Made by a program: the position numbers and the translations under genes. A stretch of 45,372 bases of DNA from positions 1-45,372 of the IMG/VR virus record IMGVR_UViG_3300048928_000176; one strand, 5' to 3'. The notes beneath the pieces were generated by a model. The model was given only the letters and a program-made list of their open reading frames with translations, was not told the origin of the DNA and did no database searches. Each line of letters begins with the position of its first letter. Position 1 is the first letter of the stretch. Origin of the DNA: a virus. Positions 1 through 45,372 of the stretch are shown one piece after another.

Positions 1-53
1 ACAAAACGCCAGCAATTTCAAAGCCATTTTCTCAGACGACGTTGACTCTGCAT
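1..53 (+). repeat. attL, 53-bp direct repeat
   Basis: The first 53 bases recur without mismatch at 45205-45257 and diverge at the next base (c here, t there). An integrase gene ends just inside the right copy, so the pair is read as attL and attR of an integrated prophage. The window starts exactly on the repeat, so it could extend further left. No tRNA or tmRNA end is recognisable in the repeat, so attB appears to be intergenic or at a gene end. Confidence 0.93.
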
Positions 54-80
54 CTGAGGTGACCCTTTGAAATTGCTGGC
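8..80. repeat. 16-bp inverted repeat spanning the attL boundary
   Basis: Bases 8-23 inside the att core (GCCAGCAATTTCAAAG) are the exact reverse complement of 65-80 (CTTTGAAATTGCTGGC) on the phage side, 41 bases apart. At attR only the core arm is present. Tyrosine recombinases use inverted core or arm sites, so this could be an integrase binding element. It could equally form a transcript hairpin. The match is direct observation; the role is inference. Confidence 0.7.
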
Positions 81-84
81 CTAA

Positions 85-101
85 GTTCATCACTGATGAA
101 C
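85..101. promoter_or_regulatory. 17-bp palindrome, possible operator or Xis/Int arm site
   Basis: GTTCATCA-C-TGATGAAC is a perfect 8-bp inverted repeat around one base. It lies between attL and the first left-end gene at 119. The one-base centre makes an RNA hairpin unlikely and favours a dimeric DNA-binding protein, such as an excisionase or a regulator of the 119 gene. Confidence 0.5.
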
Positions 102-118
102 ATGGGAGCCACGCAATT

Positions 119-376
119 ATGACTACCGATCAACAGCATTCAGAGTTCGAAGAACTTCGCAAATCCTTAATCGCCAAGCGTGTCGAGGTGGGCGCTGATA
201 CGCCCCTCGGCCGGCGCTACAGCATGGCCATCGAGATCCTCGGCAACATCCTCACCGCCGATGACGACCAGCTGGCCAACCTGAAGACCAGCCTTGCCAC
301 CGCCATCGCCGAGATCGAGCAAATCCAGCGCGACGGCGGGCTGTATGTCCACGGCAATCACGGAGCGCAGCGATGA
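119..376 (+). CDS. Hypothetical protein (85 aa), left-end operon
   Basis: First gene inside attL. It encodes an acidic, probably mostly helical 85-residue protein with no family I recognise. A GGGAG sequence lies upstream of the ATG. Its end overlaps the next start by four bases (ATGA), which ties it to the gene at 373. In the circular phage genome it lies downstream of the integrase, so it probably belongs to the rightward early transcript, and the att recombination event separates it from that promoter in the lysogen. Confidence 0.75.
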   Translation: MTTDQQHSEFEELRKSLIAKRVEVGADTPLGRRYSMAIEILGNILTADDDQLANLKTSLATAIAEIEQIQRDGGLYVHGNHGAQR

Positions 377-795
377 TGAAATACAAAGACCCAAACCACG
401 AGCACAATTCTGCATTCTGGCATACCGGCAAAAAATGCATCGAGAAGGGGTGCGGAAAACCGGCAGGCACTTGGTGGAGCCCGGTGTGGTGCTTTGAGCA
501 TAATGCCGAACGGATGGATCGTATCACGGCGAACCTGAACGATGCCGTCAAGGCGGCTGAAATCCACGAACTCATCAACAAGGAGACGGCGACGCTCCGC
601 AGTTGGGCCGGCGAGATGTCCCGGACGATCAAGGCGATGGTTCTCGCATCTGGCGGTAACTTGGTGATCAACAACGCCGATAAGGACCGCGAGCTTTTCA
701 GCGAATCCGTCAGCTATGGGAAAGAAACAACGACCTACCGCTACCACCCCAAGGCCGCCCCTCCCGTCCACGCGAACCAGGGAGCGGGACGATGA
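373..795 (+). CDS. Hypothetical protein with Cys/His-rich N-terminus (140 aa)
   Basis: The N-terminal 50 residues contain spaced Cys and His (KCIEKGCGKPAGTW, WCFEH) that resemble a small zinc-binding knuckle. A helical, charged remainder follows. It is linked by ATGA overlaps both upstream (373-376) and downstream (792-795). I do not recognise a characterised family. Coding is supported by the operon overlaps at both ends. Confidence 0.75.
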   Translation: MMKYKDPNHEHNSAFWHTGKKCIEKGCGKPAGTWWSPVWCFEHNAERMDRITANLNDAVKAAEIHELINKETATLRSWAGEMSRTIKAMVLASGGNLVINNADKDRELFSESVSYGKETTTYRYHPKAAPPVHANQGAGR

Positions 796-968
796 AGGAA
801 CCCCTCCCCCAGCGAGCCGTGAAGGAAGTCGTCCCGGCAGATATCTGGATCGAACGGCTTAGCCAGTTGCTCAAGGTCACTGCGATGATGGAGCCCGACG
901 AGCGCTCCGCAGCCTTCGCATTCTTGAAATCGAAATTCCGCGAGCAATGGCCGAGTGACGGCTACTAA
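792..968 (+). CDS. Small hypothetical protein (58 aa)
   Basis: A short frame beginning MKEPLPQRAV and ending PSDGY. It starts inside an ATGA overlap with the previous stop, which is the main support. It is probably a single helical domain of unknown function. Confidence 0.6.
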   Translation: MKEPLPQRAVKEVVPADIWIERLSQLLKVTAMMEPDERSAAFAFLKSKFREQWPSDGY

Positions 969-1022
969 CCGTCTTCAGTAGAGACGTTTCCACTTCACCC
1001 TAGCGCTCTTGGAGCTTTCAAA

Positions 1023-1253
1023 ATGGCATACGGAATTCAAGACCCGATCGACCTCGCCCGCGTTATCTTCGGCATGTCGTATGGCGGCCTAGTCGATGTC
1101 GCACGTCAACTTGTCGAGATGAACCAAGAAGGAGAGCGAGACATCAAGACCGACAACGGCATGGCCAGCACCCTCTACGATTGGGCAGAGGCTCAGGTCG
1201 AAGAAGCTGACGAAGAAGCGCGGCAGGCGAAGCTGGCAACTAAAGCCGCCTGA
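1023..1253 (+). CDS. Hypothetical protein (76 aa)
   Basis: An acidic 76-residue protein (MAYGIQDPID start) with a TTGGAG Shine-Dalgarno-like element about 10 bases before the ATG. The C-terminal half is rich in Glu and Ala and likely helical. No family recognised. It follows a 54-base gap that holds only a weak hairpin. Confidence 0.65.
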   Translation: MAYGIQDPIDLARVIFGMSYGGLVDVARQLVEMNQEGERDIKTDNGMASTLYDWAEAQVEEADEEARQAKLATKAA

Positions 1254-1289
1254 CCACTGCCACGTATCCGGAATATGATGGAGGATAGC

Positions 1290-1514
1290 ATGACGGAAGA
1301 AGTAACCTTCACTTACAAAAACTATCGTGGCGAGACCTCTGTTCGGAGAGTGCGCCCGATCAGAATGTCGTTTGAGTCGAACGAGTACCACTCCGAGCGG
1401 CAGTGGATGATTCATGGGTTCGATATCGACAAAGACGATGACCGCACATTCACGATGGCGGACATCACCGACTGGCAGCCCGCCCCAGCGGTCACGAATG
1501 GAGAGCGTTCATGA
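1290..1514 (+). CDS. WYL-domain-like small protein (74 aa)
   Basis: The sequence has the layout of the ligand-binding part of WYL domains: Y-x-N-x-x-G-E, then RRVRPI, then RQWMIHGFDIDKDDDRTF and a closing I-x-x-W. Small stand-alone proteins of this type occur in alphaproteobacterial genomes and phages. WYL domains are thought to sense nucleic acids or nucleotides. I chose the ATG at 1290 because GGAGG lies five bases upstream; in-frame ATGs at 1275 and 1278 are alternatives. The end overlaps the next gene by ATGA. Confidence 0.65.
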   Translation: MTEEVTFTYKNYRGETSVRRVRPIRMSFESNEYHSERQWMIHGFDIDKDDDRTFTMADITDWQPAPAVTNGERS

Positions 1515-1732
1515 GCCTGTTGATGGACGATCTGGCCTGGGCGTGGCGGATGCTACAAGCGCGGCGCATCAGGCGCGGTCTCATCTTTTCTAGACGAAAG
1601 GCCTACGATGATGCCCTTCGCCCCAGCGCCGGTAGCAGCATCATCGGTTACCCTGATGCGTTCTATTATGTGCAGAAGCACGACATGATGCGCGCGGCCA
1701 CATTGGCTGAGCGTTTGCGTCCGACAGAATGA
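1511..1732 (+). CDS. Hypothetical protein (73 aa)
   Basis: A basic, Arg-rich protein (LQARRIRRGLIFSRRKAYDD) that could be nucleic-acid associated, although nothing diagnostic is visible. It starts in the ATGA overlap with the WYL-like gene and ends nine bases before the Lar-like gene. Confidence 0.65.
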   Translation: MSLLMDDLAWAWRMLQARRIRRGLIFSRRKAYDDALRPSAGSSIIGYPDAFYYVQKHDMMRAATLAERLRPTE

Positions 1733-1740
1733 GGTAAACC

Positions 1741-1923
1741 ATGAGCACGACTCTTTTGCCCTGCCCATTTTGTGGCGGCGAAGCGGTTCTCTTGAAAGAT
1801 CATCAGAAACTCGGCTTCTATGTCGCCTGCACAGCCTGCAATGTGTCGGGGGAGACAGCCGTCAAAACCAAAGCGTGCGAGGCATGGAATATGAGGACCG
1901 CTCTACCACCTCAGACGTCGTGA
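1741..1923 (+). CDS. Lar-like zinc-ribbon protein (60 aa)
   Basis: It carries the hallmark of the restriction alleviation Lar family: LLPCPFCGGEA at residues 5-15, a second C-x-x-C (VACTACNVSG), and a terminal ACEAWNMR. Lar proteins of lambdoid phages modulate type I restriction. Many phage members of this zinc-ribbon family are untested, so an anti-restriction role is inference from the family. Length is typical. Confidence 0.75.
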   Translation: MSTTLLPCPFCGGEAVLLKDHQKLGFYVACTACNVSGETAVKTKACEAWNMRTALPPQTS

Positions 1924-1944
1924 CCGAAGAACGAGGATAGACCG

Positions 1945-2073
1945 ATGATCACTTACAAGACTTGGCTTCAATCTAAAGGGTCCGTCGAGTGGCAGCGCGA
2001 TGGATGGTATCTCTTCGGGTTTATTCCGCTTCTGGTGCGGGATCTTGGCCCTCGTGGCCGAGTTCGAACATAG
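1945..2073 (+). CDS. Very small hypothetical protein (42 aa)
   Basis: Starts at MITYKTWLQSKG after an ACGAGGAT ribosome-site-like element. It has a Trp/Phe-rich middle (GWYLFGFIPLLV) and a basic tail. The stop is three bases before the next ATG. No family recognised. Confidence 0.5.
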   Translation: MITYKTWLQSKGSVEWQRDGWYLFGFIPLLVRDLGPRGRVRT

Positions 2074-2076
2074 CCA

Positions 2077-2343
2077 ATGACAGACCTCAACAAGCTTTCG
2101 CCTGAAGCCCTCAAAGCCGCAATGCGCGGCGGCACAGCCGAATGGGGCGCCAGAGGCTCAGCATCGGAGCATTTGCTATACGTCCAGCAGAACGACGCCC
2201 AGAAGCGAAGGAAGTGTTACTGTGGCTGCGGCGGTCGCATGACTCACGGCGCCTATGCTAACGGGATTATTCTCATGGGTGGTTGCGAGTTGTCCTGCCG
2301 GCGCTGGGCCAAGGAAATGAACGCGGCACCTAAACGCTGTTGA
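2077..2343 (+). CDS. Cysteine-rich hypothetical protein (88 aa)
   Basis: The middle contains CYCGCGGRMTHG and, later, CELSCRRW. This arrangement of Cys and His is consistent with a zinc-binding fold. The N-terminus is helical. It lies in a run of small rightward genes; function unknown. Confidence 0.7.
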   Translation: MTDLNKLSPEALKAAMRGGTAEWGARGSASEHLLYVQQNDAQKRRKCYCGCGGRMTHGAYANGIILMGGCELSCRRWAKEMNAAPKRC

Positions 2344-2356
2344 GCAGGGAACGCAG

Positions 2357-2440
2357 ATGACAGACGCACAATTCTATTTCTTCGTAATCTACATCGCGAT
2401 CTGGTCGATGATAATCCTATGGCGAATGCCACGTTCTTAA
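2357..2440 (+). CDS. Single-pass membrane micropeptide (27 aa)
   Basis: A 27-residue frame consisting almost entirely of a hydrophobic helix (FYFFVIYIAIWSMIILW) with a basic end (RMPRS). Upstream is GAGCAGGGAACGCAG, with a usable GGGA. Such peptides are common among phage early genes, but this one is supported only by its composition and its fit between two other genes. Confidence 0.45.
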   Translation: MTDAQFYFFVIYIAIWSMIILWRMPRS

Positions 2441-2458
2441 GCGAAACATGAGGACGCC

Positions 2459-2671
2459 ATGGCCATCAAACGAGCGCCAAAGCAGCCAGATCATCAAAGC
2501 CTATCGGTCGATGAAGAGGTTGCTCACGCCATCTGCAAGATGGTCTACAGCCAGTGCGATTGCGGCGATCGTGCGCGTGGGCAGGTATGTGATGCGATGA
2601 AGGCGGCAGCAGGTATCGCAAAGACCCACTACTTTCTGGACTTCGTGCGGTCTCGCGCTCATGGGCAATGA
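2459..2671 (+). CDS. Hypothetical protein (70 aa)
   Basis: Encodes a 70-residue protein with Cys residues in QCDCGDRARGQVC, a possible metal site, and a helical C-terminus. ATGAGGACGCC precedes the start. It is the last gene of this rightward run before the reversed gene at 2684-2899. Confidence 0.6.
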   Translation: MAIKRAPKQPDHQSLSVDEEVAHAICKMVYSQCDCGDRARGQVCDAMKAAAGIAKTHYFLDFVRSRAHGQ

Positions 2672-2683
2672 GCCGCGACGCCT

Positions 2684-2899
2684 TTACGGCGTGAATACGC
2701 CCTTGAACTTTGCGGCGACGCGGGCATTCCGTTCCATTGATTTTCGGTGACGGAATAGCACGCCACGAACCGTCTCCCGGTTCAGGCCAAACTCACGGCC
2801 GATGTCGGTATTCTTCAAGCCGGGATCGCTAGTCGCACGACGGCATATTTCATCATTGCGCAGCTTTATTTCTTCAGAAGTCTTCGTGGGGTGCCCCAT
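2684..2899 (-). CDS. Small helix-turn-helix protein (71 aa), lone reversed gene
   Basis: Starts MGHPTKTSEEIKLRN; a helix-turn-helix is visible in NTDIGREFGLNRETVRGVLF, followed by a basic tail. It is the only minus-strand gene in the left block and has its own upstream region (2900-2981) containing AT-rich TATATGATATG, consistent with independent expression from the lysogen. I chose the start at 2899 because CGGAGAG lies seven bases upstream; the longer frame to 2926 lacks this. It is probably a small DNA-binding regulator; its target is unknown. Confidence 0.7.
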   Translation of the reverse strand: MGHPTKTSEEIKLRNDEICRRATSDPGLKNTDIGREFGLNRETVRGVLFRHRKSMERNARVAAKFKGVFTP

Positions 2900-2981
2900 G
2901 ATGCTCTCCGTGATTCGGCAAAGCATATCATATATTTAAGCCGGACATGACGCCCGCCCCGCCATCCGCTAAAATGGGGAG

Positions 2982-3293
2982 ATGCCAGAACTAACGCGAC
3001 GCCTGACATGGCCAGACGACAGCCACGCCCGTGACGATTGGTCGATCTCTTACGGTGACATCGGCGTCGGCAGGATCATGCGCCACCCAGGAACTCAGAG
3101 AGAGTTCTGGCGCTGGTCGGTCGGATTCTATCCCGGGGCTCACCCCAACCAGAACATCAGCGGCAATGCTGCTTCATTCGAGGAAGCGCGGGAAAGGTGG
3201 CAAGCAGCTTGGGAGCGCTATCTGCCTGACCGAACCGAGGCCGAGTTTGAGGAATACCGGGCCTGGCACCGACGTCGCGGCGGGAAGTCCTGA
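2982..3293 (+). CDS. Conserved-type hypothetical protein (103 aa)
   Basis: The sequence WSISYGDIGVGRIM...FWRWSVGFYPG...NISGNAASFEEAR has the pattern of a small protein repeatedly seen in rhizobial genomes and prophages (W-rich beta core followed by an E/A-rich helix with RWQAAWERYL). I know of no assigned function. GGGGAG lies immediately before the ATG. The other + frame over the same region (3031-3321) lacks this protein-like pattern. Confidence 0.7.
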   Translation: MPELTRRLTWPDDSHARDDWSISYGDIGVGRIMRHPGTQREFWRWSVGFYPGAHPNQNISGNAASFEEARERWQAAWERYLPDRTEAEFEEYRAWHRRRGGKS

Positions 3294-3349
3294 CGGAACC
3301 AATCGAGCGCCGACCGCTTGAATCCGCCGTTCAGTTGCGGAGTTGCGTG

Positions 3350-3643
3350 GTGTCCTGGTCTATCCGGTTTCCCGAGCCAATTGCCCTGCCCGATGGCGGC
3401 GAGCTGTCCACCCTCCAGGATGCCGGGGCCTACATCACCCAATTACCGAAGAAGACGCAGGCGTTGCCGACTTGGCAGACCGCTGCGTATGTCCTGATCC
3501 AGGCTGCCGACCACGGCGGGCCGATTGAGTTCGCGCGGCTCGGCATGAGGCAGGCGCTATTTCCAAAGGGCGAGCCGGTCTACCATTCCCGGAAGAAGGA
3601 CCCGGTCTGGCGCAACCGGACGAAGCTGGTGAGGGACCGATGA
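3350..3643 (+). CDS. Hypothetical protein (97 aa), GTG start
   Basis: Reads SWSIRFPEPIALPDGGELSTL..., with AAYVLIQAADHGGPIEFAR in the middle, a pattern of small phage proteins of unknown role. The start is a GTG at 3350 (adjacent GTG at 3347, TTG at 3335); GGAG lies upstream. It ends in an ATGA overlap with the next gene. Confidence 0.65.
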   Translation: MSWSIRFPEPIALPDGGELSTLQDAGAYITQLPKKTQALPTWQTAAYVLIQAADHGGPIEFARLGMRQALFPKGEPVYHSRKKDPVWRNRTKLVRDR

Positions 3644-3837
3644 GTGAGCGGAAGGATATCGATAACCTGATCAAAGGTGTCGAAGAGGCCCGCGCGCTGC
3701 TCAGTGGGTACATCGAGCCGGGCCCGCGGAGCGCTGTGGACACGGTAGACCGACTGATCGACGTGCTCGACGACCGGGACTTCGTTGCTACGCTCGATCG
3801 GCTGAACCGGCGTAGGGTAATCCGCTTGGTCGAATAA
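3640..3837 (+). CDS. Hypothetical protein (65 aa), last of left rightward block
   Basis: A charged helical protein (MSERKDIDNLIKGVEEAR start). It is coupled by ATGA to the preceding gene. Its TAA stop directly abuts the stop of the convergent gene at 3838-4023 with no terminator hairpin visible between them. Confidence 0.65.
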   Translation: MSERKDIDNLIKGVEEARALLSGYIEPGPRSAVDTVDRLIDVLDDRDFVATLDRLNRRRVIRLVE

Positions 3838-4023
3838 CTAGCCGGGCTCATCCACCTGCGGGATTTCAAACGAAGCTGCTTCCCAGACCGACGGCAGTGA
3901 CGGCCGGCCGGCAATCGCTCCAACAACAATGATCGTGGCGATAATCGTCACGGCCCACGAGATGCCCTTCTGGGCACTCTGGTTCATTTCCCAGTCTCTC
4001 TTTGAATTGGATTCCTCGTACAT
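3838..4023 (-). CDS. Small membrane protein (61 aa)
   Basis: One hydrophobic segment (ISWAVTIIATIIVVGAIAG, about residues 21-39) follows a charged N-terminus; the tail is acidic and Pro-containing. GGGAGG lies five bases before the ATG at 4023, which decides this start over the internal ATG at 3987. It lies downstream of the acyltransferase pair and is probably co-transcribed with it. Function unknown. Confidence 0.65.
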   Translation of the reverse strand: MYEESNSKRDWEMNQSAQKGISWAVTIIATIIVVGAIAGRPSLPSVWEAASFEIPQVDEPG

Positions 4024-4092
4024 GGCGGCCTCCCTTCATGTCAGGGATAAGCGCCACGCAGCCCAGTTGGTTCCCGGTTCCTGCCGTGGAAC

Positions 4093-5157
4093 TTATTTGG
4101 TGCCGTTTCGCGTCATGATCTCCGCCATCGCCTGCCCCAGCCGATGACCGATCTTGTCGGTATATTCAGCCTTCACATGTGCAGGAACCGAAAACATATC
4201 GGCCGGCCATGTTTCAATCAGGGGGAATGGAATCTCGACTTCCGGATGAGCCTGCCTGAATTTTGCGATCACGTCTCGCGCTTCTCGGCTCCCGTTGCCG
4301 GTGCCCAACGAGCAGGCGACCGGCTGGAACACAACCACCAGCTTTGCGTGATGACGCGCAGCGAGATCGGCGTAGCTATCAAGCACCTCTTCCAGATAGG
4401 TCTTGTTGCGCATGCCGCGGACGCTGAAGAATGTCGGCGTCGGCACGTCGCACTCTGCCGGAGACACGGCAACACGCGGATCGGTTTCCTTCATAAAGCC
4501 GTGGCTTTCTCGGAAGACCTTCAAGAATTCGAGATAGTTCACGTTGTTGAGGAGCGGACGGCTGGGCTCGTTGAAGAAGCCGTTTGCATAAAAGACGAAG
4601 TCCGTCACGCGCCTTCGGAAGGCTAGCGACGGGATCTGGAATATCCGCCAGACGCTCAGATACGCATCATGCACTGCGTCGCCGAACACCTTAAGCTCGG
4701 GAACGGCCCAGAGCGCCGCCCCATCTGCATCCCAGGTCTCAGCGCGCGGCATTGTGTACGGTGTCACATGCAGCACCATATATTTGATGGACGAATTGTT
4801 GCGCGCCATCAGATCGAGAATGTTGAAGTATCCGCGAAAGCCGAGGTTGGCGCAGCAGCTCATATTTAGATAGCTGACCGGTGTCGGCAAGTCGCTCATC
4901 ACGACGCGCGGGTCGATGCCATAGAAACCCGAACTATCGCCCGACTGGACGATGTCCGGGTTCGAGAACGCAAACGCCTTGATCTTCTCGTGCACAAATA
5001 GCCGCTGCGGCGTCTCGTCCTTCAAAAAGGAGAACTGCAGGAAACTCGTGCGATCAAACGGATCGGGATGCTTGGAAATATAGATTCCCGTCTCAAGAGC
5101 GAGGATGAATGCCGCCGCGGCAATCCAGGCCTTAAAAGGCGAAATATATGAACTCAT
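4093..5157 (-). CDS. SGNH-hydrolase/AlgX-like partner of MBOAT (354 aa)
   Basis: The protein starts with a cytoplasmic end, then one membrane segment (AWIAAAAFILALETGIYI, about residues 10-27), then a large exported domain. GDSSGFYGIDP at about residue 73 resembles block I of SGNH hydrolases (GDS), and a later H-x-x-G-H-like region (TDKIGHRLGQ) lies near the end. Proteins of this layout pair with AlgI-type MBOAT acyltransferases and transfer acyl groups to extracellular polysaccharide. The start (MSSYISPFK) lies inside the end of the MBOAT gene with a 26-base overlap and GGAGAGAGG upstream, so the two are translated together. Substrate unknown. Confidence 0.72.
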   Translation of the reverse strand: MSSYISPFKAWIAAAAFILALETGIYISKHPDPFDRTSFLQFSFLKDETPQRLFVHEKIKAFAFSNPDIVQSGDSSGFYGIDPRVVMSDLPTPVSYLNMSCCANLGFRGYFNILDLMARNNSSIKYMVLHVTPYTMPRAETWDADGAALWAVPELKVFGDAVHDAYLSVWRIFQIPSLAFRRRVTDFVFYANGFFNEPSRPLLNNVNYLEFLKVFRESHGFMKETDPRVAVSPAECDVPTPTFFSVRGMRNKTYLEEVLDSYADLAARHHAKLVVVFQPVACSLGTGNGSREARDVIAKFRQAHPEVEIPFPLIETWPADMFSVPAHVKAEYTDKIGHRLGQAMAEIMTRNGTK

Positions 5158-6667
5158 TGGCCTCTCTCCGGGCAAAGAACGCGATGCCGTACACCAGGAA
5201 TGCGATGAGCACAGCCTTTAAAACCAAAGGCATCTTCTCGTAGAGATCAGGAAATTCGCCTCCCCTGCGCCAGCCGAGATAGTCGGTGATCCAGACCGGC
5301 AGTGCGAAGATCAGAATTCCCCATGCATAGGCGCTGAAGGTCCAATTCGCCTGGATGACGCCCATCACAGTTCCCTTGAAAACGGAGAATGCGGAGAGCT
5401 GCCCGGCCAAGACCTGCGTCCAGTAATCCTTGTATAGCGCCACCGCGCCCAGGATGGCGGACGGCAGCGCCGTGATCGAATTGACCACAGGCCAGAACTG
5501 CTCGGGCGTCGCCCTGAAGAAGATCCAGCCAATGCACACGAGATGGAAGAACACGACAATCGATAGCGCCTTGCCAAAGCGGCCAAGGTGTCGGGTTAAT
5601 ATCGCGTCGAGCGGGATGAAGCGGTACACCACCAGCAGAAGGCCGTGATAGGCGCCCCAGATGATGAAGAACACGCCGGCGCCGTGCCACAGGCCGCCGA
5701 GCAGCATTGTGATCATCAAGTTGCGCATCGTCAGCAACGAGCCGTGCTTGTTGCCGCCGAGAGGAATGTACAGATAGTCCCTGAGCCAGGTTGACAGAGA
5801 GATATGCCAGCGCCCCCAGAAATCCGAGGGGTTCGTTGAGAAGTAAGGTGTCAGGAAATTGCGCATCAGATCGACGCCGAACAGCTTCGCGACTCCGCGA
5901 GCGATCGTCGTGTATGCCGCAAAGTCGCAATAGATCTGGAACGTGAAAGCGTAAGTGAACACCAGACCCATTCCTGCAGGGAGCGTCGAATCCGACTTTG
6001 GCATCATGCGCTGCACGCTTTCGACGATGCCGCCGAAATTGTCTGCCAGGACGGTCTTCTGAAACAGACCGAACAGGATCATGAAGAGTGCCGAACTGAC
6101 GACCTGATTGCTCGGCAACGGCCGTATCTTGGCGAGCTGGGGCAACAGATCGCGCGCCCGCATGATCGGACCGGCAACCAGATGCGGGAAGAACGACACG
6201 AACGAGAGATAGTCGATGACGTTCCGATACGGCTTGAACTCGCGCCGGTAGATGTCGATCGTGTAGCTCATCGACTGGAAGGTGTAGAATGAGATCGCCG
6301 GAGGAAGCGACAGAGCGATTGGCGTAAGCACGATGCCGAAGGGAGCCAGTAGAAGCGCGAGGTCAGTTGTGATCCAGCCCGTGTATTTAAAGACGGACAG
6401 CAAGCCGATATTGGCAATGACACTGACGATCAGCAATCGCCTTCGGTAGGCATCGTTGTCGCTGCCATCGATCTTCTGACCTATGAAGAAATCGATCAGA
6501 GCGGTGATGAAGAACGGGACCAGGTACCAAAGCGCGCCGACGGCATAGAAGAACAGGCTGGCGACCAGCATGAAGGCGTTTGCGAATCTGGTCCTACGTA
6601 GGATGAGGTAGCCGGCAAGCACCACAGGCAGAAAAACGAACAAAAAATTGAAGCTGTTAAATTGCAT
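5132..6667 (-). CDS. MBOAT (AlgI-type) O-acyltransferase (511 aa)
   Basis: A polytopic membrane protein with about ten hydrophobic segments and the signature MBOAT motifs: FWGRWHISLSTWLRDYLYIP near residues 283-302 and GGLWHGAG near 323-330, containing the conserved membrane His. N-terminal FNSFNFLFVFLP is characteristic of the AlgI branch. The family moves acyl (usually acetyl) groups across the inner membrane onto polysaccharides, working with a periplasmic SGNH/AlgX-like protein, encoded here directly downstream. It is separated from the lysis genes by a terminator at 6754-6785, so it is likely its own transcription unit expressed from the lysogen. The most likely role is surface polysaccharide (O-antigen or capsule) modification. 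Confidence 0.9.
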   Translation of the reverse strand: MQFNSFNFLFVFLPVVLAGYLILRRTRFANAFMLVASLFFYAVGALWYLVPFFITALIDFFIGQKIDGSDNDAYRRRLLIVSVIANIGLLSVFKYTGWITTDLALLLAPFGIVLTPIALSLPPAISFYTFQSMSYTIDIYRREFKPYRNVIDYLSFVSFFPHLVAGPIMRARDLLPQLAKIRPLPSNQVVSSALFMILFGLFQKTVLADNFGGIVESVQRMMPKSDSTLPAGMGLVFTYAFTFQIYCDFAAYTTIARGVAKLFGVDLMRNFLTPYFSTNPSDFWGRWHISLSTWLRDYLYIPLGGNKHGSLLTMRNLMITMLLGGLWHGAGVFFIIWGAYHGLLLVVYRFIPLDAILTRHLGRFGKALSIVVFFHLVCIGWIFFRATPEQFWPVVNSITALPSAILGAVALYKDYWTQVLAGQLSAFSVFKGTVMGVIQANWTFSAYAWGILIFALPVWITDYLGWRRGGEFPDLYEKMPLVLKAVLIAFLVYGIAFFARREANEFIYFAF

Positions 6668-6703
6668 TTCGGACCAACGGAATTAGCCACAGCGGCCAGA
6701 CTG

Positions 6704-6732
6704 TTCCTTGCAACCTATTTGGTTTATGTCAA
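6704..6732 (-). promoter_or_regulatory. Candidate promoter of the acyltransferase cassette
   Basis: On the minus strand a perfect TTGACA (6732-6727) lies between the lysis-operon terminator and the MBOAT start. No good -10 hexamer is seen at 16-18 bases (AAGGAA-like). Alphaproteobacterial -10 elements are often poor, so this is only a candidate. The position fits a moron with its own promoter. Confidence 0.3.
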
Positions 6733-6753
6733 TCCAGAGTGGCGACACGAACG

Positions 6754-6785
6754 AAAAAGCCCGGCCACCATCGCTGGCGCCGGGC
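6754..6785 (-). terminator. Rho-independent terminator of the late operon
   Basis: Read on the minus strand, a 7-bp stem GCCCGGC/GCCGGGC with a 13-base loop is followed by TTTTT. It lies 56 bases after the stop of the RlpA-like gene, the last lysis gene. It separates the 23-kb late transcript from the acyltransferase cassette. Confidence 0.82.
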
Positions 6786-6841
6786 AAGTTTACAGAGAAA
6801 ACAGGACCGGTCATCCCGGTCGCCCTCTCGGGCTTCGTTGG

Positions 6842-7228
6842 CTACTGGACGGTGACGCGCGCGATACCGCCCATGCCGATTGCGTTGGCTGCTGCTCGAG
6901 ACAGGTCGATGCAGCGCCCCTTGATGAACGGCCCGCGGTCAGTAATCCGCACCCCCACCGATCGACCGTTGGCCTTGTTCGTGACGGTGACGTGGCTGCC
7001 GAAGCGCCTAGTGCGGTGCGCGGCCGTCAATGCGTAGGTGTTGAACCGTTCGCCGGATGCCGTCCGCTTGCCATGGTAGCCATCCCCGACGCCATACTGG
7101 CTGGCGATGCAGGTTTCCTCCTTGGTCATAGTGACGTTGATCGAGACGACGCCCTCAAGGAAATTCTGGGCAGACGCAGGCGTGACGAAGAGAGCGCACA
7201 GCAAAGCTGCCGCTGGAAGGCGGGTCAT
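6842..7228 (-). CDS. RlpA-like double-psi beta-barrel protein (128 aa)
   Basis: A signal peptide ([20 protein letters not shown], cleavage likely after residue 21) precedes an RlpA/DPBB domain: [40 protein letters not shown] and [13 protein letters not shown] are the family core. RlpA enzymes are lytic transglycosylases acting on septal or naked peptidoglycan. The protein is short and lacks a SPOR domain. The ATG at 7228 follows AAAGGA; the longer frame to 7282 is less likely. As last gene of the lysis module it may be an auxiliary wall-degrading enzyme. Confidence 0.85.
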
Positions 7229-7259
7229 AAGGATTCCTTTGGTGATGCTTCGGGGGTGA

Positions 7260-7604
7260 TTAAGACCGCGAGTATTCGCCATCGACGTTGGCGCGGCGTG
7301 GGGTCTGAATGTAGCCCTCGCCCTTTCGCAGTCCTTCGACGGTAGCGTGGAGAGTGGAATAGTCCACCTGAAGAGCGGATACCTCCTGCTTCATAAGCGC
7401 CACCTCGCGCTCGTTCATGGTGAATTTTTCAAGCACGTCGGCAATCCGGCCCAACGTCTTCTCGACCAACTCAACCCGAAATTCGAGCATGTCCATGCGG
7501 CCACCAAACTTGGTCCACGCGACGGATAATGTGATGACCCAAACGATGGCCCCGAACAGGATCGTAAGCAGATTTCCGGCGCTGATAGACGCATCAAAGA
7601 CCAT
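7260..7604 (-). CDS. Membrane-anchored coiled-coil protein, holin candidate (114 aa)
   Basis: One strong transmembrane segment ([19 protein letters not shown], residues about 10-28) is followed by a long heptad-rich helix ([20 protein letters not shown] onwards). It lies between the spanin pair and the RlpA-like enzyme. The arrangement fits a small phage lysis protein such as a class III holin or lysis accessory, but a single TM segment plus coiled coil is not diagnostic. Start [13 protein letters not shown] chosen at 7604; the frame is open further upstream to 7667. Confidence 0.68.
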
Positions 7605-7627
7605 TTCCAGATTCCCAGTCTTTCCTG

Positions 7628-7924
7628 TTATTTCAAGCCATAGCTCTGACGCACAGACCCGTACCATCCACGAAACCGGGTTATGATTGCTGCATTCTGC
7701 TTGCGGGCCGACCGTTCGCGCGCAGCGATCGCAAGCTGCGGTTCGCCTACACGCGGCTCCTGGACAGAAACCGGCTGAGCGAAGGCCGGCGTTGCTGGCA
7801 AATTACGGGCGATCGGCTCACGACCGACGCTAGCGCAACCGCTCAATATCGGCAGGAGTAATGCGGCACTGATCAGCCACAGGCCGCTTCGACAATTCTT
7901 CCTCAAGCTTGCGCTGGAACTCAT
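7628..7924 (-). CDS. o-spanin (Rz1-like lipoprotein, 98 aa)
   Basis: Starts inside the i-spanin gene in another frame (95-base overlap). A lipoprotein signal peptide with lipobox LPILSGC is followed by a Pro-containing linker (LPATPAFAQPVSVQEP), as in outer-membrane spanin subunits. The embedded or overlapping arrangement with a membrane/coiled-coil gene is the standard Rz/Rz1 layout. It acts in the last step of lysis, fusing inner and outer membranes. The length is longer than lambda Rz1, and the C-terminal half (AIAARERSARKQN...) is helical. Confidence 0.82.
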   Translation of the reverse strand: MSSSASLRKNCRSGLWLISAALLLPILSGCASVGREPIARNLPATPAFAQPVSVQEPRVGEPQLAIAARERSARKQNAAIITRFRGWYGSVRQSYGLK

Positions 7925-8168
7925 GCTCTTTCTCCTGATCCTTTGCCAGTTCATCGGCGTTGCGTGCGTCTTCCTTGGCGAGCAATTCGCCAATCTGAAT
8001 GTCCTTGTTCATGATTTCGATCTCACGCTGCTTCGCCGCTGCCTCACAGACACGCTTTGCGGAGTTGTAGCCCGTGCGGTGAATTCCGAAGGCGATGCCG
8101 AGGATCGCCACCCCAATGATGACATAGCGACCGAGCGTAGAGACGAAGAAGGCGAGAACGAGTGCCAT
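7830..8168 (-). CDS. i-spanin (Rz-like, 112 aa)
   Basis: An N-terminal transmembrane helix (YVIIGVAILGIAFGIHRTGY) is followed by a long charged coiled coil (KQREIEIMNKDIQIGELLAK and on), ending CRITPADIERLR. This is the inner-membrane spanin design. Its start shares one base with the endolysin stop (TGATG). The o-spanin gene begins within its last third. Confidence 0.85.
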   Translation of the reverse strand: MALVLAFFVSTLGRYVIIGVAILGIAFGIHRTGYNSAKRVCEAAAKQREIEIMNKDIQIGELLAKEDARNADELAKDQEKEHEFQRKLEEELSKRPVADQCRITPADIERLR

Positions 8169-9292
8169 CAGTTCAACCTTCCCGACCGTTTGTCATCGAC
8201 GATGGAATTGGTGGCCTTGTTCGAGCTGACATAGAGCCAGAACGCGGCGCCGCCGATCCCCGCCAGCCAGAGCCAGCCTGGCACATCGGTGAAGAAATCC
8301 ATGACCGGCTGGACGTATTCTTTCACGCCCGAGAATTGGTCCGAGACGCCCTTGAAAGTCGCCGCGGTCAGGGCACCGACGCCCGTGACCTTCGCTACCA
8401 GCCGCTGCCAGAGCGTCTGTTGAACTGCAGGAACGGCCGGCGCTATGTCCTTTGCGGTGACGTTGGCGCGCTCCGGGGCGATTGGCCGTGACCACCCCTG
8501 GGGGAGACTGTCCAGCGCATCCGTCAGTGCCTTGTCGATAACCGGCTGACCGCTTAAGCCACGGTCGTTCTTGAATGCCGCAATGGCCGCCGCCGTCTTG
8601 CCACCCCATAGGCCGTCAATCCCGCCAACCTCATGGTAGCCAAGACTGTCCAGACGCCGCTGGATCGTCTCTACGTTGATCTGTGGGGTCGCTGAGACGG
8701 GCTGAACGTTGAGGGGCTCGTCACCGTCTTCGAATTCGTCTGCCGGTGCGGCGGCCTCTGGCTCAGCGAAGAGATGCGCCACCGGCGGCCATACCGGCGC
8801 GGCCGATTTCGGCTTGCGGCCGCCATTGTCGACCGCCTCGAAATGCATCGGATCTTTCCGGCCGGTGTACCAGCCGCCCCACATCCAGCCCTGACGGCAG
8901 AACGCATCAATGACGAACTGCGGAATGTTGCCATCGGCGTATAGGCCATTCTCTTCCGCGTTCAGATCGATCGCCGCGGCGTAGGCGTGATTTGACCATT
9001 TCGTCTTGGAACCGCGCACCAGCCGGTGATTGTAAGCGCCCGCGTATTTAGACACGCCGGCAGCGTCAATCTTGACCTGGTCGTGCTGACAGTAATCCCA
9101 TATCTCATTCAGCGCGGCGAGCAGCGCCGGGGCCGCCTTCCGGTGAAACTGGATCGCCTTGATCTTCTTGCCCTCGTAATACATCGCGAACGGCGGGACC
9201 ACCGGCACCATCTGGCCGGCGATCTGCCCCTTGCCGGGGTCGCCATAGAATGAATTCCGGGCAGCCTGAGTGTCTTTCGGCCAAGCCGTCAT
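8168..9292 (-). CDS. Endolysin: M15 peptidase, PG-binding domain, C-terminal TM (374 aa)
   Basis: Residues 40-160 form an M15/VanY-type D-Ala-D-Ala carboxypeptidase or endopeptidase: SNHAYAAAIDLN carries the zinc His and Asp, and DPMHFE the second His. Residues about 205-260 (VETIQRRLDSLGYHEVGGID and on) are a peptidoglycan-binding domain. Near the C-terminus VPGWLWLAGIGGAAFWLYV is a membrane segment followed by a basic tail. It cuts cross-links in peptidoglycan during lysis. The membrane anchor is unusual for a free endolysin and hints at secretion control or tethering. ATG at 9292 has AGGAG nine bases upstream, better than the ATG at 9301. Confidence 0.88.
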   Translation of the reverse strand: MTAWPKDTQAARNSFYGDPGKGQIAGQMVPVVPPFAMYYEGKKIKAIQFHRKAAPALLAALNEIWDYCQHDQVKIDAAGVSKYAGAYNHRLVRGSKTKWSNHAYAAAIDLNAEENGLYADGNIPQFVIDAFCRQGWMWGGWYTGRKDPMHFEAVDNGGRKPKSAAPVWPPVAHLFAEPEAAAPADEFEDGDEPLNVQPVSATPQINVETIQRRLDSLGYHEVGGIDGLWGGKTAAAIAAFKNDRGLSGQPVIDKALTDALDSLPQGWSRPIAPERANVTAKDIAPAVPAVQQTLWQRLVAKVTGVGALTAATFKGVSDQFSGVKEYVQPVMDFFTDVPGWLWLAGIGGAAFWLYVSSNKATNSIVDDKRSGRLN

Positions 9293-9322
9293 TGAGTGCA
9301 TCTCCTATGGGAAGGGAAAGCG

Positions 9323-11287
9323 CTAGACGTTCAAGCCGCTAACGACTTTGTTGACGCCAGTACCAGCGTCCGAGACGCCCAAGGTCGAGCCATGAACGCG
9401 GTTCGTAGCAATCATGTAAAAGTCGCTTGCACCGGCCGCCACGGTGATGGCCGCCGCGTTGTTGCCCCATGCCGACGAACTTCCGCAGTTGTTTCCGATG
9501 ATCTGAAAATTCTTTACCGCTGGGCTGACGTAAATGCCGTAGGTGCAACCAAACACGCTGTTGCCTTCGATCAGCGCACTTCCGAGGGTCGTCGATTTAT
9601 CGAGCCAGATCCCATAGTCCTCGCTGACGATCTGGTTGCCGCGTATGGTCACGTCACCCGCCACCGATGGTGACAGATAGATTCCCGTGTTCGATACAGA
9701 GTTGCCGACGCCGCCCTTCATCTCGCAATCGGATATCAGTAGCCGATTGACGGACGAGACAAAGAAATTATGCAGCACGGTGCCCTCGCTCGTGCACCGA
9801 ATAAAGCGCACGACGTCAGGCGCCGTTGTGCCAAGATTGTTAGCCACCTGGGCACCGTAGTTGAACGCACCGGTGAAATCGCAGGCCTCGAACTCGATAT
9901 AGATGCAACCGCTGTCCACGAGCACCGCGACGCCCGCAGAATTGTTTGCCATGTAGAACACGGCGCCGCCATCAGTGATGGGCTGGCCGTACCACTTTCC
10001 CGTCAGCGACGGTGCTGACCCTCCACTCGTGCCAGCGGTCGTACACTGCAGATAGAACCCGCCGAGGGTGACGAAGTCCTTGACGACATACGCCGTACTG
10101 TTTGCTCGCGCGCCGCGATCATTTGCCGGGGCTGGCGGATTGCTGCCACCGCTGACCCAGTCCTGATTGAACAAGCAGCGTTTGAAGAAGACAGTTCCTG
10201 CTCCTTGGCAGTATGCGATGGCGCCGCCAGTGGCCAATCGCATCACGCAATTCGTGACGAGATTATCCGCCGTTCCGGACATCGCCCGGAAGCAGTAATA
10301 GCCGCCCACAATATCAAGCGCATCTAGCGTACACTGAACCGCCCCGGCTTCGAGCGACACGATGGCGCTCGCAATGCCGCATTGAACTTGCTGGAATAGG
10401 CTGAGGCGCTCGATTGCACACCGTGCGGCGGTAATGGTGACTACACTTATATTCGCTGTGTTGGTGAAAATGCTGCAGTATTTCTGGCCAACGCCAACTA
10501 GGCGGACGAGCGGCACAGATACGGTCAATCCGGTTACGACAAGATATCCGCCTTGCGAGAACAGAACGTCGCCACCTGAGTGAAACTGGCAAAGATTAAT
10601 GGCGGCCTGAATAGACGCCTGGTCGTCGGTCGTGTTGTCGCCCTTGGCGCCGAACCACTTGACGTCGTAGCTCCCCTCTGTGCGGGTGCGGACCCAAGCG
10701 CCCACTGATGCCGAGATGGCAGTCGCCTTGATGTAAATTCCTTCAGCTGTATCCGCTGCAATTCTGGCTGAGTAATTCCCGGTCATCCAAACAAAGATGC
10801 CGCCGCGGCCAGCTTCAATCAGATAGGCGGTCTTGTACCGAACCGTACTGACGGCCTTCAGGTCGGAACGCGCCGCAGCCAGGAACATACTATCGACAAT
10901 GCCGAGATTGGCTCGAACCTCGTCGGGATCGTCGAAATCCGCACCGTTGAGGGACGATAGAAGGTCGCCCGATCCTGGATCTCCCGCGATAACGACCGAC
11001 CAATCGGAAGCGGTCCCCGCCGAGGTTGGACCGATCCGCGTGAAATTAACGGTCATTGACGTCCCAGCATAACTGGTGACATCACCCTCCATGTAGTCAG
11101 CTGGGTCGGCAGCGGAGACAACCCGCACACGAGCGCCAGGCTTGTACGCAAGACCAGCGGGAACCGTAAATGTCTTGCTCCCGGTTCCGATCGTCATAGA
11201 TGTCGAAGACGTCGCGGCGAACCCAGGGGGCGATGGCGACACCTCATGAGCGACAATAACGTCAGAAACGAAATTCGTGATGGTCAT
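9323..11287 (-). CDS. Tailspike with pectate-lyase-like beta-helix (654 aa)
   Basis: The N-terminal ~130 residues (fibre attachment and small beta domain) are followed by VKWFGAKGDNTTDDQASIQA, the N-terminal signature of phage pectate-lyase-like right-handed beta-helix proteins. The rest is repetitive, with short beta rungs (IRGNQIVSEDYGIWLDKS, IEGNSVFGCTYGIYVSP) typical of the solenoid. Such spikes bind and often cleave host surface polysaccharide. The start at 11287 is in an ATGA overlap with the preceding gene. Polysaccharide specificity cannot be read from sequence. Confidence 0.85.
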   Translation of the reverse strand: MTITNFVSDVIVAHEVSPSPPGFAATSSTSMTIGTGSKTFTVPAGLAYKPGARVRVVSAADPADYMEGDVTSYAGTSMTVNFTRIGPTSAGTASDWSVVIAGDPGSGDLLSSLNGADFDDPDEVRANLGIVDSMFLAAARSDLKAVSTVRYKTAYLIEAGRGGIFVWMTGNYSARIAADTAEGIYIKATAISASVGAWVRTRTEGSYDVKWFGAKGDNTTDDQASIQAAINLCQFHSGGDVLFSQGGYLVVTGLTVSVPLVRLVGVGQKYCSIFTNTANISVVTITAARCAIERLSLFQQVQCGIASAIVSLEAGAVQCTLDALDIVGGYYCFRAMSGTADNLVTNCVMRLATGGAIAYCQGAGTVFFKRCLFNQDWVSGGSNPPAPANDRGARANSTAYVVKDFVTLGGFYLQCTTAGTSGGSAPSLTGKWYGQPITDGGAVFYMANNSAGVAVLVDSGCIYIEFEACDFTGAFNYGAQVANNLGTTAPDVVRFIRCTSEGTVLHNFFVSSVNRLLISDCEMKGGVGNSVSNTGIYLSPSVAGDVTIRGNQIVSEDYGIWLDKSTTLGSALIEGNSVFGCTYGIYVSPAVKNFQIIGNNCGSSSAWGNNAAAITVAAGASDFYMIATNRVHGSTLGVSDAGTGVNKVVSGLNV

Positions 11288-11688
11288 GCTGAGATCTTCC
11301 CAGGGTGAACGAAAAGAGGGCCGCGCCAGAATTCCTCGGTCACGCCGCTGACATAGGTTGCCACGAGGAATTGGTCCCACTTTCCGGTCGGGATCCACGC
11401 AATGATGTCATCGCGCCCAACAACGAAATCGAGCCTGCCTGGCATCGCGGGATCGAACTGAATTGCATTCCCATCAGCCACGGGCGACGATAGCCGGTAG
11501 ATGAGAATGCCGTGGTCGAAGACCGGTCGGATATACAGATCGAATCGATCAATCTCTGAAAAGTCGAAGCTAGCGATCGATCCATCGGACAATAGGCGCT
11601 TAAGCATGACGCCATCCCGCCAGTCCTCATCTCTTTTTATCTCGATTGTGCAAACGCTGTAGCGCTTGTCGAACTTCACCTGTTGCAT
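11284..11688 (-). CDS. Tail-associated hypothetical protein (134 aa)
   Basis: Lies between the tail fibre and the tailspike genes and is coupled to the latter by ATGA. The sequence (MQQVKFDKRYSVCTIEIKRD, FWRGPLFV) suggests a small beta-rich protein. By position it could be a fibre adaptor or chaperone; no family is recognised. Confidence 0.65.
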   Translation of the reverse strand: MQQVKFDKRYSVCTIEIKRDEDWRDGVMLKRLLSDGSIASFDFSEIDRFDLYIRPVFDHGILIYRLSSPVADGNAIQFDPAMPGRLDFVVGRDDIIAWIPTGKWDQFLVATYVSGVTEEFWRGPLFVHPGKISA

Positions 11689-11733
11689 TTCAAACCTGCC
11701 CTTCGATAGATAGCGCCTCAGCCTTCAGGGGAC

Positions 11734-13680
11734 TTAGTTCATCACTACTGCTGATAGGCGATCCAAGCTGGAAGAGTTCATGTTGTTCGCGTGGGCGCCG
11801 TCCCCCACTTGGTTCAGCGATAGGACATGTACGCCGACACCCGGAGTCCATTGATCTGCTGACGTACACCCCGCCTGCGCAATGACAGCGGAACCGGTAT
11901 AGATAATCTGGGGCTGTCGCCCCATCGCAGCTGTGTTGTCAAAGCCCATTCCGTATTGGAAAAACGAGCCAGCAACTGCTGTCGTATACCCGCCAGCGGC
12001 ATACGATACTGCAACCGCATCTTCGTTGAGGCCTAAGACAAAACTGATCTGGTTACCTGCGCTGCCGTTAGCTTGCCGCACAGTTGCAGCGGTGTAAGTG
12101 TAGGATGCTGACGTATCAACTACAGTTGTCCCTGTCGCAACTCGGTTATAGCAGTTCCAGACACCAAAGAAGGCGGCAGAACCGCCTGACGCTGATCCGC
12201 CGAAAATGTAATCAACCGTTGACGACGCGTTAGAGCGCACTGTACCGACATACGTGCCGCGAGAGGCCGCCGGACCGTTTGTTATGCTCGATGCATTCAA
12301 CAGAATGCCATTAACAATCGTTAGTGAATATCCGCGGGTCGTATCATTCGTCCATGCCGGGCCGCGTGTCGCGCGTAACGTGCCAGAGTCATTCCAGACA
12401 AAAACATCATATACTTTAGATGCTGCGACTGCCGCCGGAGATTTTGTAGCGTCTGTCGTCGATTGAGATACTTCTGATACCGACATCGGAATCATATTCG
12501 TGCCATCGAAAATCGGAACCATATCGCTGGCATACGGGGTGTAGTAAATCGTCGTTGATCCGCTCACAGTCGAACGCATGACAGGAGTGCCAGTCGACAG
12601 AGTGAGGCGACCACCCGGACGAAAGTATCGCTTTACTGCCCCCGTCTGCCCGTCAACTGACGAAACGCCCGCAACAGACCCGGAAACCTGCGCGTCTACA
12701 TATGCTGTTGTAGCAATCTGCGTGCTATTGGCGCTCGGCGACGCTGTAGGCGCCGTTGGTACTCCGCTCAGAGCCGGAGATGCCGCACGGACAATGGCGC
12801 CTGTTCCGGTGTTGGATGTCACCGCGACGCCATTGATGCTTAGCGAATTGCCAGATCCTGCCGTATCGAATGTGGTATTTGTTAAAGTCTTGGCTGCTGC
12901 CCACTTCGTTGTATCGCTGGTATTATCGACATTGCCGAGTCCGACATCTCCCTTGACCAGCGCCAGCAGCGCCTTGAAGGCAGCATAGGTGATATTCTTG
13001 ATCAGCTTACCCGTAGCGCCGTCAAACACGGTCGGCGTGCCGTCAGTTGCCGAAGCTGGACCTACAACTGCGCCATCAACATTGACCTGAACAATGTTCC
13101 ACTGCGCACCAACCGCAGCTTGCGTGCCGGACGCGGTCCCATCCGTTATGCAAAGAAGCGTGTCGCCAACTTCAACGTTGATGCCTGACGCACCACCGAT
13201 CTTGCCCGCGACGCTTACCTTGTATGTCCAACCACGATCAGCTGCGGGATAGTTTGGGTTCGCAGAACAGTTGATGACGCCCTTGAACACCATGGCGTCG
13301 GCTGCGGCGATGATTTGATCAAGATAGGTTTTTGTCGCTTTTTGCGTCGCAAGTCGCGTGTCGCTATTGGCCGCTAGCGTACCATCTGTATCGATAACGC
13401 TGCTTGCGAAATTCGATGTAGCCAGGTCTTGGATCGTATTCGATCCAGCAGCGATGGTCTTGTTCGTCAGGGTCGCAACAGCAGAATTTTTCGTGTCGTC
13501 AGACGTATTGTCGACGTTTCCAAGGCCAACTGTGCTTTTCGTCAGCCACGATAAAATCCAGGTCCGAACCTGAGAAAACAGGAACTTGACGTTTCCACCA
13601 TCCTGCACAGCGCGAAAAAAATCGCTGTCGGTTGGCGTAGCGCCTGTTGTTTCCTGAGAGGTTTTCTTATCAATTGCCAT
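11734..13680 (-). CDS. Tail fibre protein (648 aa)
   Basis: The N-terminus (MAIDKKTSQETTGATPTDSD) and Ser/Thr/Ala/Gly-rich low-complexity shaft are typical of tail fibres. The segment VGLGNVDNTSD occurs twice (about residues 51 and 246), each time followed by a TLTN stretch; this is the known phage fibre repeat type GLGNVDNTSD. ANSTQIATTAYVDAQVSG is another common fibre motif. The C-terminal 250 residues are the likely receptor-binding part, ending with a GVGVHVLSLNQVGDGAHAN region. Confidence 0.85.
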   Translation of the reverse strand: MAIDKKTSQETTGATPTDSDFFRAVQDGGNVKFLFSQVRTWILSWLTKSTVGLGNVDNTSDDTKNSAVATLTNKTIAAGSNTIQDLATSNFASSVIDTDGTLAANSDTRLATQKATKTYLDQIIAAADAMVFKGVINCSANPNYPAADRGWTYKVSVAGKIGGASGINVEVGDTLLCITDGTASGTQAAVGAQWNIVQVNVDGAVVGPASATDGTPTVFDGATGKLIKNITYAAFKALLALVKGDVGLGNVDNTSDTTKWAAAKTLTNTTFDTAGSGNSLSINGVAVTSNTGTGAIVRAASPALSGVPTAPTASPSANSTQIATTAYVDAQVSGSVAGVSSVDGQTGAVKRYFRPGGRLTLSTGTPVMRSTVSGSTTIYYTPYASDMVPIFDGTNMIPMSVSEVSQSTTDATKSPAAVAASKVYDVFVWNDSGTLRATRGPAWTNDTTRGYSLTIVNGILLNASSITNGPAASRGTYVGTVRSNASSTVDYIFGGSASGGSAAFFGVWNCYNRVATGTTVVDTSASYTYTAATVRQANGSAGNQISFVLGLNEDAVAVSYAAGGYTTAVAGSFFQYGMGFDNTAAMGRQPQIIYTGSAVIAQAGCTSADQWTPGVGVHVLSLNQVGDGAHANNMNSSSLDRLSAVVMN

Positions 13681-13682
13681 GT

Positions 13683-14420
13683 TTATTCCCGCAGCTCGTA
13701 GCCGCCGTCTTCACGAAGCTCGCGCACGGCCACCACTGGCGTTGCTTCATCAAATTTCAAGGTTACGTTTCCGAAGCGAAGACCATCGAGCGATGCAAGC
13801 GCGTCTGCGCCCTGATCATCTGAAGCGAACCGCATCTCGCAGGTAGGCGCTGCGAAGTTGACGGCGGTGCCTGCGGCAAGATCTTCCCTAACCCAAGGCC
13901 AGATCGACAGGTCGTATGGCCCATCTCCGAAGACATCGACCACCATGTGTAGCCGCCGACCAATGCTGAAAAGGTGCCCTGGGATTGGCGCGTCGCCCGT
14001 CAACATATTTACCGTGACAGACGTGGAGTTCAGCTCGGTGTCGGCCACGACCTCAGCCGAGATGAGCGTTTCCCGGAGGTTGGCGGGGTCAGCGTAAGGC
14101 GTTCCGTCCAGCGTCCTGTTCCGGACGAACCGCGGCGTCTGCTTTCGTCCCTGAGCGTCGAGAGCCCACGGCGCTCGCGCAAGATCGAAAGCCGGCACGT
14201 CTACCGTATTTCCGCGGCCACGCATCGACATCACGAACGCCCGAAGCGCCAAGACCTTTGCGTCGCTGTTGATCGCGAACGTGTACGATGCCATCCATCG
14301 GTCGCTAAGCTGGGAGACCACCTGCTCGAACCCAGACAGCGACTGCCCACCTGAAAGCGATTTGATCGCCGGAGCAAAGCCGCCAGCTATCGGCTTAAGT
14401 AGGGCCGGAAATGTCGGCAT
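13683..14420 (-). CDS. Tail hub or baseplate protein (245 aa)
   Basis: Lies directly between the tip protein and the fibre gene. The middle (FVMSMRGRGNTVDVPAFDLA) and the later GHLFSIGRRLHMVVDV resemble distal tail or baseplate proteins of siphoviruses, where a short peptide binding the previous ring alternates with an OB-like fold. Assigned by position and style rather than by a diagnostic motif. Confidence 0.65.
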   Translation of the reverse strand: MPTFPALLKPIAGGFAPAIKSLSGGQSLSGFEQVVSQLSDRWMASYTFAINSDAKVLALRAFVMSMRGRGNTVDVPAFDLARAPWALDAQGRKQTPRFVRNRTLDGTPYADPANLRETLISAEVVADTELNSTSVTVNMLTGDAPIPGHLFSIGRRLHMVVDVFGDGPYDLSIWPWVREDLAAGTAVNFAAPTCEMRFASDDQGADALASLDGLRFGNVTLKFDEATPVVAVRELREDGGYELRE

Positions 14421-16202
14421 TTACGGCACCACGATGTTGATAACGCCTGTCAAACTGCTCGAGCGGGAGCCGACGTTGAATCGGACCTGAATGTCATACG
14501 TCCCGGCGGCAATACCGCTGACATGACCACTGGTAGCCGTATCGACCAGTCCAGCAAGCCAGGTGCTCGAAGCATGAAGCTTGTATTGGAGCTCAGGCGT
14601 TGTATCGAGCCGGCCTGACGTGCCCCACGTTACAGCTATCGAGCCGCTTGATGGCGTCGCAATAACGCTGCCTGGGGCGTCAATCGGATCATCGTCGCCG
14701 CCGGGATCTGGCTCGTTCGGTGCCGTTCCCTCTTCGTCATCTGCGTCCCAATCGTAGGCAGACTGGCTGAATGAGCGGACACCAATTGCGCATGTCATTG
14801 ATGCCGGGAGAACTTCGAAGGACGTGATTTCAAATGTGTCGTCAATACTCAGCTCGGCAATCTGGAGTGTGACGAACCTCTCTCCCCAGGCTCGGAGGCC
14901 GTCCATGTCGGTGACAATTTGGCCAGTCCACTGCGGATTAAAGCGATGCGCGGCGATTTTCATCAGACGCCGGGCTTGAGAGTGCGAAGGAACCCACGCT
15001 AGATCAACCGACCGCGTCTCCTCACGGCCTGTGACTGCGATGGAAGTTTCGTCACGCCAAGGATCTGCGTCGGCCTCTTGGAAATCTAAGTCCCGATCTG
15101 TGTATTTCGCTGAAATCACATTGATCTGCGAAATGCCACCTGACGATCCGTTGACGAAATTGCTGTAGCTCAGAATATGCTGGTCGGTGATCGTGACCGT
15201 GGGGTCAACATCGCGGCCGACCCGGATTCCGATTGCGCCATCAGTTCTCTGATATGTCTCGCCGTCGCATGTGGCGAGGATCGCATTGAGCACCTGCTTT
15301 GGAGGGGCCTGCAATTCATATCCGCCGGCACATCGATATCGCGCTTCGGTACCGCCGTTCGCGAGGGCCATCACCTCGTCGCAGAGGTTGGCAGCATAGT
15401 TCCAGTCTTCAGCAATGGCGGCTGGCGTGAAGAACACGTCATCGAACACAGCGAGTCCCATGCCATCGGAATGGCGATGAAAATCCAGAGCGATCAGGAC
15501 CGCATTTTCTGTCCATGTCCACGTATCCCGGTTGTCCTTGTCCTGGCCGGGATCGCGCGGATCCCAGACTTTCGACGCCTTGATCACGCCGCGATAGATC
15601 GGGACTGCGCCGCCGGGATAGACCTTGGTGAAGTTCTTTGCTTCTGGCTGGATGGTCGCAGTCATCACCGCGGCGATGTCTTTGCCCTGATGGAATACCG
15701 TCCAGAGATCTGGGCGAGCTGCAATTGCGGAAGGGAATGCTGCGTCAAATCGCGTTCCGAGCTTGAAATATAGCAAGACGTAAGGAACCAAGTGCTCATC
15801 GGCGTACATATTGGTGACCCGGCCATCACCATCGAGAGAAGCCTGCTTGTCTGCGAACCAGTGCTGAAAGAAGCTGTCTATCTCGCCACTGTTGACCGCG
15901 AGTATCTGATAGCGTGTTCCTCCAGAGACTTCGGAGAACATCAGCGCGCCGCCGACCTTGACGAAGCCATAGTTGCGACGGCGGGCTGACCGTGGCTCTC
16001 GAACTGTGATCTGGCCGTCCTGCGGTGTGCTTTCAGGCTTGGTGCCCAGCAGGGCGTTGGCGCCATAGAGCGCACCAGCAAGGACAGATCCGCCAACAAT
16101 TGACGCAAACGATGCGCCGCCGGTGATGCCAAAGACCGTGAATCCCGCTGCGCCGCTGTAGCCAGCTGCGTTCAGGATAAGAAAGCCAAGCGTCTCAGGC
16201 AT
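14421..16202 (-). CDS. Tail tip (J-like) protein with C-terminal FN3 domain (593 aa)
   Basis: An N-terminal Gly/Ala-rich hydrophobic stretch (SFASIVGGSVLAGALYGANA) is followed by a large central region similar in style to phage tip attachment proteins, and a C-terminal fibronectin-III-like domain (about residues 510-593: APGSVIATPSSGSIAVTWGT onwards). Together with the NlpC-like and 187-aa proteins upstream it mirrors the tip block of GTA/lambda-like tails. Start MPETLGFLILN at 16202, overlapping the upstream gene by eight bases. Confidence 0.75.
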   Translation of the reverse strand: MPETLGFLILNAAGYSGAAGFTVFGITGGASFASIVGGSVLAGALYGANALLGTKPESTPQDGQITVREPRSARRRNYGFVKVGGALMFSEVSGGTRYQILAVNSGEIDSFFQHWFADKQASLDGDGRVTNMYADEHLVPYVLLYFKLGTRFDAAFPSAIAARPDLWTVFHQGKDIAAVMTATIQPEAKNFTKVYPGGAVPIYRGVIKASKVWDPRDPGQDKDNRDTWTWTENAVLIALDFHRHSDGMGLAVFDDVFFTPAAIAEDWNYAANLCDEVMALANGGTEARYRCAGGYELQAPPKQVLNAILATCDGETYQRTDGAIGIRVGRDVDPTVTITDQHILSYSNFVNGSSGGISQINVISAKYTDRDLDFQEADADPWRDETSIAVTGREETRSVDLAWVPSHSQARRLMKIAAHRFNPQWTGQIVTDMDGLRAWGERFVTLQIAELSIDDTFEITSFEVLPASMTCAIGVRSFSQSAYDWDADDEEGTAPNEPDPGGDDDPIDAPGSVIATPSSGSIAVTWGTSGRLDTTPELQYKLHASSTWLAGLVDTATSGHVSGIAAGTYDIQVRFNVGSRSSSLTGVINIVVP

Positions 16203-16593
16203 GGACCGACCAAGCCGCGACAAGCCGGGCCGCTGATCTCGACACCGTCGAAACCCCCGCATCACCAAGAACGACATATCTGCTCGCGACGATCGCACCA
16301 CGCACAGGCGACTCTCCGATCTTGATCATGGCGACGTCACCGTATTGAGGGGATTTCGTGAGCCGGAGCCCGATGCCGCGGAAGAGACGGCCGAACAAAT
16401 GCGGTAGGCTGGAGACGCCGACGAAGGCCTGGGCACCATCGACGGTGGAATACTGCGAGCGGATTTCAGCTGCCGGATCTGCTCCGATTTCCCGCAGACA
16501 CCAATCTGCCAGCATCAGACCGCAGTCGTGCGTACCCAACCGGAACGGCTTTGTGGAAGCTTCCCGCAGGAACGCTGCGAGTCGCGCCTCAAT
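16195..16593 (-). CDS. DUF6950/NlpC-like tail protein, start codon unclear (about 132 aa)
   Basis: The recognisable protein begins EARLAAFLREASTKPFRLGT followed by HDCGLMLADW, with the Cys position of small NlpC/P60-like or DUF6950 tail peptidases. In other phages this protein sits between the tail assembly protein and the tip protein, as here. No ATG, GTG or TTG is in frame at the expected position: the codon overlapping the upstream stop is ATT (16593-16591). In-frame ATGs exist at 16731 and 16719 but would give a 138-base overlap and an unlikely extension. A CTG lies a few codons downstream. The coordinate given assumes the ATT or a nearby start. Confidence 0.65.
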   Translation of the reverse strand: MEARLAAFLREASTKPFRLGTHDCGLMLADWCLREIGADPAAEIRSQYSTVDGAQAFVGVSSLPHLFGRLFRGIGLRLTKSPQYGDVAMIKIGESPVRGAIVASRYVVLGDAGVSTVSRSAARLVAAWSVHA

Positions 16594-17152
16594 AGTCTGG
16601 CCAGCGCTCTTGCTTGAACAGCAAGAACGGCGTGCGTTCGCAGAACCGGTCCCCTGGATATCGGGTCTGCTGGTCGCGATCGGTGTAGAATCCGTTTGCC
16701 GGGTTGTTGCGTCCGACATATGGGCTCTCATGATTGATGCTCAGACTTCTGGTGTCGAGGGTTCGGCTCACCTCGATCGTAGTCATGATGCGCAGGCCGA
16801 TGGGGCACGGCATGCCGCTCTTGGCCTGCCCCTGGAACGCCTGCAGATAGAACGAGACCGGTTGCTGCTGGTACTCGCTGCGCTCGTTCACGGCCTTCGG
16901 CAGGAGGTCTGGCGACACACCCGATGCCGTGATCTTTCCTGCCGGCGCATTGCCCGATAGCGGCCCTGCCAGCCCGTCCAGCGAGACAATTTCGCCCAGG
17001 CCGTCCCATTCGCGGCCATCGAGCGTTCGGAGCGTCCCAAAGCCCCCAATCCAAATCCGCTTCGTCACGGAGACGAAATGAAACTGGATCAGGAACGCGA
17101 GCTGAGCGTCCTTGTTGCTGACGACCGCTTCAATCTCAGAAGGCAGGGCCAT
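16589..17152 (-). CDS. Tail assembly/tip protein (187 aa)
   Basis: Immediately downstream of the tape measure gene. It starts MALPSEIEAVVSNKDAQLAF, with WIGGFGTLRTLDGREWDGLG and NPANGFYTDRDQQTRYPGD. The gene order (tape measure, this, NlpC-like, tip) matches the minor tail proteins of GTA-like and lambda-like tails. The exact family is uncertain. Confidence 0.7.
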   Translation of the reverse strand: MALPSEIEAVVSNKDAQLAFLIQFHFVSVTKRIWIGGFGTLRTLDGREWDGLGEIVSLDGLAGPLSGNAPAGKITASGVSPDLLPKAVNERSEYQQQPVSFYLQAFQGQAKSGMPCPIGLRIMTTIEVSRTLDTRSLSINHESPYVGRNNPANGFYTDRDQQTRYPGDRFCERTPFLLFKQERWPDY

Positions 17153-17154
17153 GG

Positions 17155-19053
17155 CTAACCGAACCGGCCTTGTTGTGAGGCGACAGAGGCCACAGCGATA
17201 CCAGGCACGCGGCTCAAGACTTGCGCCTGAGACCGGGCGATGGCGCGGGTCAGTTGCTCCTCGCTCAGACCCGACCCGTTGATCACAGTGTCACCGAAGC
17301 TCACGCTGGTACCTCCGGAAGACCGGCCGGTTGGGATTTTCGGGATGATCGTCCCGCTGGTATTGGGAACGAAGATTTCCGGGCGTTTCTCACCAACGAC
17401 GTAGGCTTGCCCAGCGCTGACCGGGCCGCCGTTCGCTCGCGCGCCGCCGAAACCAAGGAGCGACGAGAATGCCGAAACCCCACCCGCCGACGTCGGATTG
17501 AAGAACGACGCAAAGATCGAGTTAATGGCCGCCTTCTCCAGCGTTTTTAGCAGGCTACCGAATACCTCATTGAGGTTCTTGCCTTCCACCACTGCGTCCG
17601 CAAAAGCCGAGGATAGCGATGAGCCGATGATCGCGCTTGCACTATTGATCCTGCTGAGCGACTCGCGAGCCTTGTCGAAATTCTCGGTCGCCACCTTGGC
17701 TCCTTCTGATGCCGAGATGAACGATTGCTTGTGCGCCTCGGTCAGACTGATCCGCGCTTCCACCAGCGCCTGTTCAGCCGATATCGTCGCGCGCAGCTTT
17801 TGGTACTGGTCAATCTGTGCCTGCGTTACCTCGCCCTCGTCCTTTCGGATGGCATTCAGCAGCTGAAATTCCGCGCGAAGCTGAGCCTGTGCTGCGTTGT
17901 TCTGTAGCACCGCAATCGTGTCAGCATTCAGCGTCGCCGTATGGCGAGTGATCTGCTCCTCAGTGCGATCGAAGCTATCCTTGTCGGAGCCACCCGCCTC
18001 TGGCTTATTCTTGGACGGGACGTTCGACAGCGCCCTATCTCGATCGGCGGTCGACGTTCCATTCTGCCGAGGCGCAAGCGGTCCGATGGCTTCCCGCCTG
18101 TCACTTCTCGCTCCGGCGGACGTGTCCAGACCCGAACTTTCGTCAATCTGCTCCTTCGCCGCCTTGAAGCGAACCAGCGCACCGCGCAGCTTGTCAATTT
18201 CACCCGCCGCTGATTGCGTCGATGAATCGATCAGGCCGCCGCGGAACAGCTGCAGGAATTTGACCGCTCCACCGAGCAACGCGATGACGTCGGTAAGATC
18301 CTGCTTAATGACCTCAAACATGTTCTCGGCAAGATAGGCCTTGACCTTGGTCACTGCCGATCGCCACGCGTCGTCAAACTCTTTCGCCGAATCCGCTAGT
18401 TTCTGCAGGTTCGGGGCTGCTGCGGCGGCGTCATTCGCGAGACGCGTCACAGCGTCGCCACCTTGCTGCAGAAACTTGACCATGCCCTCGGCCTGACCGG
18501 CCGCCCGCGAAATATCGATCTTCTGAATTTCGGTTCGGGCGTTCTGGACCAGGTCCGCCACGATGGCGAATGTCTGCTGGAGGGTCAGCGTCTCACGGTT
18601 GATGCCCTGCAACGCCGCAGGGTTGACGTCGAACAGCGCCGTCAGGCTGTTCTTCTCGCCACGCTGCATTTCGTCGAGCAACACCGCGAGCCCCTTCAGG
18701 CTCTTGGTAGAGTCTTCGATCGAAACCTTCGCCTTGGATGCGGCCTCCTGAAAGCCCCACACGTCGTTTAGAGACTGGCCGACGAGGTTTGCCACCGCCG
18801 GAAGCTCAAGAAACCGATCCTTGAGATCTGTGACAAATTGGATCGCGGCCTCGATCCCCTTCGTCGAGAAATTCGAGAACAGGTTGCCGAGAAACGAAGC
18901 AGCTACGGACGGGTTCAGCTTCGCGAAGCGGTCCTCGATGCCGGACACGGTCTTGTCCGCGACGTCGCCGGCCCGGTTCATGTCCCTTTCGAACTTCGTC
19001 AGCTGCGCAGAAAGCGCAACGACCAGGGCAGCTGTTTTGTCGTCACCAGCCAT
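17155..19053 (-). CDS. Tape measure protein (632 aa)
   Basis: Long, mostly helical protein with an N-terminal LVVALSAQLTKFERDMNRAG typical of tape measures, a heptad-rich middle, and a C-terminal Gly/Ala region (FGGARANGGPVSAGQAYVVG) found in many siphovirus tape measures. It sets tail length and is threaded through the tube at ejection. At the usual ~0.15 nm per residue it predicts a tail near 95 nm (inference). It follows the tail assembly chaperones as expected. Confidence 0.88.
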   Translation of the reverse strand: MAGDDKTAALVVALSAQLTKFERDMNRAGDVADKTVSGIEDRFAKLNPSVAASFLGNLFSNFSTKGIEAAIQFVTDLKDRFLELPAVANLVGQSLNDVWGFQEAASKAKVSIEDSTKSLKGLAVLLDEMQRGEKNSLTALFDVNPAALQGINRETLTLQQTFAIVADLVQNARTEIQKIDISRAAGQAEGMVKFLQQGGDAVTRLANDAAAAAPNLQKLADSAKEFDDAWRSAVTKVKAYLAENMFEVIKQDLTDVIALLGGAVKFLQLFRGGLIDSSTQSAAGEIDKLRGALVRFKAAKEQIDESSGLDTSAGARSDRREAIGPLAPRQNGTSTADRDRALSNVPSKNKPEAGGSDKDSFDRTEEQITRHTATLNADTIAVLQNNAAQAQLRAEFQLLNAIRKDEGEVTQAQIDQYQKLRATISAEQALVEARISLTEAHKQSFISASEGAKVATENFDKARESLSRINSASAIIGSSLSSAFADAVVEGKNLNEVFGSLLKTLEKAAINSIFASFFNPTSAGGVSAFSSLLGFGGARANGGPVSAGQAYVVGEKRPEIFVPNTSGTIIPKIPTGRSSGGTSVSFGDTVINGSGLSEEQLTRAIARSQAQVLSRVPGIAVASVASQQGRFG

Positions 19054-19458
19054 CTATTCCGCCGACCGTTCTTTGATTGCCTTGGTGATGCGACGCTTAA
19101 TGGCCGAGATGATCTTCTTCTTTCGCAACCGATAGGTCGGAAAGAAGAATGGCTTTGCGGCCATGCGCTGCGTCCCGAACTCGTCGGCGCGGGCATAATC
19201 GAATGGCTTGCTGGAGACAGAAGGTCGGATTGTCAGCTTGCCACCGGCGACTATGCGGACCTGGGTATCTCTCTTGCCCGGCACTTTCCGGACCGAGTGA
19301 GCAAGCTTCCCCTCAAATTTCGGGGCGACCGACTCGATCAGGTTCGCAAGCTGGTCAGCCTGAACGTTCAGCTCTTCCACGGCGACGTCATGGACCTCAC
19401 GCTTGAGAACCTGAGTAAGTCGCCTGAACCGCTGAACGCTCTGATTCGGCTTTGCCAT
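19054..19458 (-). CDS. HK97 gp10-like minor tail/connector protein (134 aa)
   Basis: The C-terminal block RADEFGTQRMAAKPFFFPTY is the signature of HK97 gp10-family proteins (E-F-G-T...-A-x-P-F), preceded by LANLIESVAPKFEGKLAHSV. The family normally sits between head-tail adaptor and tail tube genes; here it lies between the chaperone and the tape measure, which is an unusual position. Very basic C-terminus. Confidence 0.72.
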   Translation of the reverse strand: MAKPNQSVQRFRRLTQVLKREVHDVAVEELNVQADQLANLIESVAPKFEGKLAHSVRKVPGKRDTQVRIVAGGKLTIRPSVSSKPFDYARADEFGTQRMAAKPFFFPTYRLRKKKIISAIKRRITKAIKERSAE

Positions 19459-19460
19459 GG

Positions 19461-20014
19461 CTAAGAGTCCTTAAGCCAATCCCAAATCTCGTCTGCCTCT
19501 TCACCGGACAGAGCGTTGCTCTCTTCCGTGGCGCCCGACAACATTGCGTAGAACTGCCACATCGACATAGCGTTCACCTGCTGCGGCGTCATAGGGAGCT
19601 TGGCGACTAGGGCGTATAAGGCTCCGAACCGGAATTTTCCGTTGGGGAGATCGGCAAGCTGCCGTCCTGACTCGGAGCCTCTGATTTTTTTTCGATCTTC
19701 TCCTCGGGAGCGCCGAGGCAGCCGGCCATCAGGATCGCTTGAGCCGTGAGCCTGCTTTCGGCAGGAGGTCGCTTCTCCACATAGGTTGCAACCAGCTTTG
19801 ACGCTTCGACAGGCGTGAGCCCGCCGCCGATCAGGCCCCAGCGAATGACCTCCGAAATGTCCTTGAGCCTGCACGTCCCATTGTTGAGGCGTTCCAACAC
19901 GACGAAAGGACCCGCGTCACTGGCCTGCTGGATTTCCGCCAGCTCACCCCAACCAAGACGAAACATGTACGTTCCATCACCCCAGGCCAGCAGAACGGTT
20001 CCGTCGCGGCTCAA
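19461..20014 (-). CDS. Tail assembly chaperone, -1 frameshift product (about 184 aa)
   Basis: The 0-frame chaperone (see 19607-20014) reads into A8 at 19692-19685. A -1 slip there continues as IRGSESGRQLADLPNGKFRF, then ALYALVAKLPMTPQQVNAMS and an acidic Trp-containing end (GEEADEIWDWLKDS). This second part has the pattern of the GTA g10.1-type tail chaperone (LYALVAKLxMTPxQVxxMSxWQF) and has no start codon of its own near its beginning. It is coded as join of 19685-20014 and 19461-19685 on the complement. This mirrors the G/GT pair of lambda: a short and a long chaperone made from one start. Confidence 0.8.
19607..20014 (-). CDS. Tail assembly chaperone, unshifted form; GTA gp10-like (135 aa)
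   Basis: Starts with TTG at 20014, overlapping the tube gene stop (TTGA). WGDGTYMFRLGWGELAEIQQ, DAGPFVVLERLNNG, VIRWGLIGGGLTPVEASKLV and AESRLTAQAIL are the GTA gp10 (DUF3356-like) pattern. It binds the tape measure during tail assembly. The last 30 residues after the slip site (SEAPSQDGSLPISPTENSGS...) are used only when no frameshift occurs. The Shine-Dalgarno-like GGCGTGACG before the start is weak; translational coupling is likely. Confidence 0.82.
   Translation of the reverse strand: MSRDGTVLLAWGDGTYMFRLGWGELAEIQQASDAGPFVVLERLNNGTCRLKDISEVIRWGLIGGGLTPVEASKLVATYVEKRPPAESRLTAQAILMAGCLGAPEEKIEKKSEAPSQDGSLPISPTENSGSEPYTP
19685..19692 (-). promoter_or_regulatory. Programmed -1 frameshift slippery site
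   Basis: On the minus strand the coding sequence reads GAA AAA AAA T, an A8 run containing the slippery heptamer A AAA AAA. The zero frame continues to a stop at 19607. The -1 frame is open to 19461 and encodes the second chaperone domain. Confidence 0.8.
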
Positions 20015-20451
20015 GGCGTCACCACCCGCACGAGTTCGCCATCGCTCTGCATCTCGACGTTCGCGGTTACGCGGCCGCCCTGCTCGGCGCCCGTCGTAAA
20101 CGTGGCAACGTGCATAAAGCCGGTCCATGTGATGGTCTTCGCGGCGAATTCGACTTCGACCTTCACCGGGACGCTCTCATCGTCTTCCCAAGCGTCGAGC
20201 CAAGTCTCCACGGACTCGGATGCGAGAACGCCTTCACCGGAAACCGATGCAGACAGACTGGTGGCGTCGCGGCCGACCCACGCAACAGCGTCAGGATCAT
20301 CGCAATCGGGAATATTGACCTCTGAAAGGTTCTTGGTCAGGGTCAGCGACTTCGACGTAAAGCCACAGGGCGCCGAATAGACGATCGGGTCCGAGGCGTT
20401 GCCGAGCATAACTTTGAATTTTCCGAAGCGGGCAGTCGTCGGCTTGGCCAT
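20011..20451 (-). CDS. Major tail tube protein (146 aa)
   Basis: Pattern of siphovirus tail tube proteins: FKVMLGNASDPIVYSAPCGF, then VNIPDCDDPDAVAWVGRDAT, VSGEGVLASESVETWLDAW and GGRVTANVEMQSDG. It polymerises into the tail tube around the tape measure. Position between the completion protein and the chaperones is canonical. Confidence 0.88.
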   Translation of the reverse strand: MAKPTTARFGKFKVMLGNASDPIVYSAPCGFTSKSLTLTKNLSEVNIPDCDDPDAVAWVGRDATSLSASVSGEGVLASESVETWLDAWEDDESVPVKVEVEFAAKTITWTGFMHVATFTTGAEQGGRVTANVEMQSDGELVRVVTP

Positions 20452-20466
20452 GGCTCAGTTTCCTTT

Positions 20467-20877
20467 TCAGATATCAGGTTGCTCGACAAGAGCGGTGAAT
20501 TCGATGACGGAGTGATTGGTCAGTCCGTCGGGGTCTTTCAGATTTTGGGTTGAGGTGTGCCGGATGGAAACGAGTGCGTTATCCGCGAGTGGGAGATCGT
20601 AGTCGTGCAGAGCGGCACGGACCGCCTCGGCGATGCGCTTAACTTCGGAGAGGCCGACAGTCCGCGACCACGCGTCGACCTGGATCGAAACCTCAAAGCC
20701 CGTAATGCAATCGGCGTCGTCTGAGATCGACTGATCCGGGCCCCAAGACACGTAGGGGAACGTCGGGTTCGACGGCACCTGATCATAGACCCGCATCCCG
20801 ATCAGCGCGGTGAGCGCCGCGAAGGCTTTCAGCCGGACAACAATTGCGGCCTGCAGCTCGAGCGACGGGCTGGTCAA
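20467..20877 (-). CDS. Tail completion protein, DUF3168 (136 aa)
   Basis: Starts with TTG at 20877 (TTGA overlap with the upstream stop). The sequence ELQAAIVVRLKAFAALTALI, RVYDQVPSNPTFPYVSWG and VSIQVDAWSRTVGLSEVKRI is the DUF3168 family. These proteins cap the tail tube at the head-proximal end. Confidence 0.88.
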   Translation of the reverse strand: MTSPSLELQAAIVVRLKAFAALTALIGMRVYDQVPSNPTFPYVSWGPDQSISDDADCITGFEVSIQVDAWSRTVGLSEVKRIAEAVRAALHDYDLPLADNALVSIRHTSTQNLKDPDGLTNHSVIEFTALVEQPDI

Positions 20878-21047
20878 TGATCGGCCCTCTTAACATCAGA
20901 AGCGACGAACTGGCCGGCGCCGGCATCTCGGATCGCCTTGGCAGCCAATTCGGGAACACGCTCGTATGTCCGACCGCCCCTGTAGGCGATGACGACCCCG
21001 GACTTCGGCCGATAGTCGAAGTCGCGCGACATGGTGACGGTCTTCAT
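20874..21047 (-). CDS. Small connector-region protein (57 aa)
   Basis: A 57-residue frame (MKTVTMSRDFDYRPKSGVVI start; YRGGRTYERVPELAAKAIRD) with overlaps at both ends: the start lies four bases inside the adaptor gene and its TGA lies in the TTG start of DUF3168. It holds the place where many phages encode an HK97 gp10-like protein. The family is uncertain. Confidence 0.7.
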   Translation of the reverse strand: MKTVTMSRDFDYRPKSGVVIAYRGGRTYERVPELAAKAIRDAGAGQFVASDVKRADH

Positions 21048-21397
21048 GCCGCGACCCCGGTCTGCGTCAGGATTTCCCAGAATGCCCCGCCGTCGTCGGG
21101 GTCGACGATCGATCGGATCGCATATTCGGTGCCGCTACGCGCATCACGCGCGCGCCAGTCCGGCTGGATCTGGTTGGTCAGTGAGCTCTGCCGCACGACA
21201 ATGGTGACCGGCTGCTGCCCGACGAGGCGCGCGGCAACAACCGCCTCCCCGCCGAACTTGGCTTGTACCTTGGCCGCGACGACAAACTGCTCGACGAACT
21301 CGGACTGTGTGTTGCCGAGGTCATCCGGTGCGTCAGGGTTGACGTCCTGCCGCTTCTGGAACGATACCCGGTGCGACAGTTGGCCGGCTGTCGTCAT
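21044..21397 (-). CDS. Head-tail adaptor protein (117 aa)
   Basis: Matches the phage head-tail joining family (HK97 gp7/SPP1 gp16 type): GQLSHRVSFQKRQDV, WRARDARSGTEYAIRSIVDP and a central VRQSSL. It closes the portal/connector stack before tail attachment. Confidence 0.85.
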   Translation of the reverse strand: MTTAGQLSHRVSFQKRQDVNPDAPDDLGNTQSEFVEQFVVAAKVQAKFGGEAVVAARLVGQQPVTIVVRQSSLTNQIQPDWRARDARSGTEYAIRSIVDPDDGGAFWEILTQTGVAA

Positions 21398-21400
21398 GGC

Positions 21401-21814
21401 TTAGAGCGTGACGCCGGGCGTCTGAATTGCGACGTTCAGCACGGTTGCCGACTTGGCTAAGCCAATCAGACAGACGTTTTCGCCTGCCGCTAGGTCCGCC
21501 GCAGGCTGAAGGCCGCCGGGCGTCTCGGACAGATAGACGGGCTGGCCCGGCGTCAGGGTGGCGCCGATCGTGACGTCACCACCGGTGCAAACGGCAAGCG
21601 GCTGGTTCAGCGCTGCGCCGTTGAGAGCGATGCCCCCTGCCTTCTTGGCTTCGGCCGTGGCCGAATTGCTGTCGGCCAGCATCCACTTCTTGGTCGTGGA
21701 TGACAGATAGACGGCCTTGCCAGCGGTGATGGCCTCGCCGGCCAATTGGCCGAGAACGCGGGTTGCCGAGGAGTCGGCGACGACGGATGCGGCAGTGACG
21801 CTGAGATCGGCCAT
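21401..21814 (-). CDS. DUF2190-like capsid decoration protein (137 aa)
   Basis: AGKAVYLSSTTKKWMLADSN, GGIALNGAALNQPLAVCTGG, TIGATLTPGQPVYLSETPGG and the closing LGLAKSATVLNVAIQTPGV follow the pattern of DUF2190-type phage proteins, which are capsid decoration or fibre-base proteins in several phages. All-beta, no long helix. Probably sits on the capsid surface. Confidence 0.72.
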   Translation of the reverse strand: MADLSVTAASVVADSSATRVLGQLAGEAITAGKAVYLSSTTKKWMLADSNSATAEAKKAGGIALNGAALNQPLAVCTGGDVTIGATLTPGQPVYLSETPGGLQPAADLAAGENVCLIGLAKSATVLNVAIQTPGVTL

Positions 21815-21829
21815 GACGGCTCCCTTGGG

Positions 21830-22405
21830 TTAAGCGAAAACGCGATATGTCGCGAGAAGCGCGGCGACGGCGAACGGCAGCTCTGTCCGAGGCTGGTCGG
21901 TCGACGCTTCGCGGTTCTCGTAGAGCTCTGACACCATCATCAGGACGGCGTGGCGGATCGGCTGCGGCACATCTTCAGCCGCGCCATAACCGGAAATGTA
22001 TTGAATGCGGACGGCTTCGCTCTGCGACCGTGTCGAGGGCCATGAGGCGCCATAGGCGGGCGACAAGCGGGGCAATCCGGGCGGTCCAACAAGGCGGTAG
22101 TTCGCCTCTGCCACGGTCTGCTCGACGCCGTCGGTGTCGTCGTAATCGACGCTCAGAATTTCAATGATGGGAGGATACGGCAGGCGGATGTCGCACACAC
22201 CGAAACCATCGCCGCGCCATTCCAAGGTCTGCTCGACGAGGCATCGCCCAAGCCACCCATCCGGCCCATCGATCGTCGAGGTCGCGGCAGCAACCAAGGA
22301 TTCGATATAAGCGTCATCGTCGTCGTGATCGACGCGCAGATGTTCCTTGGCCTCCTCAAGGGAGACGACAGGTTCTTCCGGCGGCGTCACGACGACGATG
22401 GACAT
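21830..22405 (-). CDS. Head-tail connector protein, HK97 gp6-like (191 aa)
   Basis: VVSLEEAKEHLRVDHDDDDAY, a short helix, then RLPYPPIIEILSVDYDDTDG and IQYISGYGAAEDVPQPIRHA: the classic gp6-like connector layout, ending with a helical region. It forms the ring under the portal. Confidence 0.9.
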   Translation of the reverse strand: MSIVVVTPPEEPVVSLEEAKEHLRVDHDDDDAYIESLVAAATSTIDGPDGWLGRCLVEQTLEWRGDGFGVCDIRLPYPPIIEILSVDYDDTDGVEQTVAEANYRLVGPPGLPRLSPAYGASWPSTRSQSEAVRIQYISGYGAAEDVPQPIRHAVLMMVSELYENREASTDQPRTELPFAVAALLATYRVFA

Positions 22406-22410
22406 AATGA

Positions 22411-22782
22411 TCAGTCGATCAGGACGTGGAAAACGCCAGTCTTGGCGGCGCCGCCCTGGGCGAGCACGATCTTGACACGATCGTTAGCGAGACCCGGCTT
22501 GTCCTGGATTGCGGTACCGGACGCCGCGTACAGCGATGCGGTGCCGTCGGCAGCAGCCGTCGGAGCGCGGGGATAGGTGACGAAGGCCGCTGCGACATTC
22601 GACCGAGAGACAAGCGTCTCGCCGGTGGCTTCGGCAGTGATCGTCATATCCACGGTGTTCGTATAGGGAACGGTGCCATCCGGCACATAGTGCAGGCTGT
22701 GGAGTTTGCCAGAAATGCGCGGGGTATAGGCGGTGACGGTACCGTCGGACGCCGTCGTGACGGTGACTTTATAGCGCTTCAT
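22411..22782 (-). CDS. Phage head-region protein of unknown role (123 aa)
   Basis: MKRYKVTVTTASDGTVTAYT, GKLHSLHYVPDGTVPYTNTV, MTITAEATGETL and LANDRVKIVLAQGGAAKTGV form a pattern seen in a small all-beta protein common in alphaproteobacterial phages beside the capsid genes. It is most likely a minor head or decoration protein. Confidence 0.75.
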   Translation of the reverse strand: MKRYKVTVTTASDGTVTAYTPRISGKLHSLHYVPDGTVPYTNTVDMTITAEATGETLVSRSNVAAAFVTYPRAPTAAADGTASLYAASGTAIQDKPGLANDRVKIVLAQGGAAKTGVFHVLID

Positions 22783-22797
22783 GATACTTCTCCTTGT

Positions 22798-22811
22798 GGC
22801 GCCGCAGCGCC
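22798..22811 (-). other. Intercistronic hairpin
   Basis: On the minus strand GGCGC-TGCG-GCGCC forms a 5-bp GC-only stem with a tetraloop, between the stop of 22828-23085 and the start at 22782. It differs by one base from the hairpin at 23108-23121, and there is no U-run. See the finding on paired hairpins. Confidence 0.6.
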
Positions 22812-22827
22812 GGGTTGGCGGGTTGGG

Positions 22828-23085
22828 CTACTTGCCCTTGTGCCGCGGTTTTTCGGCCTTGTTCGCCGGAGCGGATTCGGCCTTGTTGAGGGGTGCAGGC
22901 TCTGCTTTCGCAGCCGGTTCAGCCGCGGGCTTCTCAGCCGGTGCAGTCTTTTCCTTGCGTGGGATGAGCACGCCAAGGGCGACCAGATGCGCTGCATCGG
23001 TCTCATTGAGGGTCCGGACGTCGCCTTCGTTGTAGAGCTTGTCGCCCTCGTGGATGCGCGCCACGTCGTATTCACGCTCTGCCAT
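22828..23085 (-). CDS. Lys/Ala/Pro-rich head-region protein (85 aa)
   Basis: A folded N-terminal half (MAEREYDVARIHEGDKLYNE to LVALGVLI) is followed by a disordered Ala/Glu/Lys/Pro tail with repeats (AEKPAAEPAAKAE, NKAESAPANKAE). It sits between capsid and head protein genes and is flanked by two near-identical RNA hairpins. Small proteins of this layout are found next to HK97 capsid genes in alphaproteobacterial phages; function unknown. Confidence 0.75.
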   Translation of the reverse strand: MAEREYDVARIHEGDKLYNEGDVRTLNETDAAHLVALGVLIPRKEKTAPAEKPAAEPAAKAEPAPLNKAESAPANKAEKPRHKGK

Positions 23086-23104
23086 GTCTCTCTCCTGAGC
23101 ATTG

Positions 23105-23124
23105 GCCGGCGCCGAAGCGCCGAC
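23105..23124 (-). other. UUCG-tetraloop hairpin after the capsid gene
   Basis: Minus strand GTCGGCGC-TTCG-GCGCCGGC: an 8-bp stem with one G-U pair and a very stable cUUCGg loop, 18 bases after the capsid stop codon. No U-run, so not a terminator. It could protect the abundant capsid mRNA from 3' exonucleases or tune downstream expression. Confidence 0.7.
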
Positions 23125-23142
23125 CGTCTGCTATTGGGGTGG

Positions 23143-24348
23143 TTACGCGGCGAGCGCGGTGTCGAGATCGCCGTAGATGAACGCCTCGGGGCGATACACC
23201 GCGAGCGCGAGACGCTCTTCAGCCAGAGCCGTGATCAGGTTCTTGATGAAGTCATCTTCGTTCTCGGTCGCGATCTCGACGCGAGCCGTCCAGCGGTCGA
23301 ACACCTGAGCGCCAAGCTTGAAGGCGCCGGTGAGGAACTTGCGGACGGTGATGGCCTGGGTTGCCACTACCGGCAGGCCCCACAACGTGGGCGTGGTGGT
23401 GCCCTGCGGGTTGCCGATGATATAGCGGCCCTGGCTATCCTTCAGCGTCTCCATGCCCGCCCAATCGGTCGGGTGGAGAACGTGGCCGGTCGCCGGGTAT
23501 TCGGCGAGCGCCGCCTGCAGCATGGCCAGACGCAGAACGTCGAACATGTTGAGGTCAGCCAGCGCCACAGCCGGCGAGTAAGCCGTCGCCTGCGGGATGA
23601 TGCCGAGTAGGTTCTGACCGGTGCCGTCGCCGTTCAGAAGCTGGCCCTCTTCCTTGTAGGCCAGGCCGTATAGCAAACGATTGTTGATGATCGACTGCAG
23701 CTGCGCGACGTCGCTGAGCACCTGGCGCGAGGCCTTCATGTAGTGCGCGATGACCTTCGCCGAGGTCGAGACCAGATCCAGCTTGATATCGGACTGCGGC
23801 TTGGCCGCTCCTTCCGCCACCATGCCGGCGTTGTTGTTGAAGCCGGTTTCCTTCACGTATTCCAGCGTGCTGCCGTCCATCTGTCCCTGCGAAAGCAGGT
23901 CACGGACGGTCATGCGGCGCTGAGGCAGCGGCAGAATACCCGGCAGGCGGGTCGTCTGGATCGCGTCACCAACCGAACCGTCGGCATTGGTGGTCAGTGA
24001 GGTCAGCGTGGCCTTGGTCTGGAAGTCGACACGGCCGCGGGGATTGGCCTGGGCCAAGAACTGCTTGACCTTGTCGTCGCCGACGAACATTTCGCCCATC
24101 GACTTGGGAACGTCCTTGTCACCCTTCGTGCCTTCCAGAATCTTCTGCTCGAGCGTCGAAAGCTGCTCGTTCAGAGTATTCATCTTGGTCAGGGTTTCGT
24201 CGGCCTTGTCCTTCTGCTCAGTGGACATGGTAACGCCTTTCGCGGCCTCGGCGAGCGCCTTCTCGGCGATCTCCTTGACGGCATCAAAGGACTTCTGGAA
24301 TTCGGCCTTCACTTCGCCGGCCAGTTCGGCAGCGGTTTTCTCGGTCAT
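23143..24348 (-). CDS. HK97-fold major capsid protein (401 aa)
   Basis: A helical N-terminal delta-domain-like scaffold (residues 1-110, KTAAELAGEVKAEFQKSFDA and a heptad region) is followed by the HK97 fold with TTNADGSVGDAIQTTRLPGI, YVKETGFNNNAGMVAEGAAK and the C-terminal KFLTGAFKLGAQVFDRWTAR. The neighbouring protease would remove the delta domain after assembly. It is encoded directly after the protease, as usual for HK97-like phages. Confidence 0.94.
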   Translation of the reverse strand: MTEKTAAELAGEVKAEFQKSFDAVKEIAEKALAEAAKGVTMSTEQKDKADETLTKMNTLNEQLSTLEQKILEGTKGDKDVPKSMGEMFVGDDKVKQFLAQANPRGRVDFQTKATLTSLTTNADGSVGDAIQTTRLPGILPLPQRRMTVRDLLSQGQMDGSTLEYVKETGFNNNAGMVAEGAAKPQSDIKLDLVSTSAKVIAHYMKASRQVLSDVAQLQSIINNRLLYGLAYKEEGQLLNGDGTGQNLLGIIPQATAYSPAVALADLNMFDVLRLAMLQAALAEYPATGHVLHPTDWAGMETLKDSQGRYIIGNPQGTTTPTLWGLPVVATQAITVRKFLTGAFKLGAQVFDRWTARVEIATENEDDFIKNLITALAEERLALAVYRPEAFIYGDLDTALAA

Positions 24349-24379
24349 TGGTTTGCCCTTTCGGCAGAGGAGGAGGAAA

Positions 24380-25036
24380 TCAACCGGTCTTCAGGAGGCC
24401 CTGAAGGAATGCGGCTGCGTCGTTCGCCTGTGCGTCGGGCTCCCCCCGAAGATGCGGCGCCGCCTTGCCGGCAATCGCCGCAGCAAGGCTTTTCGAGAAG
24501 CCTGCATCCCGCAGGTGATCCTCAAATTCGCGGACGGTCGGCAGAGCGCCGCCTTCCAAAATGGATTTGACCGTGGTCACACGCGCCTGGATGTTCATGG
24601 GCATGGTGACCAGAGAGATTTCGCGGAGGTCGATTTTCTTGAGACGGGTTACGCCACGACGCTTCTCGTCAGGCTCAGCGCCACCGGCGGGGATACCGTA
24701 ACCGATCGACATACCGCCCAAGGCCTTGGCCTTCAGCTTGCCGTAAGCACGCTGCGCGGTCTGGTCGCCTTCCAAGATCAACTGACCTTTGACGTAGAGG
24801 CCCTTCGCGTCTTCCGCGATGTCCTTCCACACACCGATCGGCTCACGCTGATCGTGCTGCCACAGCATCGGGATCGTGCGGCCATCGCTCTTGGCCTTGA
24901 CCACGCTCTCGATGAATGCGCCGGGCTCGACGATGTCGCCGCCCTGATCCACGTTGCCGAAGGTCGAGGCGTAACCTTCGAACTCGCCAGCCTCGGAAAG
25001 GCTCTTCGTCTCGAAGGTGAAATCGAAATGCTTCAT
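24380..25036 (-). CDS. HK97-type prohead protease (218 aa)
   Basis: Begins MKHFDFTFETKSLSEAGEFE, then GYASTFGNVDQGGDIVEPGA. The catalytic His is in WQHD (about residue 65) and the Ser in GGMSIGY; the acidic partner is in the following beta strand (KIDLREISLVTMP). It cleaves the capsid delta domain during maturation. The real start at 25036 shares one base with the portal stop (TAATG). Confidence 0.93.
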   Translation of the reverse strand: MKHFDFTFETKSLSEAGEFEGYASTFGNVDQGGDIVEPGAFIESVVKAKSDGRTIPMLWQHDQREPIGVWKDIAEDAKGLYVKGQLILEGDQTAQRAYGKLKAKALGGMSIGYGIPAGGAEPDEKRRGVTRLKKIDLREISLVTMPMNIQARVTTVKSILEGGALPTVREFEDHLRDAGFSKSLAAAIAGKAAPHLRGEPDAQANDAAAFLQGLLKTG

Positions 25037-26298
25037 TATTCGCTCCCGACGACGCGTAGCTTCGGACCATCCGTGGGCTGGGCCGGCTTGGGTTCCGGCT
25101 GTTTGCCGGCTTCGGTGAGAGGGACGTTCTGCATCTGCACGCGGTTGATGTTGCCGCCGGGCACTGGCGGCAGGTTCTCCCAAGCGCAAACCTGATCGAT
25201 GTTGAGCCAGCCGTCGTTGAGGCCGGACTTGTAGAAGGCGGCTCGCGCGGCGCCATCACCGCGCAACAGGCCTTCCATATTGAACTCAACCGTGACACCG
25301 GCGGCGCGATCGGCCGCGGTCAGCAACCGCTTCTCAATTGCCTGCTCGATGCGCTTGACGCGCCGCCGCAGGTTGAATTTCTGGAAGCCGAGAACCTGCT
25401 CGGCCAAGCCCGAACCCCAGCTGGTCGACTTCTCAGTGTGGCCGATCATAAAGGGCGGCACGCCGAAGAAGCGGCAGACCTCATCCACGGAGAAGCTGCG
25501 CGTCTCGAGCATCTGCGCGTCTTCGGGATTGATCGAGATAGGCTTGTATTCGGCGCCGCCTTCCGCGATGTACGGGCGGCCGGCGTTCATGGCACCGAGA
25601 TATTTGGTCAGCAGCCGCTCGTCGAGCTGAGTGCGCTGGTCGGGCGTGAGGAAATCCTTGAACACAAACTGGCCGGATGGGCGCATGCCGTTCTGAAACG
25701 TCTCGCGCGCGGCGCGATCGGTCGCCATCGCCAAGCCAAAGGCGTTGCGGGCAAACGTAAGAGTCGAAAGGCCACCGAGCGGACCGCCGCCGAAGCCGCG
25801 CACATGAAGCACGGACTCGTCGGTCAGATCGTAGAACTTGCCATCCTCCGACCACCGATAACGGATGCGCCCTGCCTCATTGCGGTCGACGGCCATGATA
25901 TCGGGCCGGATCGGCAGCAGGGAGACTGGCTTGTCGCCAGAGCGCACGATGCGCGAATAGGAATTGCCCCAAAATTCGAGGCTCGACTGCATGAACTCGA
26001 TATAGTCGACCGCTGTCTGGTCCGAATTCGGACTGTCGTGGAGAATCCGATAGAGTGGATGATCCTTCGCAACGACGCGCACGCCCTGTTTGTCGAGGCG
26101 ATAGACCATCAGCGGCAACGTTGCGATGGTGCCGGCGATCAGATTGACGCACGCCCACGCGGCAGACAGGCCAAGCACGCCCGAAGGCGTCACTTGTTCG
26201 CCGGCCGGCTTGTCGTTCGCCCCCGTCCAATCCTGGGGCTTGGTAATATCCAGCGTTCGACGACTGAAGGCCGTCACCGCTTTCTGCCAAAGACCCAT
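25036..26298 (-). CDS. Portal protein (420 aa)
   Basis: HK97 gp3-type portal: AAWACVNLIAGTIATLPLMV, HPLYRILHDSPN, FMQSSLEFWGNSYSRIVRSG and PPFMIGHTEKSTSWGSGLAE are family landmarks. It forms the dodecameric channel at one capsid vertex for DNA packaging and ejection. It begins one base after the terminase large subunit ends. Confidence 0.95.
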   Translation of the reverse strand: MGLWQKAVTAFSRRTLDITKPQDWTGANDKPAGEQVTPSGVLGLSAAWACVNLIAGTIATLPLMVYRLDKQGVRVVAKDHPLYRILHDSPNSDQTAVDYIEFMQSSLEFWGNSYSRIVRSGDKPVSLLPIRPDIMAVDRNEAGRIRYRWSEDGKFYDLTDESVLHVRGFGGGPLGGLSTLTFARNAFGLAMATDRAARETFQNGMRPSGQFVFKDFLTPDQRTQLDERLLTKYLGAMNAGRPYIAEGGAEYKPISINPEDAQMLETRSFSVDEVCRFFGVPPFMIGHTEKSTSWGSGLAEQVLGFQKFNLRRRVKRIEQAIEKRLLTAADRAAGVTVEFNMEGLLRGDGAARAAFYKSGLNDGWLNIDQVCAWENLPPVPGGNINRVQMQNVPLTEAGKQPEPKPAQPTDGPKLRVVGSE

Positions 26299-28158
26299 TT
26301 ATGCACCGGCTAAGCTACGGATGAAGTCATCAATCGATGTCGACGGCGCGCCGTCGTAAGAAAGCGCAGCGCCAACTGCCATCGCCAGCGCGATCGCGCA
26401 GTCTATTTTCTGAGTAGCTCGCTCCTTAGCGAGCCAGTAGTTTCCCCACCGGTCCTTATCGGTGACCGCCGACATGATGGCGGACACCAAAACCGGATTC
26501 ATTTTCAGTCGAATGCGTTTCTCGAGGAGCAATTCTTCAAGCTGGCGGACGCTCATGGGCATCCAAAGTCCCTCGGCGTCGCGCTTGGCGGCTTTTGCCG
26601 CCTCCTTCATCGCCTCGTTGGGCAGACCTTTCTTGGTTCCGCCCTGGGGGTGCTCGACGAACTCGACGCTGATGCCGAGTGCGTCACATTCCGGTTCGAG
26701 GCCTCGTTTGAACGCGTACCGATCGTAGGCGAGGCACTTAACGTCGAATTCATTGCTGGCTTCTGCGATCGACTGGGCGACCTGGCGGTAGCTGATGCTC
26801 ACGCCCTTCGGCGCATTTAGATGCTTGTCTCGCACCCAGATTGAATACGGCGCCTTGTCGCGATCTTCGCGGGCCTTGACCGTATCGCCGGGTGTCCACG
26901 CCTCAATCCAGGCGTCGAATGTTGGCTTTCCCTTGTGATCCCCCTCGCCGACCACGCCGGTTTTGACGCAGTAGCCGATCGCCGTGATGTCCTTGTTCTG
27001 CGAAAGATCGCACCCCAACCAGACCGGCGCGTCACGATGGATGATCGGATCAAACTCAATCAGGCACGGCTCGAGCACTGCCCGGGTCATCCATGCCGTT
27101 TCGGCTTCGGTCCACACACAGAAGTGGAGCCGCAGAATGTTGTTCAGCTTCGCCGGAATGTCCTTGGCCTGCTTGACGACGCCGGCAAGGTATTCCTCGC
27201 TGATGGTAACCCCAAGCAATGGGTTCGCTTTCAGCCAGCACTTCGGATCCTCGAGCGGGTCATCGTCCTTATCGAGACCACACACATACGAAAAGGTAGA
27301 GTCGTCGATGACCTCGCCCAGATAGAAGGCGTCGGCATCCTTGGCTTCACGGTTCCCCGCGGCAACCTTCACCGCGTGCTCATGCTCAGTGTAGCAGACC
27401 GAATTACGATCACTGCCGCTGTTCGTGATCATCAGCAGCAGAGGCTGCCGGCGAAACTTGAAGCCGCGCTCCAAGATTTCCAGCACTCCGCCATCCGGGT
27501 GCTCGTGCAATTCATCAACAAGAGCGAAGTGCGGACGGGGACCAGAACCCGTCTTCTTTGTTTCCCGTGAAACGGGTCGGAAGAACGAGCCTGTCTTCAG
27601 GTAAGCGGCATTGTGTTCCTTGCCCTCACCACCACTGAGATGAAGTCGGCTCAGCAGCGCTGGCGACTTCTTCACCATCTTGATGGCGTCGGCGAACAGA
27701 ATGCCGGCTTGATCTTTGGTCGCACCGGCAGAATAGATCTGCGCGCCGGCCTCGCCGTCCGATGTCAGCCCGATGAGGCCGATACCGCCAGCAAGCGGCG
27801 ACTTGCCGTTGCCCTTGCCCTGCTCGATGTACGCGCGCCGGAAACGCCGCGTGCCATCCTTCTTTTTCCAACCGAACAACGATCCGATGATGAAGTCCTG
27901 CGCGGGCGCGGACTTAAACGGCTGGTCATCGAACTGGCCTTCGGAAAGCCTGAGCTTTTCCTCGAAGAATCGCAGCTTTTTGGCCGCTTCATCGACGTCG
28001 AACCAGATCCCATCCTTGCGCTTCAAGTCGTCCAGGTGGCGCCGGCAGGCGTTTCGGACGTGGGGTCCTGCAACGATCTTACCTGCAACAACCGCTTTCG
28101 CGTATGCAGTGGCGCGATCAGTCGAAGTGTTCGTCTTTCTGTTTGTCTTTGCCTTCAT
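26299..28158 (-). CDS. Terminase large subunit (619 aa)
   Basis: HK97-type (Terminase_1) packaging motor and nuclease. The Walker A region is IEQGKGNGKSPLAGG (about residues 111-125), Walker B is FALVDELHEH (211-220), and the C-terminal nuclease has its first Asp in LGCDLSQNKD (about 384) and a late DCAIALAMA motif. It pumps DNA into proheads and cuts the concatemer. Its start lies 41 bases inside the small subunit gene. With a P27-type partner and HNH genes nearby, cos packaging is likely (inference). Confidence 0.95.
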   Translation of the reverse strand: MKAKTNRKTNTSTDRATAYAKAVVAGKIVAGPHVRNACRRHLDDLKRKDGIWFDVDEAAKKLRFFEEKLRLSEGQFDDQPFKSAPAQDFIIGSLFGWKKKDGTRRFRRAYIEQGKGNGKSPLAGGIGLIGLTSDGEAGAQIYSAGATKDQAGILFADAIKMVKKSPALLSRLHLSGGEGKEHNAAYLKTGSFFRPVSRETKKTGSGPRPHFALVDELHEHPDGGVLEILERGFKFRRQPLLLMITNSGSDRNSVCYTEHEHAVKVAAGNREAKDADAFYLGEVIDDSTFSYVCGLDKDDDPLEDPKCWLKANPLLGVTISEEYLAGVVKQAKDIPAKLNNILRLHFCVWTEAETAWMTRAVLEPCLIEFDPIIHRDAPVWLGCDLSQNKDITAIGYCVKTGVVGEGDHKGKPTFDAWIEAWTPGDTVKAREDRDKAPYSIWVRDKHLNAPKGVSISYRQVAQSIAEASNEFDVKCLAYDRYAFKRGLEPECDALGISVEFVEHPQGGTKKGLPNEAMKEAAKAAKRDAEGLWMPMSVRQLEELLLEKRIRLKMNPVLVSAIMSAVTDKDRWGNYWLAKERATQKIDCAIALAMAVGAALSYDGAPSTSIDDFIRSLAGA

Positions 28159-28516
28159 CGAGAACGCGATTCCGTTCGTCGGTCAGGCCGAGCTCGCTCA
28201 TGTAGGCGCGCAACTGACCATGCTTTGCAGCAGGAAATGCCGTCGGCCCGAATTTGAATTCCTGCCATAGCTCGCAGAAAGCGATCGCCGCCGGCTCGCG
28301 TGAAGCGTCCAACCAGCCGGCAGGCTCGATGTATTTTTTCCACGCCGCTGCCGCGTGGTGCTTCATGTCCTTCGGCTTCGTAAGCTTTCCGAAACTCGCG
28401 GCGGATTGCTCGACGGCTTCCTCCGCCGCCTTGGTATCGCCGTGGCGATTCTTTCGGTGCGTACCGTCTACAAGCCGGAGATGAGCCGCTTTCGGCTTGG
28501 CTCCCCTGGCTGCCAT
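28118..28516 (-). CDS. Terminase small subunit, P27 family (132 aa)
   Basis: MAARGAKPKAAHLRLVDGTH is the typical P27 N-terminus (G-x-K-P...LRLV-x-G-T), followed by a helical core with AAAAWKKYIEPAGWL and LCELW-type helix (AIAFCELWQEFKFG). It binds the packaging site on phage DNA and recruits the large subunit. Start at 28516 preferred to 28525 because GAGGTGG lies just upstream. Confidence 0.9.
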   Translation of the reverse strand: MAARGAKPKAAHLRLVDGTHRKNRHGDTKAAEEAVEQSAASFGKLTKPKDMKHHAAAAWKKYIEPAGWLDASREPAAIAFCELWQEFKFGPTAFPAAKHGQLRAYMSELGLTDERNRVLDEGKDKQKDEHFD

Positions 28517-28615
28517 ATTGACCACCTCAGGACGTTAATCTGGTTTTTTGCGCGTTTTTGTTCAGCGCCGGTACGGGAGGGGAAGACCTTTGAACTTTTC
28601 GATGCCCCCCGGGGC

Positions 28616-29341
28616 CTATGCGAACATCCTCATCTGACCCTTGGGCGTCGAGCCCTTTGACGAATTGCACCGACGACATGCGCACTGCGTGTTGCGGTAA
28701 CTGTGCTCGCCACCAGCAGCCAAGGGGACGATGTGATCTAACTCTGGAGCACGGTCATTGAGCGTACCTCGAAGAGACCTTGGCGTAGCGATGTTACACA
28801 GGCAGCAACGCCAACCATCCCTATCGAATACCTTGAACGGGTCGACTACCTCAACGGTAGCTCCACGCTCTCTCGCCCTCCGAGCCGCCCTACCCACTCG
28901 CCGGTTCTGCTTAACGCTGCAGGCATCCGAGCAATACCTTGCTTGGCTCCTACCATACGGTGGGCTGAACATCTGGCCGCAGCAAGGACAGCGGCGTGCC
29001 GCACGCTTATGCTCGGTCTTAGCTCTGGATGCAGCCCTAGAGCTGCATGATGGGGTGCAGTAAATGGCGGTGGATATGCGGCTGGCAAACATGCCAGCGC
29101 ATTCACGGCAATTGATGAAGCTAACAGAACAGGCTGGGAGCGGCTTTAGATCAGCCCTCTCGCTTCTGGCCTTAGCCTGCCCTGCAAAGCCACATTCTCT
29201 TGAACAGTATATTGTGCGATCAGAACGCTTTGGCTTGAAGTCCGAGGTACATGTTTTGCACGTATGCACCGTGTTGACGACGGCGCCACGATAACGAAGC
29301 TTTTGGCCTTGAGATCGTTTGTCGCTCAAATCAGTGGCCAC
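28616..29341 (-). CDS. HNH endonuclease with multiple zinc knuckles (241 aa), GTG start
   Basis: Three Cys-x2-Cys...Cys-x3-Cys units (CKTCTSDFKPKRSDRTIYCS, CRECAGMFASRISTAIYCTP, CCGQMFSPPYGRSQARYCSD) precede a C-terminal HNH domain: RCCLCNIAT, then LDHIVPLAAGGEHSYRNTQC and ACRRCNSSKG. The zinc knuckles probably add DNA-binding specificity. This fits a free-standing homing-type nuclease of phages. It starts at GTG 29341, inside the previous HNH gene end. Confidence 0.82.
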   Translation of the reverse strand: MATDLSDKRSQGQKLRYRGAVVNTVHTCKTCTSDFKPKRSDRTIYCSRECGFAGQAKARSERADLKPLPACSVSFINCRECAGMFASRISTAIYCTPSCSSRAASRAKTEHKRAARRCPCCGQMFSPPYGRSQARYCSDACSVKQNRRVGRAARRARERGATVEVVDPFKVFDRDGWRCCLCNIATPRSLRGTLNDRAPELDHIVPLAAGGEHSYRNTQCACRRCNSSKGSTPKGQMRMFA

Positions 29342-29673
29342 CCATCATTTCCGACAGGCTGCCTTGCTCGGCCACCCTTTTCAATCCTTTGTTTATCCGA
29401 ATTGTGGCAGGCCGGACATAGGGTCTGCACATTGTCCTCGTCCCAAAAAAGAACCGGATCACCGTTGTGGGCTTTCCGGTGATCGGCATGAGGCTTTGCA
29501 ATCGTCCGTGGACACATTTGGCATTTGTATGCATCGCGCACGAAGACTCTTTGGCGGAGAGATTGCCATCGAGCCGTATTGTACCAAGCTCGCCAAGGCC
29601 TGTCGTTACGCCGCCTAGCGTCGCTTTCCCTGTTCCGTAAACGCCGGTCAAGGGGCTTAGGCACAGTCACCAT
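29326..29673 (-). CDS. HNH endonuclease near terminase, HK97 gp74-like (115 aa)
   Basis: A basic N-terminus (RLRNRESDARRRNDRPWRAW) precedes an HNH fold: KCQMCPRTIAKPHADHRKAH, then FWDEDNVQTLCPACHNSDKQ. HNH proteins next to terminase genes assist DNA packaging and cos cleavage in HK97-like phages. The ATG at 29673 or the GTG next to it is the likely start, overlapping the upstream gene by 17 bases. Confidence 0.85.
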   Translation of the reverse strand: MVTVPKPLDRRLRNRESDARRRNDRPWRAWYNTARWQSLRQRVFVRDAYKCQMCPRTIAKPHADHRKAHNGDPVLFWDEDNVQTLCPACHNSDKQRIEKGGRARQPVGNDGWPLI

Positions 29674-29878
29674 CAGGTGCGCAGTATGCGACGTCGCATG
29701 GCATTCCATTGTCCGCATGCAGCATGGACAAGTCACATGCACCTTCCTGTGGGAACAGCAGCCGGCGCCGCTTGATGCGCGCCTTACCTCCATCAGTGGT
29801 CTTGCGACCGAAGGCCAGCACAATGACGTTAGATGGCTGGTCGCCCTGCACCTCTACGTCACCTATGCGGTACGACAT
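29657..29878 (-). CDS. First late-operon hypothetical protein (73 aa)
   Basis: Starts MSYRIGDVEVQGDQPSNVIV with its ATG 14 bases after the CCA end of the tRNA. The Shine-Dalgarno is weak (GGATATTGGC). C-terminal Cys residues (CDLSML, CDVAYCAPDGDC) might bind metal. No family recognised. The frame extends upstream through the tRNA (to 29941), but that part is the tRNA read as protein. Confidence 0.6.
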   Translation of the reverse strand: MSYRIGDVEVQGDQPSNVIVLAFGRKTTDGGKARIKRRRLLFPQEGACDLSMLHADNGMPCDVAYCAPDGDCA

Positions 29879-29892
29879 GCCAATATCCGATC

Positions 29893-29969
29893 TGGTTGCA
29901 GGGGGTGGATTCGAACCACCGACCTCCTGGTTATGAGCCAAGCGAGCTACCGGACTGCTCTACCCTACG
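29893..29969 (-). tRNA. Initiator-type tRNA-fMet (CAT anticodon)
   Basis: A full 77-nt cloverleaf with encoded CCA. Minus strand 5' to 3': acceptor CGTAGGG/CCCTGCA, D stem GAGC/GCTC, anticodon loop CTCATAA, anticodon stem CTTGG/CCAGG, T arm GGTGG-TTCGAAT-CCACC. The first acceptor pair is C1-A72, the hallmark mismatch of bacterial initiator tRNA. A11-T24 in the D stem is also initiator-like. Two of the three initiator G-C pairs in the anticodon stem are kept (30-40, 31-39); the third is T29-A41. It differs at many positions from E. coli tRNA-fMet, so it is not a recent host copy of that form. It lies inside the prophage, upstream of the late genes, in the same orientation. Confidence 0.93.
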
Positions 29970-29979
29970 TGAAAGACTG

Positions 29980-30020
29980 ACTCCGGGAGCGTGTCTAGGC
30001 GACAGAGGCTTGCCCGGAGT
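29980..30020 (-). ncRNA. Leader hairpin 3 (nested stem) before the tRNA
   Basis: ACTCCGGG (29980-29987) and CCCGGAGT (30013-30020) pair perfectly. Inside the loop, TGTC (29992-29995) pairs with GACA (30001-30004). No U-run follows on the minus strand, so a standard terminator is unlikely. It ends 11 nt before tRNA position 1. Confidence 0.65.
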
Positions 30021-30024
30021 GTAC

Positions 30025-30046
30025 GGATTTCCAGACATAGAAATCC
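30025..30046 (-). ncRNA. Leader hairpin 2
   Basis: GGATTTC and GAAATCC pair perfectly (7 bp) around an 8-nt loop. It is four bases from hairpin 3 and five from hairpin 1. Confidence 0.65.
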
Positions 30047-30051
30047 ATTGA

Positions 30052-30073
30052 GGCAGACGAGATTATCGCTGCC
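30052..30073 (-). ncRNA. Leader hairpin 1 with a one-base bulge
   Basis: GGCAG-CGA-TAATC-TCG-T-CTGCC on the minus strand: an 8-bp stem with a single bulged T and a 5-nt loop. A bulged stem close to a promoter-proximal position recalls put-type antitermination RNA of HK022, but the sequence is not the same. Confidence 0.62.
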
Positions 30074-30150
30074 GAGCGGAAAGGCCAAAGACCACGTCGC
30101 TGTTGGAACGAGACAATGCCGACATGCGCGTGATTTTGATATTCGTATAA

Positions 30151-30564
30151 CTACCGTACCGTGTTATTACGCAAACGCTTCCCAGGACGAGGTTTGCGGC
30201 TGTTTTTGGTTCGAGAGCGCCGCTCACTCGCGGGATAGGCTTCAATTCGATTGTGAGCTCCAGTGGCGTGCCCTAGCACCATCCGAGCCATATCCATGTG
30301 ACCGACTCGCATTGCAGCACCGTTGTTCACAAGGACCTTCACGCCGTCAATGCTGTTGACTGAGCCCCAATCGTCATCGGTGGCGCGGAAAAAAACGTAG
30401 CCTGGCACAGCCGCCGCCTCGGTAGCACTTAGCTTACCATCACGAATCCACGTCCGAGCCAGCGTCGGCACAAACGCGCCACGGTCAGCTTCCTCGATCG
30501 CCGCGCGCACCAGATGCTCACGACCCGGCATGGCCTGACATGCCGCCCAATACTGCTCACCCAT
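30151..30564 (-). CDS. NusG-like (NGN domain) antiterminator (137 aa)
   Basis: Residues 1-95 read as a NusG N-terminal domain: YWAACQAMPGREHLVRAAIE, a middle VPTLARTWIRDGKLSATE, then VPGYVFFRAT and W-x-x-V-x-S-I-D-G-V-K-V-L-V, the known NGN core that docks on the RNA polymerase clamp. No KOW domain follows; the tail (RSRTKNSRKPRPGKRLRNNT) is strongly basic and could bind RNA or DNA. It is the last gene of the leftward early operon and immediately precedes the structured late leader, the expected place for a factor that allows read-through into late genes. It overlaps the LuxR-type HTH gene by eight bases. Confidence 0.85.
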   Translation of the reverse strand: MGEQYWAACQAMPGREHLVRAAIEEADRGAFVPTLARTWIRDGKLSATEAAAVPGYVFFRATDDDWGSVNSIDGVKVLVNNGAAMRVGHMDMARMVLGHATGAHNRIEAYPASERRSRTKNSRKPRPGKRLRNNTVR

Positions 30565-30778
30565 GAACTTGTTTCCCTTCTGTAAGTAATGATCGGACGA
30601 GCTCGACGGCGTTGCGAACGCCCATCTTGCGGAAGATCTCAGTGCGGTGTGCTTCGACGGTACGGTGGCTGATGCGCAAACGTGTCGAGATTTCCTTGCT
30701 GGAAAGCCCGATCGCCAATAGATCGCAGACGCTTTGCTGCTTACAAGTCAGCGGCTTTCTCTCGGTCGCCTTCAGCAC
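30557..30778 (-). CDS. Stand-alone LuxR-type helix-turn-helix protein (73 aa)
   Basis: Essentially one GerE/LuxR HTH domain: LTCKQQSVCDLLAIGLSSKE followed by ISTRLRISHRTVEAHRTEIF and RKMGVRNAVELV. There is no receiver or autoinducer domain. Such solo HTHs can act as transcription activators. Position just before the NusG-like gene suggests it may activate the late promoter. Confidence 0.85.
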   Translation of the reverse strand: MLKATERKPLTCKQQSVCDLLAIGLSSKEISTRLRISHRTVEAHRTEIFRKMGVRNAVELVRSLLTEGKQVHG

Positions 30779-30828
30779 GGTCGTATCCCTTCAGTCTCAA
30801 TTGCAGTGCGAACGGCCCGTAACGCGGC

Positions 30829-31014
30829 CTACTTATCCTTGAAGACCACGAAGCCAACGGGCTCCGACTGCAGCGTCACCATCAACCGGTTGCCCTGCGC
30901 ATCGAGCAGCCCAGAGAACCTACTGGTCGGCTCCGGCTCGATCACCGTGCATGACGGCACGTTTACGCGATAGCTGTCCTCCCAAGATGCCTCCGGCCGA
31001 TAGACGCGCCTCAT
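30829..31014 (-). CDS. Hypothetical protein (61 aa)
   Basis: A beta-rich small protein (RVNVPSCTVIEPEPTSRFSG, LMVTLQSEPVGFVVF) linked by ATGA overlap to the DUF1376 gene. No family recognised. Confidence 0.6.
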   Translation of the reverse strand: MRRVYRPEASWEDSYRVNVPSCTVIEPEPTSRFSGLLDAQGNRLMVTLQSEPVGFVVFKDK

Positions 31015-31946
31015 GCTGCAGCCTCGTCGCTTGATGGAGCCAGCTTCTCGCCGGTTGCTTCGTCGTAGCCTGGGGGAAACATGGTGGGAGCCTTGGCGGC
31101 TACGACCTCAACGCCGTCGATTACGCGAGTGCAGTAGAACAGCTGGCGTTGGCCGGTCGCTCGCAGGTACTGCGCCCAACAACTTGCCTCAGTTGTGCCC
31201 GTCACAACCCAAACGAAAGGATCCTGTGGCACCACGACGGGGTCAGTAGCAGGCCTCCAGTCGGGGTTGTTCTTCCTCTTGAAATCGAGCCAGCGGTCAC
31301 AGAACGCCTTGAAACTCATGTCCGGGTTGTAGCTCTTCGCCCGCGCTGCAACGCTCATGTTCACGAACTTGCGGTGCTCAGCTTCCAGATCGGCCTTCTT
31401 CATTCCAAGCGAATAGGCATATTCGATCGCCCGGTCTGAGGGTTGGTAGGTCTCGTCAATAAGAACTGCGACCTCTTCCCCTTCCGAAACCACCTTAAAA
31501 GCCTTCGAGGGAGAGTTACTCTCTCCCTTTTTTGATTCTGGATTTGGTTTTAAAGGTGGTTGTGGTTGTTGTTGGTTAAGCCCGGCCACCTCGTTTGCTG
31601 TAGCATTGCTAGACGTTTGCTTGCCTTCCGCTTTGGCTTCGCCACCCTTTTTGCCAGCCGCAGCCCTAGCTTCATACTTAGCAAGCGACTTCGCCAGTTC
31701 CTCCTCGACGCGCTTATGCTTCCATCCCGGCATCTGGAAGAACGGTTCAATGACTGGCCTGGCCTTCTTCCACTCCGCATCTGTCATGCGGGCTATGGCT
31801 GCCAGCTGCACATTCTCGCTGGGAAGCCCGCCACGCTGCCAGTAGTGCATTATGAGGTGCAGGTACGCGCCGGACTGCGCAGCGCGAAGGTGCGCTGTGT
31901 CGGCGAGGTAATCAGCGATGTACCAAGGCATCCAAGGGCGGTTCAT
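31011..31946 (-). CDS. DUF1376 (YdaU-like) replication protein (311 aa)
   Basis: The N-terminus (PWMPWYIADYLADTAHLRAA, YLHLIMHYWQRGGLP, RMTDAEWKKARPVIEPFFQ) is the DUF1376/YdaU winged-helix found in phage replication initiation proteins. The middle is a low-complexity Asn/Gln/Pro linker (LNQQQPQPPLKPNPESKKGE). The C-terminal half (DFKRKNNPDWRPA) resembles primosomal or helicase-loader regions. It is the best candidate for the phage replication initiator. Confidence 0.8.
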   Translation of the reverse strand: MNRPWMPWYIADYLADTAHLRAAQSGAYLHLIMHYWQRGGLPSENVQLAAIARMTDAEWKKARPVIEPFFQMPGWKHKRVEEELAKSLAKYEARAAAGKKGGEAKAEGKQTSSNATANEVAGLNQQQPQPPLKPNPESKKGESNSPSKAFKVVSEGEEVAVLIDETYQPSDRAIEYAYSLGMKKADLEAEHRKFVNMSVAARAKSYNPDMSFKAFCDRWLDFKRKNNPDWRPATDPVVVPQDPFVWVVTGTTEASCWAQYLRATGQRQLFYCTRVIDGVEVVAAKAPTMFPPGYDEATGEKLAPSSDEAAA

Positions 31947-31973
31947 CAGGTCACTTCAGCAGTCAGAGGGCAG

Positions 31974-32225
31974 TTATCGGAACATCCCGAGCGACTTCAG
32001 ATACAGGTCGAACTGCATTTCGCGTTCTTCGCGCTTTTGCTCGTCTTCAGCGCGAAACTTGATGACAGCGCGGATTGCCGCGACGTCCAGGCCAGCCGAC
32101 TTGGCCTCCGTGAATATCTCCTTGCGATCGTTCTGCTTTTCCTTGATCTCGGAATTCACAAATTCGATGCGCTCGACGATGGACTTCAGCATGCCGTCGG
32201 TATTGCTCTTGGCTGCTTCCGTCAT
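31974..32225 (-). CDS. DUF2312 / GapR-like nucleoid protein (83 aa)
   Basis: LKSIVERIEFVNSEIKEKQN, EIFTEAKSAGLDVAAIRAVI, KFRAEDEQKREERE and DLYLKSLG follow Caulobacter GapR (DUF2312) along the full length. GapR is a small coiled-coil protein that wraps overtwisted DNA ahead of polymerases and stimulates topoisomerases. A phage copy could support replication or transcription of phage DNA. Coupled by ATGA to the small gene upstream. Confidence 0.9.
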   Translation of the reverse strand: MTEAAKSNTDGMLKSIVERIEFVNSEIKEKQNDRKEIFTEAKSAGLDVAAIRAVIKFRAEDEQKREEREMQFDLYLKSLGMFR

Positions 32226-32386
32226 GCTGCTTTCCGCCGTGCCTTGGGCGTTTCAATCTGGAGCAGCTTCAGGCGCAGTGCCCTCATCTGCAGCTCGATC
32301 TCGACGCGCCGATGAGAACGCGGCTTGGCCAACGGATAGGCCTCTATCAGCCGCTGCAATTCGGCCTGGAGTTTCTCGGCTTTCAT
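32222..32386 (-). CDS. Small helical protein (54 aa)
   Basis: Frame MKAEKLQAELQRLIEAYPLA to ETPKARRKAA, with leucine-rich heptads and basic ends. It overlaps neighbouring genes by ATGA at both sides (32383-32386 and 32222-32225), which is the main evidence. Possibly a DNA-associated coiled coil. Confidence 0.7.
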   Translation of the reverse strand: MKAEKLQAELQRLIEAYPLAKPRSHRRVEIELQMRALRLKLLQIETPKARRKAA

Positions 32387-32577
32387 ACTGCCTCTCCTTC
32401 CTCGTTGATGTAGACGCCATAGAGTCGGTTCGGAGCCCCACTGACGTGTGTGAAGTTCTCAGCCGGGATGATCACAACGGCCTTAGTGTCATTTCCTGAC
32501 AGCGCTTTCTGGAGAGCGTCCCGCTGCTCGCGCGTCAGCATCCCTACTCGCTGCACATAGCCGCGAACCTCGCTCAT
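32383..32577 (-). CDS. Hypothetical protein (64 aa)
   Basis: MSEVRGYVQRVGMLTREQRD followed by AVVIIPAENFTHVSGAPNRL. Overlaps both neighbours by four bases. No family recognised. Confidence 0.7.
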   Translation of the reverse strand: MSEVRGYVQRVGMLTREQRDALQKALSGNDTKAVVIIPAENFTHVSGAPNRLYGVYINEEGEAV

Positions 32578-32753
32578 GACGCGTTCCTTCTAGTCAGCGC
32601 CATCCGGGCTCCGTCGACGACGATGTTGCTCAGGTGGTCCAGCGAGATCCTCCAGCGCAGCATCTCGCTTTCGCGATCGGCCCGCACGTTCAGGACGAAA
32701 ACGCCCTGCGAAGGCTCGGTGACGAAAGCGAGATATGCTGCCGGCGCTTCCAT
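32574..32753 (-). CDS. Small hypothetical protein (59 aa)
   Basis: MEAPAAYLAFVTEPSQGVFV, then RADRESEMLRWRISLDHLSN. Start overlaps the previous stop (TGATG) and the end overlaps the next gene by ATGA. Probably alpha-beta; function unknown. Confidence 0.7.
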   Translation of the reverse strand: MEAPAAYLAFVTEPSQGVFVLNVRADRESEMLRWRISLDHLSNIVVDGARMALTRRNAS

Positions 32754-33115
32754 CAGAGACGGGCCTCCGCTGTGTTGCGACGATCTAGGGCAGATTGGCC
32801 GGGAGCCGGATCACCGAGCAGCGAGGCTGTAACGCTCCGCGGTGCGTAGTTGCGGTGAAGCGCTGCCTCGATTTGCTCGGGCAATGGCTGTGGCCGTGAG
32901 GCGATGGTCGTCATCACCCTCGGCACCGCGCGGGCCGCGATCTGACGCCGTTCCTTGCTCTCTTCCCGGAACTTTGCGTCGTCGACCCAGCGGATGTGAG
33001 AGCGAGCAGCACGCTTGCTGCGCCCAACTTGCTCCCGGAACGTTTCATCCGACGCGCCGATGACCATCAGCTGACGCGCCAAGGCACTTTCTTCAGGGGT
33101 CCAAGTGATGTTCAT
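32753..33115 (-). CDS. SANT/GcrA-like HTH protein (120 aa)
   Basis: The start NITWTPEESALARQLMVIGA, then FREQVGRSKRAARSHIRWV, has the W-T-x-E-E...helix-turn-helix pattern shared by SANT/Myb-like and GcrA-type domains. The remainder is basic and unstructured. A DNA-binding role is inferred. Confidence 0.65.
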   Translation of the reverse strand: MNITWTPEESALARQLMVIGASDETFREQVGRSKRAARSHIRWVDDAKFREESKERRQIAARAVPRVMTTIASRPQPLPEQIEAALHRNYAPRSVTASLLGDPAPGQSALDRRNTAEARL

Positions 33116-33378
33116 GCGCGCCCCTCCGCTCGCGAGCTCAGATATCGCTGGCGCTTTTGGGCTCGCATGTCTGGTTTAAGGTAATAGTGGATCGTCCCAT
33201 CATTCTTTTTGAGGAAGCGCGCGATCTGGGCGACGTGGTAGCCGTGCTCCGCAAGCGCGGCGGCAGCGTCAAAGCGCGCGGCGACGAGATGAGACAGGCG
33301 CGACGCGCTGAAGAGATCCTTGGGCCCGATGCGATGCCGGCGCAGGACGCTTCTGACAATCTTGCGATGAGGGCTCAT
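33112..33378 (-). CDS. DnaA domain IV-like DNA-binding protein (88 aa)
   Basis: VLRRHRIGPKDLFSASRLSH, LVAARFDAAAALAEHGYHVA and QIARFLKKNDGTIHYYL follow the helix pattern of DnaA C-terminal domain IV (the DnaA-box reader), with K-x-D-x-T-I-x-x-Y in place of the usual R-D-H-S-T-V. Stand-alone domains of this sort could recognise a phage origin or compete at host DnaA boxes. Start at 33378 is in an ATGA overlap with gcrA; a longer frame to 33564 runs inside the gcrA gene and is rejected. Confidence 0.7.
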   Translation of the reverse strand: MSPHRKIVRSVLRRHRIGPKDLFSASRLSHLVAARFDAAAALAEHGYHVAQIARFLKKNDGTIHYYLKPDMRAQKRQRYLSSRAEGRA

Positions 33379-33986
33379 GCGGCCTCGGTGCTCCGGCTGA
33401 AATTCGTTGCTCCGAGGCCACGCCGGCTGGCGACGACCTTGAACGTCCGGCCCTCTGGCAGGCCATGAACGATCTTGTGGTGATGCGCGCACCACGATGA
33501 TCCGGCCGGCGTATCGGTGCCGCAATAGTGGAATGCAGGCCCTGTACCTTCCGGGAAACGACACTGATTGATGCGATCAGATGACCGCATCCGCAGTTCG
33601 CCGAACGGCAGATTGAGTGAGCCTTCGTAGGCCGCGACGACTTCGACGACGATTTCCGGTTCTGGCGGAGGCGGTAAACCGCGCGCTGCTGCTTTCCGAA
33701 TGCGCTGCGCATGAGCGTGATTGCGCTTGCGGGCCTCCAGAACCACGGGGTCGGTACAACGCTTCTTCCCAGAACCGTTCGCCCGCTCGACACGCGGTTT
33801 GAGCCCCAGCCGATGCGCCTTGCCGAGCACCGCACAGCGGCTGACCAAGCCCATCTCTTTCGCGATCTCGGTTGCGGTGAATTCTTCTGCCCAGAGCTTC
33901 CGCAGGCGTTCGACGCGATCCACGGTCCAAATGGATACCGGCTTCAGCGTGCGGCCATCGACCCAACCACCTTCAATCATAGCCAT
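33375..33986 (-). CDS. gcrA: GcrA family cell-cycle regulator (203 aa)
   Basis: N-terminal HTH SIWTVDRVERLRKLWAEEFT, then ATEIAKEMGLVSRCAVLGKA and HRLGLKPR, is the GcrA DNA-binding domain. The C-terminus (NQCRFPEGTGPAFHYCGTDT, SSWCAHHHKIVHGLP) is the conserved Cys/His-rich GcrA region that in Caulobacter binds the sigma-70 holoenzyme. Both functional parts are present, which distinguishes it from decayed copies. GcrA activates promoters with CcrM-methylated GANTC sites. In a phage it may redirect host cell-cycle transcription or activate phage promoters. Confidence 0.92.
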   Translation of the reverse strand: MAMIEGGWVDGRTLKPVSIWTVDRVERLRKLWAEEFTATEIAKEMGLVSRCAVLGKAHRLGLKPRVERANGSGKKRCTDPVVLEARKRNHAHAQRIRKAAARGLPPPPEPEIVVEVVAAYEGSLNLPFGELRMRSSDRINQCRFPEGTGPAFHYCGTDTPAGSSWCAHHHKIVHGLPEGRTFKVVASRRGLGATNFSRSTEAA

Positions 33987-34003
33987 AGACCCCTCCGAGC
34001 GAT

Positions 34004-34459
34004 TTACTGTCCGGCCAACGAGCGGCGCGCGGCCTTGCGGATATCAACGACCTTCTCTTCGAGATCGGCCGCCGCTTCATCGATAGCGCGGGCCTCGCGT
34101 GGCGTGATGGCACCGTCGGCTGCAGCCTCGATCGTTGCGGAGATGAGTTCGCCGGATTCGCGTGCCACTTGGCCGGCGGCGACGGTTAGGTCACGGGTTG
34201 CCGCGGCGTCAGCGTTGCGCGCGACGAGCTCGAAGCCCATCAGATCAGCCCATGCACGGAGAATGACCGGGTCGCCGGCCAGCTGGTCGACCTCGAAGGC
34301 TACGTCGATTGGCACGTACAGCGAGCCATCAGGGCTGCCGTAGTTCGACAGGCGCCCTTGGTCGACGCGCAGATCCTTCGCCGCAGCAACCGGGCCGCCA
34401 GCCAACTTGATCGCGCGGCGCGTAGCAGCGCGCAGCGCATGCTGTGCATCAGTCAGCAT
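34004..34459 (-). CDS. Phage CII-like regulator (151 aa)
   Basis: ALRAATRRAIKLAGGPVAAA, KDLRVDQGRLSNYGSPDG and VPIDVAFEVDQLAGDPVILR match the phage regulatory CII (CP76-type) pattern: HTH, then a helical multimerisation part. The acidic helical C-terminus (AIDEAAADLEEKVVDIRKAA) is extended. By family, it would influence the lysis-lysogeny choice. Overlaps the upstream gene end by 11 bases. Confidence 0.78.
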   Translation of the reverse strand: MLTDAQHALRAATRRAIKLAGGPVAAAKDLRVDQGRLSNYGSPDGSLYVPIDVAFEVDQLAGDPVILRAWADLMGFELVARNADAAATRDLTVAAGQVARESGELISATIEAAADGAITPREARAIDEAAADLEEKVVDIRKAARRSLAGQ

Positions 34460-34847
34460 GGTGTTTCCCCGTTGCTAAATTGTTCGTAGTTCCAATTGGA
34501 ATGACGCACTGCACTACATCTGGCTTGATGCGCGGCATGGACGCATCGATCTCACTCAACGCGCAGCTTCGTAACGTCATGTGGTTCATGATGATGCCGG
34601 CGTTGCACCAGTCGGCCAGAAGCGCAGCGATCAATGCATCGATGCTCTGGTCGTCATCGCCGATGCAGTCGGAAGAAAAGGCGAGACCGGCCGAAGCCAG
34701 CCCCGCAAGTGCCGGCGCGGGAGGATTAGACGCCGGGGTTGGGAAAGGTGCGGCGACCGCCTGGGGGGAAGCAGTCGCCGCGCGCACACCGGCCGGGAGG
34801 GCAACCGAAGTGCGATCTGAATTGGAGTGGATACGGGGGCCAGTCAT
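34449..34847 (-). CDS. Hypothetical protein (132 aa)
   Basis: An N-terminal Pro/Ala-rich part (PFPTPASNPPAPALAGLASA) and a C-terminal folded part (DDDQSIDALIAALLADWCNA, MNHMTLRSCALSEIDASMPR). Codon choice is host-like in this frame. The ATG at 34847 overlaps the upstream stop by ATGA. A + frame over the same region (34444-34875) has no comparable context. Confidence 0.55.
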   Translation of the reverse strand: MTGPRIHSNSDRTSVALPAGVRAATASPQAVAAPFPTPASNPPAPALAGLASAGLAFSSDCIGDDDQSIDALIAALLADWCNAGIIMNHMTLRSCALSEIDASMPRIKPDVVQCVIPIGTTNNLATGKHHAD

Positions 34848-35077
34848 GCCGCCCACCGCAGAACATCAAGCCTGAAAGGAGACCTCAGACCATGGCCAAC
34901 CCAGCACACATCAAAAGCCTTTGCCCATTCTGCGGGTCGAAGGTATCCAAATCGGCTAGATGGCTGAAAATTGTAAGGAATTTGGCCCGCTACGCGATCC
35001 TGTATGCTACCCTCAACGGGAAGTCCGATAGGAGCGGAAACGGTGGTGGGTGAAGCGAAGGGCGCTGCAGGTGTCAT
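34844..35077 (-). CDS. Possible small protein between the Cro-like gene and 34847 (77 aa)
   Basis: Begins MTPAAPFASPTTVSAPIGLP and ends FRLDVLRWAA. Its start and stop both lie in ATGA overlaps with the neighbouring minus genes, as expected in this operon. The sequence has no recognisable motif. A + strand zinc-ribbon frame with a strong ribosome site runs antisense through it (34892-35053), so one of the two may be false. Confidence 0.45.
   Translation of the reverse strand: MTPAAPFASPTTVSAPIGLPVEGSIQDRVAGQIPYNFQPSSRFGYLRPAEWAKAFDVCWVGHGLRSPFRLDVLRWAA
34892..35053 (+). CDS. Possible antisense zinc-ribbon peptide (53 aa)
   Basis: Starts MANPAHIKSLCPFCGSKVSK after AAAGGAGA with nine bases to the ATG. 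CPFCGSK is a typical zinc-ribbon half-site, but no second Cys pair follows. It lies on the opposite strand to the leftward operon. Kept as a competing interpretation of 34844-35077. Confidence 0.35.
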   Translation: MANPAHIKSLCPFCGSKVSKSARWLKIVRNLARYAILYATLNGKSDRSGNGGG

Positions 35078-35271
35078 GCTGCGCTCTCCTCTTGTGACTG
35101 GATGAATGCATGGACCCGATCGACAAGACCGAGGCTGGGGATTCGGCCCCTCCGGAGGTCACCGACGAAATTGCGGTCGCTAACGGCGGACCACCCGAAG
35201 GCGCTGGCGGACATCCCGCTGCGTTTCAGGTAGCTGTCGATTTCGGCGAGGAAAGCTTCGGCGCTGGTCAT
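35074..35271 (-). CDS. Cro-like small HTH protein (65 aa)
   Basis: MTSAEAFLAEIDSYLKRSGM, SASAFGWSAVSDRNFVGDLR and RGRIPSLGLVDRVHAFI follow a small HTH family common in alphaproteobacterial prophages opposite the repressor. It is the first gene of the leftward operon, with operators O1-O3 upstream. The start at 35271 is chosen because the longer frame (to 35307) would run through operator O1. Confidence 0.75.
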   Translation of the reverse strand: MTSAEAFLAEIDSYLKRSGMSASAFGWSAVSDRNFVGDLRRGRIPSLGLVDRVHAFIQSQEESAA

Positions 35272-35284
35272 GGAAGCGGACCAT

Positions 35285-35300
35285 ATAGGACTATTCCTAT
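35285..35300. promoter_or_regulatory. Repressor operator O1 (perfect)
   Basis: ATAGGA-CTAT-TCCTAT, a perfect 16-bp palindrome with 6-bp arms, 14 bp from the cro-like start, where the leftward promoter -10 (TATATG on the minus strand) would lie. Confidence 0.85.
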
Positions 35301-35306
35301 TAAGCA

Positions 35307-35322
35307 AGAGGATAAATCCTAT
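35307..35322. promoter_or_regulatory. Repressor operator O2 (one mismatch)
   Basis: AGAGGA-TAAA-TCCTAT; centre 22 bp from O1, about two helical turns, allowing cooperative binding on one face. Confidence 0.75.
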
Positions 35323-35332
35323 TTCCCGAATA

Positions 35333-35348
35333 ATAGGAATTTACCTAC
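35333..35348. promoter_or_regulatory. Repressor operator O3 (two mismatches)
   Basis: ATAGGA-ATTT-ACCTAC; centre 26 bp from O2 and 10 bp before the repressor start codon, so it may autoregulate the repressor gene. Confidence 0.65.
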
Positions 35349-35358
35349 AAGTGCCCCT

Positions 35359-36096
35359 ATGGATGCAGTGCGAAAATTGATTCTGGAGAAGATCGACGAG
35401 CGCGGCACAAACATGGCCGAGGTCTCGAGAAAGATTGGCCGGAACCATTCCTACCTACAGCAATTCATCTTCCGCACTATCCACGCAGATGTCCCCGAAA
35501 AGATCAGGCATGCTCTCGCCGCCGAGTTGGGCGTCGATGAGAATGATTTGCGCCCACCCGCTTTAAAGCTTCCGAAAAATGGAACTATTAAGAATAATCA
35601 ATCTAGGCCCGAAAGAATAATTGCCGCTGTTGAAAACAACCGTACAGTGTCCGGAATTAAGCATAACGCTCCGGACATAACACCAGGGGCAGAGCTTATT
35701 GGCGAGCGCGACCTGCCTGTTTTTGGTACGGCGCAAGGTGGCAGGGGCGCCGTGGTTTTAACCAACGAAGCCGTCGATTGGGTTGTAAGGCCGGACTCGC
35801 TTTTGCGGGTGCGCGATGGCTACGGCGTCATCATCACCGGCGATTCCATGTCCCCGGAGCACAAGTCTGGGTCAACCGCGCTCGTGAACCCTCACATTCC
35901 GCGTCGATCCGGCGACACTTGCATTTTCCGGAGCCATGCCGACGACGGCTCGGTCGTCATGTGCATAAAGGAACTCGTTCGCGAGACGGACGAGCTCTGG
36001 TTCGTGAAACAGCACAACCCGAAGAAATCTTTCTCCCTCAAGAAATCCGAGTGGCAGATCGCGCACGTCACCGTCGGCAACTATTTCCGGCGATAA
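35359..36096 (+). CDS. CI-like repressor, HTH plus S24 peptidase fold (245 aa)
   Basis: N-terminal HTH (EVSRKIGRNHSYLQQFI) and a C-terminal LexA/S24 domain: GVIITGDSMSPEHKSG gives the Ser (about residue 163) and VVMCIKELV the Lys (about 204). The usual Ala-Gly cleavage dipeptide is not obvious; GTAQGG lies in its place, so self-cleavage on RecA activation is plausible but not certain. It maintains lysogeny and binds O1-O5. The frame extends upstream to 35110 through the cro-like gene and operators, so the internal ATG at 35359 is used. Confidence 0.9.
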   Translation: MDAVRKLILEKIDERGTNMAEVSRKIGRNHSYLQQFIFRTIHADVPEKIRHALAAELGVDENDLRPPALKLPKNGTIKNNQSRPERIIAAVENNRTVSGIKHNAPDITPGAELIGERDLPVFGTAQGGRGAVVLTNEAVDWVVRPDSLLRVRDGYGVIITGDSMSPEHKSGSTALVNPHIPRRSGDTCIFRSHADDGSVVMCIKELVRETDELWFVKQHNPKKSFSLKKSEWQIAHVTVGNYFRR

Positions 36097-36135
36097 GCGG
36101 CATGTTGCGGCGCACGATTTAGATTTATGCTAAAA

Positions 36136-36151
36136 ATAGGAATCTTCCTAT
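36136..36151. promoter_or_regulatory. Repressor operator O4 (perfect)
   Basis: ATAGGA-ATCT-TCCTAT, downstream of the repressor gene and before the -35 of the rightward promoter. Confidence 0.85.
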
Positions 36152-36177
36152 TGACCAAATAGGAATAGTCCTATCTA
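36151..36177 (+). promoter_or_regulatory. Candidate rightward early promoter
   Basis: TTGACC (36151-36156) lies between O4 and O5, with TATCTA (36172-36177) 15 bases downstream overlapping the end of O5. Repressor on O4/O5 would block it. The -10 and spacer are imperfect. Confidence 0.5.
36159..36174. promoter_or_regulatory. Repressor operator O5 (perfect)
   Basis: ATAGGA-ATAG-TCCTAT; centre 23 bp from O4. Lies in the spacer of the candidate rightward promoter. Confidence 0.85.
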
Positions 36178-36179
36178 CT

Positions 36180-36201
36180 CTCTCCCATCAGATCGGGAGA
36201 G
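36180..36201 (+). promoter_or_regulatory. 5'-UTR hairpin hiding the ribosome site
   Basis: CTCTCCC (36180-36186) pairs with GGGAGAG (36195-36201) over an 8-base loop. GGGAG is the only Shine-Dalgarno of the first rightward gene (ATG 36209). The stem would hide it until opened. Confidence 0.65.
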
Positions 36202-36208
36202 CGACGCG

Positions 36209-36928
36209 ATGTCCGGCACCTTTATCGACGCGCTTGTGGACGACTTCAGGTTTTCTGCTAGGCGATCCATCGCCGCAGCCGTCGTCGGCCTCAGGCCGGA
36301 CCTCCAGCCAATCGTGACGGTCGGCGACCGGTTCAATCGCGCCGTTCGCAAGCATCAGATGACGGTCAGGCAGGACAGCGGCTTGCACCGCCACCTGACC
36401 TTCAAAGAGCCGGGCACCAACAACAACTGCTTTCACATCACAACGTGGCCAGGATATCTCGCCATCAGCGGCGATGCGGGCTCTTACGTTTTTGCACGCC
36501 TCTCCGACATGTTTGAATTTTTCCGCGGTGACGGGATCAACCTCCAATATTGGGGCGAGAAGCTTCAATCGGTTGATCGCCATGGCGGCTACCGCGAGTT
36601 CTCCGTTGATAGCTTTCACGAAGCCATCAAGGCGAGCTTCGACGGGTGGTCCTTCGATGGAGATGAGGACGAGGAAGCTGCACAGCGGGCCGAGGCTTGG
36701 GCAGCGCTCCAGGAATCCGACTTGTCAGAAGATTCCTCGCCGGGAAGCATCGACGAAGCCTACCGCATGGCGATGGACTACGAATGCCCCATTACAAAAA
36801 ACACGTTCAACGATTTCTGGGACAACAGTCTGGAAGACTATACCTTCCGGTTCACTTGGTGCTGCCACGCGATCCAGTGGGCAATCGCAAAGTATGACGC
36901 TGCGACCGCTCAGAAGGTGGCCGCATGA
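36209..36928 (+). CDS. First rightward early gene, unknown (239 aa)
   Basis: A 239-residue soluble protein. The middle (FHITTWPGYLAISGDAGSYV, FEFFRGDGINLQYWGEKLQS) and C-terminus (NSLEDYTFRFTWCCHAIQWA) look well folded, with a strongly acidic linker (WSFDGDEDEEAA). I do not recognise a family with a known function. It is under direct repressor control through O4/O5, so it is made immediately after induction. It overlaps the next gene by ATGA. Confidence 0.85.
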   Translation: MSGTFIDALVDDFRFSARRSIAAAVVGLRPDLQPIVTVGDRFNRAVRKHQMTVRQDSGLHRHLTFKEPGTNNNCFHITTWPGYLAISGDAGSYVFARLSDMFEFFRGDGINLQYWGEKLQSVDRHGGYREFSVDSFHEAIKASFDGWSFDGDEDEEAAQRAEAWAALQESDLSEDSSPGSIDEAYRMAMDYECPITKNTFNDFWDNSLEDYTFRFTWCCHAIQWAIAKYDAATAQKVAA

Positions 36929-37173
36929 TCCGCGCCGCCTCCACTCCCCGCTCCCGCGATGATCTTCTGAAACGCCTCGCCCGTGCGAAGTGCTCGGCAG
37001 CGTCACGCCGTGACGGCGCACAGCTGCGCTGGTTTCCGCAGCTTGATCGCGAGTTCATCAACGATCCCGCTTTTCCCAATGGCTTCGACACCAACCACGA
37101 CGCAGTGAAGCGCGCCCAAGACTTCCGGGACGAGTGCCGGCAGAACTTGGCCGAACTGAACGGGAGTGCGTGA
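36925..37173 (+). CDS. Hypothetical protein (82 aa)
   Basis: Basic helical N-terminus (MIRAASTPRSRDDLLKRLAR) and an acidic C-terminal helix. Coupled by ATGA to the first early gene. No family recognised. Confidence 0.65.
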   Translation: MIRAASTPRSRDDLLKRLARAKCSAASRRDGAQLRWFPQLDREFINDPAFPNGFDTNHDAVKRAQDFRDECRQNLAELNGSA

Positions 37174-37174
37174 C

Positions 37175-37336
37175 ATGGGCAAGGTCAAGCAAGTCTTCGT
37201 CGACCTAGAACACGAAGGTCCGGATCAGGAAGAAGACGAGGCGCGCGAGGCATCGAACCTCATGGCGTTCGTTGTGCTCTCCATGTTCCTTTCGATCGTC
37301 GCCACCTGGGCCGGCATTATGGCCGGGAGGGTCTGA
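37175..37336 (+). CDS. Single-pass membrane protein (53 aa)
   Basis: An acidic cytoplasmic N-terminus (LEHEGPDQEEDEAREA) and a C-terminal membrane helix (LMAFVVLSMFLSIVATWAGI). One base separates it from the previous stop; its TGA overlaps the next ATG (TGATG). Such tail-anchored early proteins are candidates for exclusion or inhibition of host functions, without proof here. Confidence 0.65.
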   Translation: MGKVKQVFVDLEHEGPDQEEDEAREASNLMAFVVLSMFLSIVATWAGIMAGRV

Positions 37337-37758
37337 TGGACAAATACTCTGTCAGCGAGCTCGCGCGCGGCAAGGATCGCGGCCATCCGATGGAAACGGT
37401 CTGCATCCTCGCTGACATCCGGAACAACTCGCGGCCCGCGTCGCTGCAGATTTGGTCCTATGGGCTGGAGAAAGTCGTCAGCCTGCCCCGCAAGCTGATC
37501 CGCAACCACACACACGAAGCTCAGCGTTGGGCCGCGATCTCGGCGCCGCGCTGGCTGGTAAACAAAGAGCGGCTTTGGGGCGGTCCTCCCGGTCAGCACA
37601 TCGAGCGCACTGACTACTCGATGGACATGCAAACGCCGACGATGGCGCGAGAGCACGGCGAGCGCACGACCGCGGAATACGTAATCCGTCGGGAAAATGA
37701 ATACGTCAGACGCCCCGGCCAGCGCATGAGCATCGGTGCATATGGAGGTCGGGCATGA
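37336..37758 (+). CDS. Hypothetical protein (140 aa)
   Basis: Soluble, Arg-rich protein (VISLPRKL-type middle, IRNHTHEAQRWAAISAPRWL, then many Arg/Glu). Overlaps both neighbours. No family recognised. Confidence 0.7.
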   Translation: MDKYSVSELARGKDRGHPMETVCILADIRNNSRPASLQIWSYGLEKVVSLPRKLIRNHTHEAQRWAAISAPRWLVNKERLWGGPPGQHIERTDYSMDMQTPTMAREHGERTTAEYVIRRENEYVRRPGQRMSIGAYGGRA

Positions 37759-37988
37759 GCAACGTCATTGAACTCCCTGCCCGCGCTGACACGATCAAGC
37801 AGATGGCCGAGCATTTGGTCGCCGCGATCCTTCACGATCGCCTCGACACGTCCAGCGACATCGACGTGATCGAATGCCTCCGCAACGCGCCTGAGCGCTA
37901 CCACGCCCGCACCGTCCTAGACCACATGGACGACGCGATGCTGGAGGCGAAGCAAACCCTGATCGCAATGGAGATGAGCCGGCCATGA
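37755..37988 (+). CDS. Hypothetical protein (77 aa)
   Basis: Helical acidic protein (MSNVIELPARADTIKQMAEH, LDHMDDAMLEAKQTLIAMEM). Linked by ATGA at both ends. Function unknown. Confidence 0.7.
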   Translation: MSNVIELPARADTIKQMAEHLVAAILHDRLDTSSDIDVIECLRNAPERYHARTVLDHMDDAMLEAKQTLIAMEMSRP

Positions 37989-38122
37989 TCCCGCAGTGGG
38001 CTATTGCAGCTATCGCGTTCGGCGCCTTCATCTGCGTCGGCATCGGCTACTACATCCGCAGCCTTGAGGAGCCTAAGCCGGCGCACGACGACACCGAGCA
38101 CGGTGTGGGGCGCACGCTATGA
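37985..38122 (+). CDS. Small membrane protein (45 aa)
   Basis: An N-terminal hydrophobic helix (AIAAIAFGAFICVGIGYYI) and a charged tail. ATGA overlaps on both sides support it. Confidence 0.6.
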   Translation: MIPQWAIAAIAFGAFICVGIGYYIRSLEEPKPAHDDTEHGVGRTL

Positions 38123-38445
38123 GCAAATCCACGGAAGGTTTCGTGGCGCTCGCTATGTATCTTGTCGCATGGCCGTTCCTGATGATGTGGCGCGCCTATG
38201 CCATCATCGTTCTGTGGGGCTGGTTCGTGACGCCCTACTTCAGCGTCCAGCCGCTATCGATGTATGCAACGGCCGGGCTGCTTCTCGTCCTGCACTTGAT
38301 CCTGCCGATGACGCGCGCGCCGAAGACGGATGACGGCCCCATCGAGACATTGATGGCGGGGGCTTTCGCCTACGGCTTCCTGGCTCCTGCGATGGCCATA
38401 GGGCTCGGATGGATCTGGAAGACGCTGCAGTGGGGGTTGGTATGA
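38119..38445 (+). CDS. Polytopic membrane protein (108 aa)
   Basis: Three or four hydrophobic segments (GFVALAMYLVAWPFLMMW, YAIIVLWGWFVTPYF, MYATAGLLLVLHLILPM, FAYGFLAPAMAIGLGWIW) with a short charged loop. It may be an early exclusion protein or host-envelope modulator; nothing diagnostic. Confidence 0.7.
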   Translation: MSKSTEGFVALAMYLVAWPFLMMWRAYAIIVLWGWFVTPYFSVQPLSMYATAGLLLVLHLILPMTRAPKTDDGPIETLMAGAFAYGFLAPAMAIGLGWIWKTLQWGLV

Positions 38446-38939
38446 CGGAGCTCCGCCAGCGCGATCCACGCCAGGAAGACGCCAAGCACCTCGCCTATGT
38501 GCGGACGCGGCCATGCTGCCTGCCGTTCTGCAAACGTGAGGCCGAGCCGGCGCACCTCCGAATGGACAACCTGTCGATCGGCAAGGAGCTCACCGGCAAG
38601 GGCGAGAAGCCGCACGATAGATATACGGTGCCGCTTTGCCCGTATCACCATCGCCTCGGCGTCGACTGCCAGCACAACAGCAACGAGCGCGAATGGTGGG
38701 AGATGCGCGGCATCAACCCATGGGCAATCGCTGCATCATTGTGGATCGAGTCCGGCGGCGCCGAGCGTGCGGCTATGCCTGCACAGGCGAAACGGGTTCG
38801 CCCGATCAAAGAGCGTAAGCCGCGCCAGTTACGCGCGAAGATGCCCGGCGGCAAGCCTCTGAAATCACGCGGTTTCGATGTTCAATACCGCCCGATGCGC
38901 GGCGTCCTTTCGTTCTCGGGAGCCAACGATGCCAAGTGA
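38442..38939 (+). CDS. Ref/DUF968-like HNH-type nuclease (165 aa)
   Basis: DAKHLAYVRTRPCCLPFCKR, EAEPAHLRM and DRYTVPLCPYHHRLGVDCQH, then GINPWAIAASLW follow the pattern of P1 Ref-like and DUF968-type phage proteins, in which a His/Cys cluster forms an HNH-like metal site. P1 Ref is a RecA-dependent nuclease. The basic C-terminus (KRVRPIKERKPRQLRAKMPG) probably binds DNA. The ATG at 38442 is in an ATGA overlap with the previous gene. Confidence 0.75.
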   Translation: MTELRQRDPRQEDAKHLAYVRTRPCCLPFCKREAEPAHLRMDNLSIGKELTGKGEKPHDRYTVPLCPYHHRLGVDCQHNSNEREWWEMRGINPWAIAASLWIESGGAERAAMPAQAKRVRPIKERKPRQLRAKMPGGKPLKSRGFDVQYRPMRGVLSFSGANDAK

Positions 38940-39267
38940 TGGTGAAATTAGGGCGGCCGCGAATGCTATGGTCGCGTTAGCGCAAGCAAGACGGGAGCAA
39001 GGCCGCGAAATGCCTTCCCGCCTGCAGGAAGCTGCTGCGGCGCTCGAAGCTGCGGAAGCCATCCGCGCTACCGCCGCGCTCTCGGTCAACGCTACACAGC
39101 CATGCCCCGAATGCGCCCGCACCGTTCTCGTCGAGAAACAGCCCGCGACCGGGTTCATCGCGAAATGCGGCCGGCGTTTGACGGATATCGATCAGTGCCG
39201 CGCCGAGGGATGCCCGGCGTCCGCACTGTCGGGTGCGGACGGAAACGCCGGAGGTCAGCGGTCATGA
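38929..39267 (+). CDS. Helical protein with C-terminal zinc-ribbon-like motif (112 aa)
   Basis: Ala-rich helical N-terminal two thirds, then QPCPECARTVL and KCGRRLTDIDQCRAEGC, a possible zinc ribbon. It ends with GGQRS encoded by the repeated 18-bp start cassette (39250-39267). Overlaps the previous gene by 11 bases. Confidence 0.7.
   Translation: MPSDGEIRAAANAMVALAQARREQGREMPSRLQEAAAALEAAEAIRATAALSVNATQPCPECARTVLVEKQPATGFIAKCGRRLTDIDQCRAEGCPASALSGADGNAGGQRS
39250..39267 (+). repeat. 18-bp start cassette, copy 1
   Basis: GGAGGTCAGCGGTCATGA encodes the last residues GGQRS and stop of one gene, the Shine-Dalgarno GGAGG, and the ATG of the next gene. Identical to copy 3. Confidence 0.8.
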
Positions 39268-39524
39268 ACTACGCACAGAACGTCCGCGATGCGATCGATC
39301 TGCTCGATGAAACTCCATACGGGAAGCTCGAAAAGCTTTTCAACAGCATGGCTGATGACGCGCAGCGCGCGGTGAATGATTACAACGCCATAAAAACAGC
39401 CGCTCTGAAGGCCCTGAATTATATCGAGAACACCGAAGGCGAGCTAGGCATCCAGCTCGACAGCGGAAATATGCTGCGCGAGGCCCTGGGTGCGCAGGGC
39501 GAGACCGGAGGTCAACGGTCATGA
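39264..39524 (+). CDS. Hypothetical protein (86 aa)
   Basis: Helical protein MNYAQNVRDAIDLLDETPYG; it is bounded at both ends by copies of the start cassette and itself ends in GGQRS. No family recognised. Confidence 0.7.
   Translation: MNYAQNVRDAIDLLDETPYGKLEKLFNSMADDAQRAVNDYNAIKTAALKALNYIENTEGELGIQLDSGNMLREALGAQGETGGQRS
39507..39524 (+). repeat. 18-bp start cassette, copy 2
   Basis: GGAGGTCAACGGTCATGA, one synonymous change from copies 1 and 3. Encodes GGQRS, stop, ribosome site and next ATG. Confidence 0.8.
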
Positions 39525-39778
39525 CGCAGTGGATTATCGTCAAGCACCCGAAGCTCAAGCGTGACTACATTGGCAAGATGGTTCGCACCAAGCGCGACAT
39601 GCGTAATCAGATGGTCGCAATCCGAAAGGGCACTATCGCTATCGTAAAGTGGCGGCCTCGGACTGGTGCCGAATTGACCACGGATCCGTGCGCGTGCTGC
39701 GGGTTGATGGCGAACATCTCGGGCGTTCAAGACCACGACATCGAATTTGTTGAGCGGGCTTGCGTGGAGGCGATGTAA
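39521..39778 (+). CDS. Hypothetical protein (85 aa)
   Basis: Beta-rich small protein (WIIVKHPKLKRDYIGKMVRT, GTIAIVKWRP) with a CACCG Cys cluster. Starts in cassette copy 2 and ends in TAATG with the next gene. Possibly an SH3-like fold; unassigned. Confidence 0.7.
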   Translation: MTQWIIVKHPKLKRDYIGKMVRTKRDMRNQMVAIRKGTIAIVKWRPRTGAELTTDPCACCGLMANISGVQDHDIEFVERACVEAM

Positions 39779-39987
39779 TGGCAACCGACACCTGCAAATT
39801 CTGCGATGCCGTCGCCAGCTTCTATGACGAGCCGAACTGTTCCTCGCTCGTTCGCGCTTATGGATGCGCAAAGTTCGACGATGTCAGCCGTAAGCGATAC
39901 CCGACGGCGCCTCCTGCGGTTTGGCTCGAAGCCAAGGCCGAGATCGACGCTAATTGGCCGGATAAAACAGATGAGGCTAAGTCATGA
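39778..39987 (+). CDS. Cys-containing hypothetical protein (69 aa)
   Basis: MATDTCKFCDAVASFYDEPN starts with C-x-x-C, which may be half of a zinc site; the rest is helical and acidic. Overlaps by TAATG upstream and ATGA downstream. Confidence 0.65.
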   Translation: MATDTCKFCDAVASFYDEPNCSSLVRAYGCAKFDDVSRKRYPTAPPAVWLEAKAEIDANWPDKTDEAKS

Positions 39988-40163
39988 ACGCCGCAGTCAC
40001 TAAGAGCCGATACACACGGCGTGACATTGTGGAAAACGCGCTTCGTGAAATCGCCGCAAGCGCCGTTGCAAAGGGCGGGGATTGGGCATCCGAACAAGCA
40101 TTTGCGATGCTCGAATTGCTTGAATCGCCACTCTATGCCGACGCCAGCGAGCCTCAGTCATGA
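39984..40163 (+). CDS. Hypothetical helical protein (59 aa)
   Basis: MNAAVTKSRYTRRDIVENAL to PLYADASEPQS; mostly helix. ATGA overlaps at both ends give the support. Confidence 0.65.
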   Translation: MNAAVTKSRYTRRDIVENALREIAASAVAKGGDWASEQAFAMLELLESPLYADASEPQS

Positions 40164-41104
40164 GCACGAAAAACGAATTGCTGGAAGGCACCCGTCTATC
40201 AAACTGGCTGGCAGACTATTGCCAAGACCTGAGAGAAGATGGCGGCTTTGACCGAGAAGCAACACAGCTAGAAAAAGCCTCGCAATGGATTGCGGACCAC
40301 CTCGCTCCTGCTCAACAAATGCAGCAGCCCATCGACCCCGATACCGGCCTCCTCGACATCAAATTCGACCGTGAGCTGGAAACGGAGATGGTGTTAGTCA
40401 CTATCCCGTCCAGCGCTATCATCATCAGCAAGCCAGAATGGGAAGCCGCGAAGCTTAGGGCCGCTCAATGTGTTCAACAAACGCATGGCTGTGGCTGCGG
40501 CCCGATGTGCGAAAGCAAAGGGCTGGGCAATTGCCGCCTTCACGATGTCTCTCCCACTCGGAAGGCGCTGCGAAGTCTGGTTGACGCTGTATGGCAGCAC
40601 GCAACCGAGAGTACTGCAGTTCCGTCAACGACGGTTGCTGACAAACTGATCACGAAGATGATCATTCCTTCCGCCGCTCAATGTGCGCCGCAGCCAAGCG
40701 GAGAGCCGACGGCGTGGCGATACCGGTTCGTCACCAGCCACCACGGGGATTGGAGCGATTGGTTCGTCGTCGATGATCTCAATAGCATTCCGCATCGTGT
40801 GCAGGAGGAAATCCAGCCCCTCTACGCCTCCCTCCCCGCAGCAGGTGGCGAAGCTTCGAAGCGCGAGGCGGAGACGCTGGAGCTCGGAAACATCGTCGAG
40901 ATGCGCGCCGGCACTCCATACGCTGAGGAGTGGCGCGGCGTGACCATGAAGATCGTGGGCCTGCGCGTTGACCCAGACGGCCACCGATGGGCTTCCGTGA
41001 TCGAAGGCGACCCACGTCACCGAGGCAATGGCGTCTACGACAGCGAAACCACAGACATCGATTGCGACCATCTGGCCCGCGCCTCTCTCCGAAAGGACGG
41101 ATGA
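40160..41104 (+). CDS. Hypothetical mosaic protein (314 aa)
   Basis: The N-terminus is helical, with CGCGPMCESKGLGNCRLHDV in the middle. A central AWRYRFVTSHHGDWSDWFVV ... IQPLYASLP segment resembles the small phage domain ending in PLY common in early phage proteins. The C-terminal third (VEMRAGTPYAEEWRGVTMKI, VGLRVDPDGHRWASVIEG) is a beta-rich module. It looks like a fusion of small early-gene modules. Function unknown. Confidence 0.75.
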   Translation: MSTKNELLEGTRLSNWLADYCQDLREDGGFDREATQLEKASQWIADHLAPAQQMQQPIDPDTGLLDIKFDRELETEMVLVTIPSSAIIISKPEWEAAKLRAAQCVQQTHGCGCGPMCESKGLGNCRLHDVSPTRKALRSLVDAVWQHATESTAVPSTTVADKLITKMIIPSAAQCAPQPSGEPTAWRYRFVTSHHGDWSDWFVVDDLNSIPHRVQEEIQPLYASLPAAGGEASKREAETLELGNIVEMRAGTPYAEEWRGVTMKIVGLRVDPDGHRWASVIEGDPRHRGNGVYDSETTDIDCDHLARASLRKDG

Positions 41105-41415
41105 TCATGGCGAAGCTGACAGAAATGGATGTGCTCAAAGCCATGCCGCGATCCGCCGCGATGTGGACTGGCTACATCGTTGACCAATTGCGCCGCGACC
41201 ACAACATCTCCGTTCGGGACGGCAAGCTCACTGGCCACCCGCCACGAAGCGGCTTGGTGCTAACTCGCCTCCGCGCGCTCGAAGCCAAGAACCTAATCAA
41301 ATGCACTGGCGGTCCTAACGGATACTACGGCTTTACATGGGACATGCTTCCCGCCGGCCGCGCCGCACTGGCCGTCGTTCCAGAACAACGTGGCAGCGGA
41401 GGTCAGCGGTCATGA
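41101..41415 (+). CDS. Winged-helix-like small protein (104 aa)
   Basis: KLTEMDVLKAMPRSAAMWTG, VLTRLRALEAKNLIKCTGGP and GYYGFTWDMLPAGRAAL have the pattern of a winged helix (helix, recognition helix, beta wing). Start ATG at 41101 (overlap with previous stop) or 41107. Ends in GGQRS via cassette copy 3. Confidence 0.65.
   Translation: MIMAKLTEMDVLKAMPRSAAMWTGYIVDQLRRDHNISVRDGKLTGHPPRSGLVLTRLRALEAKNLIKCTGGPNGYYGFTWDMLPAGRAALAVVPEQRGSGGQRS
41398..41415 (+). repeat. 18-bp start cassette, copy 3
   Basis: GGAGGTCAGCGGTCATGA, identical to copy 1 at 39250, 2.1 kb away, again encoding GGQRS, stop and the next ATG. Confidence 0.8.
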
Positions 41416-41711
41416 TCGACGCCCTCAAAGATCAGACGTACATGGTGCGCCACAACCCGAATTGTCCGAAGGCGTTCGAGGTTCGGCTGTCAGGCTTAGG
41501 TCTGCTGGCCAAGTTTGAATGGCTCGGCACGATCTCCGCTCAGTATGGTCGGCACCAGCCTGCCACGCGCGATGATGTTGGCTACGGTGACACGCTTGAA
41601 GAAGCCGCAGAGAACGCGCTGGCAGCGCGCACCGACCGCTTAGAGCGCACGCTCTACGCCCCGCAGCGACTTCGCACCTTCAACAAGGTCTGGCGGGAGG
41701 ATCGGCTATGA
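41412..41711 (+). CDS. Hypothetical protein (99 aa)
   Basis: KAFEVRLSGLGLLAKFEWLG, then GDTLEEAAENALAARTDRLE: a beta hairpin followed by a helix. Starts from cassette copy 3. No family recognised. Confidence 0.7.
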   Translation: MIDALKDQTYMVRHNPNCPKAFEVRLSGLGLLAKFEWLGTISAQYGRHQPATRDDVGYGDTLEEAAENALAARTDRLERTLYAPQRLRTFNKVWREDRL

Positions 41712-41989
41712 CGCGGATGGTAACGACCAAGCTCCGCTGCCCGCAATGCAATTGCGCCGATCTGTCGCTCATCGAGACAGGATCGTGGTCGAGTGCATGG
41801 TCCGTGAAGGACGGACGCTTCGACCGCGACGAAGGGTTTCATATGCCGGAAAGCGTTGACCGTCTCGACGCACGCTGTAGTGACTGCGGCCATTTTTGGA
41901 AGCCGCGCCGGGCCTTTCAAATTGATCACGTAGTCGTGGACGATGGGACGTCCACGGTCACAGCGACGGAGGGCCGTGCCCATGACTGA
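41708..41989 (+). CDS. Zinc-ribbon protein (93 aa)
   Basis: LRCPQCNCADLSLIETG and DARCSDCGHFWKPRR supply two C-x-x-C pairs about 47 residues apart, a classic zinc ribbon. ATGA overlap with the preceding gene and eight bases with the next. It probably binds DNA or a protein partner. Confidence 0.75.
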   Translation: MTRMVTTKLRCPQCNCADLSLIETGSWSSAWSVKDGRFDRDEGFHMPESVDRLDARCSDCGHFWKPRRAFQIDHVVVDDGTSTVTATEGRAHD

Positions 41990-42227
41990 GATGCAAGGAT
42001 TTGCAGCTGTAAACCATCGCGGGAAAATTCTCATCAAGACTGTAAGCGAGACGCGCCGAGCCGCCATGGTTAACTGGCTGGTAACAGAAGGCCGGATCAT
42101 GGTTTTCAGCGATAGCACCGACGCTGAGATCGAAGAGGACTTTTTGAATTTCTGCGCGAAGAAGGGACTTGCCTCGGTTGAGGAAGTCACTGTTGTGCTC
42201 ACCCAGACGGAGGGCCTGGGCAAATGA
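41982..42227 (+). CDS. Hypothetical protein (81 aa)
   Basis: MTEMQGFAAVNHRGKILIKT, SETRRAAMVNWLVTEGR, then an acidic helix and beta strand. Small phage proteins with this opening (hydrophobic strand, then R-R-x-A-x-x-N-W-L) are common early genes without a known role. The ATG at 41982 follows GGAGGGCCGTGCCC. Confidence 0.7.
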   Translation: MTEMQGFAAVNHRGKILIKTVSETRRAAMVNWLVTEGRIMVFSDSTDAEIEEDFLNFCAKKGLASVEEVTVVLTQTEGLGK

Positions 42228-42430
42228 CGCATACCTTGCACAAGCTTAGATCCACTGTCGCGATGCTCTTCTGTCTCTTCATGGCTCGGATGTTTGGAAA
42301 GTACCAGCATTCCGGTTGGGACGGGGCGATTGAATACGCCAGATACACTTGGTGCGGCAAAGAGTGGATCTTTCCAACCAGCGCGATCGATACCTCAACG
42401 CTCTCCCCTGCGCAGGATCAGACCCCATGA
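42224..42430 (+). CDS. Hypothetical protein (68 aa)
   Basis: MTHTLHKLRSTVAMLFCLFM is a basic and hydrophobic N-terminal helix that may associate with membrane, followed by an aromatic-rich part (GWDGAIEYARYTWCGKEWIF). ATGA overlaps at both ends. Confidence 0.6.
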   Translation: MTHTLHKLRSTVAMLFCLFMARMFGKYQHSGWDGAIEYARYTWCGKEWIFPTSAIDTSTLSPAQDQTP

Positions 42431-42786
42431 TGATCACCGAGCAAATGGTTGAGTCCGGCGCGCGAGCAATGGCCACCACCCGTGGCCACAAGGATGTCGA
42501 GCACGTCATCCGTCGCGGTGACGGTGAGACACTTGTCGTCTGGCAGGTTTACGCCGAGGAGGTGCGCGCCGCCCTCACCGCCGCGCTCCAGGACTCGGTC
42601 GTCGTGCCGGCGGAGGTCCGTGAAATTGTTGATCTCTATTTCGCCCCGTGGGGTGCGGCAAAAGGTGCGCGGTGGGAAGCGCTCAGTGGCGACCAGCCGT
42701 TCAATGCCGAGATTGCGATGTCGCTGATTGAGGCTGCGCTCCCGCGCCATGAACGTTCAACCCCCACCCGCAGCGAGGACAAATGA
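42427..42786 (+). CDS. Hypothetical protein (119 aa)
   Basis: MMITEQMVESGARAMATTRG, VYAEEVRAALTAAL and MSLIEAALPRH resemble the alphaproteobacterial phage proteins built of short helical repeats ending in A-L-T-A-A-L. Function unknown; coupled to DUF3310 by ATGA. Confidence 0.68.
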   Translation: MMITEQMVESGARAMATTRGHKDVEHVIRRGDGETLVVWQVYAEEVRAALTAALQDSVVVPAEVREIVDLYFAPWGAAKGARWEALSGDQPFNAEIAMSLIEAALPRHERSTPTRSEDK

Positions 42787-43001
42787 CCGAAGCCGTAAAC
42801 CATCCAGCTCACTACGGCGGCGCCGACAATCCTTACGAGGCGATCAAGGTAATCGAAGCATGGAGCCTAGGCTTCTGCCTTGGCAACACCGTCAAGTACA
42901 TCTCTCGCGCCGGCAAGAAGGACGCTCTTCTTCAGGATCTTAAGAAGGCACGCTGGTATCTCGACCGTGAAATTGAAAAATTGGAGAAGGCAAGTGGATA
43001 A
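42783..43001 (+). CDS. DUF3310 protein (72 aa)
   Basis: NHPAHYGGADNPYEAIKVIE, SLGFCLGNTVKYISRAGKKD and LQDLKKARWYLDREIEKLE are the DUF3310 signature. The family is frequent in phages beside nucleotide metabolism genes, sometimes as a domain in nucleotide kinase-annotated proteins. Here ThyX follows directly, starting eight bases before its stop. A role in nucleotide metabolism is inference. Confidence 0.88.
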   Translation: MTEAVNHPAHYGGADNPYEAIKVIEAWSLGFCLGNTVKYISRAGKKDALLQDLKKARWYLDREIEKLEKASG

Positions 43002-43662
43002 AGTTTCAGTTCTAGATCACGGTTTTGTTCGGCTTGTTGATAGCATGGGCAGCGATTTGTCGATCGCCCGAGCTGCTCGCGTCTCGTATGACGCGGCTTG
43101 GCGCGCTGGCGAGGATCAGGGATCAGATGCCAAGCTCATCAATTACCTGTGGAAGAACCATCACACCACGCCGTTCGAGGCCGTCACGTTCACGTTCGAG
43201 GTTAAAGCTCCGATCTTCGTGTTCCGCCAATGGCACCGGCACCGTACTTGGTCATTCAACGAATTGTCGGCGCGGTACCGTGAATTACCCGAAGAGTTCT
43301 ATGTGCCAGATCCCACGATCCTCGGCGCGCAGTCCGCCGACAATAAGCAGGGCCGGTTGGAGCCAGTCAGCGAAACTTGGGCGCGCTCGCAGCGCGATGC
43401 TATCGAAGCGTCGTGCCGCGCCTCCTTCGAAATCTATAAGGACTTGCTTGCCATGGACGTGTCGCGTGAGCTGGCGCGATCGGTGCTGCCCGTGGCGACC
43501 TACAGCCATATGTTTGCGACGGTCGATCTGCTCAACTTACTCAAGTTCTTAACACTGCGATGTGACAGCCACGCGCAGCATGAAATCCGGGTCTATGCGG
43601 ATGCAATGCGGGACCTGATCCGGCCCATCGTGCCCGTCAGCGTAGCGGCGTGGGAAGCATGA
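42994..43662 (+). CDS. thyX: FAD-dependent thymidylate synthase ThyX (222 aa)
   Basis: Contains the ThyX signature RHRTWSFNELSARY (residues about 82-95; RHRxxSxNExSxR) and the preceding FEAVTFTFEVKAPIFVFRQW. ThyX makes dTMP from dUMP using FAD, NADPH and methylene-tetrahydrofolate. The start is GTG at 42994, preceded by GGAGAAGG and overlapping the DUF3310 stop; there is no nearby ATG giving the full N-terminus. It supplies dTMP for phage DNA synthesis. Confidence 0.95.
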   Translation: MDKVSVLDHGFVRLVDSMGSDLSIARAARVSYDAAWRAGEDQGSDAKLINYLWKNHHTTPFEAVTFTFEVKAPIFVFRQWHRHRTWSFNELSARYRELPEEFYVPDPTILGAQSADNKQGRLEPVSETWARSQRDAIEASCRASFEIYKDLLAMDVSRELARSVLPVATYSHMFATVDLLNLLKFLTLRCDSHAQHEIRVYADAMRDLIRPIVPVSVAAWEA

Positions 43663-43703
43663 CCACTCCCGCGCTCACTCCGCACCATGGGGGGACTCCA
43701 TGA
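43659..43703 (+). CDS. Possible 14-residue linking peptide
   Basis: MTTPALTPHHGGTP starts in the ATGA of the thyX stop and ends in the ATGA of the excisionase-like start. It may only serve to carry ribosomes from thyX to the next gene. No independent evidence. Confidence 0.3.
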   Translation: MTTPALTPHHGGTP

Positions 43704-44083
43704 CGGAGCACCCCCTCTATGTGACCGATGGCGAGATCGCGAAGCGCATGGGCGTCGGCATCAATAACGGCCGGAAAGCCCTTCAGAAGATGCGTTTGCA
43801 TCCAAAGTTCCCCCCGAAAGATATTGGCGGAAAGCGTTATTGGCCATCCGTCCGCGACTTCCTCGATCTCTGGAACAACCGTACCATCGACGCCACCGGC
43901 AATTCGGCCGGACAGGAGCAGAACGACAATGCAAAAACCCCGTATAGAGGGCGCGCTGGGGCTAGCCTGGAGGCCGCGAAAGAACGGCTGGGCCGCCGTA
44001 TGGCTCGCGCGGCAGGACATAGCGGCGGACGGCTACAAGCCCTCGACGCGCCAGATCGGCATATTCACGAGCGATCTGACTGA
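43700..44083 (+). CDS. Excisionase-like small DNA-binding protein (127 aa)
   Basis: VTDGEIAKRMGVGINNGRKA, then FPPKDIGGKRYWPSVRDFLD is a winged helix-turn-helix of the Xis/MerR-like (AlpA) type within the first 60 residues. It lies directly before the integrase, and the genes overlap by 155 bases in different frames. The overlapping C-terminal half is low-complexity and Arg-rich. Excisionase function is inferred from fold and position. GGGGGGA lies upstream of the ATG. Confidence 0.75.
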   Translation: MTEHPLYVTDGEIAKRMGVGINNGRKALQKMRLHPKFPPKDIGGKRYWPSVRDFLDLWNNRTIDATGNSAGQEQNDNAKTPYRGRAGASLEAAKERLGRRMARAAGHSGGRLQALDAPDRHIHERSD

Positions 44084-45173
44084 AGCGCAGGAGATCAACA
44101 TCACCGCCCAGTGCCTCACCTTCCAAGACGATATGGTGCGCTGGAAGAACCGGAAAAACGAGCCCAAGGCGGCCTTCAATGGCACCGTGGCCAGCCTTAC
44201 TCGGACCTATCAAATCGACCCGGACTCGCCGTTCCATAAGCTGAGGCCGGTTTCCGAGCAGCATTATCTGCACTTTCTGGGAATGATCGAGCGCGATCAC
44301 GGCAAGGAATTGCTGGCTGATCTCGGCGCCCGCGACTTCATCCAATGGCATCGCGCATGGTCGGTGGACGGCACCAGGATATCGCTGGCCCATGCCGCCA
44401 TGACGATCCTGCGCCTGGTGATGAAGTTCGGTGCCACGTTCGAGCTGGAGAAGCAGGCGGGCCTTAAATCTACCGACTGCGCCCGCCTGCGGGACATCCT
44501 GCATGACATGGAATTCCCGAACGCCCCAGCGCGCACGGAAACACTGACCCGAGCCCAATGCCTCGCTATTTGCGCCGCAGCCCACACTCAGGGCCTGCCC
44601 TCGATCGCCCTCGCCCAGGCCATGCAGTTCGAAATGACTATGCGTCAGAAAGACGTCATCGGAGAATGGATTCCGATCCATAAGCCAGGCATTTCGGACA
44701 TCACCCACAAGGGCAAGAAGTGGGTCCGCGGCCTGCGCTGGGAAGAAATCGACGCGAACATGATCCTCCGGCATCAGATGTCGAAGGCCCGCAACGTGAA
44801 GATCCTGGAGTTCGATCTGAGCCTCTGTCCGATGACCATGGAGGAAATCGCCCGGGTGCCTGCCGATCGGCGCGTGGGTCCGGTCGTGATCAGCGATCTG
44901 AACGGCCGCCCATGGATACAACCCGGCTTCCGGCAGAAATGGCGCGACGTGGCCGACGCCGCCGGTATCCCGAAGTCGGTCAGGAATATGGACAGCCGCG
45001 CAGGCGGGACGACCGAGACCATCGACGTGACGGACGGCAACCTGGAGGCCGCACGCAAGCAGGCCGGCCATTCGAACATCACCACGACGCAGCGCTATAG
45101 CCGCGGGAACCTCCAGAGCAACAGCAAGGTCGCTCTTCTTCGGTCCTCCGCGGCTACCAAAAACGAAGCGTGA
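43929..45173 (+). CDS. int: Tyrosine recombinase, phage integrase (414 aa)
   Basis: An N-terminal arm/core-binding region (residues 1-190) and a catalytic domain. The first Arg is in FEMTMRQKDVIG; MDSRAGGTTE corresponds to the H-x-x-R box with Asp in place of His; AGHSNITTTQRYSRG holds the second His and the nucleophilic Tyr. It integrates and, with the excisionase, excises the prophage at the 53-bp att repeats. The frame is open upstream to 43728, but ATG 43929 with AGGAG upstream is the likely start because the upstream part lies inside the excisionase gene. Confidence 0.93.
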   Translation: MQKPRIEGALGLAWRPRKNGWAAVWLARQDIAADGYKPSTRQIGIFTSDLTEAQEINITAQCLTFQDDMVRWKNRKNEPKAAFNGTVASLTRTYQIDPDSPFHKLRPVSEQHYLHFLGMIERDHGKELLADLGARDFIQWHRAWSVDGTRISLAHAAMTILRLVMKFGATFELEKQAGLKSTDCARLRDILHDMEFPNAPARTETLTRAQCLAICAAAHTQGLPSIALAQAMQFEMTMRQKDVIGEWIPIHKPGISDITHKGKKWVRGLRWEEIDANMILRHQMSKARNVKILEFDLSLCPMTMEEIARVPADRRVGPVVISDLNGRPWIQPGFRQKWRDVADAAGIPKSVRNMDSRAGGTTETIDVTDGNLEAARKQAGHSNITTTQRYSRGNLQSNSKVALLRSSAATKNEA

Positions 45174-45204
45174 ACTAGAGCCTGAACGATATTGAACTAA
45201 TCCG

Positions 45205-45257
45205 ACAAAACGCCAGCAATTTCAAAGCCATTTTCTCAGACGACGTTGACTCTGCAT
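45205..45257 (+). repeat. attR, 53-bp direct repeat
   Basis: Exact copy of 1-53, 31 bases after the integrase stop. Sequence to its right is host chromosome. Confidence 0.93.
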
Positions 45258-45270
45258 TAAGGACGTCGGG

Positions 45271-45372
45271 CTAGCCTGCCGCGATCAGTTTCGCGTAGAG
45301 GTTCAGCTCAAGCATGTCCGACCAGGCCACGATCGTCGCCGTCTCCAACCAGCAGCCGGCCGCGTTTGCGAC
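45271..45372 (-). CDS. Partial host gene end or noncoding flank
   Basis: Minus strand is open from the window edge to TAG at 45273-45271 and would encode a C-terminus reading LETATIVAWSDMLELNLYAK and LIAAG. On the plus strand an ATG at 45315 (MSDQATIVAVSNQ...) is also open to the edge with GAGG upstream. Too short to decide. Either reading places the insertion at or near a gene end. Confidence 0.3.
   Translation of the reverse strand, partial: VANAAGCWLETATIVAWSDMLELNLYAKLIAAG

Follow-up and report, generated by a model that had tools for sequence, protein, structure and literature searches.

A putative MBOAT-SGNH acyltransferase gene pair in a temperate phage

MBOAT pairs of bacteria acylate alginate and cellulose (PMC9558356). 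In Gram-negatives, the best-studied job of MBOAT-SGNH pairs is peptidoglycan O-acetylation, and PatA is auto-acetylated on the Tyr of its FXYXXF motif, the acetyl-Tyr peptide being the donor for PatB (PMC12148441). Teichoic acid D-alanylation in Gram-positives is carried out by DltB-DltD. In this system the shuttle motif resides on the separate DltX. Finally, in alginate O-acetylation the MBOAT AlgI is paired with a separate SGNH protein (AlgJ/AlgX). Receptor acetylation is also known from phages, where it excludes relatives, as described for Sf6 (PMC9558356) and D3 (PMC11436027). Sf6 Oac, however, is a single AT3 protein and belongs to a family other than MBOAT-SGNH. In the open-access literature we found no work in which MBOAT, phage and lysogenic conversion come together.

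Here we analyse a window, meaning the whole stretch of 45,372 nucleotides of the IMG/VR virus record IMGVR_UViG_3300048928_000176, in which a MBOAT gene is followed by the gene of a SGNH-type partner (Table 1). Like PatA-PatB of Neisseria and Campylobacter, the pair combines a FXYXXF-ended MBOAT with a separate membrane-anchored SGNH protein, and the fold of PatB is matched. PatA-PatB, in contrast, are chromosomal and target peptidoglycan, and the partner in the window lacks the usual Asp. DltB is the best PDB sequence match of the MBOAT (E 4e-23) and DltD the top fold of its partner, but the Dlt system is Gram-positive and the MBOAT remains under the cut-off of the DltB equivalog TIGR04091 (156 bits, cut-off 375). 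The separate SGNH protein also recalls AlgI-AlgJ/AlgX, although the partner does not match the ALGX family and no alginate genes were seen in the phage. The Oac proteins of Sf6 and D3 offer a functional parallel, namely phage-borne acetylation of the receptor polysaccharide. The pair belongs to the MBOAT-SGNH pairs, with a divergent partner, and in its predicted action it is like the Oac converters.

The same two-gene order is found in JBD44, a temperate Pseudomonas phage whose receptor is the O-antigen (PMC9112912). Its MBOAT gp41 is followed on the same strand by the 372-aa gp40, and the pair adjoins the endolysin gene and lies near tail genes. The two MBOATs share about 34% identity, whereas the JBD44 partner has a different SGNH layout. 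In F_ET602, which is kin of JBD44, the partner has AlgX-type DTHWN and DSFG motifs.

Table 1. Positions of the features discussed, in coordinates of the window.
Feature	Positions	Strand	Remarks
Single-TM ORF, 61 aa	3838-4023	-	Strong Shine-Dalgarno AAGGGAGG; starts 69 nt past the partner gene
SGNH-type acyltransferase partner gene	4093-5157	-	354 aa, counted from the ATG at 5157
Overlap of MBOAT and partner genes	5132-5157	-	26 nt; read from sequence
MBOAT O-acyltransferase gene	5132-6667	-	511 aa; Pfam MBOAT PF03062, E 1.7e-25
TTGACA, candidate -35 (weak)	6727-6732	-	Perfect, in a fitting place; without recognisable -10
Intrinsic terminator-like hairpin and T5 run	6754-6785	-	Separates the RlpA-like gene from the MBOAT gene
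RlpA-like double-psi beta-barrel (DPBB) gene	6842-7282	-	Pfam 'Lytic transglycolase'; signal-peptide-like start; lysis region
Tailspike gene, pectate-lyase-like beta-helix	9323-11398	-	Context gene
tRNA-Met gene	29893-29969	-
CII-like activator gene	34004-34459
S24-type repressor gene	35110-36096
ThyX thymidylate synthase gene	42880-43662	+	Directly upstream of the integrase gene
Integrase gene	43728-45173

Gene layout, transcription and phage context

Both genes are real and their ORFs are full length. The initial annotation had proposed that they overlap by 26 nt, and this is borne out by the best start of the partner gene, the ATG at 5157, which has GGAGAGAGG upstream. The start codon of the partner is nested within the codons of the C-terminal shuttle motif of the MBOAT. 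An identical overlap with the same nesting occurs in five distant pairs (L018, L061, L070, L112 and L117), and thus it is a trait of the architecture and not of the phage. The 61-aa ORF downstream may be the last gene on the same transcript as the pair; it has no match in Pfam or PHROG. It is DltX-like in size but does not end in a shuttle motif.

The GC content and the codon usage of the pair are inside the phage's own range, and a recent import judged by foreign composition is therefore unsupported. A near-repeat, ACCAAATA..GTT.CA..AGGAAC on the minus strand, flanks the module (4077-4101 and 6703-6723). It was first picked out by eye and its significance is doubtful: a score as high was obtained in just 1 of 400 shuffles, yet also in about 1% of the windows taken from the same phage, and we rejected it as an insertion footprint. 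No Rfam families were found within positions 1-12000.

The pair had further been suggested to follow a terminator and to be read independently of the lytic operon. A hairpin of -21.4 kcal/mol, followed by TTTTT, indeed sits upstream of the MBOAT start, and 6 of 200 shuffled sequences were as stable. This terminator speaks for independent reading, but a promoter of the pair's own does not emerge, since a sigma-70 scan of positions 3600-7300 detected none. Moreover, the pair closes the late operon, next to the lysis genes, and its lytic expression is therefore possible.

Judged by its genes for a S24-type repressor, a CII-like activator and an integrase, the phage is temperate. Its tailspike is predicted to bind or cleave a polysaccharide receptor, and this is probably its function. 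Relatives of TerL and of the capsid protein include phages of Rhizobium, Sinorhizobium and Paracoccus, and the host is therefore probably an alphaproteobacterium. The window also contains genes for a ThyX thymidylate synthase and for a tRNA-Met, the latter matching stretches of Caulobacter phages (annotated as tRNA-Met) and of a Caudoviricetes record over 45-59 nt at about 90-96% identity.

The MBOAT and its SGNH partner

The match of the MBOAT to PF03062 is firm (90.4 bits, curated cut-off 27). In an alignment with phage and bacterial homologues, His328 (in WHG, the conserved catalytic His) and His288 (in RWH) are invariant. The last six residues, FIYFAF (506-511), fit the FXYXXF acyl-shuttle motif and include Tyr508; a FXYXXF tail is present in 145 of the 157 MBOATs in the set collected in this analysis.

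The partner has an N-terminal membrane anchor (residues 10-28). It has no match in Pfam, NCBIfam or PHROG, none by sequence among solved structures and, even at E 1, none to the ALGX family of Pfam. Direct searches of viral contigs, phages, plasmids and genome contigs did not recover it either, and 385 genomes (class of an alphaproteobacterium) yielded one weak match (1.4e-4), to an ORF that adjoins a MBOAT gene. When weak phmmer matches of at least 230 aa were considered, 9 out of 11 were MBOAT-adjacent (hypergeometric P 4.5e-5). A two-sequence profile, made of the partner and one alphaproteobacterial relative, likewise matched almost exclusively MBOAT-adjacent ORFs.

Only Ser75, in GDSS, and His327 are invariant in an alignment of 26 partner sequences, and by their motifs they are the SGNH block I nucleophile and the block V base, respectively. 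The Asp of DxxH, which completes the SGNH triad, is replaced by Val324 in the window. Block V reads FSVPAHV, as opposed to FxDxxHLN in most relatives, and the NxxG turn after the block V His is missing. Other MBOAT-adjacent relatives do without the Asp as well: 5 of 28 relatives have N, G or S instead. A fold search with an AlphaFold2 model of medium confidence (mean pLDDT 73) placed DltD at the top (E 9e-4) and PatB next, with modest scores that speak for a match at the superfamily level. Although modest and obtained with a medium-confidence model, these fold matches agree with the sequence evidence. On motif, profile and model grounds, the protein is a SGNH acyltransferase partner. The initial annotation had called it SGNH/AlgX-like. 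Of this description the SGNH part stands, based on Ser75 and His327, the profile and the folds, but the AlgX-like part lacks support, as there is no family match and DltD and PatB come first.

Viral relatives, predicted role and alternatives

A single-protein scan of viral contigs with the MBOAT found no match, but a profile scan recovered a MBOAT relative in 40 IMG/VR contigs. In 26 of these contigs the MBOAT gene is immediately followed by an ORF of 200 aa or more on its own strand, and in another 7 such an ORF precedes it. Fecal MBOAT matches labelled 'Bacteriophage sp.' were left out of the phage evidence, since they are mostly fragments of less than 12 kb and one of them (L006) also has transporter-like genes. 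Among 90 neighbours of viral MBOATs, the most frequent PHROG matches are to tail fibre and spike families. When the biggest of the close neighbours was considered at each locus, 14 of the 20 loci examined had a tail fibre, spike or depolymerase in this place, a count made without control and biased by the choice of the largest neighbour, as spikes are large. Of the 159 MBOATs placed in a tree, 34 form a well-supported clade, to which 26 viral rows, JBD44 included, belong. The MBOAT of the window falls outside this clade and lies amid bacterial sequences, and its long branch is not firmly placed. It was likely recruited separately from the JBD44-type clade.

The sequence evidence supports a complete MBOAT-SGNH envelope acyltransferase pair in a temperate phage. 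Acylation of a surface polymer, as had been proposed at the outset, is its well-supported predicted function, to which the MBOAT match, the shuttle motif, the SGNH partner and the DltD and PatB folds all point. From PatAB and DltBXD we infer a relay that would lead from acyl-CoA via Tyr508 and Ser75 to the polymer. An acyl group, most likely the acetyl of acetyl-CoA, would be carried through the inner membrane by the MBOAT and loaded on its Tyr508. Ser75 of the membrane-anchored partner would receive it, and the partner would pass it on to a polysaccharide hydroxyl in the periplasm or at the cell surface. The most likely acceptor would be the LPS or exopolysaccharide recognised by the tailspike. 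A receptor polysaccharide is favoured as the target because of the pectate-lyase-like tailspike, the precedents of Sf6 and D3 and the neighbours of MBOATs in other phages. If the pair is expressed in the lysogen, as we infer, neither the phage nor its relatives would find the acylated surface suitable any more. Sf6 and D3, as analogous cases, make a receptor change that excludes relatives plausible, and the phage probably alters the surface of its host, as other phages do with different enzymes. On balance, we therefore lean towards the view that the pair is a lysogenic-conversion module, which acylates the polysaccharide recognised by the tailspike and alters the lysogen surface against the phage and its relatives.

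The main rival explanation is that the pair acylates peptidoglycan in a PatAB-like manner, so that the wall resists the lytic transglycosylases or lysozymes of other phages, or the timing of lysis is tuned. PatB is among the top folds of the partner, the pair is directly downstream of lysis genes, the DPBB/RlpA-like gene included, and peptidoglycan O-acetylation is the best-studied task of such pairs in Gram-negatives (PMC12148441). DltD outranks PatB, however, the fold match holds only at the superfamily level and phage MBOATs elsewhere mainly neighbour tail fibres and spikes; we regard this explanation as unlikely. Less probable still is that acylation of host exopolysaccharide or LPS serves the fitness of the lysogen in its interaction with soil, plants or predators and leaves phage adsorption unaffected. 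The rhizobial and Paracoccus hosts indicated by TerL relatives would be in line with it, as would the acylation of alginate and cellulose by bacterial MBOAT pairs (PMC9558356), but a role at the receptor is the better fit to the recurrent association of phage MBOATs with tail fibres and spikes and to the use of O-antigen as receptor by JBD44.

Alternatively, the SGNH partner might be catalytically dead due to the exchange of Asp for Val, with a decaying module, or it might be a mere scaffold. Val324 at the Asp position and the missing NxxG turn speak for this. Yet Ser75 and His327 are retained, both ORFs have their full length, the overlap and the MBOAT motifs are intact and some of the relatives also do without the Asp, and we consider a dead or merely structural partner quite improbable.

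Beyond the single locus, temperate phages may have recruited two-component MBOAT-SGNH systems several times independently, often beside tail fibres or spikes, for receptor editing that parallels the AT3-type Oac, in the present case with Ser-His and without Asp. We put this forward tentatively and with some doubt. If true, phage receptor acylation would be served by a second enzyme family besides AT3, and the acyl-Tyr relay known from bacterial envelope polymers would be a phage tool as well. MBOAT genes are found again and again, in dozens of viral contigs, which makes the idea directly testable, JBD44 being one example.

Two further observations concern the viral MBOAT loci. A single viral contig (L096:6001-11449) carries two MBOAT-partner pairs in tandem, and in L092 a gene for a phage-type single-subunit RNA polymerase lies near the MBOAT gene.
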